This document shows positions 1 through 64,000 of a stretch of 64,000 nucleotides of DNA, piece after piece. The DNA is taken from assembly GCA_024278955.1 (NCBI GenBank), contig JAJRSE010000074.1:1-64000 (forward strand), read 5' to 3'. The notes under the pieces are model-generated. The model was not told the DNA's origin. It searched no databases and saw only the letters and a program-made list of their open reading frames with translations. This DNA comes from Planctomycetota bacterium (lineage in GTDB: Bacteria; Planctomycetota; Planctomycetia; Pirellulales; Lacipirellulaceae). Within the stretch, counting starts at the first letter, position 1. Each line of letters starts with the position of its first letter. Position numbers and translations under genes: made by a program.

Positions 1-358
1 ACGCAAGCCGAATGCGTGGTACAACAAACGTGTGGACATGCTGATACCTTCCTGGAAGAAGTCGTTCAATCACTTCTTACTGGAACAGCATGTCCACCTT
101 TTTGTAAGCCATGTACGCTTTAGTCGGATGAACCAGAAAAAAGCGTTATCGATTCCAGCAACCGACGATTGCCAGCTTCTTTCTTCTTTTTCTTGGCGCT
201 CTTGGCGGTTCAAAATATCGGCTTTGCAATCGCCCCCCGGATTGGCCGAAAACCCGCTTGAGATAGGACGCGAAATCTCTTACAATGCTCTTCGCTTCCC
301 TCCGACTTGTCGAATCGCGACTCGACCCACTTCTGCTTCTAACCCCCGCAGCTCAATT
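1..358. other. Gene-free left edge with inverted repeat
   Basis: No convincing gene is seen in the first 358 bases. An open frame runs from about position 32 into ndk, but its translation before residue 110 has no family resemblance and ndk has a clear start of its own. The notable element is a perfect 12-base inverted repeat, GTGGACATGCTG at 32-43 and CAGCATGTCCAC at 86-97, separated by 42 bases. It could be the end of a mobile element or of an RNA gene cut by the window edge. No promoter for ndk stands out. Confidence 0.4.
32..97. repeat. 12-bp perfect inverted repeat
   Basis: The arms are GTGGACATGCTG (32-43) and CAGCATGTCCAC (86-97), with a 42-base spacer. The right arm is followed by a short T-rich stretch (CTTTTTG), so on the plus strand it could fold as a long-looped terminator-like stem. 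Nothing upstream is visible to say what it terminates. A mobile-element terminal repeat is the alternative. Confidence 0.4.
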
Positions 359-817
359 ATGGAACGTACTTTTATTCTTCTTAAGCCCGACTGTGTCCAA
401 CGACGCCTGATGGGCGAAGTGATCGCTCGTTTTGAGGCCAAGGGCCTTAATGTGATTGCGATGAAGATGCTGCGAATTACGCCAGAGCTTGCCAAGCAGC
501 ATTATGCCGAGCATGTCGAGAAGGGCTGGTATCCCACTTTAGAAGAATTTATCACAGGCGGCCCTGTGCTTGCCGCCGTGATCGAAGGCTTGGAAGCAAT
601 TCGAGTCGTACGCGAGATGCTCGGGGCGACCAATGGTCTGCAAGCTGCTCCGGGAACCATTCGCGGCGATTTTAGTTCGAGCCGCCAAATGAATTTGGTT
701 CACGGCTCCGACGGCCCCGAAGCAGTTGCTCGGGAAATCGCACTCTACTTTAACGAAGACGAGATCTGTGGCTACGAGCCAACGATCACCCCCTGGATGC
801 GTGCCGCGGACGAGTAG
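359..817 (+). CDS. ndk: Nucleoside diphosphate kinase
   Basis: This enzyme transfers the gamma phosphate from ATP to nucleoside diphosphates through a phospho-histidine, balancing the NTP and dNTP pools in the cytoplasm. The 152-residue product has the usual length of a bacterial Ndk. It opens MERTFILLKPD, the conserved first strand, and carries the active-site stretch NLVHGSDGPE with the catalytic histidine at residue 115. The start at 359 is chosen because the family N-terminus begins exactly there; the open frame continues upstream but without homology. There is no obvious Shine-Dalgarno sequence. The next gene is on the opposite strand, so ndk is probably monocistronic. The identification is secure. 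Confidence 0.97.
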   Translation: MERTFILLKPDCVQRRLMGEVIARFEAKGLNVIAMKMLRITPELAKQHYAEHVEKGWYPTLEEFITGGPVLAAVIEGLEAIRVVREMLGATNGLQAAPGTIRGDFSSSRQMNLVHGSDGPEAVAREIALYFNEDEICGYEPTITPWMRAADE

Positions 818-930
818 AGAAAGGTGAGGAACTAGAATTTGGGGGCTACGGAATTGTGCGATCCGCACCCCGGGTTTCTAAATCCTCCGCCTGTTTTTCT
901 CTGTGGTTCCAATGATTTAGCGATGGAGTA

Positions 931-1458
931 CTAGAGTGCCAACAGAGACATGCTGACGTGGAGCATTCGCTCTTCTAGGCGAATCACGGTAGGGTCGTCG
1001 TGCTCGAAGGTGACGGTCAGAAATTCTAGGCCGCGTGAGTAGGCGATCGTAAAGTTTTGGCCGACGATTACTGAAGGCACGGTGATATGCGAAAATCCCC
1101 ATTTAGTCTGAGATAGCGACGATTTGACGCCACCGACAATGATATTAGTAAGCTCGCCGATACCGTCGACTACCTGGGAGGTAAGGTTTCCGTACTCTTC
1201 TTGAAGCAGGCCTTCGACGGCCTTCACAGCGAACTGCTCGGAAATGTTTAAGCTCACAAAACCGGAGACTTTGCCGTGGACGCCGATCATTCCCGTGAGA
1301 AGACCGGTTTGATGAGTCGGCATAGCCGAGATGCCAACGCAACGGACTTTGATATCGCACATCTCTAACGCATTGCTCACGGAATCAGAAATGGAGCTGT
1401 AGAGCTGGGGGTTGATTTCGATTCCAGCGGTCATCGATTCTTCGGCAACGGTAGCCAT
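931..1458 (-). CDS. CheX-like chemotaxis phosphatase family protein
   Basis: The product has 175 residues and resembles the CheC/CheX/FliY family. In characterised members this domain dephosphorylates CheY-P or serves as a partner in chemotaxis-like signalling. The visible signature is DGIGELTNIIVGGVKSSL, matching the family pattern of a glutamate followed three residues later by an asparagine, then a small-residue stretch. The start at 1458 (MATVAEES) is preceded by AAGGAAAC about eight bases upstream, which beats the longer open frame beginning at 1518. No other chemotaxis gene is nearby. The neighbour upstream in the same direction is an FHA-sigma54 activator that ends at 1653. The actual phosphatase role is inferred from the family. 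Confidence 0.75.
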   Translation of the reverse strand: MATVAEESMTAGIEINPQLYSSISDSVSNALEMCDIKVRCVGISAMPTHQTGLLTGMIGVHGKVSGFVSLNISEQFAVKAVEGLLQEEYGNLTSQVVDGIGELTNIIVGGVKSSLSQTKWGFSHITVPSVIVGQNFTIAYSRGLEFLTVTFEHDDPTVIRLEERMLHVSMSLLAL

Positions 1459-1652
1459 GGATAGTTTCCTTGGTCGATTTAGTGTTTGCGATTGAACGAT
1501 ACAGACGGTGCGTCTCAAGTAGCTATTAACTATGGGTCGCAGATACGGCCTGCTCGAACAAAATTGCTTGACCAGGGGTTCGTTAACCCAGGCAGAGCCA
1601 AGGCACGACCGCTACAAACGCGGCAACCGGAAGAAGCTACAACGGGGGGTGA

Positions 1653-3707
1653 TCAGACTGCCCGGGGCCGTTCGCCGGCCAGATCGTAGCGACGGATTTT
1701 TCGGTCTAAGGTAGATCGTTCGATGCCTAGGATCGAGGCCGATCGGCTCTTGTTCCAGCCAGTGGAGTGGAGCGTTTTGAGGATATGGACTTTCTCCATC
1801 TCAGCCAATGTGGAGGGTTCGTAATTGCCCTCGCGTTCGATCGTGACTCCGACTTCGGTATCGCCCGCGGTTTTGAGCGAAGAGAGGACTAAGTCGTCGT
1901 GGTCGATGTATTCGCCTGGCGCTAAGACGACGGCTCGCTCGATCACATTTTTTAATTCGCGTACGTTACCTGGCCAACGGTAGCGTAAGAGTTCTTCCAT
2001 CGCACGAGGCGTATATCCTTTGATCTTCCGGCCGGTTTCGTCGTTGAATCGCTGCAAGAAGAAGTCAGCCAACTCGGGAATGTCCTCGGGACGTTTGCGT
2101 AGTCCGGGAACTAAAATTTCCAGTACATGGAGGCGAAAGTAGAGATCGCGTCGAAACCGACCTTCGGCAACGTCTTTTTCTAGATCGCGGTTGGTCGCAG
2201 CAATGACTCGGACATCGACCGAAATTTGCTCGGTGCCGCCGACTCGTTCGTAGGGGTGTCCTTCGAGGACACGTAAGAATTTTGCCTGAATCGATTCGCT
2301 CATTTCGCCGATTTCGTCGAGCATGAGGGTGCCTTTGTCGGCCTGTTCAAACTTCCCCATTTTGCGATCAGTAGCACCCGTAAAAGCCCCCTTCTCGTGT
2401 CCGAATAGTTCGCTCTCAAGAAGCGACTCGGAAAGAGCAGCACAGTTTAAGCAGACGAAGGAAGACTCTGCTCGGGGGCTTGAGAAATGAACCGCTCTGG
2501 CGACGAGTTCTTTGCCGGTACCACTTTCGCCTCGAATCAGAACGGTTGCGCGGCTCGGGGCAGCACGGGCGATTTGCAGAGCGACTTGGCTCATGACGTG
2601 GCTCGAACCAATTATTTCGCTTCGGGCGCCTAGTTGTTCGCGGAGTTGGACGTTCTGAGTTCGGATTTGGTTGAGATTCTCGGCTAGTACCTGACGTTTA
2701 TTGAGATTCTCGAGCGCGACGCCGATGGTATCGGCAACCGCGAGTGTGAATTCGAGGTCTTCGGGGTCGGTGGTGCGGTCGGTTTCGGTGGTGTAGAGGT
2801 GAACCAAGCCGTAGACTTCTCCCGCCAAACGAATTGGGGCGCAAATGACGCTTGTGGCAAGGATTTCGCCTCGACTATCGCGGTTGCCTAGGTCGCTGTC
2901 GTCCATGACGTTGCGTGCCATGACGGCTTGTCCTTCTCGCAACACGGTCGCGGCAAGGAACGGGGAAACTCGGTGGTAAGAGTGGCTTCCGTCGCTTCGC
3001 GAGGAGACAATTTCGAGGTCTTCGCTGGTTCGGTTGCCCAAGGAGTCGCGTTTTCTCAAGAGGATGGCACCGGAGTCGACTTGGGTGCCTTCAAAGAGTC
3101 CTCCAATGGCTTCGTTTGCCAAAGAAACCACGTCGGTCGATTTGGCTAACTCAAAGGCCAGACGGCAAAGCTTGGCTGCGGCTCGGCCAATTTTTGGGAG
3201 GGATTCGTCGGCGGCGTCATGGGTTGGGGCATCTGAAAATCGGCTTTGATCTTTTCGATGAGTGATCGTGGTTGGTTCAAAAGTCTCGAAAATACTCGCG
3301 TCGTCATCGGAATTTGAATCGGAACCGTCTGCCGAACCGTCTACGGCTTTGGAGGAACGGAGCAAGGAGCCCGTCTCGGGAAAGGCTTGGGAGAGATCGT
3401 AGACAAACGCGAGGTGGGAGTTGCCGATCTGGATGATGTCGCCCGGTTCAAGCTGATGGTCTCTCGATAATTGCTCTCCGCTGACCATGGTGCCGTTGCG
3501 ACTTTCTAGATCGCGAAGTTTCCATTTGCCTTGTGCTTGAAACACTTCGGCGTGGTAACGGCTGCAGCGTTCGTCTTTGACAACAATCGTATTGGTGGGT
3601 GCCCTGCCGAGAGTGACGGATTCGCCAGGTACCAGGCGCACCACATCGGCCCATTTCGAGCCTTCGCGAATGATCAAGTAAGCATTGGTGGTTGAGCTTT
3701 CACTCAT
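1653..3707 (-). CDS. FHA-GAF-AAA+ sigma54-dependent transcriptional activator
   Basis: This 684-residue protein is an enhancer-binding activator for sigma54 RNA polymerase. An N-terminal FHA domain (about residues 10-105) shows the phosphothreonine-binding pattern GR at 34-35, SRYH at 49-52 and NG at 71-72. A GAF-type sensor domain follows (about 185-335), then the AAA+ core with Walker A GESGTGKE at 393-400, the sigma54-contacting GAFTGA loop at 440-445 and Walker B LMLDEIGE at 461-468. A Fis-type helix-turn-helix closes the protein (about 640-678). Having FHA in place of a receiver domain suggests control by Ser/Thr protein kinases, which fits planctomycetes. The start at 3707 matches the beginning of the FHA domain. 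Its target promoters are not evident; I saw no clear -24/-12 site in the window. Confidence 0.93.
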
Positions 3708-4167
3708 TGGCGCGTTGGTCTCGAAAAAAAGCGATAAAATGAGAATTCTCAGCCCTCGGGGGTACAGGGCGAGAATCGAGCAATGAAGAGCCAGGGGTGT
3801 AAGTATTCCGTAGACGTTCCCCTACCTACCACCTTATTCTGACAGGGGGAGGGGCTTCAAGGCGGGAGAGCTGTTTCTTGCTTACTTTTGGGACTATTTG
3901 CACTCAGAAAGAGGCTACATTGCTCAGAATCGGTCTAAGCCCTCCGGCAAGGAACCGCTCGCTGGGGCACGGCTGGTAGGATTTTCTTTGTCTCCTTTGC
4001 CACAATGACGCAAAACTGTTGAATATCAACACTTTAGCAACTAATCTGGAGGATAGACGAGGACGGTTGCCGAATTATAGCTTTCGGCCCAAGGAGGCTA
4101 CGTAGGCCTATTGGCGGACCTCGCTGGGTGCGAAATCTGCACCACACGGCACGAGGAGAATCAGCAG
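3708..4167. other. Divergent intergenic region, 460 bp
   Basis: This gap separates the sigma54 activator (minus) from the DUF1598-like gene (plus). It holds no credible gene. A perfect short palindrome lies at 4017-4031, and a Shine-Dalgarno-like AAGGAGG lies at 4091-4097 in front of a TTG. I prefer the later ATG at 4168 because it has its own ribosome site and starts directly at a signal peptide. A pyrimidine-rich stretch near 3810-3850 shows no hairpin. Confidence 0.4.
4017..4031. promoter_or_regulatory. 15-bp palindrome, candidate operator
   Basis: The sequence TGTTGA-ATA-TCAACA is a perfect six-base dyad around a three-base centre, about 137 bases before the DUF1598-like start. Its size and position fit a binding site for a dimeric regulator. 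Only the symmetry is seen; no regulator can be named, and a 6-bp dyad is short enough to arise by chance. Confidence 0.3.
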
Positions 4168-5517
4168 ATGAAAAGGCTTTTCATGAGTTCCCCATTCAGT
4201 TGCACTGCATTGGCCGCGTTTTTTGCGGTATGCCTGACGGCGCAATCTTTCGGGCAGGTTTTCAACCAGCAACGCTCGGTTGGCGGTATTGCTATTGATG
4301 GCAATGGCGCCGTTGCCGCAGCAACGGTTGAGGAGGGACAGCGGCTTGCGGAAATGCGAGAGAAGGCTCTGGCCGACGTGCCTGCCGATTTGCAGGCATA
4401 TACCAATCTTCGTGCCGTCTCGCTTAAGCAACTCGAAGCTGAGCTTGCCAAGTGTGCTGCCGAAGGGCTGGCGATTCCAGATGAAATTAAGTACCTGGCT
4501 GGTTTGCAGCGGGTTGAATATGTGTTTGTCTATCCTGAGACCAACGATATTGTGTTGGCCGGGCCTGCCGAAGGCTGGCGGATTGACGCTTTGGGAAGTG
4601 TGGTTGGAGCTACGACCGGCCGTCCGGTTGTGTTGCTTGACGATCTGATGGTGGCACTTCGTACGAGCAAAGCATCACGCCTCGAAGCAATTTCTTGCTC
4701 GATCGATCCTACAGCCGAGGGAATCAAACGGGTTCGTTCGGTTCTCAGTCGAATGCGAACCGTCGAAGGGCGTCGTCCCGACGAGCGGCCTATTGAAGAA
4801 GCAATGGGACCTCAAGTGATTTCTGTAACGGGCGTGCCTGTGACGAGCCATTTTGCCCAGGTGATGGTGGCGGCCGATTTTCGGATGAAGCGGCTTGCGA
4901 TGAATTTCCAACAAGCCCCGCTCGACGAGATGCCTAGCTTTATGCAGCTGATTTCTACGAGTCGACGGGCGGTTAAAAACATGACTCCCCGTTGGTGGCT
5001 TGCGACCAACTACGAGCCGCTGGCACGAGATGCCGAGGGTTTGGCTTGGCAGCTTCGCGGGCAAGGTGTTCGATGTTTGACCGAAGAAGATCATTTCAAT
5101 GCCGAGGGGCAGCGTGAAAGGTCTGCGAAAGCGGGCAAGCTAGCTCAGCAGTGGGCTCAGACGTTGACTGATCGGTATGACGAGCTGGCCGAACACGATT
5201 CGGCTTTTGGGCAATTACGAAACGTCATGGATCTAGCCGTCGTTGCGGCCTTGATCGAGATGGAACAGCTGTTCGAGGTGGCTGGGCTCGAAGCACCCCA
5301 GATGCTTGCTACCACGAAGACCGATATCTACGAGGCCCCCAAATTTGTTGAGGCCCAGGCGAGCTTTATTCGCCAGCGAGGGAACTGGGTGGTAAGCGCC
5401 TCGGGTGGCGTGCAGGTGATGCCTTGGCATGTGGCCGACCGAACCGAAGAGGTTGCCGAGATCGGCGCCATTCGCGAGCAGTTTGCTTCGGACTCGGGAC
5501 AGTGGTACCGGCAGTAG
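4168..5517 (+). CDS. Secreted DUF1598-like protein
   Basis: The product has 449 residues, beginning with a typical signal peptide (MKRLFMSSPFSCTALAAFFAVCLTAQSFGQ). The start at 4168 is supported by GAGGAG nine bases upstream; an in-frame TTG at 4111 is less likely. The mature part resembles proteins annotated as DUF1598, a family I know mainly from planctomycetes, with conserved-looking stretches such as PRWWLATNYEPL and LRGQGVRCLTEEDHF. No catalytic motif is recognised and its function is unknown. It ends 94 bases from the convergent desaturase gene, with a perfect palindrome between them. The secretion call is more certain than the family call. Confidence 0.7.
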   Translation: MKRLFMSSPFSCTALAAFFAVCLTAQSFGQVFNQQRSVGGIAIDGNGAVAAATVEEGQRLAEMREKALADVPADLQAYTNLRAVSLKQLEAELAKCAAEGLAIPDEIKYLAGLQRVEYVFVYPETNDIVLAGPAEGWRIDALGSVVGATTGRPVVLLDDLMVALRTSKASRLEAISCSIDPTAEGIKRVRSVLSRMRTVEGRRPDERPIEEAMGPQVISVTGVPVTSHFAQVMVAADFRMKRLAMNFQQAPLDEMPSFMQLISTSRRAVKNMTPRWWLATNYEPLARDAEGLAWQLRGQGVRCLTEEDHFNAEGQRERSAKAGKLAQQWAQTLTDRYDELAEHDSAFGQLRNVMDLAVVAALIEMEQLFEVAGLEAPQMLATTKTDIYEAPKFVEAQASFIRQRGNWVVSASGGVQVMPWHVADRTEEVAEIGAIREQFASDSGQWYRQ

Positions 5518-5563
5518 GGAGAGGGAAATTGCAGGACTCGTTTCCCTAACGTGCTGCACCTCT

Positions 5564-5583
5564 CCTGGGATTGCAATCCCAGG
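5564..5583. terminator. Bidirectional terminator candidate between convergent genes
   Basis: CCTGGGATTG is followed immediately by CAATCCCAGG, a perfect 20-base palindrome in the 94-base gap between the convergent DUF1598-like and desaturase genes. It can form a stem on either transcript, with the central bases opening into a loop. No T-tract follows on either side, so it may be a poor intrinsic terminator or a protein-binding site. Confidence 0.4.
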
Positions 5584-5611
5584 GCTTGTTGCCGTGTGCT
5601 GCGTTGAGGAA

Positions 5612-6613
5612 CTATTGGTCTTTTGCATCGGTTGACCAGACTTTGGGTCTTACTACGTTTTTGATGAGGCCGGTGGCTTCTAGTAGGCGGACGGTTTGCC
5701 AGGTGAGGTCGAACTCCCACCATTTGTGGCCGTGGGAGGCTGCTCGTTGGTCGGCGTGGTGGTTGTTGTGCCAGCCTTCGCCGTTGCTCCAGAGGCCAAC
5801 CAGCATGTTGTTTCGGCTGCTTTCTCCGGTTTTGTAATTTTGGTATCCCCAAACATGGGTTACCGAATTGACGCTCCAGGTGACGTGCCAAGTGAGTACC
5901 GTCCGTAGGAAGACGCCCCAGAATAGTAGGCTCAGCCCGAACTGCACGCCGTCCATGGCGGTTTTGCCAGTGGCCCAGCCAATTCCAAAACCGGCGAGGA
6001 AGAACAGCAAGGCGTGGATAGCGTAGAGGACGGTCCAGAAGCTGTTCCGCTCTAGTCGTAGATAGAAAGGGTCTTTGAGAATGTCGCGCACAAATTTTTC
6101 GTAGAAATTGACGTTACGAAAGTCGCGATTCACGACCATCAGCCAGCCGCAATGGCCCCAGAGGAAGCTGACAAGCGGGCTATGGGGGTCGGGCTGCGTG
6201 TCGGAATATTTATGGTGCATTCGGTGCATTGCCACCCAACAGGCGGGGGTATCTTGCATGGTGCAGACGCCAAGGAGGGCGAGTCCGTGTTCGAGCCACT
6301 TTGGCGCCACAAACCCTTGATGGGTCAGCAGGCGATGGTAGCAGAGATTGATTCCGAGCGTACCAAAGACGTACATGCCTAGGACACAAAGGACGACTCC
6401 GGTCCAACTAAACAACCAGGGGATCAGCACACAGCAGGCAAGCAAGTGGATTACCGGAATCGAAATCGCATAGCGCCAACGAATCCGAACGGGGTTTGTG
6501 GTCGTCTCAGGCCATAAAAGCGGGTCGCGAAAACGAGAGTCGTCTTCTGCGACTTCGACGGTTTGGTCGACTGGTTCTACTTGAGATTCTTCCGAGACGG
6601 TATCCGATGGCAT
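5612..6613 (-). CDS. Membrane acyl-CoA/fatty acid desaturase
   Basis: This is a 333-residue membrane di-iron desaturase of the acyl-CoA delta-9 type, which introduces a double bond into acyl chains and so tunes membrane fluidity. The three histidine boxes are present: HRLLTH at 93-98, HRMHH at 130-134 and HNNHH at 282-286. Hydrophobic segments around residues 50-90 and 195-245 form the membrane part. The start at 6613 (MPSDTVSEES) is chosen because the open frame extending to 6796 crosses a likely promoter and a tandem repeat. The only unusual context is the leader, with two near-identical 21-base repeats directly before the start. No electron-transfer partner is adjacent. The enzyme family is certain; the acyl substrate is inferred. 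Confidence 0.93.
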   Translation of the reverse strand: MPSDTVSEESQVEPVDQTVEVAEDDSRFRDPLLWPETTTNPVRIRWRYAISIPVIHLLACCVLIPWLFSWTGVVLCVLGMYVFGTLGINLCYHRLLTHQGFVAPKWLEHGLALLGVCTMQDTPACWVAMHRMHHKYSDTQPDPHSPLVSFLWGHCGWLMVVNRDFRNVNFYEKFVRDILKDPFYLRLERNSFWTVLYAIHALLFFLAGFGIGWATGKTAMDGVQFGLSLLFWGVFLRTVLTWHVTWSVNSVTHVWGYQNYKTGESSRNNMLVGLWSNGEGWHNNHHADQRAASHGHKWWEFDLTWQTVRLLEATGLIKNVVRPKVWSTDAKDQ

Positions 6614-6620
6614 TGTCTTA

Positions 6621-6662
6621 CTCGTGATTAATCGTAAAAGGCTCGTGATTGATCGTAAAAGG
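6621..6662. repeat. Two tandem 21-bp repeats in the desaturase leader
   Basis: Copies at 6621-6641 and 6642-6662 are identical except for one base (A/G at the tenth position). They lie 8-49 bases before the desaturase start codon. Read in the gene's direction each copy contains TTTTACGAT and ATCACGAG. With the candidate promoter at 6677-6704 they would fall within the 5' untranslated leader. They could be paired binding sites, or a recent slippage duplication. Confidence 0.75.
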
Positions 6663-6676
6663 ATTTGCAGAGAACC

Positions 6677-6704
6677 AGTATAATCGACCACGTTGTGGAA
6701 CCAA
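6677..6704 (-). promoter_or_regulatory. Candidate sigma70-type promoter for the desaturase
   Basis: On the minus strand TTGGTT (6699-6704) and TATACT (6677-6682) are separated by 16 bases. The spacer contains the small dyad CCAC-GTT-GTGG (6688-6698), which could bind a regulator. The -10 box matches five of six consensus bases; the -35 box is weak. Confidence 0.35.
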
Positions 6705-6903
6705 GTGCAGGGTTGGGGAAATGGCGAATTCCGAAATCCCCAAGGACGAAAGAAGCTCGAAATCGTAAGACCTGCGCGATTAGGCAAAGGGAACACGCAA
6801 ATAGTCCGATTTCCCGGTGTGCGGCAGAGGCTGGGGGGAGAGGGACTGGGGACTAGAATTCAGGGGCCTGGAGACCTTCTCTCTCCCCTAGTGTTCCACC
6901 GCG

Positions 6904-6969
6904 GCTTGGTTTTCGGGTGCCACTGCTGGTTTGTCCAGCAGTGGCACCCAACTCGAAATTTGAGCTGCG
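6904..6969. repeat. Dispersed palindromic repeat, most complete copy
   Basis: The core at 6915-6949 is a perfect 15-bp stem (GGGTGCCACTGCTGG / CCAGCAGTGGCACCC) around a five-base loop. Forty bases (6904-6943) recur at 31463-31502 with one difference, and the right end (6944-6969) recurs at 19258-19283 with one difference. All copies are intergenic, which fits a REP- or MITE-like element. Here it lies downstream of the amino-acid kinase gene and could also act as a transcription terminator. Confidence 0.7.
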
Positions 6970-6977
6970 GTAGACTA

Positions 6978-7628
6978 CTAGCCTCTGCCATCTGCTGCTC
7001 GCCTAAGTGCTTGGATTTCCTGGGGAGGGTTCCCACGCAGGTTCACCCACCGGCAAGCAGGGAGTTCGCTGGCCAGGCGGGCGAGCATTGAGTCGACATA
7101 TCCCTCGGCAGCTAGGGTAGTTAGGTCTGGTCGGGCGGGCTCTGCACGCAAGGGCCTAGGCAAGGCCGATTTCATTAGCACAAGCTCGTCGGCGGCCAGA
7201 GCGATCGCTAGGCGACCAGCGATTGCGTCGCTAGTTGTTTCCCAACCGGCCGACAACTGGGTGCCAGGGATGTTTGGTTCTCCATTGCGTAACCAGGGAG
7301 CCGGGCCAAAGATTGTGCAATCGCGGTGTCCGACGCGTTGGCATAAAAGGCGTTCATCTTCGATCAGTGCAATTTCGGGCAATCGGTCGTGCAGCATATG
7401 GGCAGTGATGGTCATGGCGTCGATAGCCATCCAGTGGGCTGCAACATTTGAAAATGGTCGAATGGTATGCCACTTGCGGACTTGCTCGACCAGTGTTCCC
7501 CCTCCGGCTACGAGGACATGATGAGCTGGCGTTTGGATCGCTAGCCAAGCTCTTAGGCGATCGGGCAAATCGGCCAAGTCCATTAGGCTGCCACCCACTT
7601 TGACGACGCGAATTACCGAGCGGCTCAT
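6978..7628 (-). CDS. Amino-acid kinase family protein, MfnE-like
   Basis: This 216-residue protein belongs to the amino-acid kinase fold. It opens MSRSVIRVVKVGGSLMD, where KVGGS is the phosphate-binding strand and loop, followed by HHVLVAGGGTLV, the second glycine-rich loop. WETTSDAIAGRLAIALAADELVLMKS matches the nucleotide-binding part. Small kinases of this type form the MfnE group, which phosphorylates a furan intermediate of methanofuran synthesis in archaea and accompanies C1-transfer genes in methylotrophs and planctomycetes. The start at 7628 overlaps the stop of the upstream MfnF-like gene by four bases (ATGA), implying translational coupling. The kinase fold is clear. The specific substrate is inferred from the neighbours, and a uridylate- or glutamate-type kinase is the alternative. 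Confidence 0.8.
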   Translation of the reverse strand: MSRSVIRVVKVGGSLMDLADLPDRLRAWLAIQTPAHHVLVAGGGTLVEQVRKWHTIRPFSNVAAHWMAIDAMTITAHMLHDRLPEIALIEDERLLCQRVGHRDCTIFGPAPWLRNGEPNIPGTQLSAGWETTSDAIAGRLAIALAADELVLMKSALPRPLRAEPARPDLTTLAAEGYVDSMLARLASELPACRWVNLRGNPPQEIQALRRAADGRG

Positions 7629-8635
7629 GTGCCGGCCCTTTCGCGTGCAAGGATTGCTAAGGCATGGGCACAAGCTACGCAGCTTACTTCGGGGCCTAGC
7701 TCTTCGGACAACGAAAACAAAGAACCGCGGTAGTTGATGCGATTGAGCAGGCGGCGGGCCAGGAATTCGCCTTGTCCGCTGATGACGACTTTCGCGGGAG
7801 GCGATTTCATTTTTCCTAGAACCTGCTTTGCGGCTGACGCTAGCTGCTGTAGTTGGGCCTCTTGAATCGCTTCGGCGGCTTGGGTTGCGTCTTCGAGAGA
7901 AAAAGTGGTGGTGTCTGCACAAACCATGCGAGCTAAACGTCCTTGGGAATTTTTCGTCGTGCGAGAGCGTCGGTCTGCGGTTTGGCAGTCGGTCTCATCT
8001 TCAGCCAAATCGTTTAGCAGCAGATAGGCGTCGAGTGTCGTGGCGAACAGTTCTTGAGCTACCGGACACGCTTCGCCACGCCAAGTGAGCTTTGGTACCA
8101 GGGCACAAACGGGGCTTCGCTCGACTCCGGTGTAGAGCAGTTCGCCGGCGATCAAACGTTCGGGGTCCGTTCGTCCTTGCGAAGCAGGCCCCTGGGGACT
8201 CAAGGGAATGAGATCGGTAGTTGTTGAACCGATGTCCATCAGCAAGCCGGGCTTCTTCCCACAAAATCGCGATACGTACTGAGCCAGCGCATGCCAGTTG
8301 CTTGCTGCGGCGAGCAAGGGGTCGGCTCTTGCGGTCTTAAGGTCGACGAGCCGGCCATCGCAAAGATAGACCGAGACCTGACAGCCTGCGGCGGCGTGTT
8401 CCACGGCATCCAGAATCGTGGCGACTCCTTCGGCTTTGCTTGCAAAACAGTCGGCCAGTTCTCCGGTCATGGTGACGGCAAGAGAGTTGGTGGGAGACTT
8501 TTCGAGCAAGTTTCCGAGTACCTCGGCAAGTCGGGCAGGCTCTTTCCAAAGCGGGAAACTGCAGGAGGCAGAAAAACCCTTGCCATCGGCGATCTTGAGA
8601 TTTGCGCCACCGATATCGACTGCCGTGATTTTCAT
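7625..8635 (-). CDS. Hydantoinase/oxoprolinase-type C1-pathway protein, MfnF-like
   Basis: The 336-residue product starts MKITAVDIGGANLKIAD, the ASKHA phosphate-1 motif, and contains GLLMDIGSTTTDLIPL, a second nucleotide-binding loop. Proteins of this shape are annotated as H4MPT-linked C1 transfer pathway proteins. The archaeal homologue MfnF joins the tyramine-glutamate and furan halves of methanofuran. The start at 8635 matches the family N-terminus; a GTG at 8662 in the same frame would add nine residues, and neither has a good ribosome site. Downstream it overlaps the kinase by four bases; upstream an ATP-grasp ligase gene lies 116 bases away. The group points to a bacterial methanofuran-like C1 carrier. 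Family assignment is good; the exact reaction is inference. Confidence 0.85.
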   Translation of the reverse strand: MKITAVDIGGANLKIADGKGFSASCSFPLWKEPARLAEVLGNLLEKSPTNSLAVTMTGELADCFASKAEGVATILDAVEHAAAGCQVSVYLCDGRLVDLKTARADPLLAAASNWHALAQYVSRFCGKKPGLLMDIGSTTTDLIPLSPQGPASQGRTDPERLIAGELLYTGVERSPVCALVPKLTWRGEACPVAQELFATTLDAYLLLNDLAEDETDCQTADRRSRTTKNSQGRLARMVCADTTTFSLEDATQAAEAIQEAQLQQLASAAKQVLGKMKSPPAKVVISGQGEFLARRLLNRINYRGSLFSLSEELGPEVSCVACAHALAILARERAGT

Positions 8636-8649
8636 TTTTGTTTGTTGTT

Positions 8650-8676
8650 TATTGGGAACCACGAAAACTACGAAAA
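8650..8676. repeat. GTGGTTCCCAATAAA-type leader repeat
   Basis: Read on the minus strand this segment is TTCGTAGTTTTCGTGGTTCC followed by CAATAAA, ending 15-20 bases before the MfnF-like start. A close relative precedes sufD (CGTGGTTCCAATAAA, near 11880-11900), and another precedes the gene at 49307. It belongs to a short dispersed family with a TTCGTGGTTCC core. Confidence 0.45.
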
Positions 8677-8751
8677 AAGGTCGACCGCTGATTTTCGCCG
8701 CGCGAAATTTTTCAATTCACGGAGCGAATCGCGACTATGCAAGAGCGAGGA

Positions 8752-9783
8752 TTAGTGGTTGTTGTTTTTTAGGTTAAGGATAGTGCCGGTGGAAGAGAAT
8801 TCTATTTGGTTCTCTAAAAAACGGGGACTCTTACGAGTACCGCTCGCGTTGGCAATTAGAGCTTTGGCCAAGTTGTCGGTCGTTGCCGCGCGAAGGCCTA
8901 CGTAAGAGGTGGTTAGTCGAGGGTTAATTTCGATTACAAAATCTTCGGAGCCATCGGCTGCCTTGCCCAACACGAGATCTACCCCCACATAACCGAGCGA
9001 AGGCGGCAAGGCCTCCATTGCTCGGTCGGCCAGCTCGGTTGCTCGACGTGCCAATTCTAATTCGCCAAGTAGCGAACCTCCAGTGTAAGAGAAACGACCA
9101 TCCGACGTGAGGTGCTGTCGACAAGCTGGCAGAGGAACGCGGTGGGCAGGACCGCAGAGAAACGCGACGCTGCATGCGATTCCTGGGCAAAAGCGTTCTA
9201 AAAGCCGCGGCCAAGGGTAGGGCGGGGGAGTATCTCGCCAGTTGGCCACAAGAAGCGTATGCTGGGAACCCGCCCCATGCACCGGTTTTAAGACACCCGG
9301 GTAGGGGAAATCCTCGGGGAGCTTTTCTTGGTCGGCTTCTAAGAGTCGTGACTCGGGCGTCGCTATGTCCGAGCGATTTAATGCCTGAGCCGTTCGGTGT
9401 TTGTTTGCCGTCAAAGAGACAAATTCGTGAGAACTTGCGAGCAACCGGCCGCCAGCGCTGCGCACCCAGTGGTTGGTCTGTGCAAGGATGTCATCGATTT
9501 CGGGAGCGATCACCAAGGTGTGATCTGCCTCGGCGGCTAGACGTTCGAGTTCTTCGCGATGGTGCGATTTTGAATGAACTTCGACGACTTTGCAGTCGGG
9601 TAGCGGGAGATCATCAAGGCGTATGTCTCGTAGAACGGTGACCTGGGCCCCGTCGATTGCTACAAAATCGGCAGCCAAGGCAGAGAGCATGGCAGCCCCC
9701 TCGGCTAGCATCGATTGGGGTAACTCGCCGGTCTCTTCGACCAAGCCCCCTCCGGTGACCCATTCGTAAAGGAAGATTTGCAT
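8752..9783 (-). CDS. ATP-grasp ligase, MfnD-like
   Basis: This 343-residue protein has ATP-grasp architecture: a pre-ATP-grasp N-terminal domain (MQIFLYEWVTGGG), a lysine-bearing strand PYPGVLKPVHGAGSQHT that would bind ATP, and the metal-binding C-terminal strand EDFVIEINPRLTTSYVGLR. MfnD of methanogens, a tyramine-glutamate ligase, is an ATP-grasp enzyme, and bacterial C1 clusters carry comparable ligases. The start at 9783 is an ATG at the family-like N-terminus; the frame extends five residues to a GTG at 9798. It is followed by the MfnF-like and kinase genes, so all three can act in one cofactor pathway, possibly making a glutamylated methanofuran-like carrier. The fold is certain and the substrate is inferred. 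Confidence 0.85.
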   Translation of the reverse strand: MQIFLYEWVTGGGLVEETGELPQSMLAEGAAMLSALAADFVAIDGAQVTVLRDIRLDDLPLPDCKVVEVHSKSHHREELERLAAEADHTLVIAPEIDDILAQTNHWVRSAGGRLLASSHEFVSLTANKHRTAQALNRSDIATPESRLLEADQEKLPEDFPYPGVLKPVHGAGSQHTLLVANWRDTPPPYPWPRLLERFCPGIACSVAFLCGPAHRVPLPACRQHLTSDGRFSYTGGSLLGELELARRATELADRAMEALPPSLGYVGVDLVLGKAADGSEDFVIEINPRLTTSYVGLRAATTDNLAKALIANASGTRKSPRFLENQIEFSSTGTILNLKNNNH

Positions 9784-9828
9784 CGCCGGCCCACTCACAT
9801 TCCGAAATCTGAAATCTCCAATCAGAAT

Positions 9829-10146
9829 TCAAAAGATCCCTAGCTGATCTCGGGCGTCTTCGGTCATGCGGTCTGGAGTCCAAGGCGGGTGCATGACGAG
9901 GCGAATGTCAACCTCGTTGACTTCTTCTAGCTTGCCGACAAACTCTTTCGACTGGCCGAGTAATTGCGGGGCAGCGGGGCAGGCGGGGCTCGTCATGGTC
10001 ATGTCGACTTGGACATCGTTTTTGCCATCGTCGGTTTCGGTGATTTTGATCTCGTAGATCAATCCCAGGTCGACGATGTTGACGAACAACTCAGGATCGA
10101 TCACCTGCTTTAGCGTTTCTCGGACGGTATCTTCGGCAATGGCCAT
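9829..10146 (-). CDS. SufT/MIP18-family (DUF59) Fe-S assembly protein
   Basis: This 105-residue protein belongs to the MIP18/DUF59 family, whose bacterial member SufT helps mature Fe-S proteins. The characteristic parts are VIDPELFVNIVDLGLIYEI, the DPE motif, and DMTMTSPACPAAPQL, which holds the conserved TxxxCP cysteine. The C-terminal HPPWTPDRMTEDARDQLGIF is typical of the family. The start at 10146 is supported by GAGG upstream. It lies 27 bases after the Rieske ferredoxin gene and within the run containing sufC, sufB and sufD, which supports a role in cluster delivery. A PaaD-like role is unlikely, as no phenylacetate genes are near. Confidence 0.9.
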   Translation of the reverse strand: MAIAEDTVRETLKQVIDPELFVNIVDLGLIYEIKITETDDGKNDVQVDMTMTSPACPAAPQLLGQSKEFVGKLEEVNEVDIRLVMHPPWTPDRMTEDARDQLGIF

Positions 10147-10173
10147 GGTCGGAGCCTCATTCAACGTAATGGT

Positions 10174-10494
10174 TCAATCATTCAAACGCACAAAAATCTG
10201 ATCGCCTTCGACTTTGACTTCGTGGGCAACGGTTGGCTTGGTGGCAGGCATGGTGGCGGCAGCCCCTGTTTTTACGTCGAACTTCGCGCCATGTCGAGGA
10301 CATGCGATTGTGCCGTCAGTCGCGTCGATGGGGCCGTCGCTCAGGGGGCCGCCATCGTGGGTGCAGATGTCGTCGAGAGCGTAGAAGTGGCCAGCTGCGT
10401 GGATTAAAACGATGAGCCTCTCGTCGACTTCCAGCAACAAGGAGCTACCCTCGGGAAGATCCGAAGTTTGTGCAACAGGCATAAAGTCAGGCAT
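10174..10494 (-). CDS. Rieske-type [2Fe-2S] ferredoxin
   Basis: The 106-residue product is a single Rieske domain. It shows both ligand boxes, CTHDGG with C44 and H46, and CPRHGAKF with C65 and H68, which bind one [2Fe-2S] cluster through two cysteines and two histidines. There is no signal peptide or membrane segment, so it is a soluble cytoplasmic electron carrier like those of non-haem oxygenase systems. No oxygenase is nearby. Its place between sufD and the SufT-like gene is common in SUF operons and suggests that it is an electron donor or cluster-status protein linked to Fe-S biogenesis. The start at 10494 is an ATG; a TTG lies four codons earlier. Confidence 0.92.
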   Translation of the reverse strand: MPDFMPVAQTSDLPEGSSLLLEVDERLIVLIHAAGHFYALDDICTHDGGPLSDGPIDATDGTIACPRHGAKFDVKTGAAATMPATKPTVAHEVKVEGDQIFVRLND

Positions 10495-10544
10495 AACGAT
10501 CCACAAAAAAACGAAGGACTAAAAACTAGCGACTCACAACTCTT

Positions 10545-11852
10545 TTAGAGATCCCGCACCCGCTGACCAATCGCTTCGCCAAGCGCTTCGCGGACGCTAT
10601 CGATTGTGATGCGATCAAAAACTTTTTGGAAGAATCCGCTGACGATCATTCGTACGGCTTCTTGTCGAGTGTAGCCGCGGGTCATGGCGTAGAAGAGTTG
10701 GTCGTCGTCGACGCGTCCTGAAGTGCTGCCATGGGTACAGCGAACATCGTCGGCTTCGATTTCGAGGCCAGGAATCGAGTCGGCCCGAGCTGTGTTTGAG
10801 AGCATCAGATTGTCGTTGCGTTGGTACGCGTTGGTTTGTTGTGCCGCGTTGTCGACTTGGATCATGCCTCGCCAAACCGTACGAGAGGTGCCTTGCAACG
10901 CAGCCTTGTACATCAGGTCGCTCTGGCAATGGGGGGCTTGATGATGCTGATGGGTGTTGTAACAGAGGTGTTGTTTGCCTTGGGTGAACATCACGCCGTT
11001 GACCTGTGCCTCGGCATCGCTGCCGGTGAGGGCGACTCGCTGGTTGACCTTCGCGAGTCGGCTTCCGAGTGCCCCGATGGTCCATTGGAGGTTTGCGTTG
11101 CTGCCGACATGGGCCATTTGGTGGGCAAAGTGCCAGACGCGGTTGCTCCAGTTTTGGAGGTTCACGTAACGCAGCCGGGCCTCTTTCTCGACGATCAATT
11201 CAATGGAACCACAATGCAGACCACCACTTTCGGGCCCGACGCTTGCACTTTCGGCCAAGAGGGTTGCCTCGGCACCTTCCTCGAGGATAACGAGCGTCTT
11301 GCCAAGATCGGTGCCGCCATCTGAGAGGATCGACAGGTTATGCAGAGGCTCGTCGACTCGCACCCCTTTGGGGACATACAGCAAGTTGCCACCGCCCCAG
11401 CAGGCTGCGTTCAAGGCGGAGAACTTGTCGAGCAGCGGGTCGACGAGTTTACGCTCAAAGTAGGGGCGTAACCGGTCACCGTGCTCGGCAACCAATCGGT
11501 CAAGATTGCCAAACAAGACACCTTGGCTGGCCCATTTGTCGCAGAGTTCGCTTTCGGTTGACTGGCTATCGACCGAAACGGTATGGCCCCCCAGCTCGAC
11601 GCCTTCGGCTAACAGGGCCCGAGGCAACTCGATTTCTTTGGCCTCGGTCGAGAGCGAAAACTTGTCGAGCTTAAAAAGCCGAATATCGGTTCGCATCCAC
11701 TCTTCATCGCGGCCTGTTGGCATTGCCAATTGTTCAAAGCGAGACCAAGCGGTTTGACGCATGTCGGTGAGCCATGCGGGCTCGTCGCGACTGGCCATAA
11801 AGGCGTCGAAAGCGTCTTGCGTAAAATTTGCTGGGGCCAACATGCTAGTCAT
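10545..11852 (-). CDS. sufD: Fe-S cluster assembly protein SufD
   Basis: SufD forms the SufBC2D scaffold with SufB and the ATPase SufC, on which Fe-S clusters are built in the cytoplasm. The 435-residue product has the right-handed beta-helix core and the C-terminal stretch EADDVRCTHGSTSGRVDDDQLFYAMTRG, conserved across SufB and SufD. The histidine and dyad region near residue 350 corresponds to the SufB-SufD interface. The start is uncertain between 11852 (MTSMLAP) and 11843, since neither has a good ribosome site. It lies 107 bases after sufB and 50 before the Rieske gene in one transcription direction. No cysteine desulfurase gene accompanies it. Confidence 0.95.
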   Translation of the reverse strand: MTSMLAPANFTQDAFDAFMASRDEPAWLTDMRQTAWSRFEQLAMPTGRDEEWMRTDIRLFKLDKFSLSTEAKEIELPRALLAEGVELGGHTVSVDSQSTESELCDKWASQGVLFGNLDRLVAEHGDRLRPYFERKLVDPLLDKFSALNAACWGGGNLLYVPKGVRVDEPLHNLSILSDGGTDLGKTLVILEEGAEATLLAESASVGPESGGLHCGSIELIVEKEARLRYVNLQNWSNRVWHFAHQMAHVGSNANLQWTIGALGSRLAKVNQRVALTGSDAEAQVNGVMFTQGKQHLCYNTHQHHQAPHCQSDLMYKAALQGTSRTVWRGMIQVDNAAQQTNAYQRNDNLMLSNTARADSIPGLEIEADDVRCTHGSTSGRVDDDQLFYAMTRGYTRQEAVRMIVSGFFQKVFDRITIDSVREALGEAIGQRVRDL

Positions 11853-11959
11853 GGATTTCACGATCACGATCTTAGATTTTTTTATTGGAACCACGGCGGG
11901 AACAGCGGAACGACGGGAAGCTTTTCTTCAGATGGAGGTGAGCGTCTTTTGGATTACGT

Positions 11960-13366
11960 TTATCCAACGCTGCCTTCCATTTGTAGCTCGATTAGGCGAT
12001 TCATCTCGACTGCGTATTCCATCGGTAGCTCTTTGATCAGCGGCTCGATAAAACCGCTGACAATCATGGAGCTTGCTTCGGCCTCGGTGAGGCCGCGACT
12101 CATCAGATAGAACAGCTGCTCTTCGCCAATTCGCGAGACGCTTGCTTCGTGTTCGACTTGGACATCTTGTTCTTCAACTTCGATATAAGGGTAGGTGTCG
12201 CTTCGGCTATCCGCGTCGAGTATCAAGGCATCGCAGACGACGTTGCTTTTGCAGCCGGTGGCGCCATCTTCAACTTTGCAGAGGCCCCGGTAGCTGCTTC
12301 GTCCGCCGTTTTTGCTGATGCTCTTCGAGATGATCCGGCTTTTGGTATTCGGGGCACAGTGAACAACTTTTGCTCCTGCGTCTTGGTGTTGGCCTTTGGA
12401 GGAGAATGCGATGGAGAGTATCTCGCCGCGTGCTCCGGGCTCCATCAGGTAGACGGCCGGGTATTTCATCGTGAGGTGGCTGCCCAGGTTTCCGTCGATC
12501 CATTCCATGAGCGAGTTTTCGTAGGCCATCGCCCGCTTGGTGACCAAGTTGTAGATGTTGTTCGCCCAGTTTTGGATCGTCGTATAACGGCAGCGACCGT
12601 TTTTCTTGACGATCACTTCGACCACAGCGGAGTGCAGACTTTCGGTCGTGTACATTGGCGCGGTACACCCCTCGACGTAATGGACCTCAGCCCCTTCGTC
12701 GACAATAATAAGGGTTCGCTCGAATTGTCCCATTTGTTCGGCATTGATGCGGAAGTATGCCTGAAGCGGGAACTCAATCTTCACCCCTGGCGGCACATAG
12801 ATGAACGAGCCGCCCGACCAGACCGCCGAGTTGAGGGCAGCAAACTTGTTGTCGGTTGAAGGGATGATTTTTCCGAAATACTCGCGAAGCAACTCGGGGT
12901 GTTCTTTGACGGCAGAGTCGGTATCGGAGAAGAGTACACCTTGTTTTCCCAGGTCTTCTTGAAGCGACCCGTAAACGACTTCGCTCTCGAACTGGGCCTT
13001 TACTCCCGCGAGATACTTTTTTTCGGCTTCAGGAATGCCAAGCTTGTCGAAGGTTTCCTTGATTTCGGCGGGAACGTCATCCCAGGTCTTTCCCTGTTCG
13101 TTGGTTGGCTTGAGGTAGTAGTAGATGTTTTGAAAGTCGATCGCGATATCGCCGCCCCACTTGGGCATCGGCTTCGACTCGAATATCTTTAGGGCCTCCA
13201 TTCGATAGTCGCGCATCCACTTCGGCTCGTTTTTCATCTCAGAAATCTGCGAAACGATGTCCGCGTTGATTCCTTTTTCGGCTTTGAAGACGTCATGCGA
13301 CGGAGTGACAAAGTCGTACTTGTTGATTTCGCCCAGGGCGCTGTTTTCGGTGATATCGGTTGCCAT
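11960..13366 (-). CDS. sufB: Fe-S cluster assembly protein SufB
   Basis: The 468-residue product is SufB, the scaffold subunit that accepts sulfur and builds the nascent Fe-S cluster with SufC and SufD. It matches the family in length and in landmark stretches: [40 protein letters not shown] (a conserved cysteine) and [23 protein letters not shown] near the C-terminus. The start [19 protein letters not shown] at 13366 is the usual place. It sits 53 bases after sufC in the same direction. Expression is probably controlled by the SufR-like regulator at the head of this gene run. The identification is secure. Confidence 0.98.
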
Positions 13367-13419
13367 AATCGGACTCGCTTCGAGTAAATGTCTTATTTCT
13401 GTCTTTGCGATGAATTTTC

Positions 13420-14241
13420 TTAAGCGGTTTCGGTCATTGCTTTTTCGGCCGCAACGGCGTCGGGATATGTTTCGCGGATTCGGTCGTAGCCCTCGGTGTA
13501 CAGCTCATGTGCCAGTTCGACACCGCCGGTTTCGACAATTTTCCCGCCAAGCATTACATGGGTAAAGTCGGGCGTGTTGCGTTCGAGTAGTTTGTCGTGA
13601 TGGGTGATAATCAGGATGCCCATCTGTCCGCCACCGGCGGTCTCTTTGCCAATCTGGGCGATGCTCTCGCTCGCCAGTTTGACGGCGTCGACATCCAAGC
13701 CGCTGTCGGTTTCGTCGAGAATGGCAAATTTGGGCCGCAACATAGCCATCTGCAAGATTTCGGCCCGCTTCATTTCGCCTCCCGAAAATCCATCGTTCAC
13801 GTAACGACGTGCGAACTCGGTATCCATTCGCAAATTCTTCATTTGCTCGGTCAGCTCCTTGCGGAATTGACGCATGGGAATCAGGTCTTCGCCTTCTTTG
13901 CGATTGGGATTGCGAACATTGGTCGTTGCATGGCGAAGGAAGTCCGCCATCTTGACGCCAGGGATTGCCATGGGACGTTGGAAGGCCATGAAAATGCCTG
14001 CACGGGAACGCTGAGTCGCATCCCACTCGACGATGTTCTCGCCGTTCAGCTCAATCGAACCGCTCGTAATCTCATAGCCAGGGTGGCCCATCACCGCATT
14101 GCCTAGGGTGCTCTTGCCCGAACCGTTGGGGCCCATCAAGGCATGGGTTTCGCCTTGTTGGATCGTAAGATTCACGCCACGTAAAATTGGCTTGCCCTCG
14201 ACGGCAACATGCAGGTCGGTAATTTTTAGTGTTTCAGACAT
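13420..14241 (-). CDS. sufC: Fe-S cluster assembly ATPase SufC
   Basis: SufC is the ABC-type ATPase that drives conformational change in the SufBC2D complex. The 273-residue product shows Walker A GPNGSGKS at 37-44, the signature [13 protein letters not shown], Walker [12 protein letters not shown] and the switch histidine in IITHHDKLL. It has no membrane segments, unlike transporter subunits. It is about twenty residues longer than many SufC proteins, with an alanine- and glutamate-rich tail ([13 protein letters not shown]). It lies 47 bases after nuoB and 53 before sufB. Confidence 0.98.
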
Positions 14242-14288
14242 GAAATGAGTTGTTAGCTTTTTGTTCGTAAGTCGTTAGTAAAAAACAG

Positions 14289-14909
14289 CTAGCTTGAAAT
14301 TTTCTGATGGTCGAACACGGGATCGATATCGACTGGAGACGACACGTAGCCGCTATGGTGAGGCAGTGGTAGCTCGTCTTCTAGTTTTCTGCCTAATTGC
14401 CCCGTCCCGGCGCTGCCTGCGATCTTGCCAATTTTGTGTCCCTTAATCTGATCTTGAATTCGCATCAAACCCTCGAGCAGGGCTTCTGGGCGCGGCGGGC
14501 AACCTGGTACATAAACGTCGACTGGGACCACAAGGTCAACTCCTTTGACGACGTGATAGCCATACTTGAAATAAGGACCACCGCCTACGGTGCAAGCGCC
14601 CATGGCGATCACGAATTTCGGATCGGGCATCATGTTGTAAAGTCTTCGTACTCGGCTTGCCATTTTGTAGGTTACCGTGCCGGCGACAATCATGAGGTCG
14701 GCCTGCCGGGGCGTTGCGCGAAACGCACCTGCTCCGAAACGGTCCATGTCGTAGCGGCTCGCGCCGGCGGCCATCATTTCGATCGCACAACAAGCAAGCC
14801 CGAATGTCATTGGCCAAATGCTTGATTGCCGAGCCCAGTTGATCGCCTGTTCGACAGTTGTCGTGATGACGTTCTCTTCAAAACGTCCTTCAATCCATGG
14901 CTGGGTCAT
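14289..14909 (-). CDS. nuoB: NADH-quinone oxidoreductase subunit B (solitary)
   Basis: The 206-residue product is the PSST/NuoB subunit of complex I, which carries the terminal [4Fe-4S] cluster N2 next to the quinone site. All four cluster cysteines are visible: the tandem pair C40-C41 in [12 protein letters not shown]106 in MGACTVGGG and C137 in [13 protein letters not shown]. The length is normal. What is odd is the context: it stands alone, between a SufR-like regulator and sufC, with no other nuo gene on either side within the window. It may supply a complex I encoded elsewhere or, less likely, a related hydrogenase-type small subunit. The start at 14909 matches family N-termini. Confidence 0.95.
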
Positions 14910-15101
14910 AATCGGGTCCTTTTTGAATTTTTATCCAAAGTGGGAGAGGTGTCTTGAGCTGCAAAAGCCCATTCGATTGGCTACAAATAGCGGCCTTAAC
15001 CGCCTGATGCCGAATCGCTCAAGGTTATCATTCCCAATCCACAATCGCTAGGGCTTGCCCGGCCCCAGACTCGCTATCGGTTCTCTTTTTAAGGCTTAAT
15101 C

Positions 15102-15761
15102 CTAATTTGTCGCCGTGCTCGCATGGCCCGCTTCAAAAGTGCAGCAACTGTCTCCATCGAGGCGACAGGAACTTAGTCGTACAGGCTCGCCCAGCAGCTC
15201 GGAGAAAAGCAGCTTTTCTACCGAGCAAATGCTCCGATCGAGTTCCGCTAGCTCGGGGTAAGGGCAAGCCCAAGCGGTCAACACGGGTAACTTCGAGTCT
15301 TCGCCAGAAGTTTCAAACGGCACATCACGTTCTTGCATTAAACTGACAAGCGATTTCATTTTTTCCCGCAAATTGGCCCCTTCGACAAACCCCCCGTAGT
15401 TTTCGACCAGCCGGTCAGCAATACGCTTTAGCAATCCTCGTCGAACTTTGGAGTCATCAATCGACCGAATCTCGGTCCAGAGGGCCGAAGCAAGGTCCTG
15501 GAAGTTGTCGCCAGTCGATCGAACGCCTGTGGCCGAAAGAGAATAACAATGGGTCGGACGACCTCTGCCACGAGTTTCAGCCCGGCGAACGACCAGCCCC
15601 TGTTTCATCAGGCGGTTAACGCGGAGGCGAATAGCTGTCGCGGTAACCCCTGCATATTGCATCAAGTCGTTGATCGTCGACGCGCCCTGGCGGCGTAAAA
15701 AGTCGAGAATCTTGCGATCAGAAAACGATTCGCACAGGTCTTCTTTTCGGTCAGAGATCAT
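15102..15761 (-). CDS. SufR-like winged-helix regulator with cysteine cluster
   Basis: The 219-residue product has an N-terminal winged helix (about residues 14-75: KILDFLRRQGASTINDLMQYAGVTATAIRLRVNRLMKQGLV), with a basic wing RGRGRP. A C-terminal domain contains five cysteines at 166, 179, 199, 206 and 207. The layout, and the position upstream of nuoB-sufC-sufB-sufD, match SufR, a repressor of suf genes that senses its own [4Fe-4S] cluster. The first pair keeps a 12-residue gap, while the remaining spacings (19 and 6) differ from the cyanobacterial form as I remember it. The upstream region holds a candidate promoter inside an inverted repeat, which suggests autoregulation. Family call likely; the metal-sensing role is inferred. 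Confidence 0.85.
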   Translation of the reverse strand: MISDRKEDLCESFSDRKILDFLRRQGASTINDLMQYAGVTATAIRLRVNRLMKQGLVVRRAETRGRGRPTHCYSLSATGVRSTGDNFQDLASALWTEIRSIDDSKVRRGLLKRIADRLVENYGGFVEGANLREKMKSLVSLMQERDVPFETSGEDSKLPVLTAWACPYPELAELDRSICSVEKLLFSELLGEPVRLSSCRLDGDSCCTFEAGHASTATN

Positions 15762-15882
15762 AGGGAGAGCAGTCGGTGAGGGAAGTAAAGCAGAGCTACA
15801 AGTATCGTAGCGGCTTTCGGATTAAAAACAATAAGCTCTGCGAAAAAAGGTCGATCAAGAAGAAACAGCGTAACCTGTTGAC
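15762..15882. promoter_or_regulatory. Inverted repeat with embedded promoter upstream of the SufR-like gene
   Basis: Perfect 8-bp arms GCAGAGCT (15790-15797) and AGCTCTGC (15834-15841) flank a minus-strand promoter candidate. TTGTTT (15826-15831) and TACGAT (15804-15809) are separated by 16 bases, so the start of transcription would fall near 15797 at one arm. Arms enclosing a promoter fit an operator for a self-controlled dimeric regulator such as SufR, though the dyad could equally be a hairpin in the leader. Confidence 0.4.
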
Positions 15883-16113
15883 TCAAAAGGATTTGTGGGA
15901 TATCAAGAGTTGCCATCCGGTCTGGTTTCCCAACTTTTCCCCACCGAATCGGTAATAAAGACTGGTGTCCGCAGCATGCTCGTTTACGCGTCGGGTTACG
16001 AAAGCTAAAGCCAGCACCCCCAACTCCAGGGCTTGAAGGTGCGCTCGTTTTTTAGCGAGGTCGCCAAATCGCTGTAAATCAACTACTTTTCGCAGACTGC
16101 TCGATTCGGGCAT
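15883..16113 (-). CDS. Small hypothetical protein
   Basis: A 76-residue open frame (MPESSSLRKVVDLQRFGDLAKKRAHLQALELGVLALAFVTRRVNEHAAD...) fills most of the gap between the SufR-like gene and the symporter. It has a short hydrophobic middle segment and no recognised domain. No clear ribosome site precedes the start. It could be a real small gene, possibly a regulator or membrane-associated peptide, but chance is a serious alternative. Confidence 0.3.
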   Translation of the reverse strand: MPESSSLRKVVDLQRFGDLAKKRAHLQALELGVLALAFVTRRVNEHAADTSLYYRFGGEKLGNQTGWQLLISHKSF

Positions 16114-16170
16114 AACTTTTTACATAGATTTCACGTAGACCAGCTAAGTTCAAATTGGAGAGAGTCCCAG

Positions 16171-17823
16171 ATGAAATACGCAAAGTTCACTTGGGTTGCT
16201 GCGGTTTTTCTCGCCGCTTTCTTTTTCTTGCCAGCCTGCATCGGCTCGGCGCAAGAGTCTTTGTCTGACCAAGTGACGCAGGAAGTCGCTGAGCCTACTT
16301 TTGGCGACGAATGGTCTGCTATCTGGAGCGATCCCGAAACAACAAAATCGGCCAAGTGGCAGGGAGCGGTCAATCTATCGTTCGGAACCCTTGTTGGCTA
16401 TCTCGACCCGGTGTTGTTTTACCAAGTGCGGGTCGGATTTGGCGCGGAGTATCCGGTCGTACTTCTGGTGCTGGTCTTCGGAGGAGTTTTCTTTACGCTT
16501 CGGTTCGGATTTATCAATGTCCGTATGTTCCGACATTCGATTCAGGTACTCCGCGGTAAATTTGATTCTCCGGAGGACGATGGCGAGGTCTCACATTTCC
16601 AAGCCCTTACCTCTGCGCTTTCGGCCACGGTTGGGCTGGGCAACATCGCTGGCGTCGCGGCAGCGATCGCCATGGGAGGGCCTGGGGCTATCTTTTGGAT
16701 GTGGGTTTGCGCGTTTTTCGGAATGAGCCTGAAATTTACCAGTTGCTCGCTCGCGCAGTACTACCGCCGGGTGAAACCTGATGGCAGTGTGCTGGGCGGC
16801 CCCATGGTTTATTTGGACGATGGTATTCGAGATCGATTTCCGGCACTCGCCCCTTTGGCCAAAGTATTTGGAGCCTCTTTCGCGGTCTTTACGATTTTCG
16901 CTGCATTCGGCGGCGGCAATATGTTTCAGGGCAATCAGACGTTCTCGATTATGTCTCAGCAGTTTGGTATTCCTAAAGACAATGCTTGGATTGTGGGCCT
17001 GATTATGGCCGCGATGGTTGCTGTGGTCATCATCGGCGGCATTCGTCGCATTGGCGAAGTGACTAGTAAGCTGGTTCCGCTGATGTGCGGATTTTACTGT
17101 GCCGTTTGTGCGATCATCATCTTCAAAGACATTGCCGATGTCCCGGCAATGTTCTCTAGCATCTTTACCGAGGCCTTTACTTTTGAAGCGGGGTTCGGCG
17201 GCTTGCTTGGCGGGGCTATTCTTCAGGGGAGTCGGCGAGCGGCGTTCTCGAACGAAGCGGGCCTTGGCTCGGCTGCGATTGCCCATGCTGCGGCAAAAAC
17301 GGATGAGCCGATCCGCGAAGGAACCGTGGCCATGATCGGCCCGTTTATCGACACCATCGTTGTTTGCACGATGACTGCTCTTACGATTCTCATTACGAAG
17401 TCGAATCTCGACCCTGTAACAGGGCTTCCGTTTGCCGATGCCGTATCAAACGAAAAGGGCGTCGAACTGACAGCAGCCGCCTTTTCGACTCTTGGCGATT
17501 GGGCCCCCAAGCTGCTTTGCATCGCGGTCGTGTTCTTCGCTTACTCGACCATGATTTCTTGGAGCTATTATGGCGAGCGGGCGGTCGAGTACCTTTTTGG
17601 GTTGCGTGGCATTACGCCCTACCGCGTCGTCTTTGTCTTTTTCGTCGCGGTGGGACCCATGTTATCGCTTTCTGCGGTTATCAATTTTTCTGACATGATG
17701 CTCTTCAGCATGGGATTTCCCAACATCCTCGGCATGATCTTGCTTTCAGGCCTTGTAGGCAAGCACGGCCGAGACTACGTACGCCGTCTCAAGTCAGGAG
17801 AAATGAAGCAAGTTTCCAGCTAG
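16171..17823 (+). CDS. Alanine/sodium symporter family protein (AGCS)
   Basis: This 550-residue inner-membrane protein belongs to the alanine or glycine:cation symporter family, which imports small neutral amino acids with sodium or protons. Diagnostic stretches are SALSATVGLGNIAGVAAAIAMGGPGAIFWMW, SLKFTSCSLAQYYR and GRRAAFSNEAGLGSAAIAHAAAKTDEP. About ten to eleven membrane segments are visible. The first 28 residues look like a signal sequence, followed by an extracytoplasmic segment of about 55 residues before the first core helix. This extension is longer than in typical AGCS proteins. GGAGAG lies just upstream of the ATG. The gene stands alone, followed by a relic of an outer-membrane protein gene. 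Confidence 0.95.
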   Translation: MKYAKFTWVAAVFLAAFFFLPACIGSAQESLSDQVTQEVAEPTFGDEWSAIWSDPETTKSAKWQGAVNLSFGTLVGYLDPVLFYQVRVGFGAEYPVVLLVLVFGGVFFTLRFGFINVRMFRHSIQVLRGKFDSPEDDGEVSHFQALTSALSATVGLGNIAGVAAAIAMGGPGAIFWMWVCAFFGMSLKFTSCSLAQYYRRVKPDGSVLGGPMVYLDDGIRDRFPALAPLAKVFGASFAVFTIFAAFGGGNMFQGNQTFSIMSQQFGIPKDNAWIVGLIMAAMVAVVIIGGIRRIGEVTSKLVPLMCGFYCAVCAIIIFKDIADVPAMFSSIFTEAFTFEAGFGGLLGGAILQGSRRAAFSNEAGLGSAAIAHAAAKTDEPIREGTVAMIGPFIDTIVVCTMTALTILITKSNLDPVTGLPFADAVSNEKGVELTAAAFSTLGDWAPKLLCIAVVFFAYSTMISWSYYGERAVEYLFGLRGITPYRVVFVFFVAVGPMLSLSAVINFSDMMLFSMGFPNILGMILLSGLVGKHGRDYVRRLKSGEMKQVSS

Positions 17824-17955
17824 CCGGAAACAGACGGAGGGTTTACGTTTCTCGCCAGCAACAACATCCAGTCAGATATCCGAGTCGGCTTGGGCCTGAA
17901 TGACGAGTCCGACGACTACTTTGTTGGTACCGGGCTCACTGTTCGTTGGCACTAG
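17824..17955 (+). pseudogene. C-terminal relic of an outer-membrane beta-barrel protein
   Basis: Immediately after the symporter stop, and in the same frame, 43 codons read through to a TAG at 17953. They encode a strand-like tail with IQSDIRVGLGLNDESDDYFV and GTGLTVRWH. Alternating polar and hydrophobic residues, glycine-aspartate turns and an aromatic near the C-terminus are typical of beta-barrel ends, and similar tails close planctomycete porin-like proteins. No start or upstream portion remains, and the last 20 bases overlap the 3' end of the esterase gene on the other strand. I read it as the remnant of a deleted gene. Coincidental coding potential cannot be excluded. Confidence 0.5.
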
Positions 17956-18985
17956 AGCTGGTACTGCCAAATTGTTTTTCAAAAAACGCCAGCATTTTTG
18001 TAAAGCAATAATCGTTGACTACCTGAGCCGCATCCATGGTATGGGGCCAACCTTCTAGCGGATAATACTCGTGTTCTACGCCAGCTTCTTCCAAGGCCTT
18101 GTCAAGAATCTCGGCTTGTTCAATCGGTACCAAATCGTCGATCGAACCATGGAAAATCAACGTGGGAGAATCGTCGGCGGTCACAAAAGTAAGTGGCGAA
18201 CACCGCTTGTACAGCTCGGGCGCTTCCTCGTACGACTTGCCTAGGTAACGAGTAATCGTCTTATGGGTTCGAGCATAGGATTTCGTAACATCCACAGGTC
18301 CATACAGGTTGACAACGGCTTGCACGCGGCTGCTCACGTCTGCATTTCCTCCCGATCCCTCGAACTCTTTGTCGTCGGCCGAATAGCCGGTCATCATGGC
18401 CAAATGTCCGCCTGCCGATCCACCAACAATCGCGATCCGATTCGGATCGCCCCCAAACGACTCGGCATTCGCTCGCACCCAGCGTACCGCGCATTTCGTA
18501 TCTTCGATCGCAGCGGGGAATAAAGCAACATCGCGTAACCGATACGAGATGGTTGCCACGATATAGCCGCGTTCCGCAAATTTAATGCAGTAGTACCGAT
18601 AGTCGTTGCGCCCCCCCTTCGACCAGCCCCCCCCATGTACAAAAATCAAGACCGGGGGTGTTCCCTTGAGTTTCTTGGGAAGATACAAATCGAGTTTGAG
18701 CGACGTATCTCCACCGGTGCCGTACTCAATTCCTTCGCGAACCTCCACCAACTCAGAAAGAGGCAAGTCGACGTCCACCAATTTGAGGTGTCCCGTTGCA
18801 TAGGCGAGCATAATCATCTGCGATGACGAATACCCGGGGGGTGGCTCATTTCCTACTCCCGGTTTCGCATGGAGCACGGCCCTTGCGGTTACCAGCATGA
18901 GAAGCAGCAATACGAGTGATCCGATGCCAAGAAATTTGAATAGACGAACAAGCCGACGACGCGGCTTAGAAGGTTGCTTTACCAT
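17936..18985 (-). CDS. Membrane-anchored or secreted alpha/beta-hydrolase esterase
   Basis: The 349-residue product begins with a basic N-terminus and one hydrophobic segment (about residues 18-40), so it is exported or anchored. The hydrolase domain of the BD-FAE/carboxylesterase type shows the oxyanion motif HGGGW at 117-121 and the nucleophile elbow GGSAGGH with Ser190. The acid and histidine appear in FHGSIDDLVP and EGWPHTMD. Such enzymes cleave acyl or acetyl esters, often on polysaccharides. The start at 18985 is supported by GAGGTCC seven bases upstream; a GTG at 18997 would place the ribosome site inside the gene. It is convergent with the symporter and stands alone. Confidence 0.9.
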   Translation of the reverse strand: MVKQPSKPRRRLVRLFKFLGIGSLVLLLLMLVTARAVLHAKPGVGNEPPPGYSSSQMIMLAYATGHLKLVDVDLPLSELVEVREGIEYGTGGDTSLKLDLYLPKKLKGTPPVLIFVHGGGWSKGGRNDYRYYCIKFAERGYIVATISYRLRDVALFPAAIEDTKCAVRWVRANAESFGGDPNRIAIVGGSAGGHLAMMTGYSADDKEFEGSGGNADVSSRVQAVVNLYGPVDVTKSYARTHKTITRYLGKSYEEAPELYKRCSPLTFVTADDSPTLIFHGSIDDLVPIEQAEILDKALEEAGVEHEYYPLEGWPHTMDAAQVVNDYCFTKMLAFFEKQFGSTSSSANEQ

Positions 18986-19284
18986 GAAGGACCTCACTCT
19001 TTCTCGATCTGGGGTGTGTCTTCAAAACCAGTATTCGCTTAGTGCGTGCCGCACGGACGTGTTCTGGTGTCACGGCAGCGGCACTTTAGCGTCGAGTCGT
19101 ACTATGCATGAGCGGAGCACCCGTCTGGCGACTTGCTCCATTGTACACTATTCATTCTCTTCTTCCGGGGCTTACTTTCAATCCGTACAAACCCTGCTTT
19201 TCATCGCTCAGCCCGCCCCTTATGCGTCCGCTGGAAATCGCAGTTGGGAAACGGCATGGCACCCAACTCGAAATTTAAGCTGCA
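18986..19284. other. Intergenic region with partial repeat copy
   Basis: This 299-base gap contains no credible gene. At 19258-19283 it carries the right end of the dispersed palindromic repeat (GGCACCCAACTCGAAATTT followed by AAGCTGC), one base different from 6944-6969. A 7-bp inverted repeat GTGCCGC/GCGGCAC lies around 19039-19085. Neither strand shows a promoter I would defend. Confidence 0.45.
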
Positions 19285-20742
19285 CTAGCTTGCATCGGTT
19301 TGGCTTGCTGCGTTTAGCTCGGCTTGGAGATCCGAGATTTGGCGAGTGCTGAGAAATCGCCCTAGAAGCTTACGAGTGTCGGCGAACATTTTTTCGATTC
19401 GGGCTTGTACTTTAGGCTCCGTCGAGCGATTACGCTCGTTTCTTTCGGCAGCGGAGAGCAGCTGGGCAAAATATGCCCGCCCTGGCAGAGCGTCTAGTTG
19501 GCTGAGCAATTTCCGCGCTTCTGCGAGCCGGTTGTTGGCGGCCTGATCGCGTACGCGGGCGATCAAAATGTTTCGACGGGCAACAAGGTCGATTAGTTGT
19601 TCTCGTAGCGAGGTGATCGTGGCTTGGGCTTTGAGTCTTGCGGTGTCGTCGGCAATCGGCACTTCGACCAGAGAGATCGCTCCGGTTGCTACCGGTATTT
19701 TGGCTAGTAGTTTGCCATCGCTTCTTAAAAACAGTGTGCGAACACTTGCCGCACCGGGAGAGACTTCGATCGCTCCCCGGTTGTTGGTGAGGCCAAGCAG
19801 TTGGCTAGGCTGTTCGTCGGTATCTCGTTGAAAAACTTCGTAGCCAACTAAAGGCTGCGACTTGTCGTGACGAGCGTGAAATCGCACTCGTGTGCTTTGC
19901 TGTGTCTGGGGCAAGGCAATGGCAATGTTCTCGACGTTTGCTCGGCGTCGTACGCCAAATGGTTTTCGGATTCCAGAATGTACTCGGCAACGACCGGTGC
20001 CGTCTTGCATCTCTTCTAGGGTGAGGTAGGTCCAAGGGATTGGGCTGATGGTGTCCGGGCGAACTTCTTTGCGCCGAGTCTTCCGGATTTTCAGCGGCTG
20101 ATAGACGGTGCCAGGCTGGGCGAAGAGCGGTTCGTTTGATCGGCGTGGCAAGTTGCTTCCCTTGAAGTGGAGCGAAACGTGGCGATCGTCGTCGAGATCT
20201 CTGCGGATTTTTGCGATCGGCGCAAAGGTTTTTTTCAGCAGAGAAAAGCATTGTTCGGGAAGAGTACGAGGCTGGCGTGCTTGTTGTCGGAGAACAGGCC
20301 CCCAGCGATTTGTGGTCAGGTCGTGTTCGCGGCACGCGATGAGATAGCCTTCGGAATTGGCTATCACGGTGAGAACTAGCTGCTTATCGAAGCCAATTCC
20401 GGGTTCCATTTTTTCCAGCGTCGGCAGCTCATCCATTTGGTGTAAGAGAAGATGCTCGAAAGGGCCCGTTGCTGTTGAAAACTCTACCGACCAGAGCGGG
20501 AAGAGCGTTGCCTGGATTCGGCGTTCGAGATAGTTGGTTAGGTTTTTGCTCAGATTGACTTGGGGCTTTGCCGCAGAGTCGACGGCAAGGTGGATTTGGA
20601 TGTGGTAATTGGCAAATCCCCACTGCCGCTCGTCTGCCGCGTTTGCGCTACTCGGTAGGCAGAAGGCAAAAGTTAGAAGCATTGCAAGGGTATTCCCTAG
20701 CGGAATGCGGCAGGGAAATGGGGGAGCTGAACGGTTCATCAT
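19285..20742 (-). CDS. Secreted hypothetical protein, last gene of the envelope operon
   Basis: I do not recognise this 485-residue protein. It has an N-terminal signal peptide ending near SSANAADERQW, so it works outside the inner membrane. A mixed alpha/beta region (about 40-200) is followed by a long basic middle part and a C-terminal helical, coiled-coil-like region (about 360-470: LREQLIDLVARRNILIARVRDQAANNRLAEARKLLSQL). The ATG follows the stop of the solute-binding protein gene with no gap (TAGATGATG), so the two are translationally linked. It lies at the end of the ExbB/ExbD operon and presumably serves the same machinery. Confidence 0.8.
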   Translation of the reverse strand: MMNRSAPPFPCRIPLGNTLAMLLTFAFCLPSSANAADERQWGFANYHIQIHLAVDSAAKPQVNLSKNLTNYLERRIQATLFPLWSVEFSTATGPFEHLLLHQMDELPTLEKMEPGIGFDKQLVLTVIANSEGYLIACREHDLTTNRWGPVLRQQARQPRTLPEQCFSLLKKTFAPIAKIRRDLDDDRHVSLHFKGSNLPRRSNEPLFAQPGTVYQPLKIRKTRRKEVRPDTISPIPWTYLTLEEMQDGTGRCRVHSGIRKPFGVRRRANVENIAIALPQTQQSTRVRFHARHDKSQPLVGYEVFQRDTDEQPSQLLGLTNNRGAIEVSPGAASVRTLFLRSDGKLLAKIPVATGAISLVEVPIADDTARLKAQATITSLREQLIDLVARRNILIARVRDQAANNRLAEARKLLSQLDALPGRAYFAQLLSAAERNERNRSTEPKVQARIEKMFADTRKLLGRFLSTRQISDLQAELNAASQTDAS

Positions 20743-23148
20743 CTATTTGCTCGCTCCCAAAAATATGGACTTCCAAGAGGCAACGTCCTGGTAGATCGTC
20801 ACCGGTGCAGAGCGAATTCCTTGCAGCGTTTTTCGGTGGGCAAAAAAGTTGACGGTTTGCCAAAGCGGTACGACTGGCAAGTCGTAGTAAGCAACTTCGT
20901 GGACGTGCTGTAACCGCGTACGAGCTTCTTTCCAATTTCGGGCATGATCTACCGAGGCAAGCGCAAGGCTCATCGCCGGGCTGCAACTGCCGGCTGGCCC
21001 GTTTGGGCCGAGTAACCGGCGAAGATCGACCAAGGGCTCCCAGAGCGGAAACTCGGTGTATTTGAGATCGTAGTCGACTGGCTCGGCATCGGCGTAACGA
21101 GAAAGCTCAAGTAAATCGATAGGGATACCAATCGCATCGAGTTGGAGTTTGATCGTTTGACACGCAGCCCGCGCAAGTGGATCGGGAGGGTGAGCAAGGA
21201 CAAGGGGGGCGACCTCTCCAGCGGTAGGTTGACCGTCTTCGGGCGTTTCTTCGTCGTTTTTATTTCCATCCGACTTTGAAAGCGAGCTGCGTGCAACGGT
21301 GGCCAGCACGGCTGCGAGGCGGGGTTCGTAGGGACGCGGCTTGATCGATCGGTTGTAGGCGTAACCGAGCGGATCGCTTAGCGAAACGCCTGCGGGCAGA
21401 GGGCCACTAAGGATCTGAAATCCAGGGCGGACTTCTCCTCCGAGTAGTATGTCCTTCAGAATCTGAGGGCGATTGATGCCGTAACAAAGTGCGCGACGAA
21501 ACTCGCGTCGCCGCATCAAGGGCTTGGAATAATTTGGCACAAGGACATGAATCGTGGGGAGCCGGTAGGCCCCGACAACAACTCCCTTGATTTGACGGAT
21601 ACGGTCGATTTGCCAGGGGGCGATTCGCTCGAGGACATCGACGTTGCCACGCGACAGGGCTGTGATCGCTGCTTCTTCGCTGACAAAAATTTGCTCGACG
21701 ATTGAAGGAGAAGACTCGTGGTTGCCAGAGCGGTTGGGCTGTTCGTATCTTAGGACCTCTCGGGTGGCTTCGTCTGCAGCCACCCGGTAAGTTCCGGTAA
21801 AAGAGTCGTTTGAGGTGACGTTTCGCAGGGGAAACTGAAGTAAAGCCTCGGGTCTTACATGGGGCCGAAGCCAATGCAGGCGGATTTCGTTTCCGTTACT
21901 GATTGCCGTATCTTGCAACAAACCAGCAAACTCTTCACGAAAGTCGGGGCTGGAGAAACTGGCGTTCCTCATCATTTGCAGCGCGAGTCCCTCGGGAGAG
22001 ATTCCGGCTTCAAACGCTTGCTCGTTAAGATTCAAGGAAAGTTGGAGGCCCGAATCGTCGCTCTCTAAGCGGGCCCACTGGCAAGTGTAGATGCCTCCCT
22101 CGCCGCCAAAATCGGTGAGTTCAACAAAACGTGGGTTCGTGAGCTGCGAAACACGAGCCGTGGCTACGTCCGCTAGTTGAGTCGACGACCCCGAGGAGGC
22201 GGTTGAAGGCTTGCTATGTTGAGAGACACCGACGACGACCTGGGGCGACCGACGGTTGATCTCTTCCATAAGTTGTTTCGCGTCGGGGAGGTTGGGAAGA
22301 ATCGCAAGAGCTTGGCGGATGGCCTGACGAGCTTCGGAGTATTGGCCTTGCTTGAGGTTTTGTTTTGCAATGGCGAGCTGTTTTTCTGCACCAGTGCGGA
22401 ACTTTTTACGCCAGGTTTCTAACGAGCTGATTTTTAAGCGAGAAAATGCGGATTCAACCGCATCGAGAGAAGACCGAGCAGAGGCAAAGTCTTGTTTTGC
22501 AAGGTGCTTGGCAATCTGACGATCGGTAACCGCCTGAACTGCCTCGGCGAGCCTTCTGTGCGATGGATTCAAGTCGTAAAGTGCAAGTAAGATCGAAAGC
22601 GATTCGTCATAATTCTTCGCAGCAAAAGCATGAAAGGCATCGCCCTTGAGATATCGTTCGGTCGCAGCTTGCAAGCCGCTGAGTTTTGGATAGTGGTTAT
22701 GTAAAAACTGGAGGTAGGCATAGGCTTCGACGAAATTTTTCTTTTTGGTTTGTTTAATGGCCTCGCCGAGCAAAAGGTGTTCATAGAGTTCGATTTTCTC
22801 GATTGCCGCCCAAGGTACTGCGTACAGAACCGAAGGCTCGCTAACACGGTATAGCTTGAGATCTCCGCTTGTCGGATAGGGAGCAGGAACTTGTCGGCCA
22901 GGCAAATCTAGCAGTAGCGTCTTGAGGACTTCGCCATCATGCGATGTTTTGAGTGTGATGCGGTCGAAAGGGGGAAGATCGAGGAGTCGTTCGGCTTCTA
23001 CGGTTGTGGCTTGGGGAGTTGCCTGAGGAGCGGCTTCTTGTGCAAGCAGTAGAGACATATCTCCGAGAGCTAGAGCAGCGAAAACAGAGCGCAGCAGTAT
23101 CCTCAACAAGGATTTTGCATCACGACAAGGAGCTGTTTTGATTGGCAT
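20743..23148 (-). CDS. TPR plus family-5 solute-binding protein
   Basis: The 801-residue product has a signal peptide (cleavage near SLLLAQEAAPQ) and a helical TPR-like region (about 100-290). From about residue 320 it carries an ABC-type extracellular solute-binding domain of family 5, the oligopeptide/dipeptide/nickel group. The recognisable parts are FRRALCYGINRPQILKDILLGG, YNRSIKPRPYEP and the closing LPVVPLWQTVNFFAHRKTLQGI. Normal family-5 binding proteins have about 520-560 residues and sit beside permease and ATPase genes. Here there is a long extra front domain and no transporter gene in the window. It lies 19 bases after the propeller gene. It may sense or present peptides in the envelope complex rather than feed an importer. 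Confidence 0.88.
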   Translation of the reverse strand: MPIKTAPCRDAKSLLRILLRSVFAALALGDMSLLLAQEAAPQATPQATTVEAERLLDLPPFDRITLKTSHDGEVLKTLLLDLPGRQVPAPYPTSGDLKLYRVSEPSVLYAVPWAAIEKIELYEHLLLGEAIKQTKKKNFVEAYAYLQFLHNHYPKLSGLQAATERYLKGDAFHAFAAKNYDESLSILLALYDLNPSHRRLAEAVQAVTDRQIAKHLAKQDFASARSSLDAVESAFSRLKISSLETWRKKFRTGAEKQLAIAKQNLKQGQYSEARQAIRQALAILPNLPDAKQLMEEINRRSPQVVVGVSQHSKPSTASSGSSTQLADVATARVSQLTNPRFVELTDFGGEGGIYTCQWARLESDDSGLQLSLNLNEQAFEAGISPEGLALQMMRNASFSSPDFREEFAGLLQDTAISNGNEIRLHWLRPHVRPEALLQFPLRNVTSNDSFTGTYRVAADEATREVLRYEQPNRSGNHESSPSIVEQIFVSEEAAITALSRGNVDVLERIAPWQIDRIRQIKGVVVGAYRLPTIHVLVPNYSKPLMRRREFRRALCYGINRPQILKDILLGGEVRPGFQILSGPLPAGVSLSDPLGYAYNRSIKPRPYEPRLAAVLATVARSSLSKSDGNKNDEETPEDGQPTAGEVAPLVLAHPPDPLARAACQTIKLQLDAIGIPIDLLELSRYADAEPVDYDLKYTEFPLWEPLVDLRRLLGPNGPAGSCSPAMSLALASVDHARNWKEARTRLQHVHEVAYYDLPVVPLWQTVNFFAHRKTLQGIRSAPVTIYQDVASWKSIFLGASK

Positions 23149-23167
23149 AGCGACTGGGGATTTATTA

Positions 23168-26100
23168 CTAGGGGCGGTCGACGATCAAGAGTGTGCCATC
23201 GTAGGAAGACAGAACCAACCGATTGGCAAATGGCACCGGGCCCGCCACCACGGGGTGGTCTAGCTGAACGTAGGCAGCCTCCGATCCGTCGTCCACGGCA
23301 AGACGCGAAAGGCCGCCTTGCTGCCAGAGAACAAAAATCGAACCCTCACTCGAAATTGGCATGCCCGTCAGACGGCCATGCTGCAATGGCTGACGCCAAG
23401 CGATTTCAGCCTGAGTGTCGAGGCAGACAAGCTCTTGGGTGTCGGTGGCAAAAAGAACACGGTCGCCCACGACGAAGGGGCCCCATTGGATCTGAGCACC
23501 TAAATCTAGCGGTGAGCTGGCTTCGAGCGAAGGTAACTGGAACCGAGCGAGCTGTCCCTTGGCTGTGCCTGCACAAACCAAGTTGCCAACGACGGCAAGT
23601 CGTGTGACGAGTGGCGAAGGTCCAACTTCTGCGACGGCTTCTGAGGCAAGATGCGGCTTAGGTTCGGAGAGTCGGGCGACTAAATAGATATTCTCAACTC
23701 CATCGCTCAAAACCAGACGAGATTTATCACCAGTTCCGAATACCGCAGGAGCTAACCACTTGTAGCTGGTATTAGGCGTAAGGGCTGGTTGAAATGGGCT
23801 CCCCAATTGTTTGCCCGATTGGTTGTCGTACAAAAACACTTGCCCGACTTCGGTGGGGACCACAAAACCATCTTCCCAGAGCACGGGGACGGAACTTGCG
23901 GGACCGGGAAGCGAAATAGCTTGCAACGCCCCGGGCGGCGTCGCCGAGTGGTAGTGGAGTACCGTCTTGGCACCGGAGGCCCCGATAGCTAAACGCCCTT
24001 GGCCCAAATCAACGGAACCGGTTAGCGGGGGGATGGGGGAGCTTGTCGAAGCTAGGCTTGCAGGCTGATCTTGGACCCGGCGCATCATCGAGTTTCGGTC
24101 GAGCAGATAAGTGGCGCCGGAAGAGGTTGCGGTTATGATCTGCTTTTTAGCGAGATCCACTCCCAGCGATCCAGCCGGTGGTACGGCAAGCTCGGTTTCC
24201 CAAAGCGCCTCGCCCGTGTTTGGCTTCATCGCTGCGACAATCGCTCCCGCTCTGCCGGCGGGGCGGCGGACATGAATCAATAAATTTCCGACCTTCTGAA
24301 GTGGGTAATCAAAGATGTCTCCCAAGTAATCGCTATCCAAGTTACGAACGGGAAGTCGATTGCCAGTTGGCAAAATTTCAAGTTTGTTGAGTCTTGTGCC
24401 TGCGACCCAGACATGCCCTTCATCCAGAAGCCCAAAGCGGGCAATGGGCGGACCGCTTTCGGGATCTCGGCTCGCTAGTAGCGTAAGCGATTCCTCGCCC
24501 GAGGCAGCCCCTACCTCGTACACTGAAACTTGTCCGGTGCTGGTGAGTGAGACAACTCGCCTTCCTGCGGAGAGCAATCTTGTGTTGATCAAACCTTCTT
24601 GTCGGCGGACAGACGCGGTCTCGATGACTTGGCCTTCGGAGTCGGTTGCGAGTACACGAAGCTGGCTGGTTTCGGCACCCGTGTTGACCGCAGCAAGAAC
24701 TTTGTTGAGTACCACAATCGGAGAAGTTGAGACGCCGCCCTGCTCGTGGCCGAGGTAATAGACCCCTAGGCAAGAATGATCTTTTGCCGAGAGGGTAAAC
24801 AGACTTGCTTGGCTACCGACGACGTAGATACGTGTTGCCTGCTTATTAACCGCCGGGGCGACGGCTAGCGGCTGGCTAAACTGGACATAACCCGTACGGT
24901 TGCCATTGGTAGGATCAACCAAGTGAAGCTTTCCCGATTGTTCCGCGACAAGTATCTGCTGGCCCAATGCGACAGGTCTAAAAACCGGGCCCTCGAAGGC
25001 AAGCCGCCAAACTATTTTTCCGGTATCACTCGCAAGCCGGAGCAATTCGTGATGAACTGCGTCGACGACTAGCACATCGCCTTGGGGCAGACGAAACGGG
25101 GTGGCGTCGGGGTCGAAACCTACAAATTTTCGCCAAAGCAAAGCACCGTCGCTTTGGTTTAGTCCGTAAATCGCTCCTTCGATACGGACGGCAAGCCTGC
25201 TCTCGGAATTGGGAACCGATTTGCCTCGACGCTCGGCGAGCGCAAGCGTGGCGACAATCGGGCTTGATCGCGGCGTTGTGTCTGCCGACTTCAGCTCCTC
25301 GACCAAGCGAACTTCAAGCTGTTCGGCTGCCGAAATTTCCTTGACTTTGCTTGCAAGTGTCTCGTTGTTGATTAGCCCCGGGGCAGTTGCGAGTAATTCG
25401 CGGTAGACCCGATAGCCAGCGGCGGTGTCGCGACTGTCGATAGCCGCTTGCATGTTAGCCATCGCGCTGGCGAGTTGGGTTTTCTGTAGTTGCCCGCGTT
25501 CGACACGCCGAAGCGTTTGGCTGATCTGTTCGAGGACAATTTCGTCGCGAAAAGTCTTGGGAATAAATTTGGTGTTCGCACAAAGCGCAAGCGTTGTCTT
25601 CGTTTTTTCGAGAAGCAAAGCGACCGCTTCTGGGCTCTCGGCTTTCTCTGCTTGGCTGGCTAGCCCTTCCGCGATTTTGGGAAGCAATGTGGCTAAATCT
25701 CGCTGAGCCAAGTTGAAATCGGGTTCGTCTTCGATTTCGTCAAGCACGCGTTGCGCTGTCTCTAACACGTTGGCATACTGGGTAGCGCCGCTGGTTGCTT
25801 TCCAGAGCTGGGCCATCCCCAACTTCACTCGGGCGGTGCTGTATTGCGGGTGGTGAGGGAAATTTTCGACGAATCGCTCATATTGATTGATGGCTTGGGT
25901 GTAGGAACTGCCATCAAAAAAATCACTTGCTTCGGCAAGAATCGCGTCGGAGTTCTCTCGGTTGAGTAGCACCCCAAACACAATGCCCGTGACCAATAAG
26001 ACGACAAGCCCTCCTCCGCCCAAGAGCAGCAAGGGAGAGTCCCATTCGTTCTTTTTCTTCCGATTTTTCTTCTGCGATTTTTTCTTTTTCTTCTCCGGCG

Positions 26101-26566
26101 TAGCCTGCTGGATGCGACTCGATTCGGGCGAATTTCCTGCAAAGGGCTCGTTGGTTGACACCGAATCGGCAATGAAACTCCCAAGTTCTTCCTGCGATTC
26201 TGCTTCTCCCATTGTGGGGCCAACAGGTTCGGCGAGGACGCTCTCTTCCGACTCGATCGGCTTGAGGGTCGGAATCTCCTCCTCTGGCGAGGAATGTTCT
26301 TGAGCAGGAGTCATTTCCGAGGGGCGAGGCGGGGGGGCTATGCCCAAGATGCTCGACTCGGCGTTGATCGCAACAGTAAGCGTGGTATCGAGCAACCGCT
26401 TGGCTTGCTGGCGGGTGAGAACTTCTTTCTTGACAAGAAACTTTAGGACCGATTTGGCCGTGATGCGATGTTGACCTCGCTGAACTTTTTCTCGAATGCC
26501 TTCGAGAACGGTCGGGGGAACAAGGTCTCGCTGTTCCAGAATGTCGAGGAAATCTTCGGTGTTCAT
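23168..26566 (-). CDS. Membrane-anchored PQQ-like beta-propeller protein
   Basis: This 1132-residue protein has a cytoplasmic N-terminal helical module (about residues 1-65: TEDFLDILEQRDLVPPTVLEGIREKV...KFLVKKEVLTRQQAKRLL) of a kind I associate with planctomycete proteins. A low-complexity linker follows, then a lysine-rich block (about 155-172) and one membrane helix (about 178-202). The external part begins with TPR-like helices (about 205-400), followed by a PQQ-type beta-propeller (about 430-1130) with repeated motifs such as GALLWRKFVGFD, GKIVWRLAF and GEALWETELAV. The positive block just before the helix fixes the N-terminus inside. It most likely scaffolds protein contacts rather than binding PQQ. 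It sits between exbD and the solute-binding gene. Confidence 0.88.
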   Translation of the reverse strand: MNTEDFLDILEQRDLVPPTVLEGIREKVQRGQHRITAKSVLKFLVKKEVLTRQQAKRLLDTTLTVAINAESSILGIAPPPRPSEMTPAQEHSSPEEEIPTLKPIESEESVLAEPVGPTMGEAESQEELGSFIADSVSTNEPFAGNSPESSRIQQATPEKKKKKSQKKNRKKKNEWDSPLLLLGGGGLVVLLVTGIVFGVLLNRENSDAILAEASDFFDGSSYTQAINQYERFVENFPHHPQYSTARVKLGMAQLWKATSGATQYANVLETAQRVLDEIEDEPDFNLAQRDLATLLPKIAEGLASQAEKAESPEAVALLLEKTKTTLALCANTKFIPKTFRDEIVLEQISQTLRRVERGQLQKTQLASAMANMQAAIDSRDTAAGYRVYRELLATAPGLINNETLASKVKEISAAEQLEVRLVEELKSADTTPRSSPIVATLALAERRGKSVPNSESRLAVRIEGAIYGLNQSDGALLWRKFVGFDPDATPFRLPQGDVLVVDAVHHELLRLASDTGKIVWRLAFEGPVFRPVALGQQILVAEQSGKLHLVDPTNGNRTGYVQFSQPLAVAPAVNKQATRIYVVGSQASLFTLSAKDHSCLGVYYLGHEQGGVSTSPIVVLNKVLAAVNTGAETSQLRVLATDSEGQVIETASVRRQEGLINTRLLSAGRRVVSLTSTGQVSVYEVGAASGEESLTLLASRDPESGPPIARFGLLDEGHVWVAGTRLNKLEILPTGNRLPVRNLDSDYLGDIFDYPLQKVGNLLIHVRRPAGRAGAIVAAMKPNTGEALWETELAVPPAGSLGVDLAKKQIITATSSGATYLLDRNSMMRRVQDQPASLASTSSPIPPLTGSVDLGQGRLAIGASGAKTVLHYHSATPPGALQAISLPGPASSVPVLWEDGFVVPTEVGQVFLYDNQSGKQLGSPFQPALTPNTSYKWLAPAVFGTGDKSRLVLSDGVENIYLVARLSEPKPHLASEAVAEVGPSPLVTRLAVVGNLVCAGTAKGQLARFQLPSLEASSPLDLGAQIQWGPFVVGDRVLFATDTQELVCLDTQAEIAWRQPLQHGRLTGMPISSEGSIFVLWQQGGLSRLAVDDGSEAAYVQLDHPVVAGPVPFANRLVLSSYDGTLLIVDRP

Positions 26567-26675
26567 TTTCGGTGGCTCAAATAATGCGGGCGGTTGCCTG
26601 CGATTCTCGCAAAAGTAATTTAGAAAAACCGGGGTTAATCAAACAGCTTTGTCAGGGGGCTCAAACCAGGGAGAG

Positions 26676-27173
26676 CTACAAATCAAGATCGCCATCCTCG
26701 TAGTTCATCAAGCGAATCTCCTCCATGCCGACTCCCGAGCCTGCGTCCAGTGCCGCAACGACAAACTCGTGTCTCGAATCGCCGTTAGCTTGGACCAGCA
26801 ATTTCGCGGGTCCGCTGCTGTTGTCGCCTCGCGCTTCTCGTAGTTTCACAAGCAAGTCTTGTTTGCTGAGAACTTTTTGCTCGGCCTCCCAGGCGGGGGC
26901 CCCGACCCAAAAGACGTTGTCGCCGTCGATGCGAATGACAACGGAGTCTTCTTCGAGATCTTCGACGCTTTGAGATGCCGCGACTTCGTCTCCCACGGGC
27001 GGGACTTCAATTGATTTTTGCAACGCAAATGCGGCGGTAATCATAAAGAAAATAAGCAGCAGGAAAGTGACATCGACCATCGGGGTGAGGTCGAGCTCAT
27101 CTTCTTCCTTCCGCTCGCGCAGCCTGAGGGGGGGCTGATCGCTCGGGGGCAGGTTGTTTGAAAAGTTTTTCAT
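26676..27173 (-). CDS. ExbD/TolR family protein (second copy)
   Basis: This is a 165-residue single-pass protein of the ExbD/TolR family, the stator-associated partner that couples proton flow through ExbB/TolQ to envelope work. The helix ELDLTPMVDVTFLLLIFFMITAAF (about residues 26-49) contains the essential membrane aspartate in PMVDVTF. The periplasmic domain ends GVGMEEIRLMNYEDGDLDL. It lies 18 bases after the other exbD-like gene, and having two non-identical ExbD copies is common where a heteromeric pair is used. Confidence 0.93.
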   Translation of the reverse strand: MKNFSNNLPPSDQPPLRLRERKEEDELDLTPMVDVTFLLLIFFMITAAFALQKSIEVPPVGDEVAASQSVEDLEEDSVVIRIDGDNVFWVGAPAWEAEQKVLSKQDLLVKLREARGDNSSGPAKLLVQANGDSRHEFVVAALDAGSGVGMEEIRLMNYEDGDLDL

Positions 27174-27191
27174 GCGATAGGTGTTACTGGG

Positions 27192-27683
27192 TCAGTCGGA
27201 TTCTAGCACGGCGAGATGAATCTTGGTTCCTTCAACGGCCGACACGGCCTTGATGATTCGAGCAACTTCGCGTGAAGCGACGTTGCGATCGGCTTTAATG
27301 ATTACGCTTTCTTTACCTTCTTGCTGACGAGCCTTTTTGAGGGCTTCTTCGATCAGCCCACGCTGCTGCTGGCTGTCGTCGGGCAAACGTGCGGATTCGA
27401 TTTTCCCATCGGCAAGATAAACGGGAGCCAAGTCGGCCCCCTCGTCGCTCAGGGTGATGATTACCGCTTCTCTTTCGCCTACCCCCTTGCCATGCCGGGC
27501 CGAGGGCAATTCGATCGACGATTTTTGGTCGGGTGTGGAGCAAACAAGAAAGAAAATCAACAGGAGGAACGTGATGTCGATCATCGGCGTGATGTCCATG
27601 TCGGCCTCTTCACGCTGCTTGCGTTTGCGCAGCAGGGGCCCTGGAAAGGCGTCGGGGACCGGGGTGGTTGCGTCTGTCGACAT
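27192..27683 (-). CDS. ExbD/TolR family protein (first copy)
   Basis: The 163-residue product has the same ExbD/TolR plan as its downstream neighbour: a basic cytoplasmic N-terminus, a helix with the proton-path aspartate (DMDITPMIDITFLLLIFFLV, about residues 28-47) and a periplasmic domain with EGKESVIIKADRNVASREVARIIKAV, which matches the family's conserved strand-helix segment. It is 63 bases after the exbB-like gene and 18 before the second exbD. The two copies differ considerably outside the membrane helix, so this is an old duplication. Confidence 0.93.
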   Translation of the reverse strand: MSTDATTPVPDAFPGPLLRKRKQREEADMDITPMIDITFLLLIFFLVCSTPDQKSSIELPSARHGKGVGEREAVIITLSDEGADLAPVYLADGKIESARLPDDSQQQRGLIEEALKKARQQEGKESVIIKADRNVASREVARIIKAVSAVEGTKIHLAVLESD

Positions 27684-27746
27684 TACAAAAAACTTCCATT
27701 GATTGCCCGCGAAAGATCGCGGAGTTCTGTGAAAACACGAGTCGTA

Positions 27747-28379
27747 CTAAGAGCCCGGAATGGCAGTTTTAAGGCTTTCAAAAAGGCGTCTTAGTCCGAG
27801 CCCAATCAGATCTTCGGTCTTACTTAGGCGAATGTTGATGCTCGCGGTACACAAAACAAGCGGAACCGCGATTGCCAGTCCGCAAGCCGTGGTGATGAGA
27901 GCAAATTGGATATCCTCTGCCATTTGGATGGTGTCGACTTTATCGCCGCTGCTAAGGTTTGCAAATGCGCCCATCATTCCGACCACGGTGCCAAGCAGTC
28001 CGATCATCGGTGCGCTTTTGATTACCGTGTTGACCCAGCTCAGACGGTGGTCGATATCGGTGAGCACGTCTTGCTGGAATCGTTCGGCAACCCGATGCTG
28101 GAGTTTTTCGTAACCTAGTTCGCGATTGTCGATCGCGTAGAGCGCGAGCTGGGGCATCGCCCGGCGGTCGTCGTCGCAAAGTTCCATTGCTGCGCTGTAG
28201 TTTCTGGCAACGAGCGTTTCTTCTAGCTCGCTAAGAAACTCATCCTGTTCCTCTTCGCTCGCAAAACGAGTGTTCGCCACGCGTTGCCAAACCATGAGAA
28301 CACAATAGGCTCCCCAAAGGGCGAGTCCTGCTAGTAACGCATAAATTGCGTAACCAGCGGCAAGAAATAAAGTTTCCAT
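27747..28379 (-). CDS. MotA/TolQ/ExbB proton channel family protein
   Basis: The 210-residue product has three membrane helices (about 7-29, 118-142 and 160-185) and the family's conserved loop and helices, NTVIKSAPMIGLLGTVVGMMGAF and DIQFALITTACGLAIAVPLVL. These form the channel of ExbB/TolQ, in which proton flow drives a periplasmic partner. The cytoplasmic loop (about 30-115) has the usual acidic and helical character. It directly precedes the two exbD-like genes and follows a single-pass protein that could play the TonB or TolA role. No TonB-dependent receptor gene is seen in the window. Confidence 0.94.
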   Translation of the reverse strand: METLFLAAGYAIYALLAGLALWGAYCVLMVWQRVANTRFASEEEQDEFLSELEETLVARNYSAAMELCDDDRRAMPQLALYAIDNRELGYEKLQHRVAERFQQDVLTDIDHRLSWVNTVIKSAPMIGLLGTVVGMMGAFANLSSGDKVDTIQMAEDIQFALITTACGLAIAVPLVLCTASINIRLSKTEDLIGLGLRRLFESLKTAIPGS

Positions 28380-28412
28380 CGTTGGGTTACTTCACTTTCG
28401 AGTAAGGGAAAT

Positions 28413-29270
28413 CTAAAAATACTTCTGGTCGAGAACTTCAAAGGTAAATTGGTCGCGGCCGGGTACGACCGTGAAGACGGTTTCTCGAATTGTGTTCACG
28501 TCGCGATCTTCGGAATACTTTTTTTCAAGTGTCCAAAGGACGCTTTCTAGTTCAAACGGATAAAAAAGAAGCACGATGGTCCCATGGCGAGCAATATCGG
28601 CCTTTCGAGCCAAGCGGTTGGTCAAAGCGGGCATCGGCCCGTCGGCTGCGGAAGTGTAGCCTCGTGTTTCCTTGCCGGGCTTCTCGCTTCGTTGCTTCGG
28701 GGTTGTGCTGACTTCGGACGCATAGTGGACCAAATTATCGCGACCTAAGACGCCGATTTCGATTTTATGAAAATCGAGCCACCGGGCAAATTCGGCTTCG
28801 TTGTCGGGATCAAAACGAATCTTCCATCGTTGCCAGCGAGGGATTCTTTCGACAACGCCATCTCCGCCGGGGCCAGCCATCCTTGCATCTCCCAGTCCTT
28901 TGCCCTTGCCGGCCTTATCCTCCGCTTCGAGCGTCTCGTCCGAAAGCAAAGCCTGCTTGGTCGAAGCGGCGCTGGTCAGGGCGTCTAGGGTGTCTTGAAG
29001 TTGAGGCTCGGAGAGATCGGGCGCTTCCTCCGCGCCTGGCGGATCGGGTTCGGTGGCGAGCCCCTGGTTGGCATTGGCTGAGGTCGCCTCGACCGGGACA
29101 ACCGGGATGGGCTCGATCGACGGGAATCTTCGGTTGGCAAAGAAAACCACCAACAGTCCAGAAACCGTAAGCCCCACCATCAGCAACAGAGCGATCAACA
29201 GCGTAGACGTGCGATCGTAGGTGTTAACCGATAACCGGTATTTTCGTTTTGTTGCTTGGGCTTTTGGCAT
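28413..29270 (-). CDS. Single-pass envelope protein with TonB-like layout
   Basis: This 285-residue protein has a short basic cytoplasmic start, one membrane helix (about residues 23-45: TLLIALLLMVGLTVSGLLVVFF) and a proline- and acid-rich linker (about 50-150, PSIEPIPVVPVEATSAN). It ends in a compact C-terminal domain (about 155-285). That order resembles TonB or TolA. I see no TonB C-terminal motif such as YP, so homology is not shown. It sits 33 bases before the exbB-like gene and 54 after the toroid gene. The C-terminal domain ends FTVVPGRDQFTFEVLDQKYF. The role as mechanical partner of the ExbBD motor is inference from layout and position. Confidence 0.8.
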   Translation of the reverse strand: MPKAQATKRKYRLSVNTYDRTSTLLIALLLMVGLTVSGLLVVFFANRRFPSIEPIPVVPVEATSANANQGLATEPDPPGAEEAPDLSEPQLQDTLDALTSAASTKQALLSDETLEAEDKAGKGKGLGDARMAGPGGDGVVERIPRWQRWKIRFDPDNEAEFARWLDFHKIEIGVLGRDNLVHYASEVSTTPKQRSEKPGKETRGYTSAADGPMPALTNRLARKADIARHGTIVLLFYPFELESVLWTLEKKYSEDRDVNTIRETVFTVVPGRDQFTFEVLDQKYF

Positions 29271-29324
29271 AGGTAGCGTTTGGTGATTTCTTGAGCGTTT
29301 GAATTGAACGGTAAACCATGCACC

Positions 29325-30974
29325 TTAGGGCAATAAAGGGGCGTCGGGGCGGATTCGATGGTACCAGACTTTCCACTTATCGAGGGCGTCGAATTGCTGG
29401 GTCTCGTTAAAGTTGTCGGGGAGCCCAAACCCACCAAATCGTCGGCTGACAAAACGAAGGCCATCACGAGCTTCACGTACGACCCGATGGTCTGGATCGG
29501 TCATCGCGTAGAGAAGAGTCGGCACGTAATCCAAGTCTCGAAGCTGCGAGAGAGCACGGACCGAGAGCAAGCGGGCGTCTGGAACTCCGCTCTTGACGAT
29601 TTGTTGCAACCTTCTAGCTTCCTCAGGTCCTGCCAGAGAAACTTGTAAAGAATCGGCATTGCTCAGCAACGATTCAAATCCCTCGTTGCCTGCATCTTCG
29701 AGAGCTTTGAGTAACTGATTCATCTCGGCGGGCTTCTTTTCGGCAACGAGCCTGCCTTGCTTCATTTTCATTCGTGAGAGGTCTGCTTGAAGACCTCGCC
29801 CTCCGACCAAAGTCCCCTGGCCGAGGCTCGATCGGATACTCTTCTGTGTCGATCTCATAAGAAAAAGCACCGCAAAAGCGGTCGAGCAGGGCTTTCCCGA
29901 TCTGCCAAGCCAGCTTCCATCCTCCGCTTGTTTTCTCTTGAGGTATTGATACCCGTCCTGATACCACTTCGGTTCGTCGGGAGCATCTCCGGTTAAGAGT
30001 TCATCAAAGCTTTTGAAGCGTTCGAGCGAGTAGAGAAGGTAGCAGGGATAGTGCCAGGTACTTAACAAACTAGCCTGGGAATTTTTTTGATACCATTTTC
30101 GTCCCCTGGTAATGGCTTCGTTCAGGCGGCCTCGATCAACGGCACTGCCATGGAGTGTGCGCACCACTTTGTCTGCGGAGGCTTCAACTCGCTTTAAGGA
30201 AGAAGGGAGATGGTTATTTTGAGTTGCCGCATCTTGCGGAGTCACTTCCGTGGTCAATCTTCCGGCAGGCTGAGTTAGCCCCATAACATTCGCAAGAATC
30301 ATCGTGCTGCCGAGTCCTGCTGCCAGCATGCTTAGCGAAGTTTCGTTTTGTTTGACAAGCGATTCGCCTTGGGGATCTTTTCCCTGGTATCCCCATACCC
30401 CTGAGGGGTCTTGGGTACGCAAGAGCCAGTTGAGACAGTTCTCGACGGAGTCGACCTTAGGAGAGATCCCGGCTTGGAGCATCTGCCAGTAGCTCAGTGC
30501 TGCGTATTGTGTTTGCGAAGTGTCTCCTGTGGCAGAATTCGGGTATCCCCAACCCCCATGAGATTTCTGGGCCTGCGCAAGCGCCCCAGCGTAGCGGCTA
30601 ATCAACTCGCGGTGTTTGGAAGGGTCGAGTTCTGAAAGAAAGATTACCGCTAATCCCCAGTGGTAAACCCTTTCTCGACCAAGCTTCAAGGGATCGGTCG
30701 ACTTGCAAGCCTGTAATGCATCGGCAATGCGAGGATGATCGGGAGAGACGCCTTCTTTTATGAACGCCAAGGCAATCAAGCACTTGCCACCCAGGCGACC
30801 CTCTGAGGTGGTTTCAAGAAAGTTGAGGCCTTTCTTAATCAGCTCGCGAACCTCAGGGCTTTCGGGCGTGACCGCTTTGGTATCTCCAGCAAAAATTCCC
30901 TGGCAAAGAATTAAGGAGGCGAGAATAAAAAGAGTTTGGCAACGGAATGCAAAGCGTCTGGGCTTTGACCGCAT
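29325..30974 (-). CDS. Secreted prenyltransferase/squalene-oxidase-repeat toroid protein
   Basis: The 549-residue product starts with a signal peptide (MRSKPRRFAFRCQTLFILASLILCQGIFA) and continues with alpha/alpha-toroid repeats of the terpenoid-cyclase and prenyltransferase type (about 25-400). Examples are GLNFLETTSEGRLGGKCLIALAF, HGGWGYPNSATGDTSQTQYAALSYWQML and LRTQDPSGVWGYQG. A C-terminal HEAT-like helical segment (about 450-530) follows. In planctomycetes such secreted toroids are common; enzymatic activity is not shown and I see no DXDD acid motif. I take 30974 as start because the signal peptide begins there; the frame is open to an ATG at 31028. It is the first gene of the ExbBD operon. 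A second toroid gene lies at 37217. Confidence 0.85.
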   Translation of the reverse strand: MRSKPRRFAFRCQTLFILASLILCQGIFAGDTKAVTPESPEVRELIKKGLNFLETTSEGRLGGKCLIALAFIKEGVSPDHPRIADALQACKSTDPLKLGRERVYHWGLAVIFLSELDPSKHRELISRYAGALAQAQKSHGGWGYPNSATGDTSQTQYAALSYWQMLQAGISPKVDSVENCLNWLLRTQDPSGVWGYQGKDPQGESLVKQNETSLSMLAAGLGSTMILANVMGLTQPAGRLTTEVTPQDAATQNNHLPSSLKRVEASADKVVRTLHGSAVDRGRLNEAITRGRKWYQKNSQASLLSTWHYPCYLLYSLERFKSFDELLTGDAPDEPKWYQDGYQYLKRKQAEDGSWLGRSGKPCSTAFAVLFLMRSTQKSIRSSLGQGTLVGGRGLQADLSRMKMKQGRLVAEKKPAEMNQLLKALEDAGNEGFESLLSNADSLQVSLAGPEEARRLQQIVKSGVPDARLLSVRALSQLRDLDYVPTLLYAMTDPDHRVVREARDGLRFVSRRFGGFGLPDNFNETQQFDALDKWKVWYHRIRPDAPLLP

Positions 30975-31318
30975 CGTCCCGGCTAATGGCGGGCAGTTGC
31001 AAAGCGCGCATCTGTACATATCAGCCATAGAAGACCTGTTGATTCTCTACCCGTGTTCCAAGAAAGATAGGCGGCAACAAACACGAAGCAACCAGTTGCC
31101 TAGCCTATGGGATTGGCTACTTAGCAAGGTAGGCTGCTGGAGATTCCGGCGAGAATTGCCTCATGGTTTCGCCGGAATAGGATGCTTGCACCAGTTGGGC
31201 TCATTAGACTGGCAGAAACCCGAATGTCAAGCAAGCGAAAGCCGGCGAGGAGAATTGACATCCCGCTCGCAGCAACTTACTATGTGGGGCTTCCAGACAT
31301 TCGGCAGAGTGCAAGGAA

Positions 31319-31391
31319 GGTCAGGTAGCTCAGTTGGTAGAGCAATGGACTGAAAATCCATGTGTCGGCGGTTCGAGCCCGCCCCTGACCA
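31319..31391 (+). tRNA. tRNA-Phe (GAA anticodon)
   Basis: A complete 73-base cloverleaf is visible. The acceptor stem GGTCAGG (31319-31325) pairs with CCTGACC (31384-31390), followed by discriminator A at 31391. The anticodon stem ATGGA/TCCAT encloses the loop CTGAAAA, with anticodon GAA at 31352-31354, and the T-arm has GTTCGAGCC. The D-arm AGCTCAGTTGGTAGAGC is standard. The 3' CCA is not encoded. The run CTTTTTCTT just after the gene may serve as its terminator. It stands alone between two divergent large operons. Confidence 0.98.
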
Positions 31392-31462
31392 CTTTTTCTT
31401 AGAGCCTACTATTCTTTGAGGCTAGCCAGATCGCTTCGCGATGAGGTCACCTTGCCCTCGCT

Positions 31463-31540
31463 GCTTGGTTTTCGGGTGCCACTGCTGGCTTGTCCAGCAG
31501 TGCGAAGCGGGTACCAGGCGTCCACTGCTGGAGCACCTCA
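31463..31540. repeat. Dispersed palindromic repeat, degenerate copy
   Basis: Bases 31463-31502 match 6904-6943 with one difference. They include the left arm GGGTGCCACTGCTGG and nine bases of the right arm, after which the sequence departs (CGAAGCGGGTACC). A further CCACTGCTGG follows near 31532. The copy sits about 70 bases after tRNA-Phe, and tRNA 3' ends are common landing sites for such elements. Confidence 0.6.
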
Positions 31541-31650
31541 ATTTCTGGGCAATAGGGGCACCTTTAGCGCATGAAAAAACCGCTCTCTGGTGCGATTCTC
31601 GTGGCTGGGCGACCAGGCACTCTACGAAGCGAACCTTTGAGCGGTAATTA

Positions 31651-31673
31651 GCTTAGTTTTTCGGTTTCTAAGC
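31651..31673 (-). terminator. Weak terminator candidate after the HU-like gene
   Basis: GCTTAG (31651-31656) and CTAAGC (31668-31673) form a six-base stem with an 11-base loop, 15 bases past the HU-like stop. Outer bases AGCGG/CCGCT could extend pairing with a bulge. No T-tract follows on the minus strand. Confidence 0.3.
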
Positions 31674-31687
31674 CGCTAAACTCAACT

Positions 31688-32008
31688 CTATAAAACCATG
31701 TCTTTCAGCTTCTTTAGCGGGCGAACCTTTACCACATTTCGGGCAGGCTTTGCCTTGAAAATGGTCTTCTCTCCCGTGAAAGGATTGACACCCTCTCGCT
31801 CGGGGGTTGCCGGCTTGTTTTGAACAACGATCTTGCACAGGCCTGGCAGGGTGAACGTCAGTGCGCCGGTCTTGCCGAGTGCCTTGCCGATTTCATCGTT
31901 CAAGGCATCGAAGACAGCGCTGACGTCTTTTTTCGCCAATCCGGTGCTCTCCGAGATGTTGTTGTAAATTTCAGTCTTGGTAGGTGGCTTTGCTGCGGCT
32001 TCTGTCAT
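31688..32008 (-). CDS. HU/IHF-family DNA-binding protein
   Basis: The 106-residue product is a small DNABII-family protein of the HU type, which bends and compacts DNA as a dimer. The recognised parts are TKTEIYNNISESTGLAKKDVSAVFDALNDEI (the helical base), LPGLCKIVVQNKPATPEREGVNPFTGEKTIFKAKPA (the beta-arm, with the conserved arm-tip region NPFTGE) and the final strand-helix VVKVRPLKKLKDMVL. It is slightly longer than HU because of an alanine- and proline-rich start and a lysine-rich end. The start at 32008 has a perfect AGGAGG eight bases upstream, which rules out the long upstream extension to 32188. Confidence 0.94.
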   Translation of the reverse strand: MTEAAAKPPTKTEIYNNISESTGLAKKDVSAVFDALNDEIGKALGKTGALTFTLPGLCKIVVQNKPATPEREGVNPFTGEKTIFKAKPARNVVKVRPLKKLKDMVL

Positions 32009-32560
32009 TTTTGAAACCCTCCTCAGTGTTTGTGGGGTGCTTGTGGGTGGTGTTTGTAAATGGTCTGGATATTCGGGACGTCCTAGAAATCTAGCATCCC
32101 GTGGACCCTTAGTGCTGACTTTTAAGATTGCTGGCACTAAATTACAAGCCGTATTGACAGAAATACCGGCAAAAACAGGGTATTTCAATGAAATCGTCCG
32201 GAAAAAGAGCCGACGGCGAGGAAATAGGCGCTTTTGGAGGATGGGGGTGACCGAAGTAGATACCCCCCGTTGGGGTGGTTTTAATCGAAACCCTCAACCG
32301 AATTGATCTATTTTGACATGCGATGTAAACTTATGATGGCAAATACGTTACGCCACTTGTGCTGTCTCAGTGCCAGCTAGGTTCCTAGTCACTGCGCTCT
32401 TGGAAGAGCTTTTTGGGAACTTTGCAAGGCCGTCCAGCTTCCAAGTTATGTGTCGCAGCCTGTTGCTATGCCAATTACCAGTCGTATGTCGCTGTGACTA
32501 GCTCTGGTCGGCCCTTTTCGGCATCAGGATGCTGGCAGAAGGAGAAAGGACGGTCCATCA
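32009..32560. other. Divergent intergenic region, 552 bp
   Basis: This gap separates the HU-like gene (minus) from the giant propeller gene (plus) and should contain both promoters. No gene is seen. It holds an 8-bp dyad at 32160-32186, a CCCC/GGGG hairpin near 32264-32278 followed by TTTT, and TTGACA at 32315-32320 without a well-spaced -10 box. The plus-strand gene has a clear ribosome site AAGGAGAAAGGA at 32539-32550. Confidence 0.4.
32160..32186 (-). promoter_or_regulatory. Dyad overlapping a candidate HU promoter
   Basis: GAAATACC (32160-32167) and GGTATTTC (32179-32186) form a perfect 8-bp inverted repeat with an 11-base centre. On the minus strand a possible TTGAAA and TATTTC pair lies 17 bases apart across the same dyad, about 150 bases before the HU-like start. 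It could be a regulated promoter. The -10 match is only three of six bases. Confidence 0.3.
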
Positions 32561-35500
32561 ATGCCTGCGTTAGTTAAAAACGCTCATGTACCCATGCCGC
32601 TGCGCGTCTGCTCGCTGATTGCCTGCCTAGCCGTTTGCGCGGCTGGTTCGCTTTGCTGGGCTCAGGCCAAGCCGGACGCATCTGCACTCGGAAATGGCGA
32701 ACAAGAGTACTGGGGCGTATTCCTGCCGACCGATCGCCTGCTTTCTCGAGGAATTCATCAAGCCAAAAAGCATATTGCAAAAGGCGAGTTCACTCGGGCT
32801 ATCCGTTTTCTCGACGAATTGCTCAATCCTAGCAAAGAAGATGCCTTCGTTAAGCTCGAAGGCACAGAAGAGTATGTTGGGCTCAAGGAAACCGCCCGGA
32901 AGATTCTCAGAGACTTGCCTCCCGAGGGTCGTGAAGCCTACGAGACAACATTTGCGCCGGTAGCGCGTCGCAATTTGCGCAAGGCCGTGGAATCTGGAGA
33001 TGTCGAAGCCTTAGAACAAGTCTCCCTGCGGTACTTCTTCACGCCAGCTGGTTTTGAAGCCACCCTGCTGATGGCTGCGAACGAGGCAGACCAAGGGCGG
33101 CACTTTGCTGCGGCATTGGCTTACCAACAGCTCCTCGATACTCCCGAGGCGGCAAGGCGTTTTCAACCTCAGCTTTCGATCATGGCCGCCTGCAGTTGGC
33201 TCGCGATGGACGATCAGCCGCGGGCGCAAAAGTTGATCGAAAATCTTCGGAGTGAGGGATACAAAAGCGTAAACATTGCAGGCAACGATTTTCGGCTAGA
33301 CCAAATGGGCGAACATCCGCTCGACTGGCTCAAGCAGACCATTGGTACTCCGATAATTCAGGCGATCGTGCCAGAAGATCAATGGCTGACCTTTGGAGGC
33401 AACGCTGCGAGAAATGGACAAGTAGCGGGAGGCCTGCCCCATATGCGCGTTCGCTGGGAGGCCCGGCTGTTGTCGCATCACCGCTTGGAAGCCCTGCACA
33501 GCGATCTCTTGGCAGATCGAATACGCGGACAAAAGCCGGTTCCTGTTGCTGCTACTCCGCTAGCCGTTGAGAACCTCATTATCACTCGCTCGGCGCACAA
33601 CTTGGTAGCAGTCGATTTTCAGACGGGAAAATTTATCTGGCAAGTCGAGCCGCAACGTGTGCCCGAGTTCAAGACCCTACTTAGCGCCCCCGGCAACAAC
33701 CCAGAAGACGGATCGAGAGTGCGGCCAACCCGATCGTTCTCGAATCGGATTTGGGAAGACCGCCTCTACAATAGCCTTAGCAGCGATGGCCAGCGTGTTT
33801 ACGTTATCCGCGATCTTTCGCTTCCTTCGTCGAACGGCTACGAAGGATTCGCAGGACGGTTTAGGAACGGGCACCCGTCGACTGTGGGCTCTGGCGGGAC
33901 CAATCGGCTGTGTGCTTTCGATCTAGCGACCCAAGGCAAGCTGGTTTGGGAAATCGATGGCGCTGCTGCCCAAGGCGATTTTGAAGGAGCCTTTTTTCTT
34001 GGTTCTCCTTTGGCTGTCGGAGAATCGCTCTACTGTTTGGTCGAGATAAAGAGTGCCGTTTATCTGGTCGCGGTCGATCGGTTGACCGGCAAGTTGCTAT
34101 CTCGCCAACAACTGGCAAACTTAGAGAACGGAATTCTGCACGATCCCCGACGCCGCTTGCAGGCCTCGGTGCCTTCCTACGAAGATGGAATCTTAGTCTG
34201 CCCGACGGGCGCTGGAGTTGTGGTAGGAGTGGATTTGGCGAAAAACGCTCTTGCCTGGGCTTATCGCTATCAAACCAACCAAACGCTCTTAACGCCCTTC
34301 ACCACGCACCGCAATCAGAGCCAGTCCAACGAGATTCGATGGATCGATAGCGTCGCTACGATCGCTAATGGTTGCGTCGTACTGACCCCACCCGAATCGA
34401 ATTATTTACATTGCCTTGATCTGTCGACTGGCAAATTGCTTTGGAAGCAAAATCGCGAACAACATTTGTTTGTCGCGGGTGTTCATCAAGACCGAGTCTT
34501 GCTCGTTGGGAGTCGCGATCTCACCGCAGTTCGACTATCCAATGGAGAGCCGGTCTGGGAATCCGTCCGCATAGAGCTTCCTGAAGAGAGCACGCCGACG
34601 GGGCGAGGTTTTTTCAGCAAGGGACAATACTTTCTTCCGTTATCGTCGGCTGAGGTGGTGGCTGTTGATATGGAGTTAGGGACGATTGTCGATCGCGCGA
34701 TCGCACGCGATGGCCAAGTCCTGGGGAATCTTGTCTGCCACAAGGGAGCCGTCTTGTCGCAAAACGGGCACTTTCTCGACCGTTTCGATCAAATTGATGT
34801 TCTGCGAAATTCGTCTGAAGAACTCTTGGCCAAGGACCCAACCGATTCAGAAGCTTTACGAACCTTAGGAGAGATCGCCTACAACGAGGGACAAATTTCG
34901 CAATCGATTGACTTGCTTCAACAGGCCTACCAATCGTCGCCAGAAGATTTGCGAACTCAAGAAGTCTTGATTGAAGCCTTGGTCATCGCATTAGACGAAA
35001 ATTTCGCCACCTTCCGCGATCAGTTACCGTTGCTGCGAAAACTTCAAGACTCTTCCGAAAGTAGCCAGTTTACGCTGTTAAGACTCGAAGCACACGGGCG
35101 GCTAAAAATTGGAGACCCTGTGGGGGCGTTTGAAGTTTGCTTGTTGCTTTTTGAGGGAGACCATGCCGCGAGCGGATTCTTGAGTCTTGGGCGTCACCAC
35201 GAGGTGGAGCTTTCCCGCTGGTTGCGGGCAGAAACGTCTGCAATTTGGCAGCAAGCGAGTGGCCCTGAACGAGAACAAATTGCTGTGTTGCTCCAGAAGG
35301 TAATCGACCAACTCCCTAAGCAATCGGGAACAGGCGAGCATCGGCGGTTGGTCGAGTGTATGGGCAATCTTGAAGGGATGCTCTCGGTCGTATTGAAGCT
35401 AGCCAAACATTATGCCGAAGAGGGGAAGACACTTGAGTCGCAGCAGCTTCTTTTGCGGTTGACCGAGTCGGGTATCGAAGGAATTCTGGGAACCGTTCAT

Positions 35501-37174
35501 GCCGAAGCGGTTGCCCTTTGTTCGCTTGCTCTGCACCAAGCAAATTTGCCTCGGTTGGCGTTTCCATTCGACCAGCAGCTACGCGGCAGCTTGGCTGGAA
35601 TTATTTGTCTCGAAGGAAAAACGGGGAACGAATGCTTCGAGCAGTGGGGGGCCGACGCAGGCAATGCAACATGGCCTTATGGCAAAGTCGAGGTGTCAAA
35701 GATCTCTCCGAAGCGCGACCAAGTTGTGAACAACATGGTAGCTTCGCAATGGGGGATACGTTTAGAACGGTGCGACGAAGTCTTGGGACGTAGCAACATT
35801 GTTTTTTCGCCGATTAAAAGCGAAGTGGTGGTCTACGACAGCTTAGGAAACGAATTCTACCGAGCCTCGTTAGCCAATCGAAAACGGATGCGCGGAATCG
35901 GTTCGACCCAGGTCTATGCGGTCTCTCGGGGGAATTTGCTGCTCGTTTCGTTTGGTCGACAATTGGCTGCGTTCGACACTTTGGCTTCTGACGGTGAGCC
36001 CCTCTGGCGAAAAGAAGTAACCAATACGCTTAGCGTGCCGTACCAACCGATACGCGTTCGTGGTGCGCAACAAGGCAACCGTCCAGGGAGTTTTCGTTCG
36101 TCTCGGGCTCAAGTCGATGGAAAGTGGGTTGGTGTGATCGGCCCACTAACTCGCGATAGCTGTATTTTCCAGGACCAACACAAATTAACATGCGTCGACT
36201 CCCAGACGGGAGAGGTGCGCTGGACACGCAGCGACGTCCCTGCTGGCTGCGATCTCTATGGCGATGAAGACTACGTTTTTGTCGTGCCTCCTTCGAGTCG
36301 TAATGCTTTGGTTTTCAGTACCGTTGATGGTCGAAGTGTGAGCCAAGTTTCAGTTCCTCCTTGGGAAGAGCAGCTCGCGACGATTGGCCGCAATGTCATC
36401 CGCTGGCGCACTCGCGTCGATGGCCGACGCGAACTTTTTTGCTTCGATGCTTTTGCTGGAAAGACGCTCTGGCGGTACGACTTCGAGACCGCTGCCAAAG
36501 TTGATATTGCGATGGGTCGATACGTTGCCGTGGTTGAGCCCCGGGGTCACGGCCATATTATCGACGCACACGAGGGTCGCAGAATCGTCGATCAAGAAAT
36601 TATTGCCTCACCGAAAGCCCAGCAAATCCACTTGCTTGCCGGCTCTGACCGATTTGTCTTGGCAATTCAGAAACCCTCTTCACAAAGAATGAACCCTCGT
36701 GTTACGCCGCTGAATCGAGTGGACTATCTTCTTATGGATGGGGAGGTCTACGTTTTCGACAAACAAACAGGGGCGCCTTCCTGGAAGCGGCCTGCCGAGG
36801 TCGACCATCAATCGTTCGTCCTCTCTCAACCCGTCGACGCGCCTGTGGTCGCCTTTGTCGGAAATATTGCGCGTCGAAGCAATCGAGGGAGCCAGCAAGG
36901 CATCAGCATGTTGATGTTGGAAAAAGCAACCGGGCGGCTTCTTTTCAGCGACGACGCTTTGCCGGCATCGCGAGGCAATTATTGTGCGATTTCTGCTTCG
37001 GGTGAAGAGGCCCATGAAGTGCTTATCGAGATGTCGAGCCAATCGATCCGACTCGCATTTACCGACAAAAAACGGCCTCCCGAACCGCCGGCTGTAGGCG
37101 ACATAAAATCAAGTACCCAAAATGGACACAAGGGACTGCAAGGAATCGGTCGCAAGCTTTTGGGGGCCGGCTAG
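32561..37174 (+). CDS. Giant secreted protein with two PQQ-like beta-propellers and TPRs
   Basis: The 1537-residue product has a signal peptide (cleavage near SLCWAQAKPDA), TPR-like helices (about 50-260) and a first PQQ-type propeller (about 275-740, starting WLTFGGNAARNGQ, with blades such as FIWQVEPQ and KLVWEIDGA). A clear TPR block follows (about 755-1000: LRTLGEIAYNEGQISQSIDLLQQAYQSSPEDL), then a second propeller (about 1080-1510: EVRWTRSDV, GKTLWRYDFET). No enzymatic residues are evident; it is probably a large scaffold in the periplasm or on the cell surface. The start at 32561 has AAGGAGAAAGGA upstream. It heads a twelve-gene plus-strand array and mirrors the propeller protein of the minus-strand operon. 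Confidence 0.9.
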   Translation: MPALVKNAHVPMPLRVCSLIACLAVCAAGSLCWAQAKPDASALGNGEQEYWGVFLPTDRLLSRGIHQAKKHIAKGEFTRAIRFLDELLNPSKEDAFVKLEGTEEYVGLKETARKILRDLPPEGREAYETTFAPVARRNLRKAVESGDVEALEQVSLRYFFTPAGFEATLLMAANEADQGRHFAAALAYQQLLDTPEAARRFQPQLSIMAACSWLAMDDQPRAQKLIENLRSEGYKSVNIAGNDFRLDQMGEHPLDWLKQTIGTPIIQAIVPEDQWLTFGGNAARNGQVAGGLPHMRVRWEARLLSHHRLEALHSDLLADRIRGQKPVPVAATPLAVENLIITRSAHNLVAVDFQTGKFIWQVEPQRVPEFKTLLSAPGNNPEDGSRVRPTRSFSNRIWEDRLYNSLSSDGQRVYVIRDLSLPSSNGYEGFAGRFRNGHPSTVGSGGTNRLCAFDLATQGKLVWEIDGAAAQGDFEGAFFLGSPLAVGESLYCLVEIKSAVYLVAVDRLTGKLLSRQQLANLENGILHDPRRRLQASVPSYEDGILVCPTGAGVVVGVDLAKNALAWAYRYQTNQTLLTPFTTHRNQSQSNEIRWIDSVATIANGCVVLTPPESNYLHCLDLSTGKLLWKQNREQHLFVAGVHQDRVLLVGSRDLTAVRLSNGEPVWESVRIELPEESTPTGRGFFSKGQYFLPLSSAEVVAVDMELGTIVDRAIARDGQVLGNLVCHKGAVLSQNGHFLDRFDQIDVLRNSSEELLAKDPTDSEALRTLGEIAYNEGQISQSIDLLQQAYQSSPEDLRTQEVLIEALVIALDENFATFRDQLPLLRKLQDSSESSQFTLLRLEAHGRLKIGDPVGAFEVCLLLFEGDHAASGFLSLGRHHEVELSRWLRAETSAIWQQASGPEREQIAVLLQKVIDQLPKQSGTGEHRRLVECMGNLEGMLSVVLKLAKHYAEEGKTLESQQLLLRLTESGIEGILGTVHAEAVALCSLALHQANLPRLAFPFDQQLRGSLAGIICLEGKTGNECFEQWGADAGNATWPYGKVEVSKISPKRDQVVNNMVASQWGIRLERCDEVLGRSNIVFSPIKSEVVVYDSLGNEFYRASLANRKRMRGIGSTQVYAVSRGNLLLVSFGRQLAAFDTLASDGEPLWRKEVTNTLSVPYQPIRVRGAQQGNRPGSFRSSRAQVDGKWVGVIGPLTRDSCIFQDQHKLTCVDSQTGEVRWTRSDVPAGCDLYGDEDYVFVVPPSSRNALVFSTVDGRSVSQVSVPPWEEQLATIGRNVIRWRTRVDGRRELFCFDAFAGKTLWRYDFETAAKVDIAMGRYVAVVEPRGHGHIIDAHEGRRIVDQEIIASPKAQQIHLLAGSDRFVLAIQKPSSQRMNPRVTPLNRVDYLLMDGEVYVFDKQTGAPSWKRPAEVDHQSFVLSQPVDAPVVAFVGNIARRSNRGSQQGISMLMLEKATGRLLFSDDALPASRGNYCAISASGEEAHEVLIEMSSQSIRLAFTDKKRPPEPPAVGDIKSSTQNGHKGLQGIGRKLLGAG

Positions 37175-37216
37175 CTAGGGTTCGCGTTTGTCGCTTGTTT
37201 CGTCGATCAAAGGAAA

Positions 37217-38320
37217 TTGGAAGACACTGTTTTGAATTACACAACTTTTTACAACTCGGTGATTTGCTATTTGGCAAAAAAAGACCTTTGCCGGTTGCTG
37301 CTTGCCTGCTTGCTCGTGCTTGCGATAGGCCTCTCCGCTGTTCCCGCGGTCGCGTCGCTAAACGCCGAAACAGAAAAAACCGTCTCCGAGGGCCTTGATT
37401 GGCTCGCCTACCAGCAACACAAGGCAGGGCATTGGACCGCTCAGGGGAGATACCCGACCGCGATGACTTCGCTAGCCGGTTTGGCCTTTCTTTGCGAAGG
37501 TTCGACCACCACCCAAGGCTTGTATGCCGAGAATGTTCGTCGGGCAGTTGATTTCCTGACTCGCCGAAGTCGGAACAATGGGCTGATCGGAGATCATGAT
37601 GACGAGCGCTACACTTACGGCCACGGGTTTGCGATGCTTTTTTTGTCGCAAGTGCTAGGCGAAGAAGAAGACCTTGAACGTCGCCTCGAACTGATGACGG
37701 TTTTGACCAAGGCGGTCGAATTTACGGGCCGTGCTCAAACCCTTGCCGGAGGCTGGGGGTATGTCAGCTCGAAGGATGGAAACGGCTTTGACGAGGGCTC
37801 CACGACCATCACCCAGGTGCAAGGTTTGCGCAGTTGTCGAAATGCGGGCATCCCGGTTCCCAAAGAAATTATCGACAAGGCCGTTAATTACATTCACAAA
37901 TGCACCCATGCCGATGGCGGTGTGCAATACAGCTCGAAGGGAGGGGGCAGTCGCCCGGCAATTTCGGCGGCGGCGATCGCTTGTCTCTACAACGCAGGAG
38001 AGTACGATGACAACTACGTCCCGAACATGCTGAAGTACTGTAAACAGCATCTCAAGCCTAACAACCGCGACAGCTTCGGACATTGGCACTATGCACACTT
38101 CTACTACGCCCAAGTGATGTACCGCGAGGGAGGGGAACAGTGGGAAACTTATCGGCAAGCGATTAGCAAACGATTGCTAGCCGAGGCGGAGAAACTACAA
38201 ATCGGCGACAACTTTGTGACGGTCTGGAAACAAGGCAACGTAGGCCCGGTTTACACGACCTCGCTAAACCTTATCATTTTGCAACTAGAGCGAGCCTGTT
38301 TGCCGGTTTATCAACGATAA
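37217..38320 (+). CDS. Secreted/anchored prenyltransferase-squalene-oxidase-repeat toroid protein
   Basis: The 367-residue product has an N-terminal hydrophobic segment (about residues 24-45: DLCRLLLACLLVLAIGLSAVPAVA) followed by an alpha/alpha toroid of the terpenoid-cyclase type. Repeats include GLDWLAYQQHKAGHWTAQGRYPTAMTSLAGLAFLC, GGWGYVSSKDGNGFDEGSTTITQVQGLRS and GGVQYSSKGGGSRPAISAAAIACLYNAG. A D-H-D-D sequence at about residues 121-124 matches the DXDD pattern of class II cyclases, but its position in the fold is unverified. The start is uncertain: TTG 37217 has AGGA too close, and TTG 37232 or GTG 37259 are possible. It is 42 bases after the giant propeller gene and 54 before moxR. Confidence 0.85.
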   Translation: MEDTVLNYTTFYNSVICYLAKKDLCRLLLACLLVLAIGLSAVPAVASLNAETEKTVSEGLDWLAYQQHKAGHWTAQGRYPTAMTSLAGLAFLCEGSTTTQGLYAENVRRAVDFLTRRSRNNGLIGDHDDERYTYGHGFAMLFLSQVLGEEEDLERRLELMTVLTKAVEFTGRAQTLAGGWGYVSSKDGNGFDEGSTTITQVQGLRSCRNAGIPVPKEIIDKAVNYIHKCTHADGGVQYSSKGGGSRPAISAAAIACLYNAGEYDDNYVPNMLKYCKQHLKPNNRDSFGHWHYAHFYYAQVMYREGGEQWETYRQAISKRLLAEAEKLQIGDNFVTVWKQGNVGPVYTTSLNLIILQLERACLPVYQR

Positions 38321-38374
38321 GTTCAATAGCAGCTTCTGATTAACAACCACCTACGAAACAATTGGCATTACGGA

Positions 38375-39430
<1,056 letters not shown>

Positions 39431-40313
39431 AGCGATACGACGAATTGGTCGGCTAGAGCTACGCGCTCGACATATCGTCGAAGGGCTGCTTAGCGGTATG
39501 CACCGCAGCCCTTACTACGGCCAATCAGTTGAGTTTTTGCAGCACCGCCAGTACGCCCCTGGCGACGACCTGCGCCATGTCGATTGGAAAGTCTGGGCCA
39601 AGCAAGACCGTCTGTACGTGAAACAGTTTGAAGAAGACACGAACATGCGTTGCACACTCATGGTCGACGTCTCGGCGAGTATGCAGTACGGTTCGGGACC
39701 ATTGAGTAAATATGAATATGCGGCCACGGTCGCATCCAGCTTGGCCTATTTGCTGCTCAGACAACACGATACGGTCAGTTGCATTGCTTTCGACGAATCG
39801 ATTCGTGCTCGGACTCCGATGCGCAGCAGGCAAACGCATCTCAAATCGATCGTCAAAGCACTTGACGCGAGTGAGCCTCAGCACAAAACCGACACCGGGG
39901 CGATTCTACGCGAGATCGTTGAAGTAAGCCCTCGTCGCGGGATGATGATTCTGATTTCCGATTTATTGGGCGACGTAGAACCGGTTTTGCGAGGGCTTCG
40001 GCTTCTCCGCCAGCGTGGGCACGATGTGCTTGTGCTTCATATCATGGATGACGACGAATTGGATTTTCCTTTTGAAGGCCCAACGCGATTTGAAGGAATG
40101 GAAACACCAAACCACATGACGTGCAATCCGCGGGCACTGCGTGAGGGGTACTTAGCCGCCGTTGAAAAGTTCTTGACCACACTGCGCCGCGGCTGTGCCC
40201 GCGATGCGGTCGACTATGCGCTGGTTCGTACGAGCGAGCCATTAGATGCCGCGTTGGCTGCCTTTTTATCCAGCCGGATTGATTCAGCAAGAATTCATTA
40301 AGGAGAAAATCCC

Positions 40314-42524
40314 GTGTCGTTCCTGTTTCAATCGCTATTAGCGATTGGATTACCGCTGATTGCTTTGCCGCTGGTGATCCACTTGATCAACTTGCGCCGG
40401 CATCGGCGCGTACCTTGGGCGGCCATGGATTTTCTTCTCGAAAGCCAGCGGAAGAATAAAAAGTGGATTGTCCTTAAGCAACTTTTGCTTCTTTTGCTAC
40501 GCACGGCAGCGGTAGCACTCATCGTTTTTATGCTGGCTGGCCCCATTCTTCGTTCGCACTGGGGAGGCCTACTCGGCCAAGGTACAACGCACCATCTTGT
40601 TCTTTTGGACGACAGCTACTCGATGGCCGACCGTTGGGGGCAAACGAATGCACTCAAAGAAGCCAAACGTGCCGTTAATCGCCTTATTGCCCAAGCGGTA
40701 GTACGTAGCGAGCCACAGAAACTTACGCTTCTACGTTTTTCGCAATCGAGGCACCTCTCAGCCGGGGCCCAGCCTGATTTGGGAGACCGACCGCTTGATA
40801 AACCATTGGCCGAGGAAGTTCAGTCGCTTTTGAACAAGCTCCAAGTTTCTGAAACCGACGCGGGACCTCTCGACGCACTCCAAGCGGCTCTTTCTCTGCC
40901 CGAGGCTAGCGGAGACGAAACACGCATCGTTTATCTTATTTCCGACTTTCGTAATCATCAGTGGGACAAAGACACCCAAACGCGACAGATGCTTGGCCAG
41001 CTACGAAATCAAGCGGCCAGCTTGCATTTGATTCAGTGTGTGGAAGAAACACGCCCCAATCTGGCAGTCACACGCCTAGAGCCCGAGGCAGGAATTCGAG
41101 CTGCGGGCGTCGAAACTTGGTTTCAGTTAAATGTTACCAACTTCGGCAACGAACCTGCTTCTTCGGTCGCGGTGAGCGTAACTCAAGATGGGCACAAACT
41201 GCCGGCGGTGCTCTTCGACGAAATCAAGCCGGGCGAAGAGGTCACCCGACGATTCCGCGTTACGTTTCCCTTGGCTGGCGCCCATCAGCTCCAGGCCTCG
41301 TTAGAAAGTGACTCGCTTGAGACCGACAACGTAAGTTATTTTGCCTGCCAGGTGCCAAGCAAGTTTCCTGTCTTGTTGATCGATGGTTCGCGTGCAGGCG
41401 ACGACGGATTTTTTCTGCGCACGGCCCTCGCTCCCGGCGGAGCCAGCAAGCCAAGCTGGAGCCCGCAAGTTGAGCCCCCCAGTTTTCTCCGCAAACACGA
41501 CCAGCTCGAAAAATTTGCCGCAATCTGCTTGCTCGATGTGGCACGACTCGACGACACCGAAATCGAAGCATTAGAAGGTTATGTCAGAAACGGAGGCGGC
41601 TTAGGAATCTTTCTTGGCCCGCAAGTTCAGCAGGCTTTTTACAACGAACGCCTCTATCGCGATGGCACCGGACTGCTGGCAGCTCCGCTCGACGTCCCTT
41701 CTCAATTGCTCAACGATGCGGATCTCGCCAAGCCCGACCTCGAAGTTTCAAACCATCCTCTATTTCGCGTTTTTGCTGGGCAGCGTAATAGTTTTCTGTC
41801 GGTTGTGAATGTCAGTTTCTACTACGCGATCGACCCGGCATGGCAACTGCCCAAAAGCGGCGAGACGACCGTCCTAGCCACTTTGCGAAATGGCGCACCA
41901 TTGGTCGTCGACCGCCAGTTTGGCAAAGGTCGTGTGGTGCTCCAGCTATGCAAACTTTCGCCGGGGAAAACCGAGCTGGGAAGCTGGAGCAATCTGAGTC
42001 TGAACCCGGTCTTTCCGGTCTACGCGAACGAGCTTATTGGCTATCTTTCGTCGACAAGTCGGCAGTCGAAACACAACCTCGTCGGCGACGAGCTACAGAT
42101 GGAACTTCCCGTGGCAGACTATCAGCCGGAGCTGCGTATGCGTATCCCCCGTACGCACGAAAGCCAAGAAATTGTGTTGTCTCCGCTGGACGAGTCGAAT
42201 ATCTATTTGGTCAACCCAGGTCGGAGTGAAGTAAGCGGCATTTGGCAGTTTGAATTGCAGCCACGCGATGGCAAGCCCGAGCAGCGTTACGTGGCCGTCA
42301 ATGTGCCGCCCGGCGAGGGTGACTTACATCACCTTGACCGCTCAGGTTTGGCACAACGACTGAAAGGAATCGACTACGAATTTTCGCTCGCCTCGCAGAT
42401 GGCAAGCAACGACGATCAATTGGCCGGATTCCGCCTTAGCGACACTTTGTTGTACTTGCTGCTGGCTACCCTCCTTGCCGAACAATGGCTTGCTTACCGA
42501 ACCAGTTACCATTCAAGAGTTTGA
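40314..42524 (+). CDS. BatA-type VWA membrane protein
   Basis: This 736-residue protein opens with the BatA double-membrane domain (about residues 1-80), with helices at about 5-25 and 56-78 around the loop HLINLRRHRRVPWAAMDFLLES. A VWA domain with metal-site LDDSYS (D99, S101, S103) follows, then a large extracytoplasmic region, a glutamine-amidotransferase-like segment (about 350-450) and a C-terminal membrane helix (about 708-725). BatA homologues work with MoxR in envelope stress or aerotolerance in Bacteroides; here the role is inferred from the family. It starts with GTG at 40314 behind a good AAGGAG. Confidence 0.9.
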   Translation: MSFLFQSLLAIGLPLIALPLVIHLINLRRHRRVPWAAMDFLLESQRKNKKWIVLKQLLLLLLRTAAVALIVFMLAGPILRSHWGGLLGQGTTHHLVLLDDSYSMADRWGQTNALKEAKRAVNRLIAQAVVRSEPQKLTLLRFSQSRHLSAGAQPDLGDRPLDKPLAEEVQSLLNKLQVSETDAGPLDALQAALSLPEASGDETRIVYLISDFRNHQWDKDTQTRQMLGQLRNQAASLHLIQCVEETRPNLAVTRLEPEAGIRAAGVETWFQLNVTNFGNEPASSVAVSVTQDGHKLPAVLFDEIKPGEEVTRRFRVTFPLAGAHQLQASLESDSLETDNVSYFACQVPSKFPVLLIDGSRAGDDGFFLRTALAPGGASKPSWSPQVEPPSFLRKHDQLEKFAAICLLDVARLDDTEIEALEGYVRNGGGLGIFLGPQVQQAFYNERLYRDGTGLLAAPLDVPSQLLNDADLAKPDLEVSNHPLFRVFAGQRNSFLSVVNVSFYYAIDPAWQLPKSGETTVLATLRNGAPLVVDRQFGKGRVVLQLCKLSPGKTELGSWSNLSLNPVFPVYANELIGYLSSTSRQSKHNLVGDELQMELPVADYQPELRMRIPRTHESQEIVLSPLDESNIYLVNPGRSEVSGIWQFELQPRDGKPEQRYVAVNVPPGEGDLHHLDRSGLAQRLKGIDYEFSLASQMASNDDQLAGFRLSDTLLYLLLATLLAEQWLAYRTSYHSRV

Positions 42525-42599
42525 AAAAGAGAAACCTAAACTAAATTTTTAATCGTAGCCGCGATCGAACCGTTCGCCAGATTCCCCAACCAAACACGA

Positions 42600-45089
42600 A
42601 TGAACTTCACGTTCTTACAATCACTTCCGCTTGCCGTAACGACGCCACCCCAAGAAGGGGGCGAGGTGCGCGAATTGGTGGCTTATGAGTTCAGACGCCT
42701 CGGCCAGTTCGACGAGCCGCGTTTCTTCTGGATCGCCTTAGGCTCGCTGATAGCGATTCTCGCGCTGTACGTCCTGTGGGTCTATCGTCGCGAACGTGGA
42801 CCGTTGAACCGTTTTTTGCAATTTTTGCTCCCCGCGTTAAGACTCACCGCTCTTGCCGGAACGGTGCTGTTCTTTCTTGGCCTCGAAAGGCGTGTCGATC
42901 AGCAAGTGGTAACCGACTCGGTAGTCTCGATTCTTGTCGACACAAGTCAAAGCATGTCGGTCGAGGACGAAACCCTCGAACAGAACGAGAAAGCCGCTCG
43001 TTACGAAATCGTGCGTCAGTCGCTGGTCAACTCCCCTTTGATTGCGGACCTTCGCCAGCAACACGAGGTCACTCTTTCGGCTTTCGACACCGAAGTCAGA
43101 CACCTGGCCCGCTGGCCCCGCCTAGCTCCAACAGCCGATGAGGCTGGCAAGAAAGATCCACCGACTCAAAAAACGGGCCCTTCTGAGACCAACTGGGCAG
43201 ACCAGCTTCTGCCTCAAGGCGTCGAGACCCGCTTGGGCGATGCGATCAAAGATTCTCTCCTACGCGACGACGGACACCCCCTGGCGGGAATTATTCTGAT
43301 CTCCGATGGCGGACAAAACCTCGGCACCGAGCCTTTATCTCTTGCCGAGGGTACTCAGCCCCAGGAAATTCCCATTTTCACCCTAGGGGTAGGTTCCGCC
43401 GAGGCGAGGCGAAATCTGCGCGTGCAAGAGCTTAACGTCCCGGCCCGAGTTTACCCCGAAGATAACGTGACTGTGCGAGCTCTCATCCGAGGCGAAGGGT
43501 TTGCCGGTCGCAGCGTTCAAGTGGAACTGCTCGCCCGAGAAGCTGGCGCCGCCGCGACGGCAGCTAGCCAGATTGGCCAGCAGGAAGTTACGTTCGACTC
43601 TGACGAGCAACTGATTCCCTTGCATTTCCAGATGGAACCCGCCGAAGTTGGTCGCCTGCTTTTAGAAGTCCAAATTCACGCACCCACCGACGACCAATTT
43701 TCGGACGACAATAGTCGCTCTGCTGAAATGGAAATCGTCGAAACGCAAACCCGGGTCTTGCTGATTGCCAGTGGCGCAACGCGAGACTATCGTTTCCTCC
43801 GCGACCAGTTGCGGCGAGATCGGCACGCCACGGTTGACATCCTGCTTCAAGCGGCACAGCCGGGGATTTCTCAGGATGCCAACCAAATTCTTGAGGAGTT
43901 TCCTCAAACCAAAGAAGCGTTGTACGATTACGACTGCATTGTGGCATTCGATCCCGACTGGACTCTGCTCGACGCTCAGCAAGCAGATCTATTAGAAGCT
44001 TGGGTGGCCGAAGAAGCAGGCGGATTGATTGTCGTGGCGGGGCCAATTCACACTTCGAGTTGGGTTCAGAGCCCCGAACTCGGCAAGATCCGTGCCCTCT
44101 ATCCGGTTGAGTTTCAACGTCGGCTCACACTGCTCGACGATGGCATTTACGGATCGAAAACCGCCTGGCCGATTCTTTTTTCCCGCGAAGGCGAGGAGTC
44201 AGACCATCTTTGGCTCGCCGACTCGGCAGACGAAAGCCGTTCGCTCTGGTCAGAGTTCAAAGGCGTTTTTGGCTGCTTCGCTGTAAAAGGACCCAAGCCG
44301 GGCGCACGTGTGCTGGCTCGCTATAGCGATCCCGACGCAGGGATTTCTGTCGACCGACCGGTCTACTGGGCAGAACATTTCTACGGCGGAGGTCGAGTTT
44401 TTTACATGGGCAGTGGCGAACTCTGGCGGCTTCGCAGTTTAGATGTTCGCTATTTTGAAGTCCTAACCACTCGGCTAATTCGCCATGTAAGCCAAGGAAG
44501 ACTCCTGCGAGGTTCTTCCCACGGACAGTTGTTAATCCAGCGAGATCGCTACTCGGTTGGCGACGAAGTGGTCGTCCGAGCGCAGCTTTCTACAGCAAGC
44601 CGTGAACCACTGCATCTGGACCGCGTGACGGCGCGGGTTCTCGATCCCCGCGGCAAAGGTCAAAACCTAGCGATGACTGCCGACCCCAATCGCCCCGGCA
44701 GCTTTGTCGGACAATTTAATGTTCGCAAGGAGGGCTCCTATCGAATCGAACTCCCAATTCCCGAGGTCCTCGACGAACAGCTTGTGCGTCGCATTCAAGT
44801 GACGGTGCCAAGCCTTGAGTTCGAGCAAACTCGCCGAAACGTGACCTTGTTAACGGCACTCGCAAATCAGTCCGGAGGACAATACTACGCAACCCTCGCC
44901 TCGGCTGTCGAAGGACGCGAGGGGCTTGAACCACTGGCAGATCAAATTATAAGCCGAGCCGAGCTAAAAACCCTCCGAGGGTCGCCTGACAACGACTTTA
45001 CCGAACGCCTCAATAAAAACCTTTTAGCCATTATTTGTGGAGCCCTTTGCCTCGAATGGTTCCTACGCCGATTGATGAAACTCGCTTAA
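42600..45089 (+). CDS. VWA / glutamine-amidotransferase-like membrane protein
   Basis: The 829-residue product has two N-terminal helices (about 43-62 and 76-95) and a VWA domain with metal-site VDTSQS (D114, S116, S118), followed by immunoglobulin-like external regions. A class-I-amidotransferase-like domain (about 385-600: TRVLLIASGATRDYRFLRDQL...) comes next, then another beta-rich stretch and a C-terminal helix (about 806-825). The layout is the usual large partner of BatA-like proteins in planctomycetes. It follows the first VWA gene by 75 bases and is followed after two bases by the DUF4175-like gene. Confidence 0.88.
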   Translation: MNFTFLQSLPLAVTTPPQEGGEVRELVAYEFRRLGQFDEPRFFWIALGSLIAILALYVLWVYRRERGPLNRFLQFLLPALRLTALAGTVLFFLGLERRVDQQVVTDSVVSILVDTSQSMSVEDETLEQNEKAARYEIVRQSLVNSPLIADLRQQHEVTLSAFDTEVRHLARWPRLAPTADEAGKKDPPTQKTGPSETNWADQLLPQGVETRLGDAIKDSLLRDDGHPLAGIILISDGGQNLGTEPLSLAEGTQPQEIPIFTLGVGSAEARRNLRVQELNVPARVYPEDNVTVRALIRGEGFAGRSVQVELLAREAGAAATAASQIGQQEVTFDSDEQLIPLHFQMEPAEVGRLLLEVQIHAPTDDQFSDDNSRSAEMEIVETQTRVLLIASGATRDYRFLRDQLRRDRHATVDILLQAAQPGISQDANQILEEFPQTKEALYDYDCIVAFDPDWTLLDAQQADLLEAWVAEEAGGLIVVAGPIHTSSWVQSPELGKIRALYPVEFQRRLTLLDDGIYGSKTAWPILFSREGEESDHLWLADSADESRSLWSEFKGVFGCFAVKGPKPGARVLARYSDPDAGISVDRPVYWAEHFYGGGRVFYMGSGELWRLRSLDVRYFEVLTTRLIRHVSQGRLLRGSSHGQLLIQRDRYSVGDEVVVRAQLSTASREPLHLDRVTARVLDPRGKGQNLAMTADPNRPGSFVGQFNVRKEGSYRIELPIPEVLDEQLVRRIQVTVPSLEFEQTRRNVTLLTALANQSGGQYYATLASAVEGREGLEPLADQIISRAELKTLRGSPDNDFTERLNKNLLAIICGALCLEWFLRRLMKLA

Positions 45090-45091
45090 AA

Positions 45092-47350
45092 ATGTCGACC
45101 ACTACTCTACCATTGACAAGCCTCAAGCCCGTGACTCGCAAAGTTACGCTGCTCCGTTGGATGGTACGGCTCTACGTTGCGGTCGAAGGACTTGCTTCGA
45201 TCGCCATAGTGTTCGGCCTTGCCTTTTGGCTCGGGCTAGCGATTGACTGGTCGTTTGAACCTCTGCCTGCCGTTCGGGTCGCGATGTGGGCCCTCGTTCT
45301 CGCGGCCACATCTTATGTGACGGTTCGTTTTCTGCTTTCACGTACTTTCCGAAGGCTTCCCAATTCAAGTTTGGCTCTGCTCTTGGAACGCAATTTCCCC
45401 GAACTGGGAGAAAGTCTTGTCACTACGATCGAAGCTTCTGAACATCGAACGGCAAAGGACAGCCAGCCGCTCGGGCACAACCAACTGCTCCAAAATACGG
45501 GGCAAGTGGCTGCCACGGCGATGCGACGAATCAAGCTTCGCCATGTCTTCCGTTTTCGCCCGTTACTTTGGAAGTCGGGTCTTGCGATTGCCCTGTTGCT
45601 TTCAATTTTTGCTTTTGCCTCTTTCCAGCAAGAGGCCTTTAGCTTTTGGCTAGGTCGAATGCAGCTTGGCGAAGCTCCTTGGCCGCGACGCGTCGAACTT
45701 ACGGTTATCGGTTTCAATCCGCAGGACAATCGCACGGTCAACGTGGCTCGCGACGACGATTTTGAGCTGCAAGTCGAAGCCTCGGTTCGCGACGGGCATG
45801 TGGCTCCCGAGTCGATCGAAATTCGCTACCGTTTGGCGGATGGCCGTCGTGGACGAGACACAATGACCAAAGTAGGCGAAGCACTTGTCGGTCGCGATCG
45901 TGGCCAACAATTCCGCTACACTTTCAAGAATGTTGTCGCAGATCTTGAATTCGATCTTCTCGGAGGCGACGATCGTCTTCGCGGCTTGAAATTGCGAGTT
46001 GTCGAGCGCCCCCAAATTATCCGGATGACCTTCGAGTCGGAATTTCCTGAGTACATGCAGCGTGCGCCTCAATCGATCCCTGTGAGCGGCCGAGTCGAAG
46101 TGCCCGAAGGCACTGCCGCCCAATGTCGGGTCCAGGTCAACAAAGCCTTAAAGCAAGTCACCGTTCACGACCTCGAAAGCCTAGAGGACTTGCCCTGCAC
46201 AATCTCGACAGCGACTCCCAAGCATTTTAACTTCGATGTCAAGACGGGCTCCGAAGACCGAGTCCTTCTAATTTCGATGCTCGACCAGGAGGGAGTTGCT
46301 AATCGCGAGCCTTACCGAGTGGTCGTCTCGACAATCCCTGACCAGCCACCCGAAGTTTCAGTTCAATTGCGAGGGATTAGCTCTGCAATCACTCCCCAGG
46401 CGACGATTCCCTTTTTTGGGCAAGTGACCGACGAATATGGCATCGAAGCGAGTTGGTTTGAGTATCAAATCGATAAAGAGGTACCACAAGAACGACCGCT
46501 CGCGATTCAACCTTCTGGAAGGCGAAAACTAACAGAACTCGGCCACTTTGACTTGGCCGCAAACGAAAGCGAACCAGCCAATCGCCGCGTCGCGTTACAG
46601 CCAGGGCAGCAACTTACTCTCTCTCTCAAAGCCCGCGATGCGTATAATCTCCAGCAAGAGGCACATGTCGGCTCGAGCCAACGATTTTTGCTCGATGTCG
46701 TGACGTCGTCTGAGTTGCGGGCCTTGCTTGAAAAACGAGAGCTAGGATTGCGACAGCGGTTTGAAGCGATATATGAGAAAATGTTAGGCACTACCGAATT
46801 GCTTGCTCGTATCGAAGTCGAGCCAGCCAAGCAAAGCGAAGAGCTTGCTGTCACCGAAAATTCCAACCAAGAAGACCTAGAGAGACGCCAAGAACGCGAT
46901 CGACTGCGAATTAGCGGAGCCTTACAAAACGTGACGCAACTGGCTCACGAAACTTTGGGCGTTGCCGATGGCTTTGAGGAAATAGTTCGCGAACTAACCA
47001 ACAATCGAGTCGATACCGAAGAACTGAAGCAACGATTAGAACGAGGAATCGCCGACCCGCTCCGAGAAATCGCCAGCAGCCCCATGCCCGAGCTAGAAGA
47101 AATTCTTCAAAAGTTTGAATCCGCCTTGCATGAGACTGAAAGTAGCAAAAAATGGCAGGCCACGAGCGTGGCTCAGGCCGAACTTGTCTCGGAGGAAATG
47201 AAGCAAGTGCTCGACCGAATGCTGGAACTAGAAAGCTATAATGAATTAGTGGAGTTGCTCCGCGAAATTGTAGACGAGCAAAAACAACTTGAAGAGCAAA
47301 CCAAAAAACAGCGCCGCGAAAAACTGCGCAGCTTATTGGACGACGAGTAA
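45092..47350 (+). CDS. DUF4175-like membrane protein with coiled-coil tail
   Basis: This 752-residue protein has three N-terminal membrane helices (about 28-52, 60-80 and 163-182). A large beta-rich extracytoplasmic part (about 200-545) includes VEVPEGTAAQCRVQVNKAL, and a long charged coiled-coil C-terminus (about 560-752) is rich in E, R and Q. It resembles proteins annotated DUF4175 in MoxR/VWA clusters; I cannot confirm the family by eye. The start at 45092 lies two bases after the upstream stop. An earlier in-frame ATG at 45035 would overlap the previous gene and lacks support. Confidence 0.8.
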   Translation: MSTTTLPLTSLKPVTRKVTLLRWMVRLYVAVEGLASIAIVFGLAFWLGLAIDWSFEPLPAVRVAMWALVLAATSYVTVRFLLSRTFRRLPNSSLALLLERNFPELGESLVTTIEASEHRTAKDSQPLGHNQLLQNTGQVAATAMRRIKLRHVFRFRPLLWKSGLAIALLLSIFAFASFQQEAFSFWLGRMQLGEAPWPRRVELTVIGFNPQDNRTVNVARDDDFELQVEASVRDGHVAPESIEIRYRLADGRRGRDTMTKVGEALVGRDRGQQFRYTFKNVVADLEFDLLGGDDRLRGLKLRVVERPQIIRMTFESEFPEYMQRAPQSIPVSGRVEVPEGTAAQCRVQVNKALKQVTVHDLESLEDLPCTISTATPKHFNFDVKTGSEDRVLLISMLDQEGVANREPYRVVVSTIPDQPPEVSVQLRGISSAITPQATIPFFGQVTDEYGIEASWFEYQIDKEVPQERPLAIQPSGRRKLTELGHFDLAANESEPANRRVALQPGQQLTLSLKARDAYNLQQEAHVGSSQRFLLDVVTSSELRALLEKRELGLRQRFEAIYEKMLGTTELLARIEVEPAKQSEELAVTENSNQEDLERRQERDRLRISGALQNVTQLAHETLGVADGFEEIVRELTNNRVDTEELKQRLERGIADPLREIASSPMPELEEILQKFESALHETESSKKWQATSVAQAELVSEEMKQVLDRMLELESYNELVELLREIVDEQKQLEEQTKKQRREKLRSLLDDE

Positions 47351-47388
47351 CCGCCCAACGTCGAAACCCGCTGAATAGCGAATTGAAC

Positions 47389-49086
47389 ATGGATCGAAAT
47401 CCAAAACCCATCTTGAACTGGCTCACTTCTATCTTGGTCGTTTTCTTGACCTCGACTGCTTGCCAAGTGCTTGCTCAAAATCCAACTCCGGACAACCGGT
47501 TGCGCCAGCCATCGGTTCCAGCATTGGCAGACCAAGAGTCTCGCATCGCCGAACGGTTCAACCGCCTAGAGTTACTTGCTGGCCGACTGGCAGAGCTTTC
47601 TCGTTCGACCCAACCGCGGCGTGCTCGCTTGCTACGCGAATTGGTTTCCCAAAGTCGCGATCAAGATATCGCCGGTCGGTTTGAGTTAATTGTCAGCGCC
47701 CTACAGGAAGAGCGTTTGGCCAATGCAGCCGATGCCCAGGGCAAACTTCGTGTCGACCTCCAACAACTCCTAGAACTTTTGCTGCAAGAAGACCGCGATC
47801 GGCAGATCGAGTCAGAACGCAAGCGAATCAAAAAATATCTCGCGGAACTCAAAAAACTCATTCGCCTACAACGAGGCATCAAAGCTCGAACCGACGGGGG
47901 CGACCAATCCGAGCAATTGACGAAAGACCAACAGCGAGTCGCCGAAGCCACAGGCAAGCTTCGCGATCGAATCGAAGAAACGGAGGGCCCACAGCAATCG
48001 CCAAACGCCCAACCACGCGACTCAGAGAAGGAGTCCAAGGAAAGCGAGGGAGGCGATCCCGCTCAAAAAGCACCCGAGCAATCTGGCCAGGGGAAGTCCG
48101 AGCAAAGCGAACCCAAGCCGTCCGAAGCTGGCAAGCCGAGCCAAGGGGACTCAAAAAAGGGCGAGCAGGGAAACCCAAGTCCGTCTTCTCCGAATCAAGG
48201 CTCGCCAAGTGAAGGGCAACCGAGCCCCGGCGGGCCCCAGCAAAAATCGCAGCAGGAGTCTCAGCAGACGCCTGCCCAACGATCGGCTGAGCGTCTGAAG
48301 CAAGCCAAGCAGCGTATGCAGCAAGCACAAGAGCAACTGGAGAAAGCAAAACGCGAGAAGGCCGTCGAAAAACAAGAACAGGCGTTGCGAGAACTCGAAC
48401 AGGCCAAGGCCGAACTTGAACGCATTTTGCGTCAGCTTCGCGAGGAAGAGTTGGAGCGAACCCTAGTCTTGCTGGAAGCCCGCTTTCGCAAGATGCTCAA
48501 AGATCAGGTCGAGGTTTATGAGCAAAGTCAGGAACTCGACGCCAATCAATCGAAAGTCCAGACCCACGAACTTGAAATTGCCAGTGGTCGACTTGGCCGT
48601 AAAGAAAGTCAAATTATCCGCGACGCCGATCGGGCGTTAATCTTGCTCCGCGAAGATGCCACGTCGGTTGCTTTTCCTGAAGCACTTGAGCAAGCCAGAG
48701 AAGACATGGCGGTTGTCGCCAAACGCTTATCCAACATAAAGTTTGGCATGATTACGCAAGGACTAGAAGAGGACGTAATCGCCACATTAGAAGAGATTCT
48801 TGCCGCCCTACAAAACGCGATCAAAAAACTGCGAGAGCAAAAATCCCGGCAGCAGCAAGGCAAGGGCCAGCCTGGCGAGCAACCGTTGGTCGACCAACTG
48901 GCCGAGTTACGAATGATTCGTGCCCTTCAAACACGCATCAACAATCGAACCAAGCGGTACGATGAAATGATCGAAGGCGAACAAGCATTAGAAGCCGAGT
49001 TACTAGAAGCACTCGCCCGATTATCCCTTCGACAAGAGCGAGTTTACCAAGCAACCCATGATCTAGACACCGGGCGAAATCAATAG
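47389..49086 (+). CDS. Secreted coiled-coil protein with Gln/Pro/Ser-rich middle
   Basis: The 565-residue product starts with a signal peptide (MDRNPKPILNWLTSILVVFLTSTACQVLAQ) and has helical coiled-coil segments at about 40-185 and 300-560. Between them lies a low-complexity region (about 195-300) dominated by Q, S, P, G, K and E. The low-complexity part looks like a flexible linker or surface-exposed spacer. The coiled coils (QRMQQAQEQLEKAKREKAVEKQEQALRELEQAKAELERIL) suggest oligomerisation or pairing with the coiled-coil tail of the preceding membrane protein. No enzyme motif is seen. The start at 47389 is an ATG two codons after a TTG. Confidence 0.8.
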   Translation: MDRNPKPILNWLTSILVVFLTSTACQVLAQNPTPDNRLRQPSVPALADQESRIAERFNRLELLAGRLAELSRSTQPRRARLLRELVSQSRDQDIAGRFELIVSALQEERLANAADAQGKLRVDLQQLLELLLQEDRDRQIESERKRIKKYLAELKKLIRLQRGIKARTDGGDQSEQLTKDQQRVAEATGKLRDRIEETEGPQQSPNAQPRDSEKESKESEGGDPAQKAPEQSGQGKSEQSEPKPSEAGKPSQGDSKKGEQGNPSPSSPNQGSPSEGQPSPGGPQQKSQQESQQTPAQRSAERLKQAKQRMQQAQEQLEKAKREKAVEKQEQALRELEQAKAELERILRQLREEELERTLVLLEARFRKMLKDQVEVYEQSQELDANQSKVQTHELEIASGRLGRKESQIIRDADRALILLREDATSVAFPEALEQAREDMAVVAKRLSNIKFGMITQGLEEDVIATLEEILAALQNAIKKLREQKSRQQQGKGQPGEQPLVDQLAELRMIRALQTRINNRTKRYDEMIEGEQALEAELLEALARLSLRQERVYQATHDLDTGRNQ

Positions 49087-49139
49087 TTTCCGCCGAGCAA
49101 CTTCTTGTAGTTAAAATACTCATACTAAAAAACAAGACC

Positions 49140-49275
49140 AACCACGAATGTTATGAATACCGCAAATCCTAGAGAACTCAAATGGTTTTCCACAAGAATT
49201 TTTCCGCTAAGGAAGCATCCCGAACAAGTTGCTTCCCTGCTTGCTTTATTCGTGATATTCGTCGAATTCGTGGTT
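49140..49275. repeat. 136-bp MITE-like element with terminal inverted repeats
   Basis: AACCACGAAT (49140-49149) and ATTCGTGGTT (49266-49275) are perfect 10-bp terminal inverted repeats. The similarity continues inward after five bases (GAATA). Inside is a stem GGAAGCA/TGCTTCC (49211-49236). The element fills most of the 220-base gap between two array genes. Its right end reads TTCGTGGTTCCC, the same core found before the MfnF-like gene (near 8664) and sufD (near 11888). Confidence 0.5.
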
Positions 49276-49306
49276 CCCTCTTTTTAGTTTGAGTAAAACA
49301 CCACTC

Positions 49307-50410
49307 ATGAATAACATAAATCATCATGCCAGAACGACGGCTAGAATAACAAAACCTCGCCGTTTTGTTATTCATTATTTGCCATTCGTCATTGCAGCTT
49401 TAATGCTGGGGTTCTCTGCCACCCCTAGCTTCGGCCAGCTTACGTTCGAGCCAAGCTGGGAGTTGCCTGAGTACTCGGCTGTGCGAACACAAGCCTTGAA
49501 TTGGCTTGAACAGTTGCAAATCGAGGCACAAAATCGCGAGACTGCGGAATCGTTATGGCCTACCGTCGAACTGCGAGACACAGACGGCACTGCGCTCTTA
49601 GAGCGGGTAGCCGAGACCCTCGCCGTTGCCGATTCCCAAGCAAGGGCGCTGATCGATGCGTGCGATGCACCTTATGTGGGCCCAGTCCCACCCGAGGCAA
49701 AGTGGCTTGACGATCAGGCGCTCCCCAGCTTTCTAAGACAGAACCTTCGCCTCTACTTCGCTCGTTGGCTCGCCCAGCAGCAACACTACGACGAAGTGAT
49801 TTCCACACTTGAGGGCATCAAGCCCGCTGAGGTGGTCGACCCCGCAGGGCTCTTGTTCTATCGCCTCGTGGCACATCAGCAGTTGGTCCAACCCGAAGAA
49901 AGTCGCGCAGCTCTTGTTCAGCTACTGGAACACGAAGACGCTTTGCCCAGACGCTATCAGCAAATCGCACAATTAGTGAAACGAGACCTCAGCAGTCTGA
50001 AAGACGAGTCTTTAGATCATATCGCACGCCGAATGAACGATGTGCGTCGCCGACTTGAAATCGGCCGGTCCGGCAGACAGGTTCAAATCGTCGAAGAGAG
50101 CGTCCTCGATTCGCTTGAGCGTCTCATTAAGAAAATTGAAAAACAGCAGCAAGAACAATCCAGCAGCGGTGCCGCTGGGGCACAAAGCTCCAAGCCCATG
50201 AAAGATAGCCAACTCCCTTCGATGCGAGCTCCGATGAAAGTCGATCAGCGAGATATCGGAAGCCAATCGGGCTGGGGCGATTTGCCTCCGAAGGAACGAG
50301 AAAAAGCTTTGCAAGAAATTGGACGCGAATTTCCGTCCCATTACCGTGCGCTAATCGAACAGTATTTCCGAGAACTCGCCGACGAGTCGACTTCAGAACC
50401 TTCAAACTAA
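49307..50410 (+). CDS. Secreted hypothetical protein
   Basis: The 367-residue product has an N-terminal hydrophobic segment (about residues 25-44, HYLPFVIAALMLGFSATPSFG) that looks like a long signal peptide. The mature part is helical (about 50-300), with TPR-like features such as LRLYFARWLAQQQHYDEVISTLEGI. A Q/S/G-rich stretch precedes a conserved-looking C-terminus (WGDLPPKEREKALQEIGREFPSHYRALIEQYFRELA), reminiscent of short helical tails in other planctomycete secreted proteins. No function is assigned. The gene sits in the MoxR/VWA array and is followed by the NPCBM-like gene after 19 bases. Confidence 0.75.
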   Translation: MNNINHHARTTARITKPRRFVIHYLPFVIAALMLGFSATPSFGQLTFEPSWELPEYSAVRTQALNWLEQLQIEAQNRETAESLWPTVELRDTDGTALLERVAETLAVADSQARALIDACDAPYVGPVPPEAKWLDDQALPSFLRQNLRLYFARWLAQQQHYDEVISTLEGIKPAEVVDPAGLLFYRLVAHQQLVQPEESRAALVQLLEHEDALPRRYQQIAQLVKRDLSSLKDESLDHIARRMNDVRRRLEIGRSGRQVQIVEESVLDSLERLIKKIEKQQQEQSSSGAAGAQSSKPMKDSQLPSMRAPMKVDQRDIGSQSGWGDLPPKEREKALQEIGREFPSHYRALIEQYFRELADESTSEPSN

Positions 50411-50429
50411 AATCCTAACGGTTAAAATA

Positions 50430-51704
50430 GTGCAACAATTTTTTCGCCAATTATCGCGTCTCTCGGTCGCAATGTTTCTCGTAGCACTCGCTGCGATGTC
50501 TGCTCGCGCGCAAGTGCGGGTGACAACCGTCGACGGCACAAGCCTGACTGGCACCATTCTCGCTTGGACGGCAGAGGGCCTGACCGTTTCAATAGAAGGC
50601 CAAGCAACCAAAATCGCGGCCGACCGTCTACTACGAATTAATGCAGCGTCCGAGCCAGCACCATCCAATGCGGTTACTGCAAGGCTAGAACTCGTCGACG
50701 GAACGGTTCTTCCACTCTCCGACTACCAGGTGGTTGATCATTGGGCGACTGCCACCATGTCGCTTACCAATCAACCGTTGAAGATACCTACCAACGACAT
50801 TCGCCTCTTGCAGTTTGCTCCCTTTGAAGATCGTGTTTCAAAACTCTGGAAGGAATTGTCGGCAAAACAACTCGAAGGCGATCTTCTGATCGTCCACAAG
50901 AAGAAGCGAACCACGGTCGACTTTTTGACGGGACTTCTTGGAGATGTTTCCGACAAGCAAGTCGCCTTTCTCTGGGATGGCGATCAAATTCCTGTCAAAC
51001 TCTCCAAGGTTGCCGCACTCGGTTACTTTCACGCGAATGAACCCGAATTGCCCAATGCGATCTGCTGGCTAAAAACGACTGACAACGCGAGCCTCCCCGT
51101 GGCATCGATCCTCCTCGATCGCGAGATGCTCCAACTCACGACCCTAGGAGGAATCGAGTTCCAGCTACCGCTCGGCTCGGTGTTAGAAGCCGATTACTCT
51201 CTTGGCAAGCTGGTTTACCTAAGCGATATTCAACCGATCCGTCAGCAATGGACGCCCCAAATTGAGCTGCCAAAAGCAATCAAGCTCATCAACAACTATG
51301 GAGCGGCTCGACAGGACCAATCGTTTGCCGGTTCGATCCTCACCCTAAAATGGCCCGAGCAATCCGTAGGCAAGACTCGCTCGAAAAGCCTCATCAAAAG
51401 TTACCCAAAGGGGCTCGCCCTACGCAGCCGGACTAAGCTCGAATACCGGATCCCACCACAAATGCGACGCTTCATCGCCATCGCGGGCATCGACCCCGCA
51501 ACGGCCAGCCAAGGCCATGTACGCCTAGAAATCGCAGACCGCGATCAAGTCTTATGGGAAGGCGAGATCGATGGCAGCCTGCCTCCTACCGAGATTCAAG
51601 TCGACCTGAACGGCGCTCGCCAGTTGCGAATTTTTGTCGACTTCGGAGCGAACCTTGATTTTGGCGACCGACTCCACCTTGTCGAAGCACGGGTGACCAA
51701 ATGA
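50430..51704 (+). CDS. Secreted protein with NPCBM-like C-terminal domain
   Basis: The 424-residue product has a signal peptide (about 1-28, cleavage at MSARAQ) and two repeated short beta segments near the start (VRVTTVDGTSLTGTILAWTAEGLTV and ARLELVDGTVLPLSDYQVVDHW). Its C-terminus (about 270-424) resembles the NPCBM carbohydrate-binding module: KGLALRSRTKLEYRIPPQMRRFIAIAGIDP, HVRLEIADRDQVLWEGEI and RQLRIFVDFGANLDFGDRLHLVEARV. Such modules bind glycans on the surface. It starts with GTG at 50430. Its stop overlaps the start of the protease gene by four bases (ATGA), so the two are coupled. The binding role is inferred. Confidence 0.8.
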   Translation: MQQFFRQLSRLSVAMFLVALAAMSARAQVRVTTVDGTSLTGTILAWTAEGLTVSIEGQATKIAADRLLRINAASEPAPSNAVTARLELVDGTVLPLSDYQVVDHWATATMSLTNQPLKIPTNDIRLLQFAPFEDRVSKLWKELSAKQLEGDLLIVHKKKRTTVDFLTGLLGDVSDKQVAFLWDGDQIPVKLSKVAALGYFHANEPELPNAICWLKTTDNASLPVASILLDREMLQLTTLGGIEFQLPLGSVLEADYSLGKLVYLSDIQPIRQQWTPQIELPKAIKLINNYGAARQDQSFAGSILTLKWPEQSVGKTRSKSLIKSYPKGLALRSRTKLEYRIPPQMRRFIAIAGIDPATASQGHVRLEIADRDQVLWEGEIDGSLPPTEIQVDLNGARQLRIFVDFGANLDFGDRLHLVEARVTK

Positions 51705-54496
51705 GACCATTTTCGCTGATCGCCTGCCTTAGCCTGCTTCTACTGGGAACATCGGTCGCAACCGCCGAAGTCGTTCCCAACGCGAAAGTTTTGGCCGCAC
51801 AAAAAAAACGGATCCAAGCCATAGCAAAAGCCTCGGCTTCCACGGTTGCCGTATTCGACAGCACGGGGCAGGGCGGTGGTTCTGGCGTAGTGATTTCTCC
51901 CGAGGGGTTTGCTCTCACCAACTTTCATGTCACGGCGCCCTGCGGCACGGCGATGACTTGTGGAATGTCCGACGGAAAAGTCTACGATGCGGTAATCGTG
52001 GGCATCGACCCGGTGGGCGATGTTGCGCTGATTCAATTACTAGGACGCGATGATTTTCCTGTTGCCAAAATGGCGGACAGCGATCGTGTGAAGGTCGGCG
52101 ATTGGGTCTTTGCAATCGGCAACCCGTTTCTTCTGGCCGACGATCTTCAGCCCTCGGTGAGCTACGGCATTGTTTCTGGAGTGCGCCGCTACCAGTATCC
52201 GGCGGGAACGCTGCTGGAATATACCGACTGCATTCAAACCGACGCGGCCATCAATCCTGGCAACTCCGGTGGACCGTTGTTCAATGCCGCAGGCAAGCTG
52301 ATCGGTATTAACGGTCGTGGTTCATTTGAAAAACGCGGTCGCGTGAATGTCGGAGTCGGCTATGCAATTTCTATCAATCAGATCAAGCGGTTTCTGAGCC
52401 ACCTCAAAAGCGGCCGAATTGTCGATCACGCAACTCTAGGAGCAACGGTCGCCACAGACGAGACGGGCAAGGTACTCGTCGACGACATTCTCGAATCTTG
52501 CGACGCCTATCGACGGGGCTTACGCTACGGCGACGAAATCGTGCGATTTGCCGGTCGAGAAATCACCTCGGCAAACCTCCTAAAAAACGTCCTAGGAGTT
52601 TTCCCCAACGGTTGGTCTGTGCCGATCGTTTACCGGCGTGAAGGAGAAACTTTTGATATCAACGTCCGGCTGATGGGCCTCCACGATCAATCTCAACTGT
52701 TCGATCTCGTGCAGGCAGAGGCTCGGAAACCTTCAAAACCCCACCAAGAAAATCCTTCCGACCCCGAAGGCAAAGAGCCGAATAAAGACTCTCAAGACAA
52801 ACCCAAGATAACCGATTTGCTCAAGAAGAAGCCTGAAATACCCCAGGCCGTTGCCGACCGGTTCAAAGCCCGACGAGGCTTTGCCAACTTTTGGTACAAT
52901 CGCGAAAAGCAACAGCAACTGTGGAACCTCTACCGTGGCGAGCATGCAGAGGACACGGTAAATTATGCCTGGAAGATTTATGGGAAGTTGGCGAACGGCA
53001 AACCTTTTGAAATCGAAACGACGGCAGAAAATGCCACTTGCCGCATGCCGACCGGATTCACCGGCGCCGATTTTTCCCAAGACTTGGAAACCCAACTAAG
53101 CCCTCCCGGCTCCGGCGGCCTCCTGCTTACCTTACACCTTTGGCAACGATTTTTAGACAAAGGCTTGCGCCAGTTTGGCGAAGTCTATTATCTGGGCCAA
53201 TTGCCAACCGGCCCCGAAGGCCAATGGCTCGATTGCTTGGTCGGCACCTACTCTGGTATCGAAACCCACTTTCTTTTCACGCCTGGCACCGGCAAGCTCA
53301 TTGCAATCGAGGTCTTTCCCGACGAAACCCACGATCCTTGTTTGTTATGGTTCTCCGAGTTTTCCGACAGCGAAGGGCAAACCCTGCCCAAGCGTTGGCA
53401 GGTTTTCCATGCCGGTAAGCAGTTCGCCGATTTCTATGTCGAAAAACTTACCGGAGGTAGTCATTTATTCCCTCCTGCCACTTCGGCTCTTCCGATACCA
53501 CCAAGCCCCTCCGTTCTACCTAACGCTCCGACACGCCAGGCAGTGCGCGAGGCCCAGAGCAAAGTGGTGAAAATCTATGGCGCAGGTGGCTTGCGGAAAA
53601 TGGAAGCCTATCAATCCGGCATTCTCATCTCGCCCCAAGGGCATGTGCTTACGATGTTTAGCTACGTGCTCGACACCGACGATCTCGTCGCAATTCTCGA
53701 CGATGGGCGTAAGTTTCAACTCGAATTTCTCCGCAGCGATCCTATTCGAGACATCGCGATACTTCGCCTAAAGGCCGAGGGCGAAACACTGCCTTACTTT
53801 GATCTGCACAGCGCAATTCCTATCAAAACTGGAGAGCGTGTCTTGGCCCTTAGTAACCTCTTCGGCATTGCCACCGGCAACGAAGCGGTGAGCGTCTTGC
53901 AAGGGGTGATTACCGCGACCGCTCCCTTAGCAGCCCGGCGGGGCGCTTTTCAAGCCAACTACCAAGAGCAGGTTTATGTTCTAGACGCTTACGCAAACAA
54001 CCCAGGAGCCGCTGGCGGGGCTCTCGTCGATTGGCAGGGACGATTGCTCGGCATTCTTGGCAAAGAACTACGCAGCGAAGTGACCGGAACTTGGCTCAAC
54101 TACGCTCTGCCGGCCGAAGCACTAGCCAAGCCTGTCGACGACCTCTTAGCTGGAAAAGCACCTGTCGAGGCAAGCCGCTTTACTCCCGAGCAACCACTTA
54201 CGATCGAACTGCTCGGCTTACGTCTCGTTCCCAATGTGCTCTCACGAACGCCTCCTTATCTCGACTCGGTTCGGCGAGGCTCCCCTGCCGATCGAGTCGG
54301 TCTGCGGCCCGACGATCTAATCGTCTTTGTCGAGCAAGATCCGATTGCCTCGCATCAAGAGTTCCTTTCTCGCCTTACTCGTATCGAAAGCGATCAACCG
54401 CTACGTCTTTCAGTTTTACGCGAAGGAAGTTTAATCGAGTTTCAGCTAGAAGTTGACTTGCCCCCTACGCGACCCGGCGAAACAGAAATCGACTGA
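51701..54496 (+). CDS. Tandem HtrA-like protease: active first unit, inactive second unit
   Basis: This 931-residue exported protein has a signal peptide (1-22). A first trypsin-like S1C domain (about 35-235) has its complete triad at H76 (TNFHV), D107 (GDVAL) and S189 (NPGNSGGPL). A PDZ domain (about 240-325), an unusual middle region (about 330-590) and a second trypsin-like domain (about 605-825) follow, then a final PDZ (about 830-925). In the second unit the serine motif reads NPGAAGGAL and the histidine position reads LTMFSYV, so serine has become alanine and histidine serine, while the aspartate (RDIAIL) remains. The second unit is probably a binding or regulatory pseudo-protease. It is coupled to the upstream NPCBM-like gene and followed by another protease homologue after two bases. 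Confidence 0.9.
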   Translation: MRPFSLIACLSLLLLGTSVATAEVVPNAKVLAAQKKRIQAIAKASASTVAVFDSTGQGGGSGVVISPEGFALTNFHVTAPCGTAMTCGMSDGKVYDAVIVGIDPVGDVALIQLLGRDDFPVAKMADSDRVKVGDWVFAIGNPFLLADDLQPSVSYGIVSGVRRYQYPAGTLLEYTDCIQTDAAINPGNSGGPLFNAAGKLIGINGRGSFEKRGRVNVGVGYAISINQIKRFLSHLKSGRIVDHATLGATVATDETGKVLVDDILESCDAYRRGLRYGDEIVRFAGREITSANLLKNVLGVFPNGWSVPIVYRREGETFDINVRLMGLHDQSQLFDLVQAEARKPSKPHQENPSDPEGKEPNKDSQDKPKITDLLKKKPEIPQAVADRFKARRGFANFWYNREKQQQLWNLYRGEHAEDTVNYAWKIYGKLANGKPFEIETTAENATCRMPTGFTGADFSQDLETQLSPPGSGGLLLTLHLWQRFLDKGLRQFGEVYYLGQLPTGPEGQWLDCLVGTYSGIETHFLFTPGTGKLIAIEVFPDETHDPCLLWFSEFSDSEGQTLPKRWQVFHAGKQFADFYVEKLTGGSHLFPPATSALPIPPSPSVLPNAPTRQAVREAQSKVVKIYGAGGLRKMEAYQSGILISPQGHVLTMFSYVLDTDDLVAILDDGRKFQLEFLRSDPIRDIAILRLKAEGETLPYFDLHSAIPIKTGERVLALSNLFGIATGNEAVSVLQGVITATAPLAARRGAFQANYQEQVYVLDAYANNPGAAGGALVDWQGRLLGILGKELRSEVTGTWLNYALPAEALAKPVDDLLAGKAPVEASRFTPEQPLTIELLGLRLVPNVLSRTPPYLDSVRRGSPADRVGLRPDDLIVFVEQDPIASHQEFLSRLTRIESDQPLRLSVLREGSLIEFQLEVDLPPTRPGETEID

Positions 54497-54498
54497 TT

Positions 54499-56490
54499 AT
54501 GAAATATATCGCGACTCTATTCTTAGCAATCCTCCTGATGCCTGCGCAAGCATGCGCCGAGGACAACGCGATTGAATTGCTTGAACAACGGGCCTGGCGG
54601 ACCGCCATTGATGCGGTGGCCGATTCCGTCGTCCAAATTCGTACCGTTGGCGGAATCGAGCGCGTTGGCAAAACGCTCCTCTCGCAAGGGCCGACCACCG
54701 GGTTGATCGTCTCGACGGATGGCTACATTGTTTCGAGCGCCTTTAATTTTGCGGGCCACCCGACTTCGATCTTGGTACGCCTCGCTTCAGGACAACAGCT
54801 TCCGGCCGAAATTATTGCTCGCGACAAAAACCGAATGCTCGTCCTACTTAAAGTCGAATCCGAAGCACCTTTGCCCGTGCCTAAACCAACCCCGCGAAGC
54901 GAAATGCAAGTAGGACAATGGTCGATAGCTCTCGGACGAACTTTTCGCTCTGACCAAGTCGATGTAACTGTCGGAATACTCAGCGCACTGAATCGAATGT
55001 ATGGCCGAGTTATTCAAACCGACGCCAGCATCTCCGCCTCCAATTACGGCGGCCCGCTGATCGACGTCTACGGACGCGTCTTGGGCGTACTCGTGCCGAT
55101 GGCACCCCAATCGTCGGGCGAAGACTCGACAAGCGAGTTGGCCGGCTCGCAATTTTACGATTCTGGAATTGGCTTTGCCGTACCGCTCGAACACGTCAAC
55201 AAGATCTTAGAACGCTGGAAACAAGGCGACGACTTACTCCCAGGCAAGCTCGGCATCGGTCTCCAAAAGGGCGGCGCCCAGGTTGCGCCTCCCAAAATAT
55301 CTGCCGTCTGGCCCGAATCTCCCGCAGCCAAGGCAGGCTGGAAACCCGACGACCTAATTCTTGCCGTCGACGGGCAACCAGTTCAAAACCAAGCCCAACT
55401 TCGGTTCCAAATCGCAACTCGCTACGCAGGCGAGACCCTCATAATAAAAACTCGCCGGGGCGATAACGAAGCTGCCGAAGAGCAGGAAGCCGAGCTAACC
55501 CTAGCGGGCGAACTTCCCCCGTACCAACATGCGTTCCTCGGTATCTTGCCGTCTCGAACTCAGAAGGCCAAAGAATCGCCAGGCATTTTGGTGGAGGGCG
55601 TTTGGCCAGGCAGCCCGGCCAATACTGCCGGTTTGCAAAGCGGCGATCGCCTGCTAAGTATCGCATCCAAGAATCTTTCCAAAACCGACGATGCCCTCAA
55701 AGCGATCAATGCCTTACACCCAAAGGAAACCGTTGAGTTAACGGTAAAGCGAGACGAAGAAGAACTTGTCCTTTCCGCAAAAGTTTCGACGTTGCCCGAG
55801 AACATCCTCAGCCGTTCAGAAATCCCGCCGCGTTCGACCGGCGAAGCGGGCGAGCCAGACAACGGGGAACTCCAACCGCTAAAGCTCCCCGACTTCTCTC
55901 AGGAGACTCAGTTTTACTTGCCTCCGCCAAAGCCCAATCAGTCGCCAGGCCTTCTCCTCTGGCTTGTCGATCACAATACGGCAGAAGATCAAGAATTAGC
56001 CGGCGATTGGCAGGAAATTTGTCGACGCGATCATCTCGTTCTCCTTCTCGCTCATCCGGCTGAAGAAACGGGTTGGACGGCTTCCGACTTGCCGTACCTC
56101 TGGCGATTGACCAAGGCGGCAAAATCTCGCTGGAGCATCGACCCTCGGCGACTCGTCATCGGAGGCCAAAAAAAGGCCGGTCAACTGGCCTATGCCCTCG
56201 CGTTCCAACGCCGCAACAGCTTTAGCGGAGCCTTTGGCATCGACGCCCCGCTACCACGCACGCTCAAAATCCCAGAAAACCGCCCCGGGCTGCGCCTTGC
56301 AACTCTCACGGTCGAATCACGCAACTCGACCTTTGCCCCGCTATTACGCCGCGACTTGCAATCGCTCACCCAAGCAGGCTACTCCGCCAGTTGGCTACAA
56401 CGCCCCATGGCAGCCGGTGCCAAAGAGCCACTCGACCCCGCAACTCGCAACGCCCTCGCCCGCTGGATCGACGGGCTTGATCGATTTTAG
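54499..56490 (+). CDS. Inactive HtrA-like protein fused to a degenerate alpha/beta-hydrolase domain
   Basis: The 663-residue product has a signal peptide (1-20), an S1C-like domain (about 30-240), two PDZ domains (about 245-335 and 345-440) and a C-terminal alpha/beta-hydrolase-like domain (about 480-663). Aligned by eye with HtrA proteins, the histidine position is F82, the aspartate position M113 and the serine position Y183 (SNYGGPL in place of GNSGGPL). In the hydrolase part the nucleophile elbow reads GGQKKAG, with lysine where serine is expected. Both catalytic units look dead, so a chaperone, adaptor or scaffold role is likely. The frame is intact and well conserved in structure, which argues against a decaying pseudogene. 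It ends the MoxR/VWA array. Confidence 0.85.
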   Translation: MKYIATLFLAILLMPAQACAEDNAIELLEQRAWRTAIDAVADSVVQIRTVGGIERVGKTLLSQGPTTGLIVSTDGYIVSSAFNFAGHPTSILVRLASGQQLPAEIIARDKNRMLVLLKVESEAPLPVPKPTPRSEMQVGQWSIALGRTFRSDQVDVTVGILSALNRMYGRVIQTDASISASNYGGPLIDVYGRVLGVLVPMAPQSSGEDSTSELAGSQFYDSGIGFAVPLEHVNKILERWKQGDDLLPGKLGIGLQKGGAQVAPPKISAVWPESPAAKAGWKPDDLILAVDGQPVQNQAQLRFQIATRYAGETLIIKTRRGDNEAAEEQEAELTLAGELPPYQHAFLGILPSRTQKAKESPGILVEGVWPGSPANTAGLQSGDRLLSIASKNLSKTDDALKAINALHPKETVELTVKRDEEELVLSAKVSTLPENILSRSEIPPRSTGEAGEPDNGELQPLKLPDFSQETQFYLPPPKPNQSPGLLLWLVDHNTAEDQELAGDWQEICRRDHLVLLLAHPAEETGWTASDLPYLWRLTKAAKSRWSIDPRRLVIGGQKKAGQLAYALAFQRRNSFSGAFGIDAPLPRTLKIPENRPGLRLATLTVESRNSTFAPLLRRDLQSLTQAGYSASWLQRPMAAGAKEPLDPATRNALARWIDGLDRF

Positions 56491-56514
56491 GGAGCAAACA
56501 AAGAGAAATGTAGA

Positions 56515-56541
56515 ATGGGCCAAAGCAAAGCGGCGGCCCAT
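56515..56541 (+). terminator. Terminator candidate at the end of the array
   Basis: ATGGGCC (56515-56521) and GGCCCAT (56535-56541) form a seven-base stem with a 13-base loop in the short gap between the convergent array end and the Gfo/Idh/MocA gene. On the plus strand it is followed by CGATTTTAA, a modest T-tract. Confidence 0.45.
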
Positions 56542-56546
56542 CGATT

Positions 56547-58328
56547 TTAACCCAACTCACCAAGCGCCCGCGGCGCTTTCCCCTCAGGCGTTTCATCGTT
56601 GTTGATATCAAACCATTCGGGCTTGAATTCGATTCGGCGGTTTTCTTTCATCGCGATGTTGGCTGTCAGCGCGATAATGGCGTCGGCCATGGCGACCTTG
56701 GGAGGACATTTCACCTGGTTTTCGGGATCGGGGTTTTTGATGCAATAAGCCCAGTGCTCGATCTCTTCGCGATAACCGCGGCTCGGCTCTTTCGGCGCTG
56801 CTGCGACGGCAACCGCTGCTCCGCCGCCTCCGGTTTCGTAGGTGTCCATCACGGCATCGCCGTTGCCTTGCTTGACTTCGATCTTGGTTTTGGTTTCCGA
56901 TCGTTTGAAGAGCAGCACGTCCTTCTCGCGTTCCAGCACAAGCGTCCCTTGGGTGCCTAGCACCACTTCGCCGTAGCCGCCAAAACCGTTGCCGTTGATC
57001 GACGAGTACGTCACAATCACCTTGTCGCCCGGGTTGGCCACTTCGCCTGAAACGCCGTCTTTGAAGTAACCGGGGCCAGGGAACTCGAATGTCGTGTAAA
57101 CGTGATCGTCCACATCGCGGTCGGCAGGGAAAAGCGACCGGCTGCCCGAGCCGATGACGCTCAGCGGCATCACCTTCTGGTGGTCATCACGCTGGGCGCT
57201 GATAAAGATACTGGCCGCATCGAGCTGATGGCTGCCAAGCTCGGCCATCAGGCCGCCACCGGTTCGATCCCACAAACGCCAACGAATCAGCTCTTCCAGT
57301 GCGGTTCGCTTCTTGCCCGTTTCGAGATCACGCTCTTGGTAACCATAAGCAGCCGCGTCGACCGTAAAGTCCTCAAGCTGCTTTTGTTTCATCGCCACCT
57401 TGGCGGCCCAAATGTCGGCATCGTTGCCCGTCATCTTGTCCCGTTTTTTAGTCCAAGCATAAAGCTCCTGGAGAATTTTGTGCTCCTTACGAAGCTGATT
57501 CTCGGCCTCGGTGCCCTTCTCTTTACGAATGGCCCGCCGCATGTCGATAAACTTCGACTCTTCCATAAACTCCGTAGGCAACGGCGGCTGCCAGCTGTCG
57601 GCCCCAGGCAAATTGCCACGGTGCCACTGAGCGCGGATATGGTGAAGCTTACCAAGCAGTCCGCTTTGGATTTGCGAAACCGCGTTGTCGTACAAAATGC
57701 TGTAATGCCGTTGATGCCCCGTGGCGAGAATCATCCCCGTCTCGTCCGCCACACGTCCCATTTCCTTACACTGGGCCACGCTATGGGCCATCAGTTTCTC
57801 GGTCAGTACGTGCTTGCCGGCCCGCATCGCTTTGATCGAAGCCACATCATGCAGCCAAAGCGGCAGCACCACCAGCACGGCTTCGACGTTGGGATCGGCG
57901 ATCAGCTCTTCGTAGTCGGTGTAAACCTTCACATGGTCGGTCGCTTGTTTCTCGGTTTCCCAGCCGTAAACCTTCATCAGGCCAGGGCGAGCTTTTTTGG
58001 TTCCGACGTTTTCGTTATCCGCGCTCGACCAATCGCCATGAAAGGCCCGATGGCGGTTGTAGGGGCGAATGTCGGCAATCGCCACCACGTCGATATAATC
58101 GGGGTTGAGCGCACCAATCAGCACGCCGCCTTCATCGCCGGTGCCGATAATACCTATCCGCAGACGCTCTTTGCCAATTGCGCCGTAATTAAAGTAAGTC
58201 GCGCCAAGCGTCGCGCCTGTCGCGGCGCCTCCGAGGACGGTGCCCTTCAGAAAATCTCGCCGCGTGGTGCCCACCGCTTCGAGAAAGTTCTGCTTACCAA
58301 TTTCTTTTTCTTCGGGACTAAGATTCAT
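56547..58328 (-). CDS. Tat-exported Gfo/Idh/MocA family oxidoreductase
   Basis: This 593-residue protein starts with a twin-arginine signal (TTRRDFLKGTVLGG at about 21-34) and a Rossmann domain with GIIGTGDEGG (about 59-68). A lysine-containing segment HVLTEKLMAHSVAQC corresponds to the EKP catalytic region, here EKL. Family members oxidise or reduce sugars, inositols or similar compounds with NAD(P). Planctomycetes export many copies and use them in polysaccharide breakdown; this role is inferred. The product is about 200 residues longer than a basic Gfo/Idh/MocA enzyme. It follows the DoxX gene by three bases and ends next to the convergent array. Confidence 0.9.
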   Translation of the reverse strand: MNLSPEEKEIGKQNFLEAVGTTRRDFLKGTVLGGAATGATLGATYFNYGAIGKERLRIGIIGTGDEGGVLIGALNPDYIDVVAIADIRPYNRHRAFHGDWSSADNENVGTKKARPGLMKVYGWETEKQATDHVKVYTDYEELIADPNVEAVLVVLPLWLHDVASIKAMRAGKHVLTEKLMAHSVAQCKEMGRVADETGMILATGHQRHYSILYDNAVSQIQSGLLGKLHHIRAQWHRGNLPGADSWQPPLPTEFMEESKFIDMRRAIRKEKGTEAENQLRKEHKILQELYAWTKKRDKMTGNDADIWAAKVAMKQKQLEDFTVDAAAYGYQERDLETGKKRTALEELIRWRLWDRTGGGLMAELGSHQLDAASIFISAQRDDHQKVMPLSVIGSGSRSLFPADRDVDDHVYTTFEFPGPGYFKDGVSGEVANPGDKVIVTYSSINGNGFGGYGEVVLGTQGTLVLEREKDVLLFKRSETKTKIEVKQGNGDAVMDTYETGGGGAAVAVAAAPKEPSRGYREEIEHWAYCIKNPDPENQVKCPPKVAMADAIIALTANIAMKENRRIEFKPEWFDINNDETPEGKAPRALGELG

Positions 58329-58331
58329 AAA

Positions 58332-59444
58332 TTAACTCGATTTTGTGCCACAGCACTTCGACCAGAGGCAATGAATAATCGAGTCGAGCCCGGCCCAGCG
58401 TCCTGCACCAACTGCGGCAAGGAAACCAAAAGCGGCCAGCTCGACTAACTGATAATAGAAAAACGTAGTATTTGCACCCGGCACCCATGGGGGCTGAGTG
58501 ACCATAATCGAAAGCAAAAACATCGCGCCGGCAATCGAAGCGAGGCGAGTACAGAAACCTGCCAACAGGCAAATACCGACGCCCAAGGTGAGGCAAGTAA
58601 CTGCCAGATTGACGCGTTCGAGATTTTTTTCCTTCGGAGTCGTAAGAGCCGACTCAACCAGCTCTCCCAGATTGGAATCGCGTTGTTCCGAAGTCAGAAT
58701 ATTTCGCAAGTCGTCGACATAGCCCTTCTGAAGTTTTTTCACCCCAGCCACCCACTTGCGCGGAGAGCGAGAAACTTCGGCCGTCTTTTCGGCGAGGCGT
58801 TCTTTCCTAAACGGGATTTCGGCAGCACCACTCGCGGCACCGGCCTTCTCAAGCCGCCAAACCTCATGGCGATACGCCTGGATATCTAGCGACTCTTCGG
58901 CCAGATAATCAGCCAGCCGGCGCTCTCTCACCTCAAACAAAGCGGCAGCGTCTGCGATTTGCTCCTCGTCAAGCCCTTTGACGCTTGTGAAACTCGTGTG
59001 AATCGCTTTCCAATCCGTCGTGATTTGCTTCGCCCACTCCGAATAGGGAGCAAACTCAGGGATCTCGACTTCCTTGTGTACGCCCTTACCAAGTTCGCTT
59101 TGCCGACGTTTTACGTAGGCCCCCACCCAGTCGTTGAGTTGCTGCCCCGAATCAGACGTCATCTCCTCTGGCACAGCAAGCAACGACTGCCAGCCATGCC
59201 CCCCAGGCAATTGGTTCTGGATAAAACCAGCGAAAGGACCTTTCGCCTGTCCCATCACGGCAGCCGTTGGGACATGGATACTCCACGTCTTGTGGGCTTT
59301 GTCGTAGGTGACTTTTTTCGAGCCTTCGCTCAAGAAATGATAGCCAACGCAGAGTCGCAGCAAGACCAAAGCCACCACGACTTTCCACGTCGTGCTCGAC
59401 GACCGGGTGCATCGTTTGCCATGGGTTGTTTGGTTGGTTGCCAC
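58332..59444 (-). CDS. DoxX/DoxD family membrane protein
   Basis: The 370-residue product has four membrane helices (about 20-40, 285-300, 305-325 and 333-355), with the C-terminal stretch LTLGVGICLLAGFCTRLASIAGAMFLLSIM typical of DoxX-like and thiosulfate:quinone oxidoreductase small-subunit proteins. A large soluble region of about 240 residues sits between the first and second helices; ordinary DoxX proteins are near 140-160 residues. It starts with GTG at 59444, preceded by GAGG at a good distance. It is directly upstream of the Gfo/Idh/MocA gene, so they likely form a two-gene operon and may share an electron-transfer role. That role is not shown. Confidence 0.85.
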   Translation of the reverse strand: MATNQTTHGKRCTRSSSTTWKVVVALVLLRLCVGYHFLSEGSKKVTYDKAHKTWSIHVPTAAVMGQAKGPFAGFIQNQLPGGHGWQSLLAVPEEMTSDSGQQLNDWVGAYVKRRQSELGKGVHKEVEIPEFAPYSEWAKQITTDWKAIHTSFTSVKGLDEEQIADAAALFEVRERRLADYLAEESLDIQAYRHEVWRLEKAGAASGAAEIPFRKERLAEKTAEVSRSPRKWVAGVKKLQKGYVDDLRNILTSEQRDSNLGELVESALTTPKEKNLERVNLAVTCLTLGVGICLLAGFCTRLASIAGAMFLLSIMVTQPPWVPGANTTFFYYQLVELAAFGFLAAVGAGRWAGLDSIIHCLWSKCCGTKSS

Positions 59445-59589
59445 GAGAAAACCTCAATAAGTGCGTGCTATCTACCGTACCTTAGCTCTCTATTCTATAA
59501 CAAAGCAGTTACAATCTCCAGTGGCTGCCAGCGAGGTAGTTATCTTACTTTTTTCCTTGACGACACAGCGATTCTTCTGAAAAAAACAT

Positions 59590-60564
59590 ATGCGTATCGT
59601 TCTCTGCTACCCGGTTCAGACCGAACATATCACACAAATTCAAGCCGCTTGGCCCGACGCCGAAATCGTTGACGCGGGGCAAGATCGGATTGCCGACGAG
59701 CTGCCTTGTGCCGATATCTACTGCGGCCATGCCAAAGTTCCGGTACCATGGGAGAAGGTCGTTTCGGCTGGCCGTTTACAGTGGATCCAATCGTCTGCCG
59801 CAGGGCTTGACCATTGCCTTGTGCCGTGCGTTATCGATTCAGAAATTCCCGTGACAAGCGCCTCGGGAGTACTCGCTCGACAAGTTGCCGACCATACCCT
59901 GGCCCTGCTCGCAGGCATGTTGCGAGACCTCCCGACTTTCTTCCGCGCCCAACAACAACACGAGTTTATCCGTCGGCCTACGCGAGACCTCCACGGAGCT
60001 CGCATTGGCATCGTCGGACTCGGCGGTAACGGGCATCGCTTGGCTCGTATTCTCAAAGCGTTTGAAACAACCATTCTCGCAACCGATTGGTATCCCGAGA
60101 GCAAACCCGAGTATGTCGACGAGTTACTGCCTGCCGACGCCTTGGACGATATGTTGACGCGAGTCGACGTTTTGATTCTCGCCGCTCCCCTCAACGAGCA
60201 CACTCGGGGCATGATCGACAAACGTCGTCTCGAATTGCTACCCCCCGAGGCGGTCCTGATCAACGTCGCCCGCGGACCTTTGATCGTCGAAAGCGATTTA
60301 GTCGAAGTCTTGCAATCAGGGCACCTCTGGGGCGTCGGCCTTGATGTCACAGAAAAAGAGCCACTCTCTGCGGAGAGTCCCCTCTGGGATTTGCCTAACG
60401 TAATCATCACGCCCCATGTGGGCGGGCAACGCGCGAGCCGGGTTGGTGACATGACCAACCTTTTCTGCGAAAACTTGCGCCTTTTCCAACAAGGCCAACC
60501 ACTTTTCAATCGCGTCGACAAGCGTCTAGGCTTCCCCGAGCCAGACGCAATGCGAGGGCTGTAG
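59590..60564 (+). CDS. D-2-hydroxyacid dehydrogenase, NAD-binding
   Basis: The 324-residue product is a D-isomer-specific 2-hydroxyacid dehydrogenase, which interconverts 2-keto acids and D-2-hydroxy acids with NAD(P). The nucleotide-binding motif GLGGNG is at 143-148, and the catalytic set is complete: R228 in NVARGPL, E257 in TEKEPL and H276 in TPHVGG. The substrate cannot be told from sequence; glyoxylate/hydroxypyruvate or phosphoglycerate-like acids are possible. It is shorter than PGDH (SerA) and lacks an ACT domain. No operon partner is evident. Confidence 0.94.
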   Translation: MRIVLCYPVQTEHITQIQAAWPDAEIVDAGQDRIADELPCADIYCGHAKVPVPWEKVVSAGRLQWIQSSAAGLDHCLVPCVIDSEIPVTSASGVLARQVADHTLALLAGMLRDLPTFFRAQQQHEFIRRPTRDLHGARIGIVGLGGNGHRLARILKAFETTILATDWYPESKPEYVDELLPADALDDMLTRVDVLILAAPLNEHTRGMIDKRRLELLPPEAVLINVARGPLIVESDLVEVLQSGHLWGVGLDVTEKEPLSAESPLWDLPNVIITPHVGGQRASRVGDMTNLFCENLRLFQQGQPLFNRVDKRLGFPEPDAMRGL

Positions 60565-60838
60565 AGAAGATCCATCAAAACCGATCCTCCGAGGAGAACC
60601 TCGTGTCACTCTCCAGGAGCGAGCTAGCAGCGAACTTCGTAGCACTTTGGAAACCCAAAATACAGCGGAGGCAAGGTTTTCCGGGTTTCTGGCCAAAAGT
60701 GCGATCTAGACTTGGCACGAACGCTCTGAGTAAAATTGAGCCTGTAGGAATGAGCCGGCAGATGGTTTGGTCTCCTGTATCCTGAGCCACAATCTCCCCA
60801 TCTCCCGAACTCCTACCCACTAGCAGCGAAGGCAACGC
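60565..60838. other. Intergenic region without recognisable features
   Basis: This 274-base gap between the dehydrogenase and kinase genes contains open frames on both strands, but none with family resemblance, codon pattern or ribosome site that I would accept. No strong hairpin or promoter was seen. Confidence 0.4.
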
Positions 60839-61945
60839 ATGAACCCCTCAACAACGATTCTCCGCGGCACGCGAACCATTACGTTCGAGGGCCATCAGAC
60901 AGAACGCTGCCCAGACGATTTCCTTCAACGCTACGAAAGCCTCCTCGAAGAAAAGTACATGGGCTGGACCGAGCATCTTCGGTTTCGGCGATTGCTCGGC
61001 ACCGGAGGCCAAGGGACGGTCTTTCTTAGCGACCGGCGTGGCAGCGATGGGTTCACGCTGCCCGTTGCCCTCAAGGTCTTTTCGCCTGAACGCTTTGCAA
61101 GTCAGCAAAGCTACGACCGGTCGATGGAGCGTATTGCCCAAGTCGCAAGCTGTGTCGCAAAAATTCAGCACGACAACTTGCTCGACGTTCAGAATTTTAC
61201 CGAACGCCATCGCATTCGCATCATGGAAATGGAATGGGTCGATGGTTTCGATATCCAGCAGCTCCTGGCACCTGCGATGCTTGCGCGTGTTGAAAAGCGA
61301 GTTAGCCAACGACGTTGGAAACATATCAACGAAGTCATCGTTACCGCAGGACCGATTCGCTCGCGTTTGCAGCCTGGGGTCGCGGTTGCAATCATTCGAC
61401 AGTGCATGTCGGCGCTGGCCGCGTTGCATCGCGAGGAAATCGTCCACGGAGACATCAAGCCCTCCAACATTATGGTGAAGCGAACCGGCAACGCAAAAAT
61501 TGTTGATATCGGCTCAGCCCTTGAGCTGAACAACATGCCCGAGCAGCGAACTTGCACGCCCCAGTACGCGGCACCCGAAATGCTGGAGCGCAGTGAGTTT
61601 ACTCCCCGGTCCGACTTGGCCAGCTTGGGGTACGTGTTAATCGAAATGCTCGCAGGCCAGCCGCTATTTGCCGGTTTGCGCAGTTTGGGCGAGTTACTCG
61701 AAGCAAAATGGACTCTCTCTCAAAAACTCGACACCATTCTGCCTGACGATGTAGCCGACAGCGAACTCCTGATGAGCATCTGCCGTCGCTTAATTGCTCC
61801 CGACCCAGAACTACGCTACGAAAGCGCCGAAGAAGCAAACACCAACGTCGGCGGCTTTGCCGATTTCCAGCGCACTCTCATATTTGGCGACTTAGCAAGC
61901 GAATACGAAAACGACCTACGCGCCTGGCTCGAAGAGCTTGAGTGA
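60839..61945 (+). CDS. Soluble Ser/Thr protein kinase (Hanks type)
   Basis: This 368-residue kinase shows the glycine loop GTGGQG at 54-59, the ATP-binding lysine K79 (VALKV) and the catalytic loop HGDIKPSN at 203-210, with D205 in place of the usual HRD. The magnesium motif is DIG (223-225, replacing DFG), and YAAPEM sits near 245. A long insertion (about 141-180) lies between the N- and C-lobes. There is no membrane segment or extracellular domain, unlike PknB-type kinases, so it is cytoplasmic or docked by partners. It could phosphorylate substrates of FHA proteins such as the activator at 1653, but there is no direct link in the sequence. It stands alone. Confidence 0.9.
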   Translation: MNPSTTILRGTRTITFEGHQTERCPDDFLQRYESLLEEKYMGWTEHLRFRRLLGTGGQGTVFLSDRRGSDGFTLPVALKVFSPERFASQQSYDRSMERIAQVASCVAKIQHDNLLDVQNFTERHRIRIMEMEWVDGFDIQQLLAPAMLARVEKRVSQRRWKHINEVIVTAGPIRSRLQPGVAVAIIRQCMSALAALHREEIVHGDIKPSNIMVKRTGNAKIVDIGSALELNNMPEQRTCTPQYAAPEMLERSEFTPRSDLASLGYVLIEMLAGQPLFAGLRSLGELLEAKWTLSQKLDTILPDDVADSELLMSICRRLIAPDPELRYESAEEANTNVGGFADFQRTLIFGDLASEYENDLRAWLEELE

Positions 61946-62251
61946 TTAGTGGATAACCATCAGTTCTTTCTGAAAAAAACTCTTGCAATAGAGGCTAAGG
62001 TCTGATACGTTGTCCGCAGGTACACAGCTCCTCTTTAGCGGGATTGCGAAGATGTGGAAAATTACCCCACTCGACCACTCGGTTGGGCTCGTGCAGCATC
62101 AATTAGCCATATCCGCCTTCTCCTCGGCGGTATTCTCCTTGTTGCTGCGGCGTTAAAGGCCGAGTCGCTCTTTTCCTCTCCGACCATCTTGCCTTGGTCT
62201 CTGATGGCGTACACGGTACTTGGAGCTTCTTCGATGTGTTATTTGATTGCG
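61946..62251 (+). pseudogene. MauE/DoxX-like gene fragment in the leader
   Basis: In one frame starting near 62054 this region encodes HIRLLLGGILLVAAALKAESL, resembling the first membrane helix of MauE/DoxX-type proteins. It then runs into unrelated sequence and fuses without a stop to the following secreted-protein gene. In another frame ATG 62052 encodes MWKITPLDHSVGLV before a stop, as would be left after a frameshift. I read it as a degraded gene start, retained with its promoter. A genuine N-terminal extension of the next gene is less likely, because that gene has its own signal peptide. Confidence 0.4.
61983..62011 (+). promoter_or_regulatory. Candidate sigma70 promoter
   Basis: TTGCAA (61983-61988) and TACGTT (62006-62011) are spaced 17 bases apart, upstream of the paired paralogous genes and of the MauE-like fragment. 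The match is moderate. Confidence 0.35.
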
Positions 62252-63274
62252 ATGAAACCGTTACTTGCCATTGTGTTGTTGTTGGTCACTTCGTGCCCAT
62301 CCTGGGCACAAGAGGACAATCCGGAGTTGCGGAAACAGTTCCTGCGGGGCGTCGAGGAAACGGCTCGGAACTTCGATAATCTCTCTTTTCGTGCGAAGTG
62401 CGTACGCACGACGCAACTTGCCGCAGTCTCTGAAAAGTGGAAGGCGAAAAACGCAGAACAATTTGCAAAAAAACAAAAAGATCCACACAGGGTTCGTACC
62501 CGAAAATTCGATGTGGCTATTCGCGGGCCGCTTGGCCTAGCGAGCAGGATCCGGAAGAGCGGGAACATCTCTTTCGGAGTTCGGAATGGCGTCTATGCGT
62601 TCGCGCTGGAACAATCACCAGAAAACGAGCGAACCACGCTCCAATTCGTTGAGAAACTTGGAGTCGATCCAGCCATCGACGCGCGGGTTGCAGAACTTGA
62701 GGGGAAACCTCGCAATATAATCATGGCAAGCTTTACCATTGGGGCCAAACTACTGTCTCAGCAAATTGAAAGCGACGCGTTTTCCATCCAACGTGCGTAC
62801 GCTGTCTCTGCAGGTGACAGGGAACTCGTCCGTGTTGAATATGAGTATCATGTGGACGAGCCGGTTCAAGGAAGAAAGTACCGAGTAACTAACAGTTTCC
62901 TGGTCTGTGATCCTGCACAGCAATGGGCTCTGATCGAATATGGCGGCACTAGTTACAACTACCGCGACGAGAGCACTACGGTGCATCACACGGTATTGAG
63001 AAATAGAGAGCTAATCGACGGAATTCCAATCGCAATGAGAGCCTCAACGACGATTAGTCCGTATGATGATCCGGGCACTATGATTGAGACGGTGACTACG
63101 ATTGATGTCACAGACCACGACATCCCCAAAGAAGAGTTTTACTTGAGCTTCTACGGCCTGCCCGAACCCAACTTTGGGGAGACCTGGTTTGGCACATGGG
63201 GCTGGTATCTGATTGGCGGCATCGCGTGCATCGCCGTCGGGGTGATTATCAAGTCGCGGTTGAGCGAATCATGA
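62252..63274 (+). CDS. Exported hypothetical protein, tandem paralogue 1
   Basis: The 340-residue product begins with a signal sequence MKPLLAIVLLLVTSCPSWAQEDN. VTSC fits a lipobox, and SWAQ fits ordinary signal peptidase, so it is secreted or a lipoprotein. The rest has no recognised domain; it contains a C-terminal membrane helix (about residues 316-332, WYLIGGIACIAVGVIIKSRL). The next gene is a close paralogue, sharing QEDxPELRKxFLRGV and FVEKLGVDPAIDARVAE-type stretches. Its stop overlaps the start of that paralogue by four bases (ATGA). The start at 62252 is chosen by alignment with the second copy. Confidence 0.78.
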   Translation: MKPLLAIVLLLVTSCPSWAQEDNPELRKQFLRGVEETARNFDNLSFRAKCVRTTQLAAVSEKWKAKNAEQFAKKQKDPHRVRTRKFDVAIRGPLGLASRIRKSGNISFGVRNGVYAFALEQSPENERTTLQFVEKLGVDPAIDARVAELEGKPRNIIMASFTIGAKLLSQQIESDAFSIQRAYAVSAGDRELVRVEYEYHVDEPVQGRKYRVTNSFLVCDPAQQWALIEYGGTSYNYRDESTTVHHTVLRNRELIDGIPIAMRASTTISPYDDPGTMIETVTTIDVTDHDIPKEEFYLSFYGLPEPNFGETWFGTWGWYLIGGIACIAVGVIIKSRLSES

Positions 63275-64000
63275 AACTATTGCTTACGATTCTTTTATTA
63301 TCCGTCTCCTCCTGCCCGTCGTGGGCGCAGGAGGACGATCCCGAATTGCGGAAGCGATTCCTGCGGGGAGTTGCGCAAACGGCTCGAAAACTCGAACAGC
63401 TCTCTTTTCGTGCCAAATGTGCATACACGACACAAATGACGGTAGTTCCTGAAACATTGAGGGCAAAATACGCTGAAAATGGAGCAGACCCGTACGAGGC
63501 TAATGAGAAGAAGTTCGAGGTGGCTTTGCGCGGGCCATTTGGGCTGGCAACCGGTCTTCGCAAGGCTGGAAACGTTTTTTTTGCGGGCCGAAATGACAGC
63601 TATGTTTTCGCAATCGAACAATCACCGGAAGGTGAGCGAACCTCTCTTCAATTCGTCGAACAAATTGGGATCAATCCAGACATTGACGCACAGATCGCAG
63701 AAGCAGAAGGTGTTCCGCGTGCTATGGTTCTTGCGGCATACTCTCTTTCGACCGACCTGCTATTTCGGCTAATCGAAGATAATGTTTTTTCCATCCAACG
63801 CGTCTACGCCGTCTCATCGGCCGAGAACAATCTTGTCCGCGTCGAATTTGAATACTTAGTCGATGATCCGGCTCGAGGAATAAAAGATCGAATAACCGAT
63901 GGTTTCTTAATCTGTGACCCTGCTCAAGAGTGGGCACTAACCGAATATGGTGGCACGAGATATAATTATAACGACGAGAAAAAAATAGTCCAACGAGTGT
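63271..64000 (+). CDS. Exported hypothetical protein, tandem paralogue 2 (cut by window edge)
   Basis: The frame starts MKLLLTILLLSVSSCPSWAQEDD and stays open to the window end (243 codons). It carries the same N-terminal signal and lipobox-like VSSC as the preceding gene and matches it along the visible length, for example DPELRKRFLRGVAQTARKL and LIEDNVFSIQRVYAVSS. The membrane helix seen at the end of copy 1 would lie beyond the window. It overlaps the end of copy 1 by four bases. Two copies in direct tandem with ATGA coupling point to duplication of a whole unit. The family is not recognised. Confidence 0.8.
   Translation, partial: MKLLLTILLLSVSSCPSWAQEDDPELRKRFLRGVAQTARKLEQLSFRAKCAYTTQMTVVPETLRAKYAENGADPYEANEKKFEVALRGPFGLATGLRKAGNVFFAGRNDSYVFAIEQSPEGERTSLQFVEQIGINPDIDAQIAEAEGVPRAMVLAAYSLSTDLLFRLIEDNVFSIQRVYAVSSAENNLVRVEFEYLVDDPARGIKDRITDGFLICDPAQEWALTEYGGTRYNYNDEKKIVQRV

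Follow-up and report, generated by a model that had tools for sequence, protein, structure and literature searches.

An eight-gene ExbB-ExbD-ExbD cluster of Planctomycetia as a candidate proton-driven envelope machine

The window analysed here is a stretch of 64,000 nucleotides from a planctomycete of the Lacipirellulaceae (contig JAJRSE010000074.1), and it carries an operon that probably encodes one class-specific, proton-driven machine exerting force across the cell envelope. On the best reading this machine is independent of receptors and akin to the ExbBD, TolQR and AglRQS motors, and its set of parts appears to be without match among the machines found described. The original prediction of a planctomycete-type energised envelope machine was supported, as the gene order is kept and the motor does not seem, from its genomic distribution, to serve TonB receptors. 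The degree of confidence given here applies to the machine itself; the Agl-like and uptake readings weighed below are competing views of what this machine does and overlap with the main reading.

Gene content and predicted products

Eight co-directional open reading frames, A to H, occupy positions 19285-31028 of the minus strand (Table 1). Their coordinates give gaps of 54, 33, 63, 18, 109, 19 and 0 bases in order from A to H, with H starting one base past the end of G; the list of reading frames and the Pfam searches confirmed the predicted arrangement of eight genes with small gaps. For the next downstream gene in the window (17936-18997) zero relatives were found at 1e-15 in 120 loci, which were searched whatever their reach past H.

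Table 1. The eight genes of the operon and their predicted products
Gene	Position	Strand	Length	Predicted product	Family
A	29325..31028	-	567 aa	squalene-cyclase-type alpha/alpha toroid with C-terminal HEAT repeats, secreted	
B	28413..29270	-	285 aa	single-pass protein with TM, Gly-rich linker and conserved C-terminal domain; proposed force transducer	
C	27747..28379	-	210 aa	proton channel subunit, ExbB/TolQ family	MotA_ExbB
D	27192..27683	-	163 aa	ExbD/TolR-family subunit no. 1	
E	26676..27173	-	165 aa	ExbD/TolR-family subunit no. 2	
F	23168..26566	-	1132 aa	cytoplasmic N-domain, one TM, periplasmic TPR-like region, BamB-like propeller blades	
G	20743..23148	-	801 aa	secreted fusion of a TPR region with an almost complete family-5 solute-binding fold	
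H	19285..20742	-	485 aa	fold without assignment, probably secreted	

The predicted toroid was recovered in A with SQHop_cyclase_C (9.7e-9) and a sub-threshold match to HEAT_2 (2.7e-4) in Pfam, while its profile matched squalene-hopene cyclase (4.5e-13, positions 97-211) and HEAT/alphaRep chains (positions ~456-519) in the PDB; a hydrophobic stretch lies near its N-terminus (28-46). F had been described as a membrane-anchored propeller, in agreement with its PQQ_2/BamB match (8.3e-22 in Pfam; BamB structures at ~2e-19 in the PDB) and its single TM at 179-197, and it also matched the TPR of BamD-type (YfiO) structures (5e-6). The N-domain of F in the window had zero Pfam matches, FHA included, and FHA was not found in the relatives within the window's order, whereas outside the order 13 of 14 relatives have FHA as their N-domain. 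The description of G as a TPR plus family-5 solute-binding protein was borne out by SBP_bac_5 (3.6e-14) and a weak TPR match in the window copy, by SBP_bac_5 in 20/20 aligned members and by the match of profile positions 352-747 of 784 to the structure of an ABC-transporter peptide-type binding protein (2.5e-20); here, too, a hydrophobic stretch (17-35) lies near the N-terminus. H had zero significant matches in Pfam or the PDB, the sole Pfam match of the window copy being at 0.096. Judged by the appearance of its N-terminus it is probably secreted, the window copy lying below the hydropathy threshold.

Conservation of gene order and co-occurrence of the parts

A lack of conserved gene order had been named beforehand as grounds for giving up the prediction, and the survey found the order kept. 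Among the 52 evaluable A-anchored loci, i.e. toroid-anchored loci of sufficient length to judge, A to H stood in order in 23, A was accompanied by at least two further operon genes in 43, and A was alone in 9 (a locus-level count). Of 40 G-anchored loci, 19 showed A to H in order and another 7 showed B to H, and a relative of H adjoined G in 38. The recurring loci share with the window protein identities of 26-60% (A), 20-66% (F) and 20-65% (G). The cluster is thus more than a chance arrangement, since identical genes in identical order recur at low protein identities. It was also found in cultured species, namely Bythopirellula polymerisocia, Lacipirellula limnantheis, Adhaeretor mobilis and Blastopirellula marina.

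Of 118 genomes of Planctomycetia, 81 had both an ortholog of ExbB (C) and G, 32 had neither and 5 were discordant: at the thresholds used, C occurs without G in G248 and G268, and G without C in G230, G250 and G253; because presence follows families, the Fisher value for this comparison overstates independence. All 11 genomes with a G locus devoid of C-D-E carried a C ortholog elsewhere (174-279 bits) with D and E beside it. In one of them, G202, both pieces terminate inside F at contig ends and therefore probably represent one broken operon, so that the parts are truly apart in 10 of the 11. That motor and periplasmic parts occur together in genomes where they are unlinked, and that discordant genomes are few, speaks for a single machine and makes it unlikely that the operon merely gathers co-regulated envelope parts with separate jobs, next to a trio that is a generic motor neighbour by chance. 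The latter explanation would account for the loci at which A stands alone, which also count against a single machine, for the ability of C-D-E to leave the cluster and for the diverged motor subtype inside the clusters of loci L058 and L083. A further point against the machine is that, according to Pfam, an outer-membrane barrel or Pal-like lipoprotein is missing among the eight genes.

As far as seen, the gene set is confined to the class Planctomycetia: in a phylum-wide draw the B profile had matches in 12 of 199 genomes, all of them the window's own, of the same order or of the same class. Within family f95, which presumably corresponds to the Gemmataceae, 0 genomes reached the threshold for C, and the machine as defined is therefore not required by every planctomycete.

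The motor and its candidate transducer

The predicted motor of one ExbB and two ExbD proteins was found in C (MotA_ExbB, 7.3e-22), D (ExbD, 1.2e-23) and E (ExbD, 4.5e-20). Among the NCBIfam models C was closest to TolQ (6.8e-17; 61.9 bits, below the cut-off of 221), and TolR was the best model for D and E (52.1 and 46.1 bits, below the cut-off of 127.3). Thr131 and Thr164 of C, Asp36 in the TM of D and Asp34 in that of E were each present in 28/28 aligned members, and we take these positions to be the functional ones; the Ton motor has conserved Asp and Thr positions in common with the operon. D and E were shown to be two distinct ExbD families, as D scored 212 bits with its own profile versus 67 with that of E, E scored 216 versus 64 in the reverse comparison, and 156 ExbD reading frames were sorted into 78 D-type, 76 E-type and 2 ambiguous ones. 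In the ExbB tree, which was midpoint rooted, the operon and unlinked copies fell into one clade of 73 tips (local support 0.545), together with one paralog and one short copy; the ExbB proteins adjoining B in L174, L175 and L188 were placed outside it.

B consists of a TM at ~24-42, a Gly-rich linker of ~94 residues and a conserved C-terminal domain of ~146 residues, and its position 19 is acidic in 56/56 aligned members (D in 48, E in 8). This layout agrees with the earlier description of B as a TonB-like single-pass protein, but the likeness does not extend to the TonB_C domain, which was absent from the window copy and from the best 25 of the 34 families listed for the 56 members; comparison with the genome's own TonB by hhalign gave a probability of 0.5%. 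The window copy had zero Pfam matches, and the 56 members yielded zero significant matches in Pfam or the PDB. A TM His, which belongs to the docking motif of TonB and TolA according to excerpts of PMC12204202, occurs in 1/56 operon-type B proteins and in 11 of 18 further ones. Because it is missing in 55/56, operon-type B may contact the motor in some other way or may not bind it. Among the further loci, B adjoins ExbB-ExbD-ExbD in 3 of 18, and a second B-ExbB pair lies on contig C22 of G202.

These features of B bear on the assignment to the Ton system, as does the second ground on which the prediction was to be given up, namely service of the ExbBD genes to a TonB receptor encoded elsewhere. 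That C-D-E would energise such receptors and that B would be a TonB variant is very improbable, even though the window's genome holds 2 receptor plugs and 1 TonB and a TM His is frequent in the further B proteins. All three places lie on contigs other than the operon's, the TonB gene and a receptor plug being ~2 kb apart on contig C77. Among 84 G-positive genomes, 58 had no Plug match and 26 had one, and Plug was not associated with G (Fisher p 0.17), the Pfam Plug model being one that would miss receptors with a too diverged plug. The family of the motor is shared with Ton, whereas B differs in lacking both TonB_C and the SHLS-type TM His of the Ton transducer, and with receptors not co-occurring the operon was not assigned to this system.

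For the machine as a whole, five copies of C would surround a D/E heterodimer, and proton flow would turn or rock this axle. B would dock on the motor, its linker and C-terminal domain would be moved on the periplasmic side, and there B may act on an assembly of F, G, the toroid A and H. In this assembly F would provide the propeller, anchored in the membrane and bearing an N-domain (FHA or another) in the cytoplasm, and G would contribute TPR and a peptide-type binding fold.

Output of the machine and comparison with known systems

What the machine delivers is probably work on the envelope, not the import of nutrients. In line with the original prediction, neither a TonB receptor nor an ABC permease was found by Pfam among the eight genes, and the same holds for an ABC ATPase; the family-5 solute-binding domain of G is what the operon has in common with ABC importers, and a cluster with neither permease nor ATPase does not qualify as one. 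An ABC ATPase gene of the window at 13420-14241 adjoins SufBD genes. Import of peptides or polysaccharides to the periplasm, powered by the motor and with G as the binding protein, is an unlikely output of the machine. It would account for the CCCP-sensitive uptake of dextran in Gemmata obscuriglobus (zero uptake in 816 CCCP-treated cells) and perhaps for the crateriform complexes that join both membranes, and excerpts of the same source describe uptake in Planctopirus limnophila as well (PMC5394234). The constancy of the binding fold in G fits this reading, whereas an outer-membrane channel is missing among the eight genes. The CCCP result stems from Gemmata and none of the f95 genomes sampled reached the threshold for a C ortholog, an argument that is not strong because f95 genomes carry a diverged B and three of them have a B beside an ExbBDD trio.

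A close parallel in motor make-up is the Agl-Glt/Nfs machinery of Myxococcus, in which AglR is of ExbB type, AglQ and AglS are of ExbD type, GltG combines FHA with TonB, and TPR proteins are present (excerpts of PMC3169522). The original statement that the operon has no clear counterpart in the standard Tol or Ton systems stands insofar as it fails both; it was a little strong, as Agl-Glt shares the motor make-up and an FHA partner. An Agl/Nfs-like transporter, with the motor pulling an envelope complex along the cell or moving a surface polymer or adhesin, as AglRQS does with Glt or Nfs proteins, is by this analogy a possible but less likely output. The one-ExbB/two-ExbD composition, the TPR partners and the FHA domain of F outside the window's order point to it; against it, the FHA domain is not found within that order, TonB_C is listed neither for F nor for its relatives and the barrel is missing. 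Further differences from Agl-Glt are the BamB-like blades of F and the lack of a TonB_C match in B. For the family-5 solute-binding protein, the toroid and H, the excerpts of PMC3169522 describe no counterpart. In PVC bacteria, vWA force transducers are encoded beside TPR, tolQ and two tolR genes (excerpts of PMC12204202). They share with B the succession of TMH, linker and C-terminal domain, the nearby ExbB with two different ExbD and the type of host, but vWA had zero matches in the window copy or among the best 25 of the 34 families listed for the 56 members (E up to 1), all but one of the operon-type B proteins lack the TM His, and partners such as A, F, G and H are not described in these excerpts.

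Upkeep of outer membrane and wall, Tol-Pal-like with other parts in a lineage without TolB, is ranked first among the outputs and Agl/Nfs-like transport second; this preference is tentative. Within one operon, Tol-Pal likewise unites a single-pass protein with a propeller and a TPR protein (excerpts of PMC12204202), and the motor is nearest to TolQ/TolR, below the cut-offs given above. The differences are that TolB_N was found in 0/118 genomes of the class (3/14 control genomes were positive), that no TolA, TonB or OmpA/Pal-type match was found by Pfam among the eight genes, that the propeller is of BamB type and membrane-anchored, and that the toroid, the solute-binding protein and H are additional. 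Lacking TolB_N and a Pal-like gene, the operon was not counted as a Tol-Pal system. Two OmpA places exist in the window's genome on other contigs, one of them near a MotA-like place. The Tol-Pal system of Planctomycetes has been termed largely reduced (excerpts of PMC8871954), and Planctomycetia have lost ftsZ (excerpts of PMC10632474). A more specific and rather doubtful proposal is an outer-membrane machine built by the Planctomycetia themselves, in which a motor with heterodimeric axle would pull B on a periplasmic column, the column's proteins G, A, H and an FHA-controlled F would replace TolA, TolB, Pal and CpoB, and protein phosphorylation would switch envelope tension from the cytoplasmic side, at least in families where F has FHA.

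The operon is a conserved and compact candidate for the coupling of the inner-membrane proton gradient to the outer membrane without TolB and FtsZ, and it adds with B and H two protein families without significant Pfam or PDB match. As the partners of its motor differ from those of Ton, Tol and Agl, they extend the range of processes that motors of this kind may power.

Operon layout and conservation of gene order

The letters A to H denote the eight genes in transcription order, which are separated by gaps of 54, 33, 63, 18, 109, 19 and 0 bases. Searches against Pfam and NCBIfam confirmed the gene content of the original prediction, i.e. one ExbB, two ExbD, a toroid, a propeller and a TPR plus family-5 solute-binding protein, and the stated lack of an ABC permease held for the eight genes in Pfam; B and H were without significant match in either database. 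By a simple hydropathy scan, one TM segment was assigned to each of B, D, E and F, two hydrophobic regions to C (the first composed of two overlapping windows) and a signal-like N-terminal segment to A and G. The tRNA-Phe was the sole Rfam match in the window, and the scans for promoter-like sites (5 found, 4.8 expected) and terminator-like sites (29 found, 18.6 expected) were uninformative. The genome is available as a 4.6 Mb draft in 146 contigs and, judged by its relatives, belongs to the order Pirellulales.

Positions of operon A-H, of neighbouring features in the window and of two further motor loci of the same genome
Feature	Position	Strand	Description	Source
Operon A-H	window 19285-31028	-	eight genes	
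A		-	squalene-cyclase-type toroid with weak HEAT	Pfam, NCBIfam
C		-	ExbB	Pfam, NCBIfam
D, E		-	two ExbD	Pfam, NCBIfam
F		-	BamB-like propeller protein	Pfam, NCBIfam
G		-	TPR plus family-5 solute-binding protein	Pfam, NCBIfam
tRNA-Phe	window 31319-31392	+	directly upstream of operon A-H	Rfam
HU-type DNA-binding gene	window 31688-32188	-	beyond tRNA-Phe; relatives in 16 of 120 loci	
Divergent operon	window 32561-42524	+	head to head with A-H; PQQ-TPR (1537 aa), toroid (367 aa), MoxR, DUF58, BatA	
Two large ORFs	window 45035-49086	+	downstream of BatA; 771 and 567 aa; unmatched in Pfam at the cut-offs applied	Pfam
Sigma-54 activator	window 1653-3707	-	near window edge; FHA and GAF domains	
Motor on contig C132	locus L189 6880-12971		one ExbB and two ExbD, without B relative; TPR gene (346 aa) and 950 aa gene upstream	
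Motor on contig C129	locus L190 3719-8811		TPR, ExbB, ExbD, then 636 aa membrane protein	

Gene order was surveyed with protein G and with toroid protein A as baits. G matched 224 of 297 genomes of the class Planctomycetia at 1e-3, and 40 G-anchored loci were picked by us from the listed matches. With A, 233 stretches of named genomes were matched and the best 80 of 215 confirmed relatives were kept; 52 loci extending 9 kb or more beyond A were judged and 28 were set aside as too short. In the A-anchored count repeated letters (tandem B, split A) were collapsed and genes cut by the locus end were included, so that a missing H or G may reflect the end of the locus. The two sets overlap (contigs of equal length for L009/L065 and for L007/L050) and are therefore not additive.

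The order was found to be kept, with A to H in order in 19 of the 40 G-anchored loci (one with two B) and in 23 of the 52 evaluable A-anchored loci. The remaining G-anchored loci contained B to H (7), C to H (1), A-B-F-G-H (5), F-G-H (3; one at a contig end and another in which a fragment was scored as A), G-H (3) or G alone (2). Among the A-anchored loci, A to G was present in 9, A-B-F-G-H in 4, A-C-D-E-B-F-G-H in 2, A alone in 9 and other sets in 5 (two with A to F, a single locus each with A to E and with A to C, and a fifth in which D and E overlap). Since protein identities to the window were only 26-60% (A), 20-66% (F) and 20-65% (G), the gene order is not explained by recent shared descent alone. 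The first gene downstream of H had no relatives in the 120 loci searched.

Tandem duplication of B was observed at L009 (contig as long as that of L065), L089, L106, L107 and L113. Relatives of the PQQ-TPR gene that opens the divergent operon occur in 16 of 120 loci, including 7 of the 41 A-anchored loci that extend 6 kb or more upstream of A. The divergent operon was also observed at L007, L008, L020, L021, L023, L047, L050, L054, L066, L067, L081 and L091, among others.

The motor and its tie to the other genes

D Asp36, E Asp34, C Thr131 and C Thr164, which we take to be the functional motor residues, are intact in 28 of 28 aligned members. By sequence, D and E are two families, and 156 ExbD ORFs were divided into 78 of D type, 76 of E type and 2 ambiguous ones; the two proteins may form a heterodimeric axle.

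The motor genes were missing from the fetched G locus in 11 genomes. A profile search recovered the C ortholog in all 11 at 174-279 bits, the next-best match in any of them reaching 130 bits, and D and E lie beside it in every case. In one of these genomes (G202) the operon was probably broken by assembly, both pieces ending inside F at contig ends. In the remaining 10, C-D-E is apart from the G locus; in three of these, the piece separated from G-H is C-D-E-F or B-C-D-E-F.

Of 118 class genomes scored for C (E ≤1e-40) and G (E ≤1e-8), 81 had both, 32 had neither and 5 were discordant. Genomes not named in the match lists (15 for C, 53 for G and, for the TonB-receptor plug domain, Plug, 66) were supplied from the consecutive genome numbering, which makes up exactly 118, and were scored as absent. 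The Fisher p value of 5e-23 for this co-occurrence overstates the evidence because families differ as blocks. In the ExbB tree, calculated without L060-L080, L110-L126, the duplicates L004 and L130-L140 and pieces below 110 residues, operon and unlinked copies were placed, weakly, in one clade of 73 tips (local support 0.545).

At L058 (Lacipirellula limnantheis) and L083 the motor trio lies between A and B, and it scores as a diverged subtype, with 232 and 260 bits for C versus mostly more than 300, an apparent motor exchange inside the conserved cluster. The genome of the window holds a second motor of one ExbB and two ExbD on C132. On C129, the 636 aa protein adjoining ExbB-ExbD combines a toroid of squalene-cyclase type (2.7e-9) with a hydrophobic, histidine-containing stretch close to the N-terminus; thus, toroids stand beside motors more than once in this genome.

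Protein B and the relation to Ton, Tol-Pal and ABC systems

Service of a TonB receptor was not supported, and the Ton reading was rejected by cross-tabulation with Plug and by the missing TonB_C domain of B. Plug was matched in 32 of 118 class genomes and was absent from 58 of the 84 G-positive genomes in this sample; the one TonB of the window's genome is located on contig C77, close to a receptor plug. The description of B as TonB-like stood for its layout and failed for the TonB_C domain, as judged by Pfam and by hhalign with the genome's TonB.

All 56 aligned B proteins carry an acid just before the TM segment (Asp in 48, Glu in 8), and one has a TM histidine. The B profile matched 112 of 118 class genomes at 1e-6, weakly (1e-9 to 1e-21) in many genomes of the families f95 and f98; in a draw of 199 genomes from the phylum, B was found in 12, all within the class. 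Eighteen further B loci were inspected, the TM being taken as the most hydrophobic 21 residues within the first 160, a choice that seems mistaken for L177; two of the proteins, L185 and L186, are not strongly diverged. In three, B and an ExbB-ExbD-ExbD trio are arranged tail to tail, and a histidine is present in the hydrophobic segment of 11 (e.g. LLHV, FLHV), which recalls the TM histidine motif described in passages of PMC12204202 for the docking of TonB and TolA to their motors. On account of these trio-adjoining loci and histidines, B resembles a transducer of the TonB/TolA class, in its layout and, for the distant relatives, in the TM segment as well; it appears to have its own C-terminal domain and a docking signature changed in the operon clade. 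Best values of the B profile against PDB (E 0.048, in a linker or against repeat proteins) and of single members against Pfam (0.009, DUF4854) were read as chance.

The invariant acid at position 19 had prompted a reading of B as an ExbD-like in-pore helix. This was set aside because the acid precedes the hydrophobic segment 24-42 by about 5 residues, whereas Asp36 of D lies inside its segment 31-49.

Membership in Tol-Pal was rejected, as the TolB N-terminal domain (TolB_N) was found in 0 of 118 class genomes and matched in the control genomes of E. coli, Caulobacter and Bacteroides; the Tol-Pal system of Planctomycetes is called largely reduced in a passage of PMC8871954. G contains a peptide-type binding fold of almost full length, with no permease beside it, and ABC uptake was rejected on the absence of a permease among the eight genes.

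A is similar to squalene-hopene cyclase over one stretch, has HEAT at its C-terminus and is read as a putative scaffold. F includes a stretch resembling BamD-type TPR and BamB-type blades; outside the order Pirellulales, 13 of 14 relatives have an FHA domain as their cytoplasmic end, and FHA is not among the listed domains of the other 14 aligned members, the window's F included. The hydropathy threshold found no N-terminal segment in the window's H and was passed by 20 of 39 family members; judged by the look of its N-terminus, H is probably secreted. For H, the best values against PDB (profile E 0.027, against repeat proteins or in a linker) and Pfam (single member 0.002, SEN1_N) were likewise read as chance.

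Proposed output and comparison with known systems

We infer every step downstream of the motor. A C pentamer with a D/E axle would turn proton flow into motion, B would pass this motion on, and F, G, A and H may constitute a periplasmic load or column; the cytoplasm may gate the machine where F has FHA. Tol-Pal-like envelope upkeep is tentatively favoured as the output, and Agl/Nfs-like transport is unlikely. Macromolecule uptake is more doubtful still: it is weakened because the CCCP test described in passages of PMC5394234 was done in Gemmata obscuriglobus, and no genome of f95, Gemmataceae by inference, reaches the C threshold in the 118-genome survey. In its favour, Planctopirus limnophila likewise takes up dextran, according to the same passages, and f95 genomes have diverged B, three beside a motor.

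The motor itself belongs to a known type. New to us, as far as the searched literature goes, are its set of partners, the restriction to the class and the families B and H without known relatives, and no paper describing operon A-H was recognised by titles, abstract starts and passages among the papers listed. The R. baltica exbB/exbD genes RB12053 and RB12055, which may or may not belong to this operon, are salt-induced according to a passage of PMC2754498. The searched terms were absent from the main text of the essentiality study of P. limnophila (PMC10632474).

An FHA-bearing membrane protein, as F is in most relatives outside the order, also belongs to the Myxococcus Glt system (GltG), according to passages of PMC3169522. 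The nearest reported system to operon A-H, as far as passages of PMC12204202 go, is that of PVC bacteria in which vWA transducers are located beside TPR, tolQ and two tolR genes.
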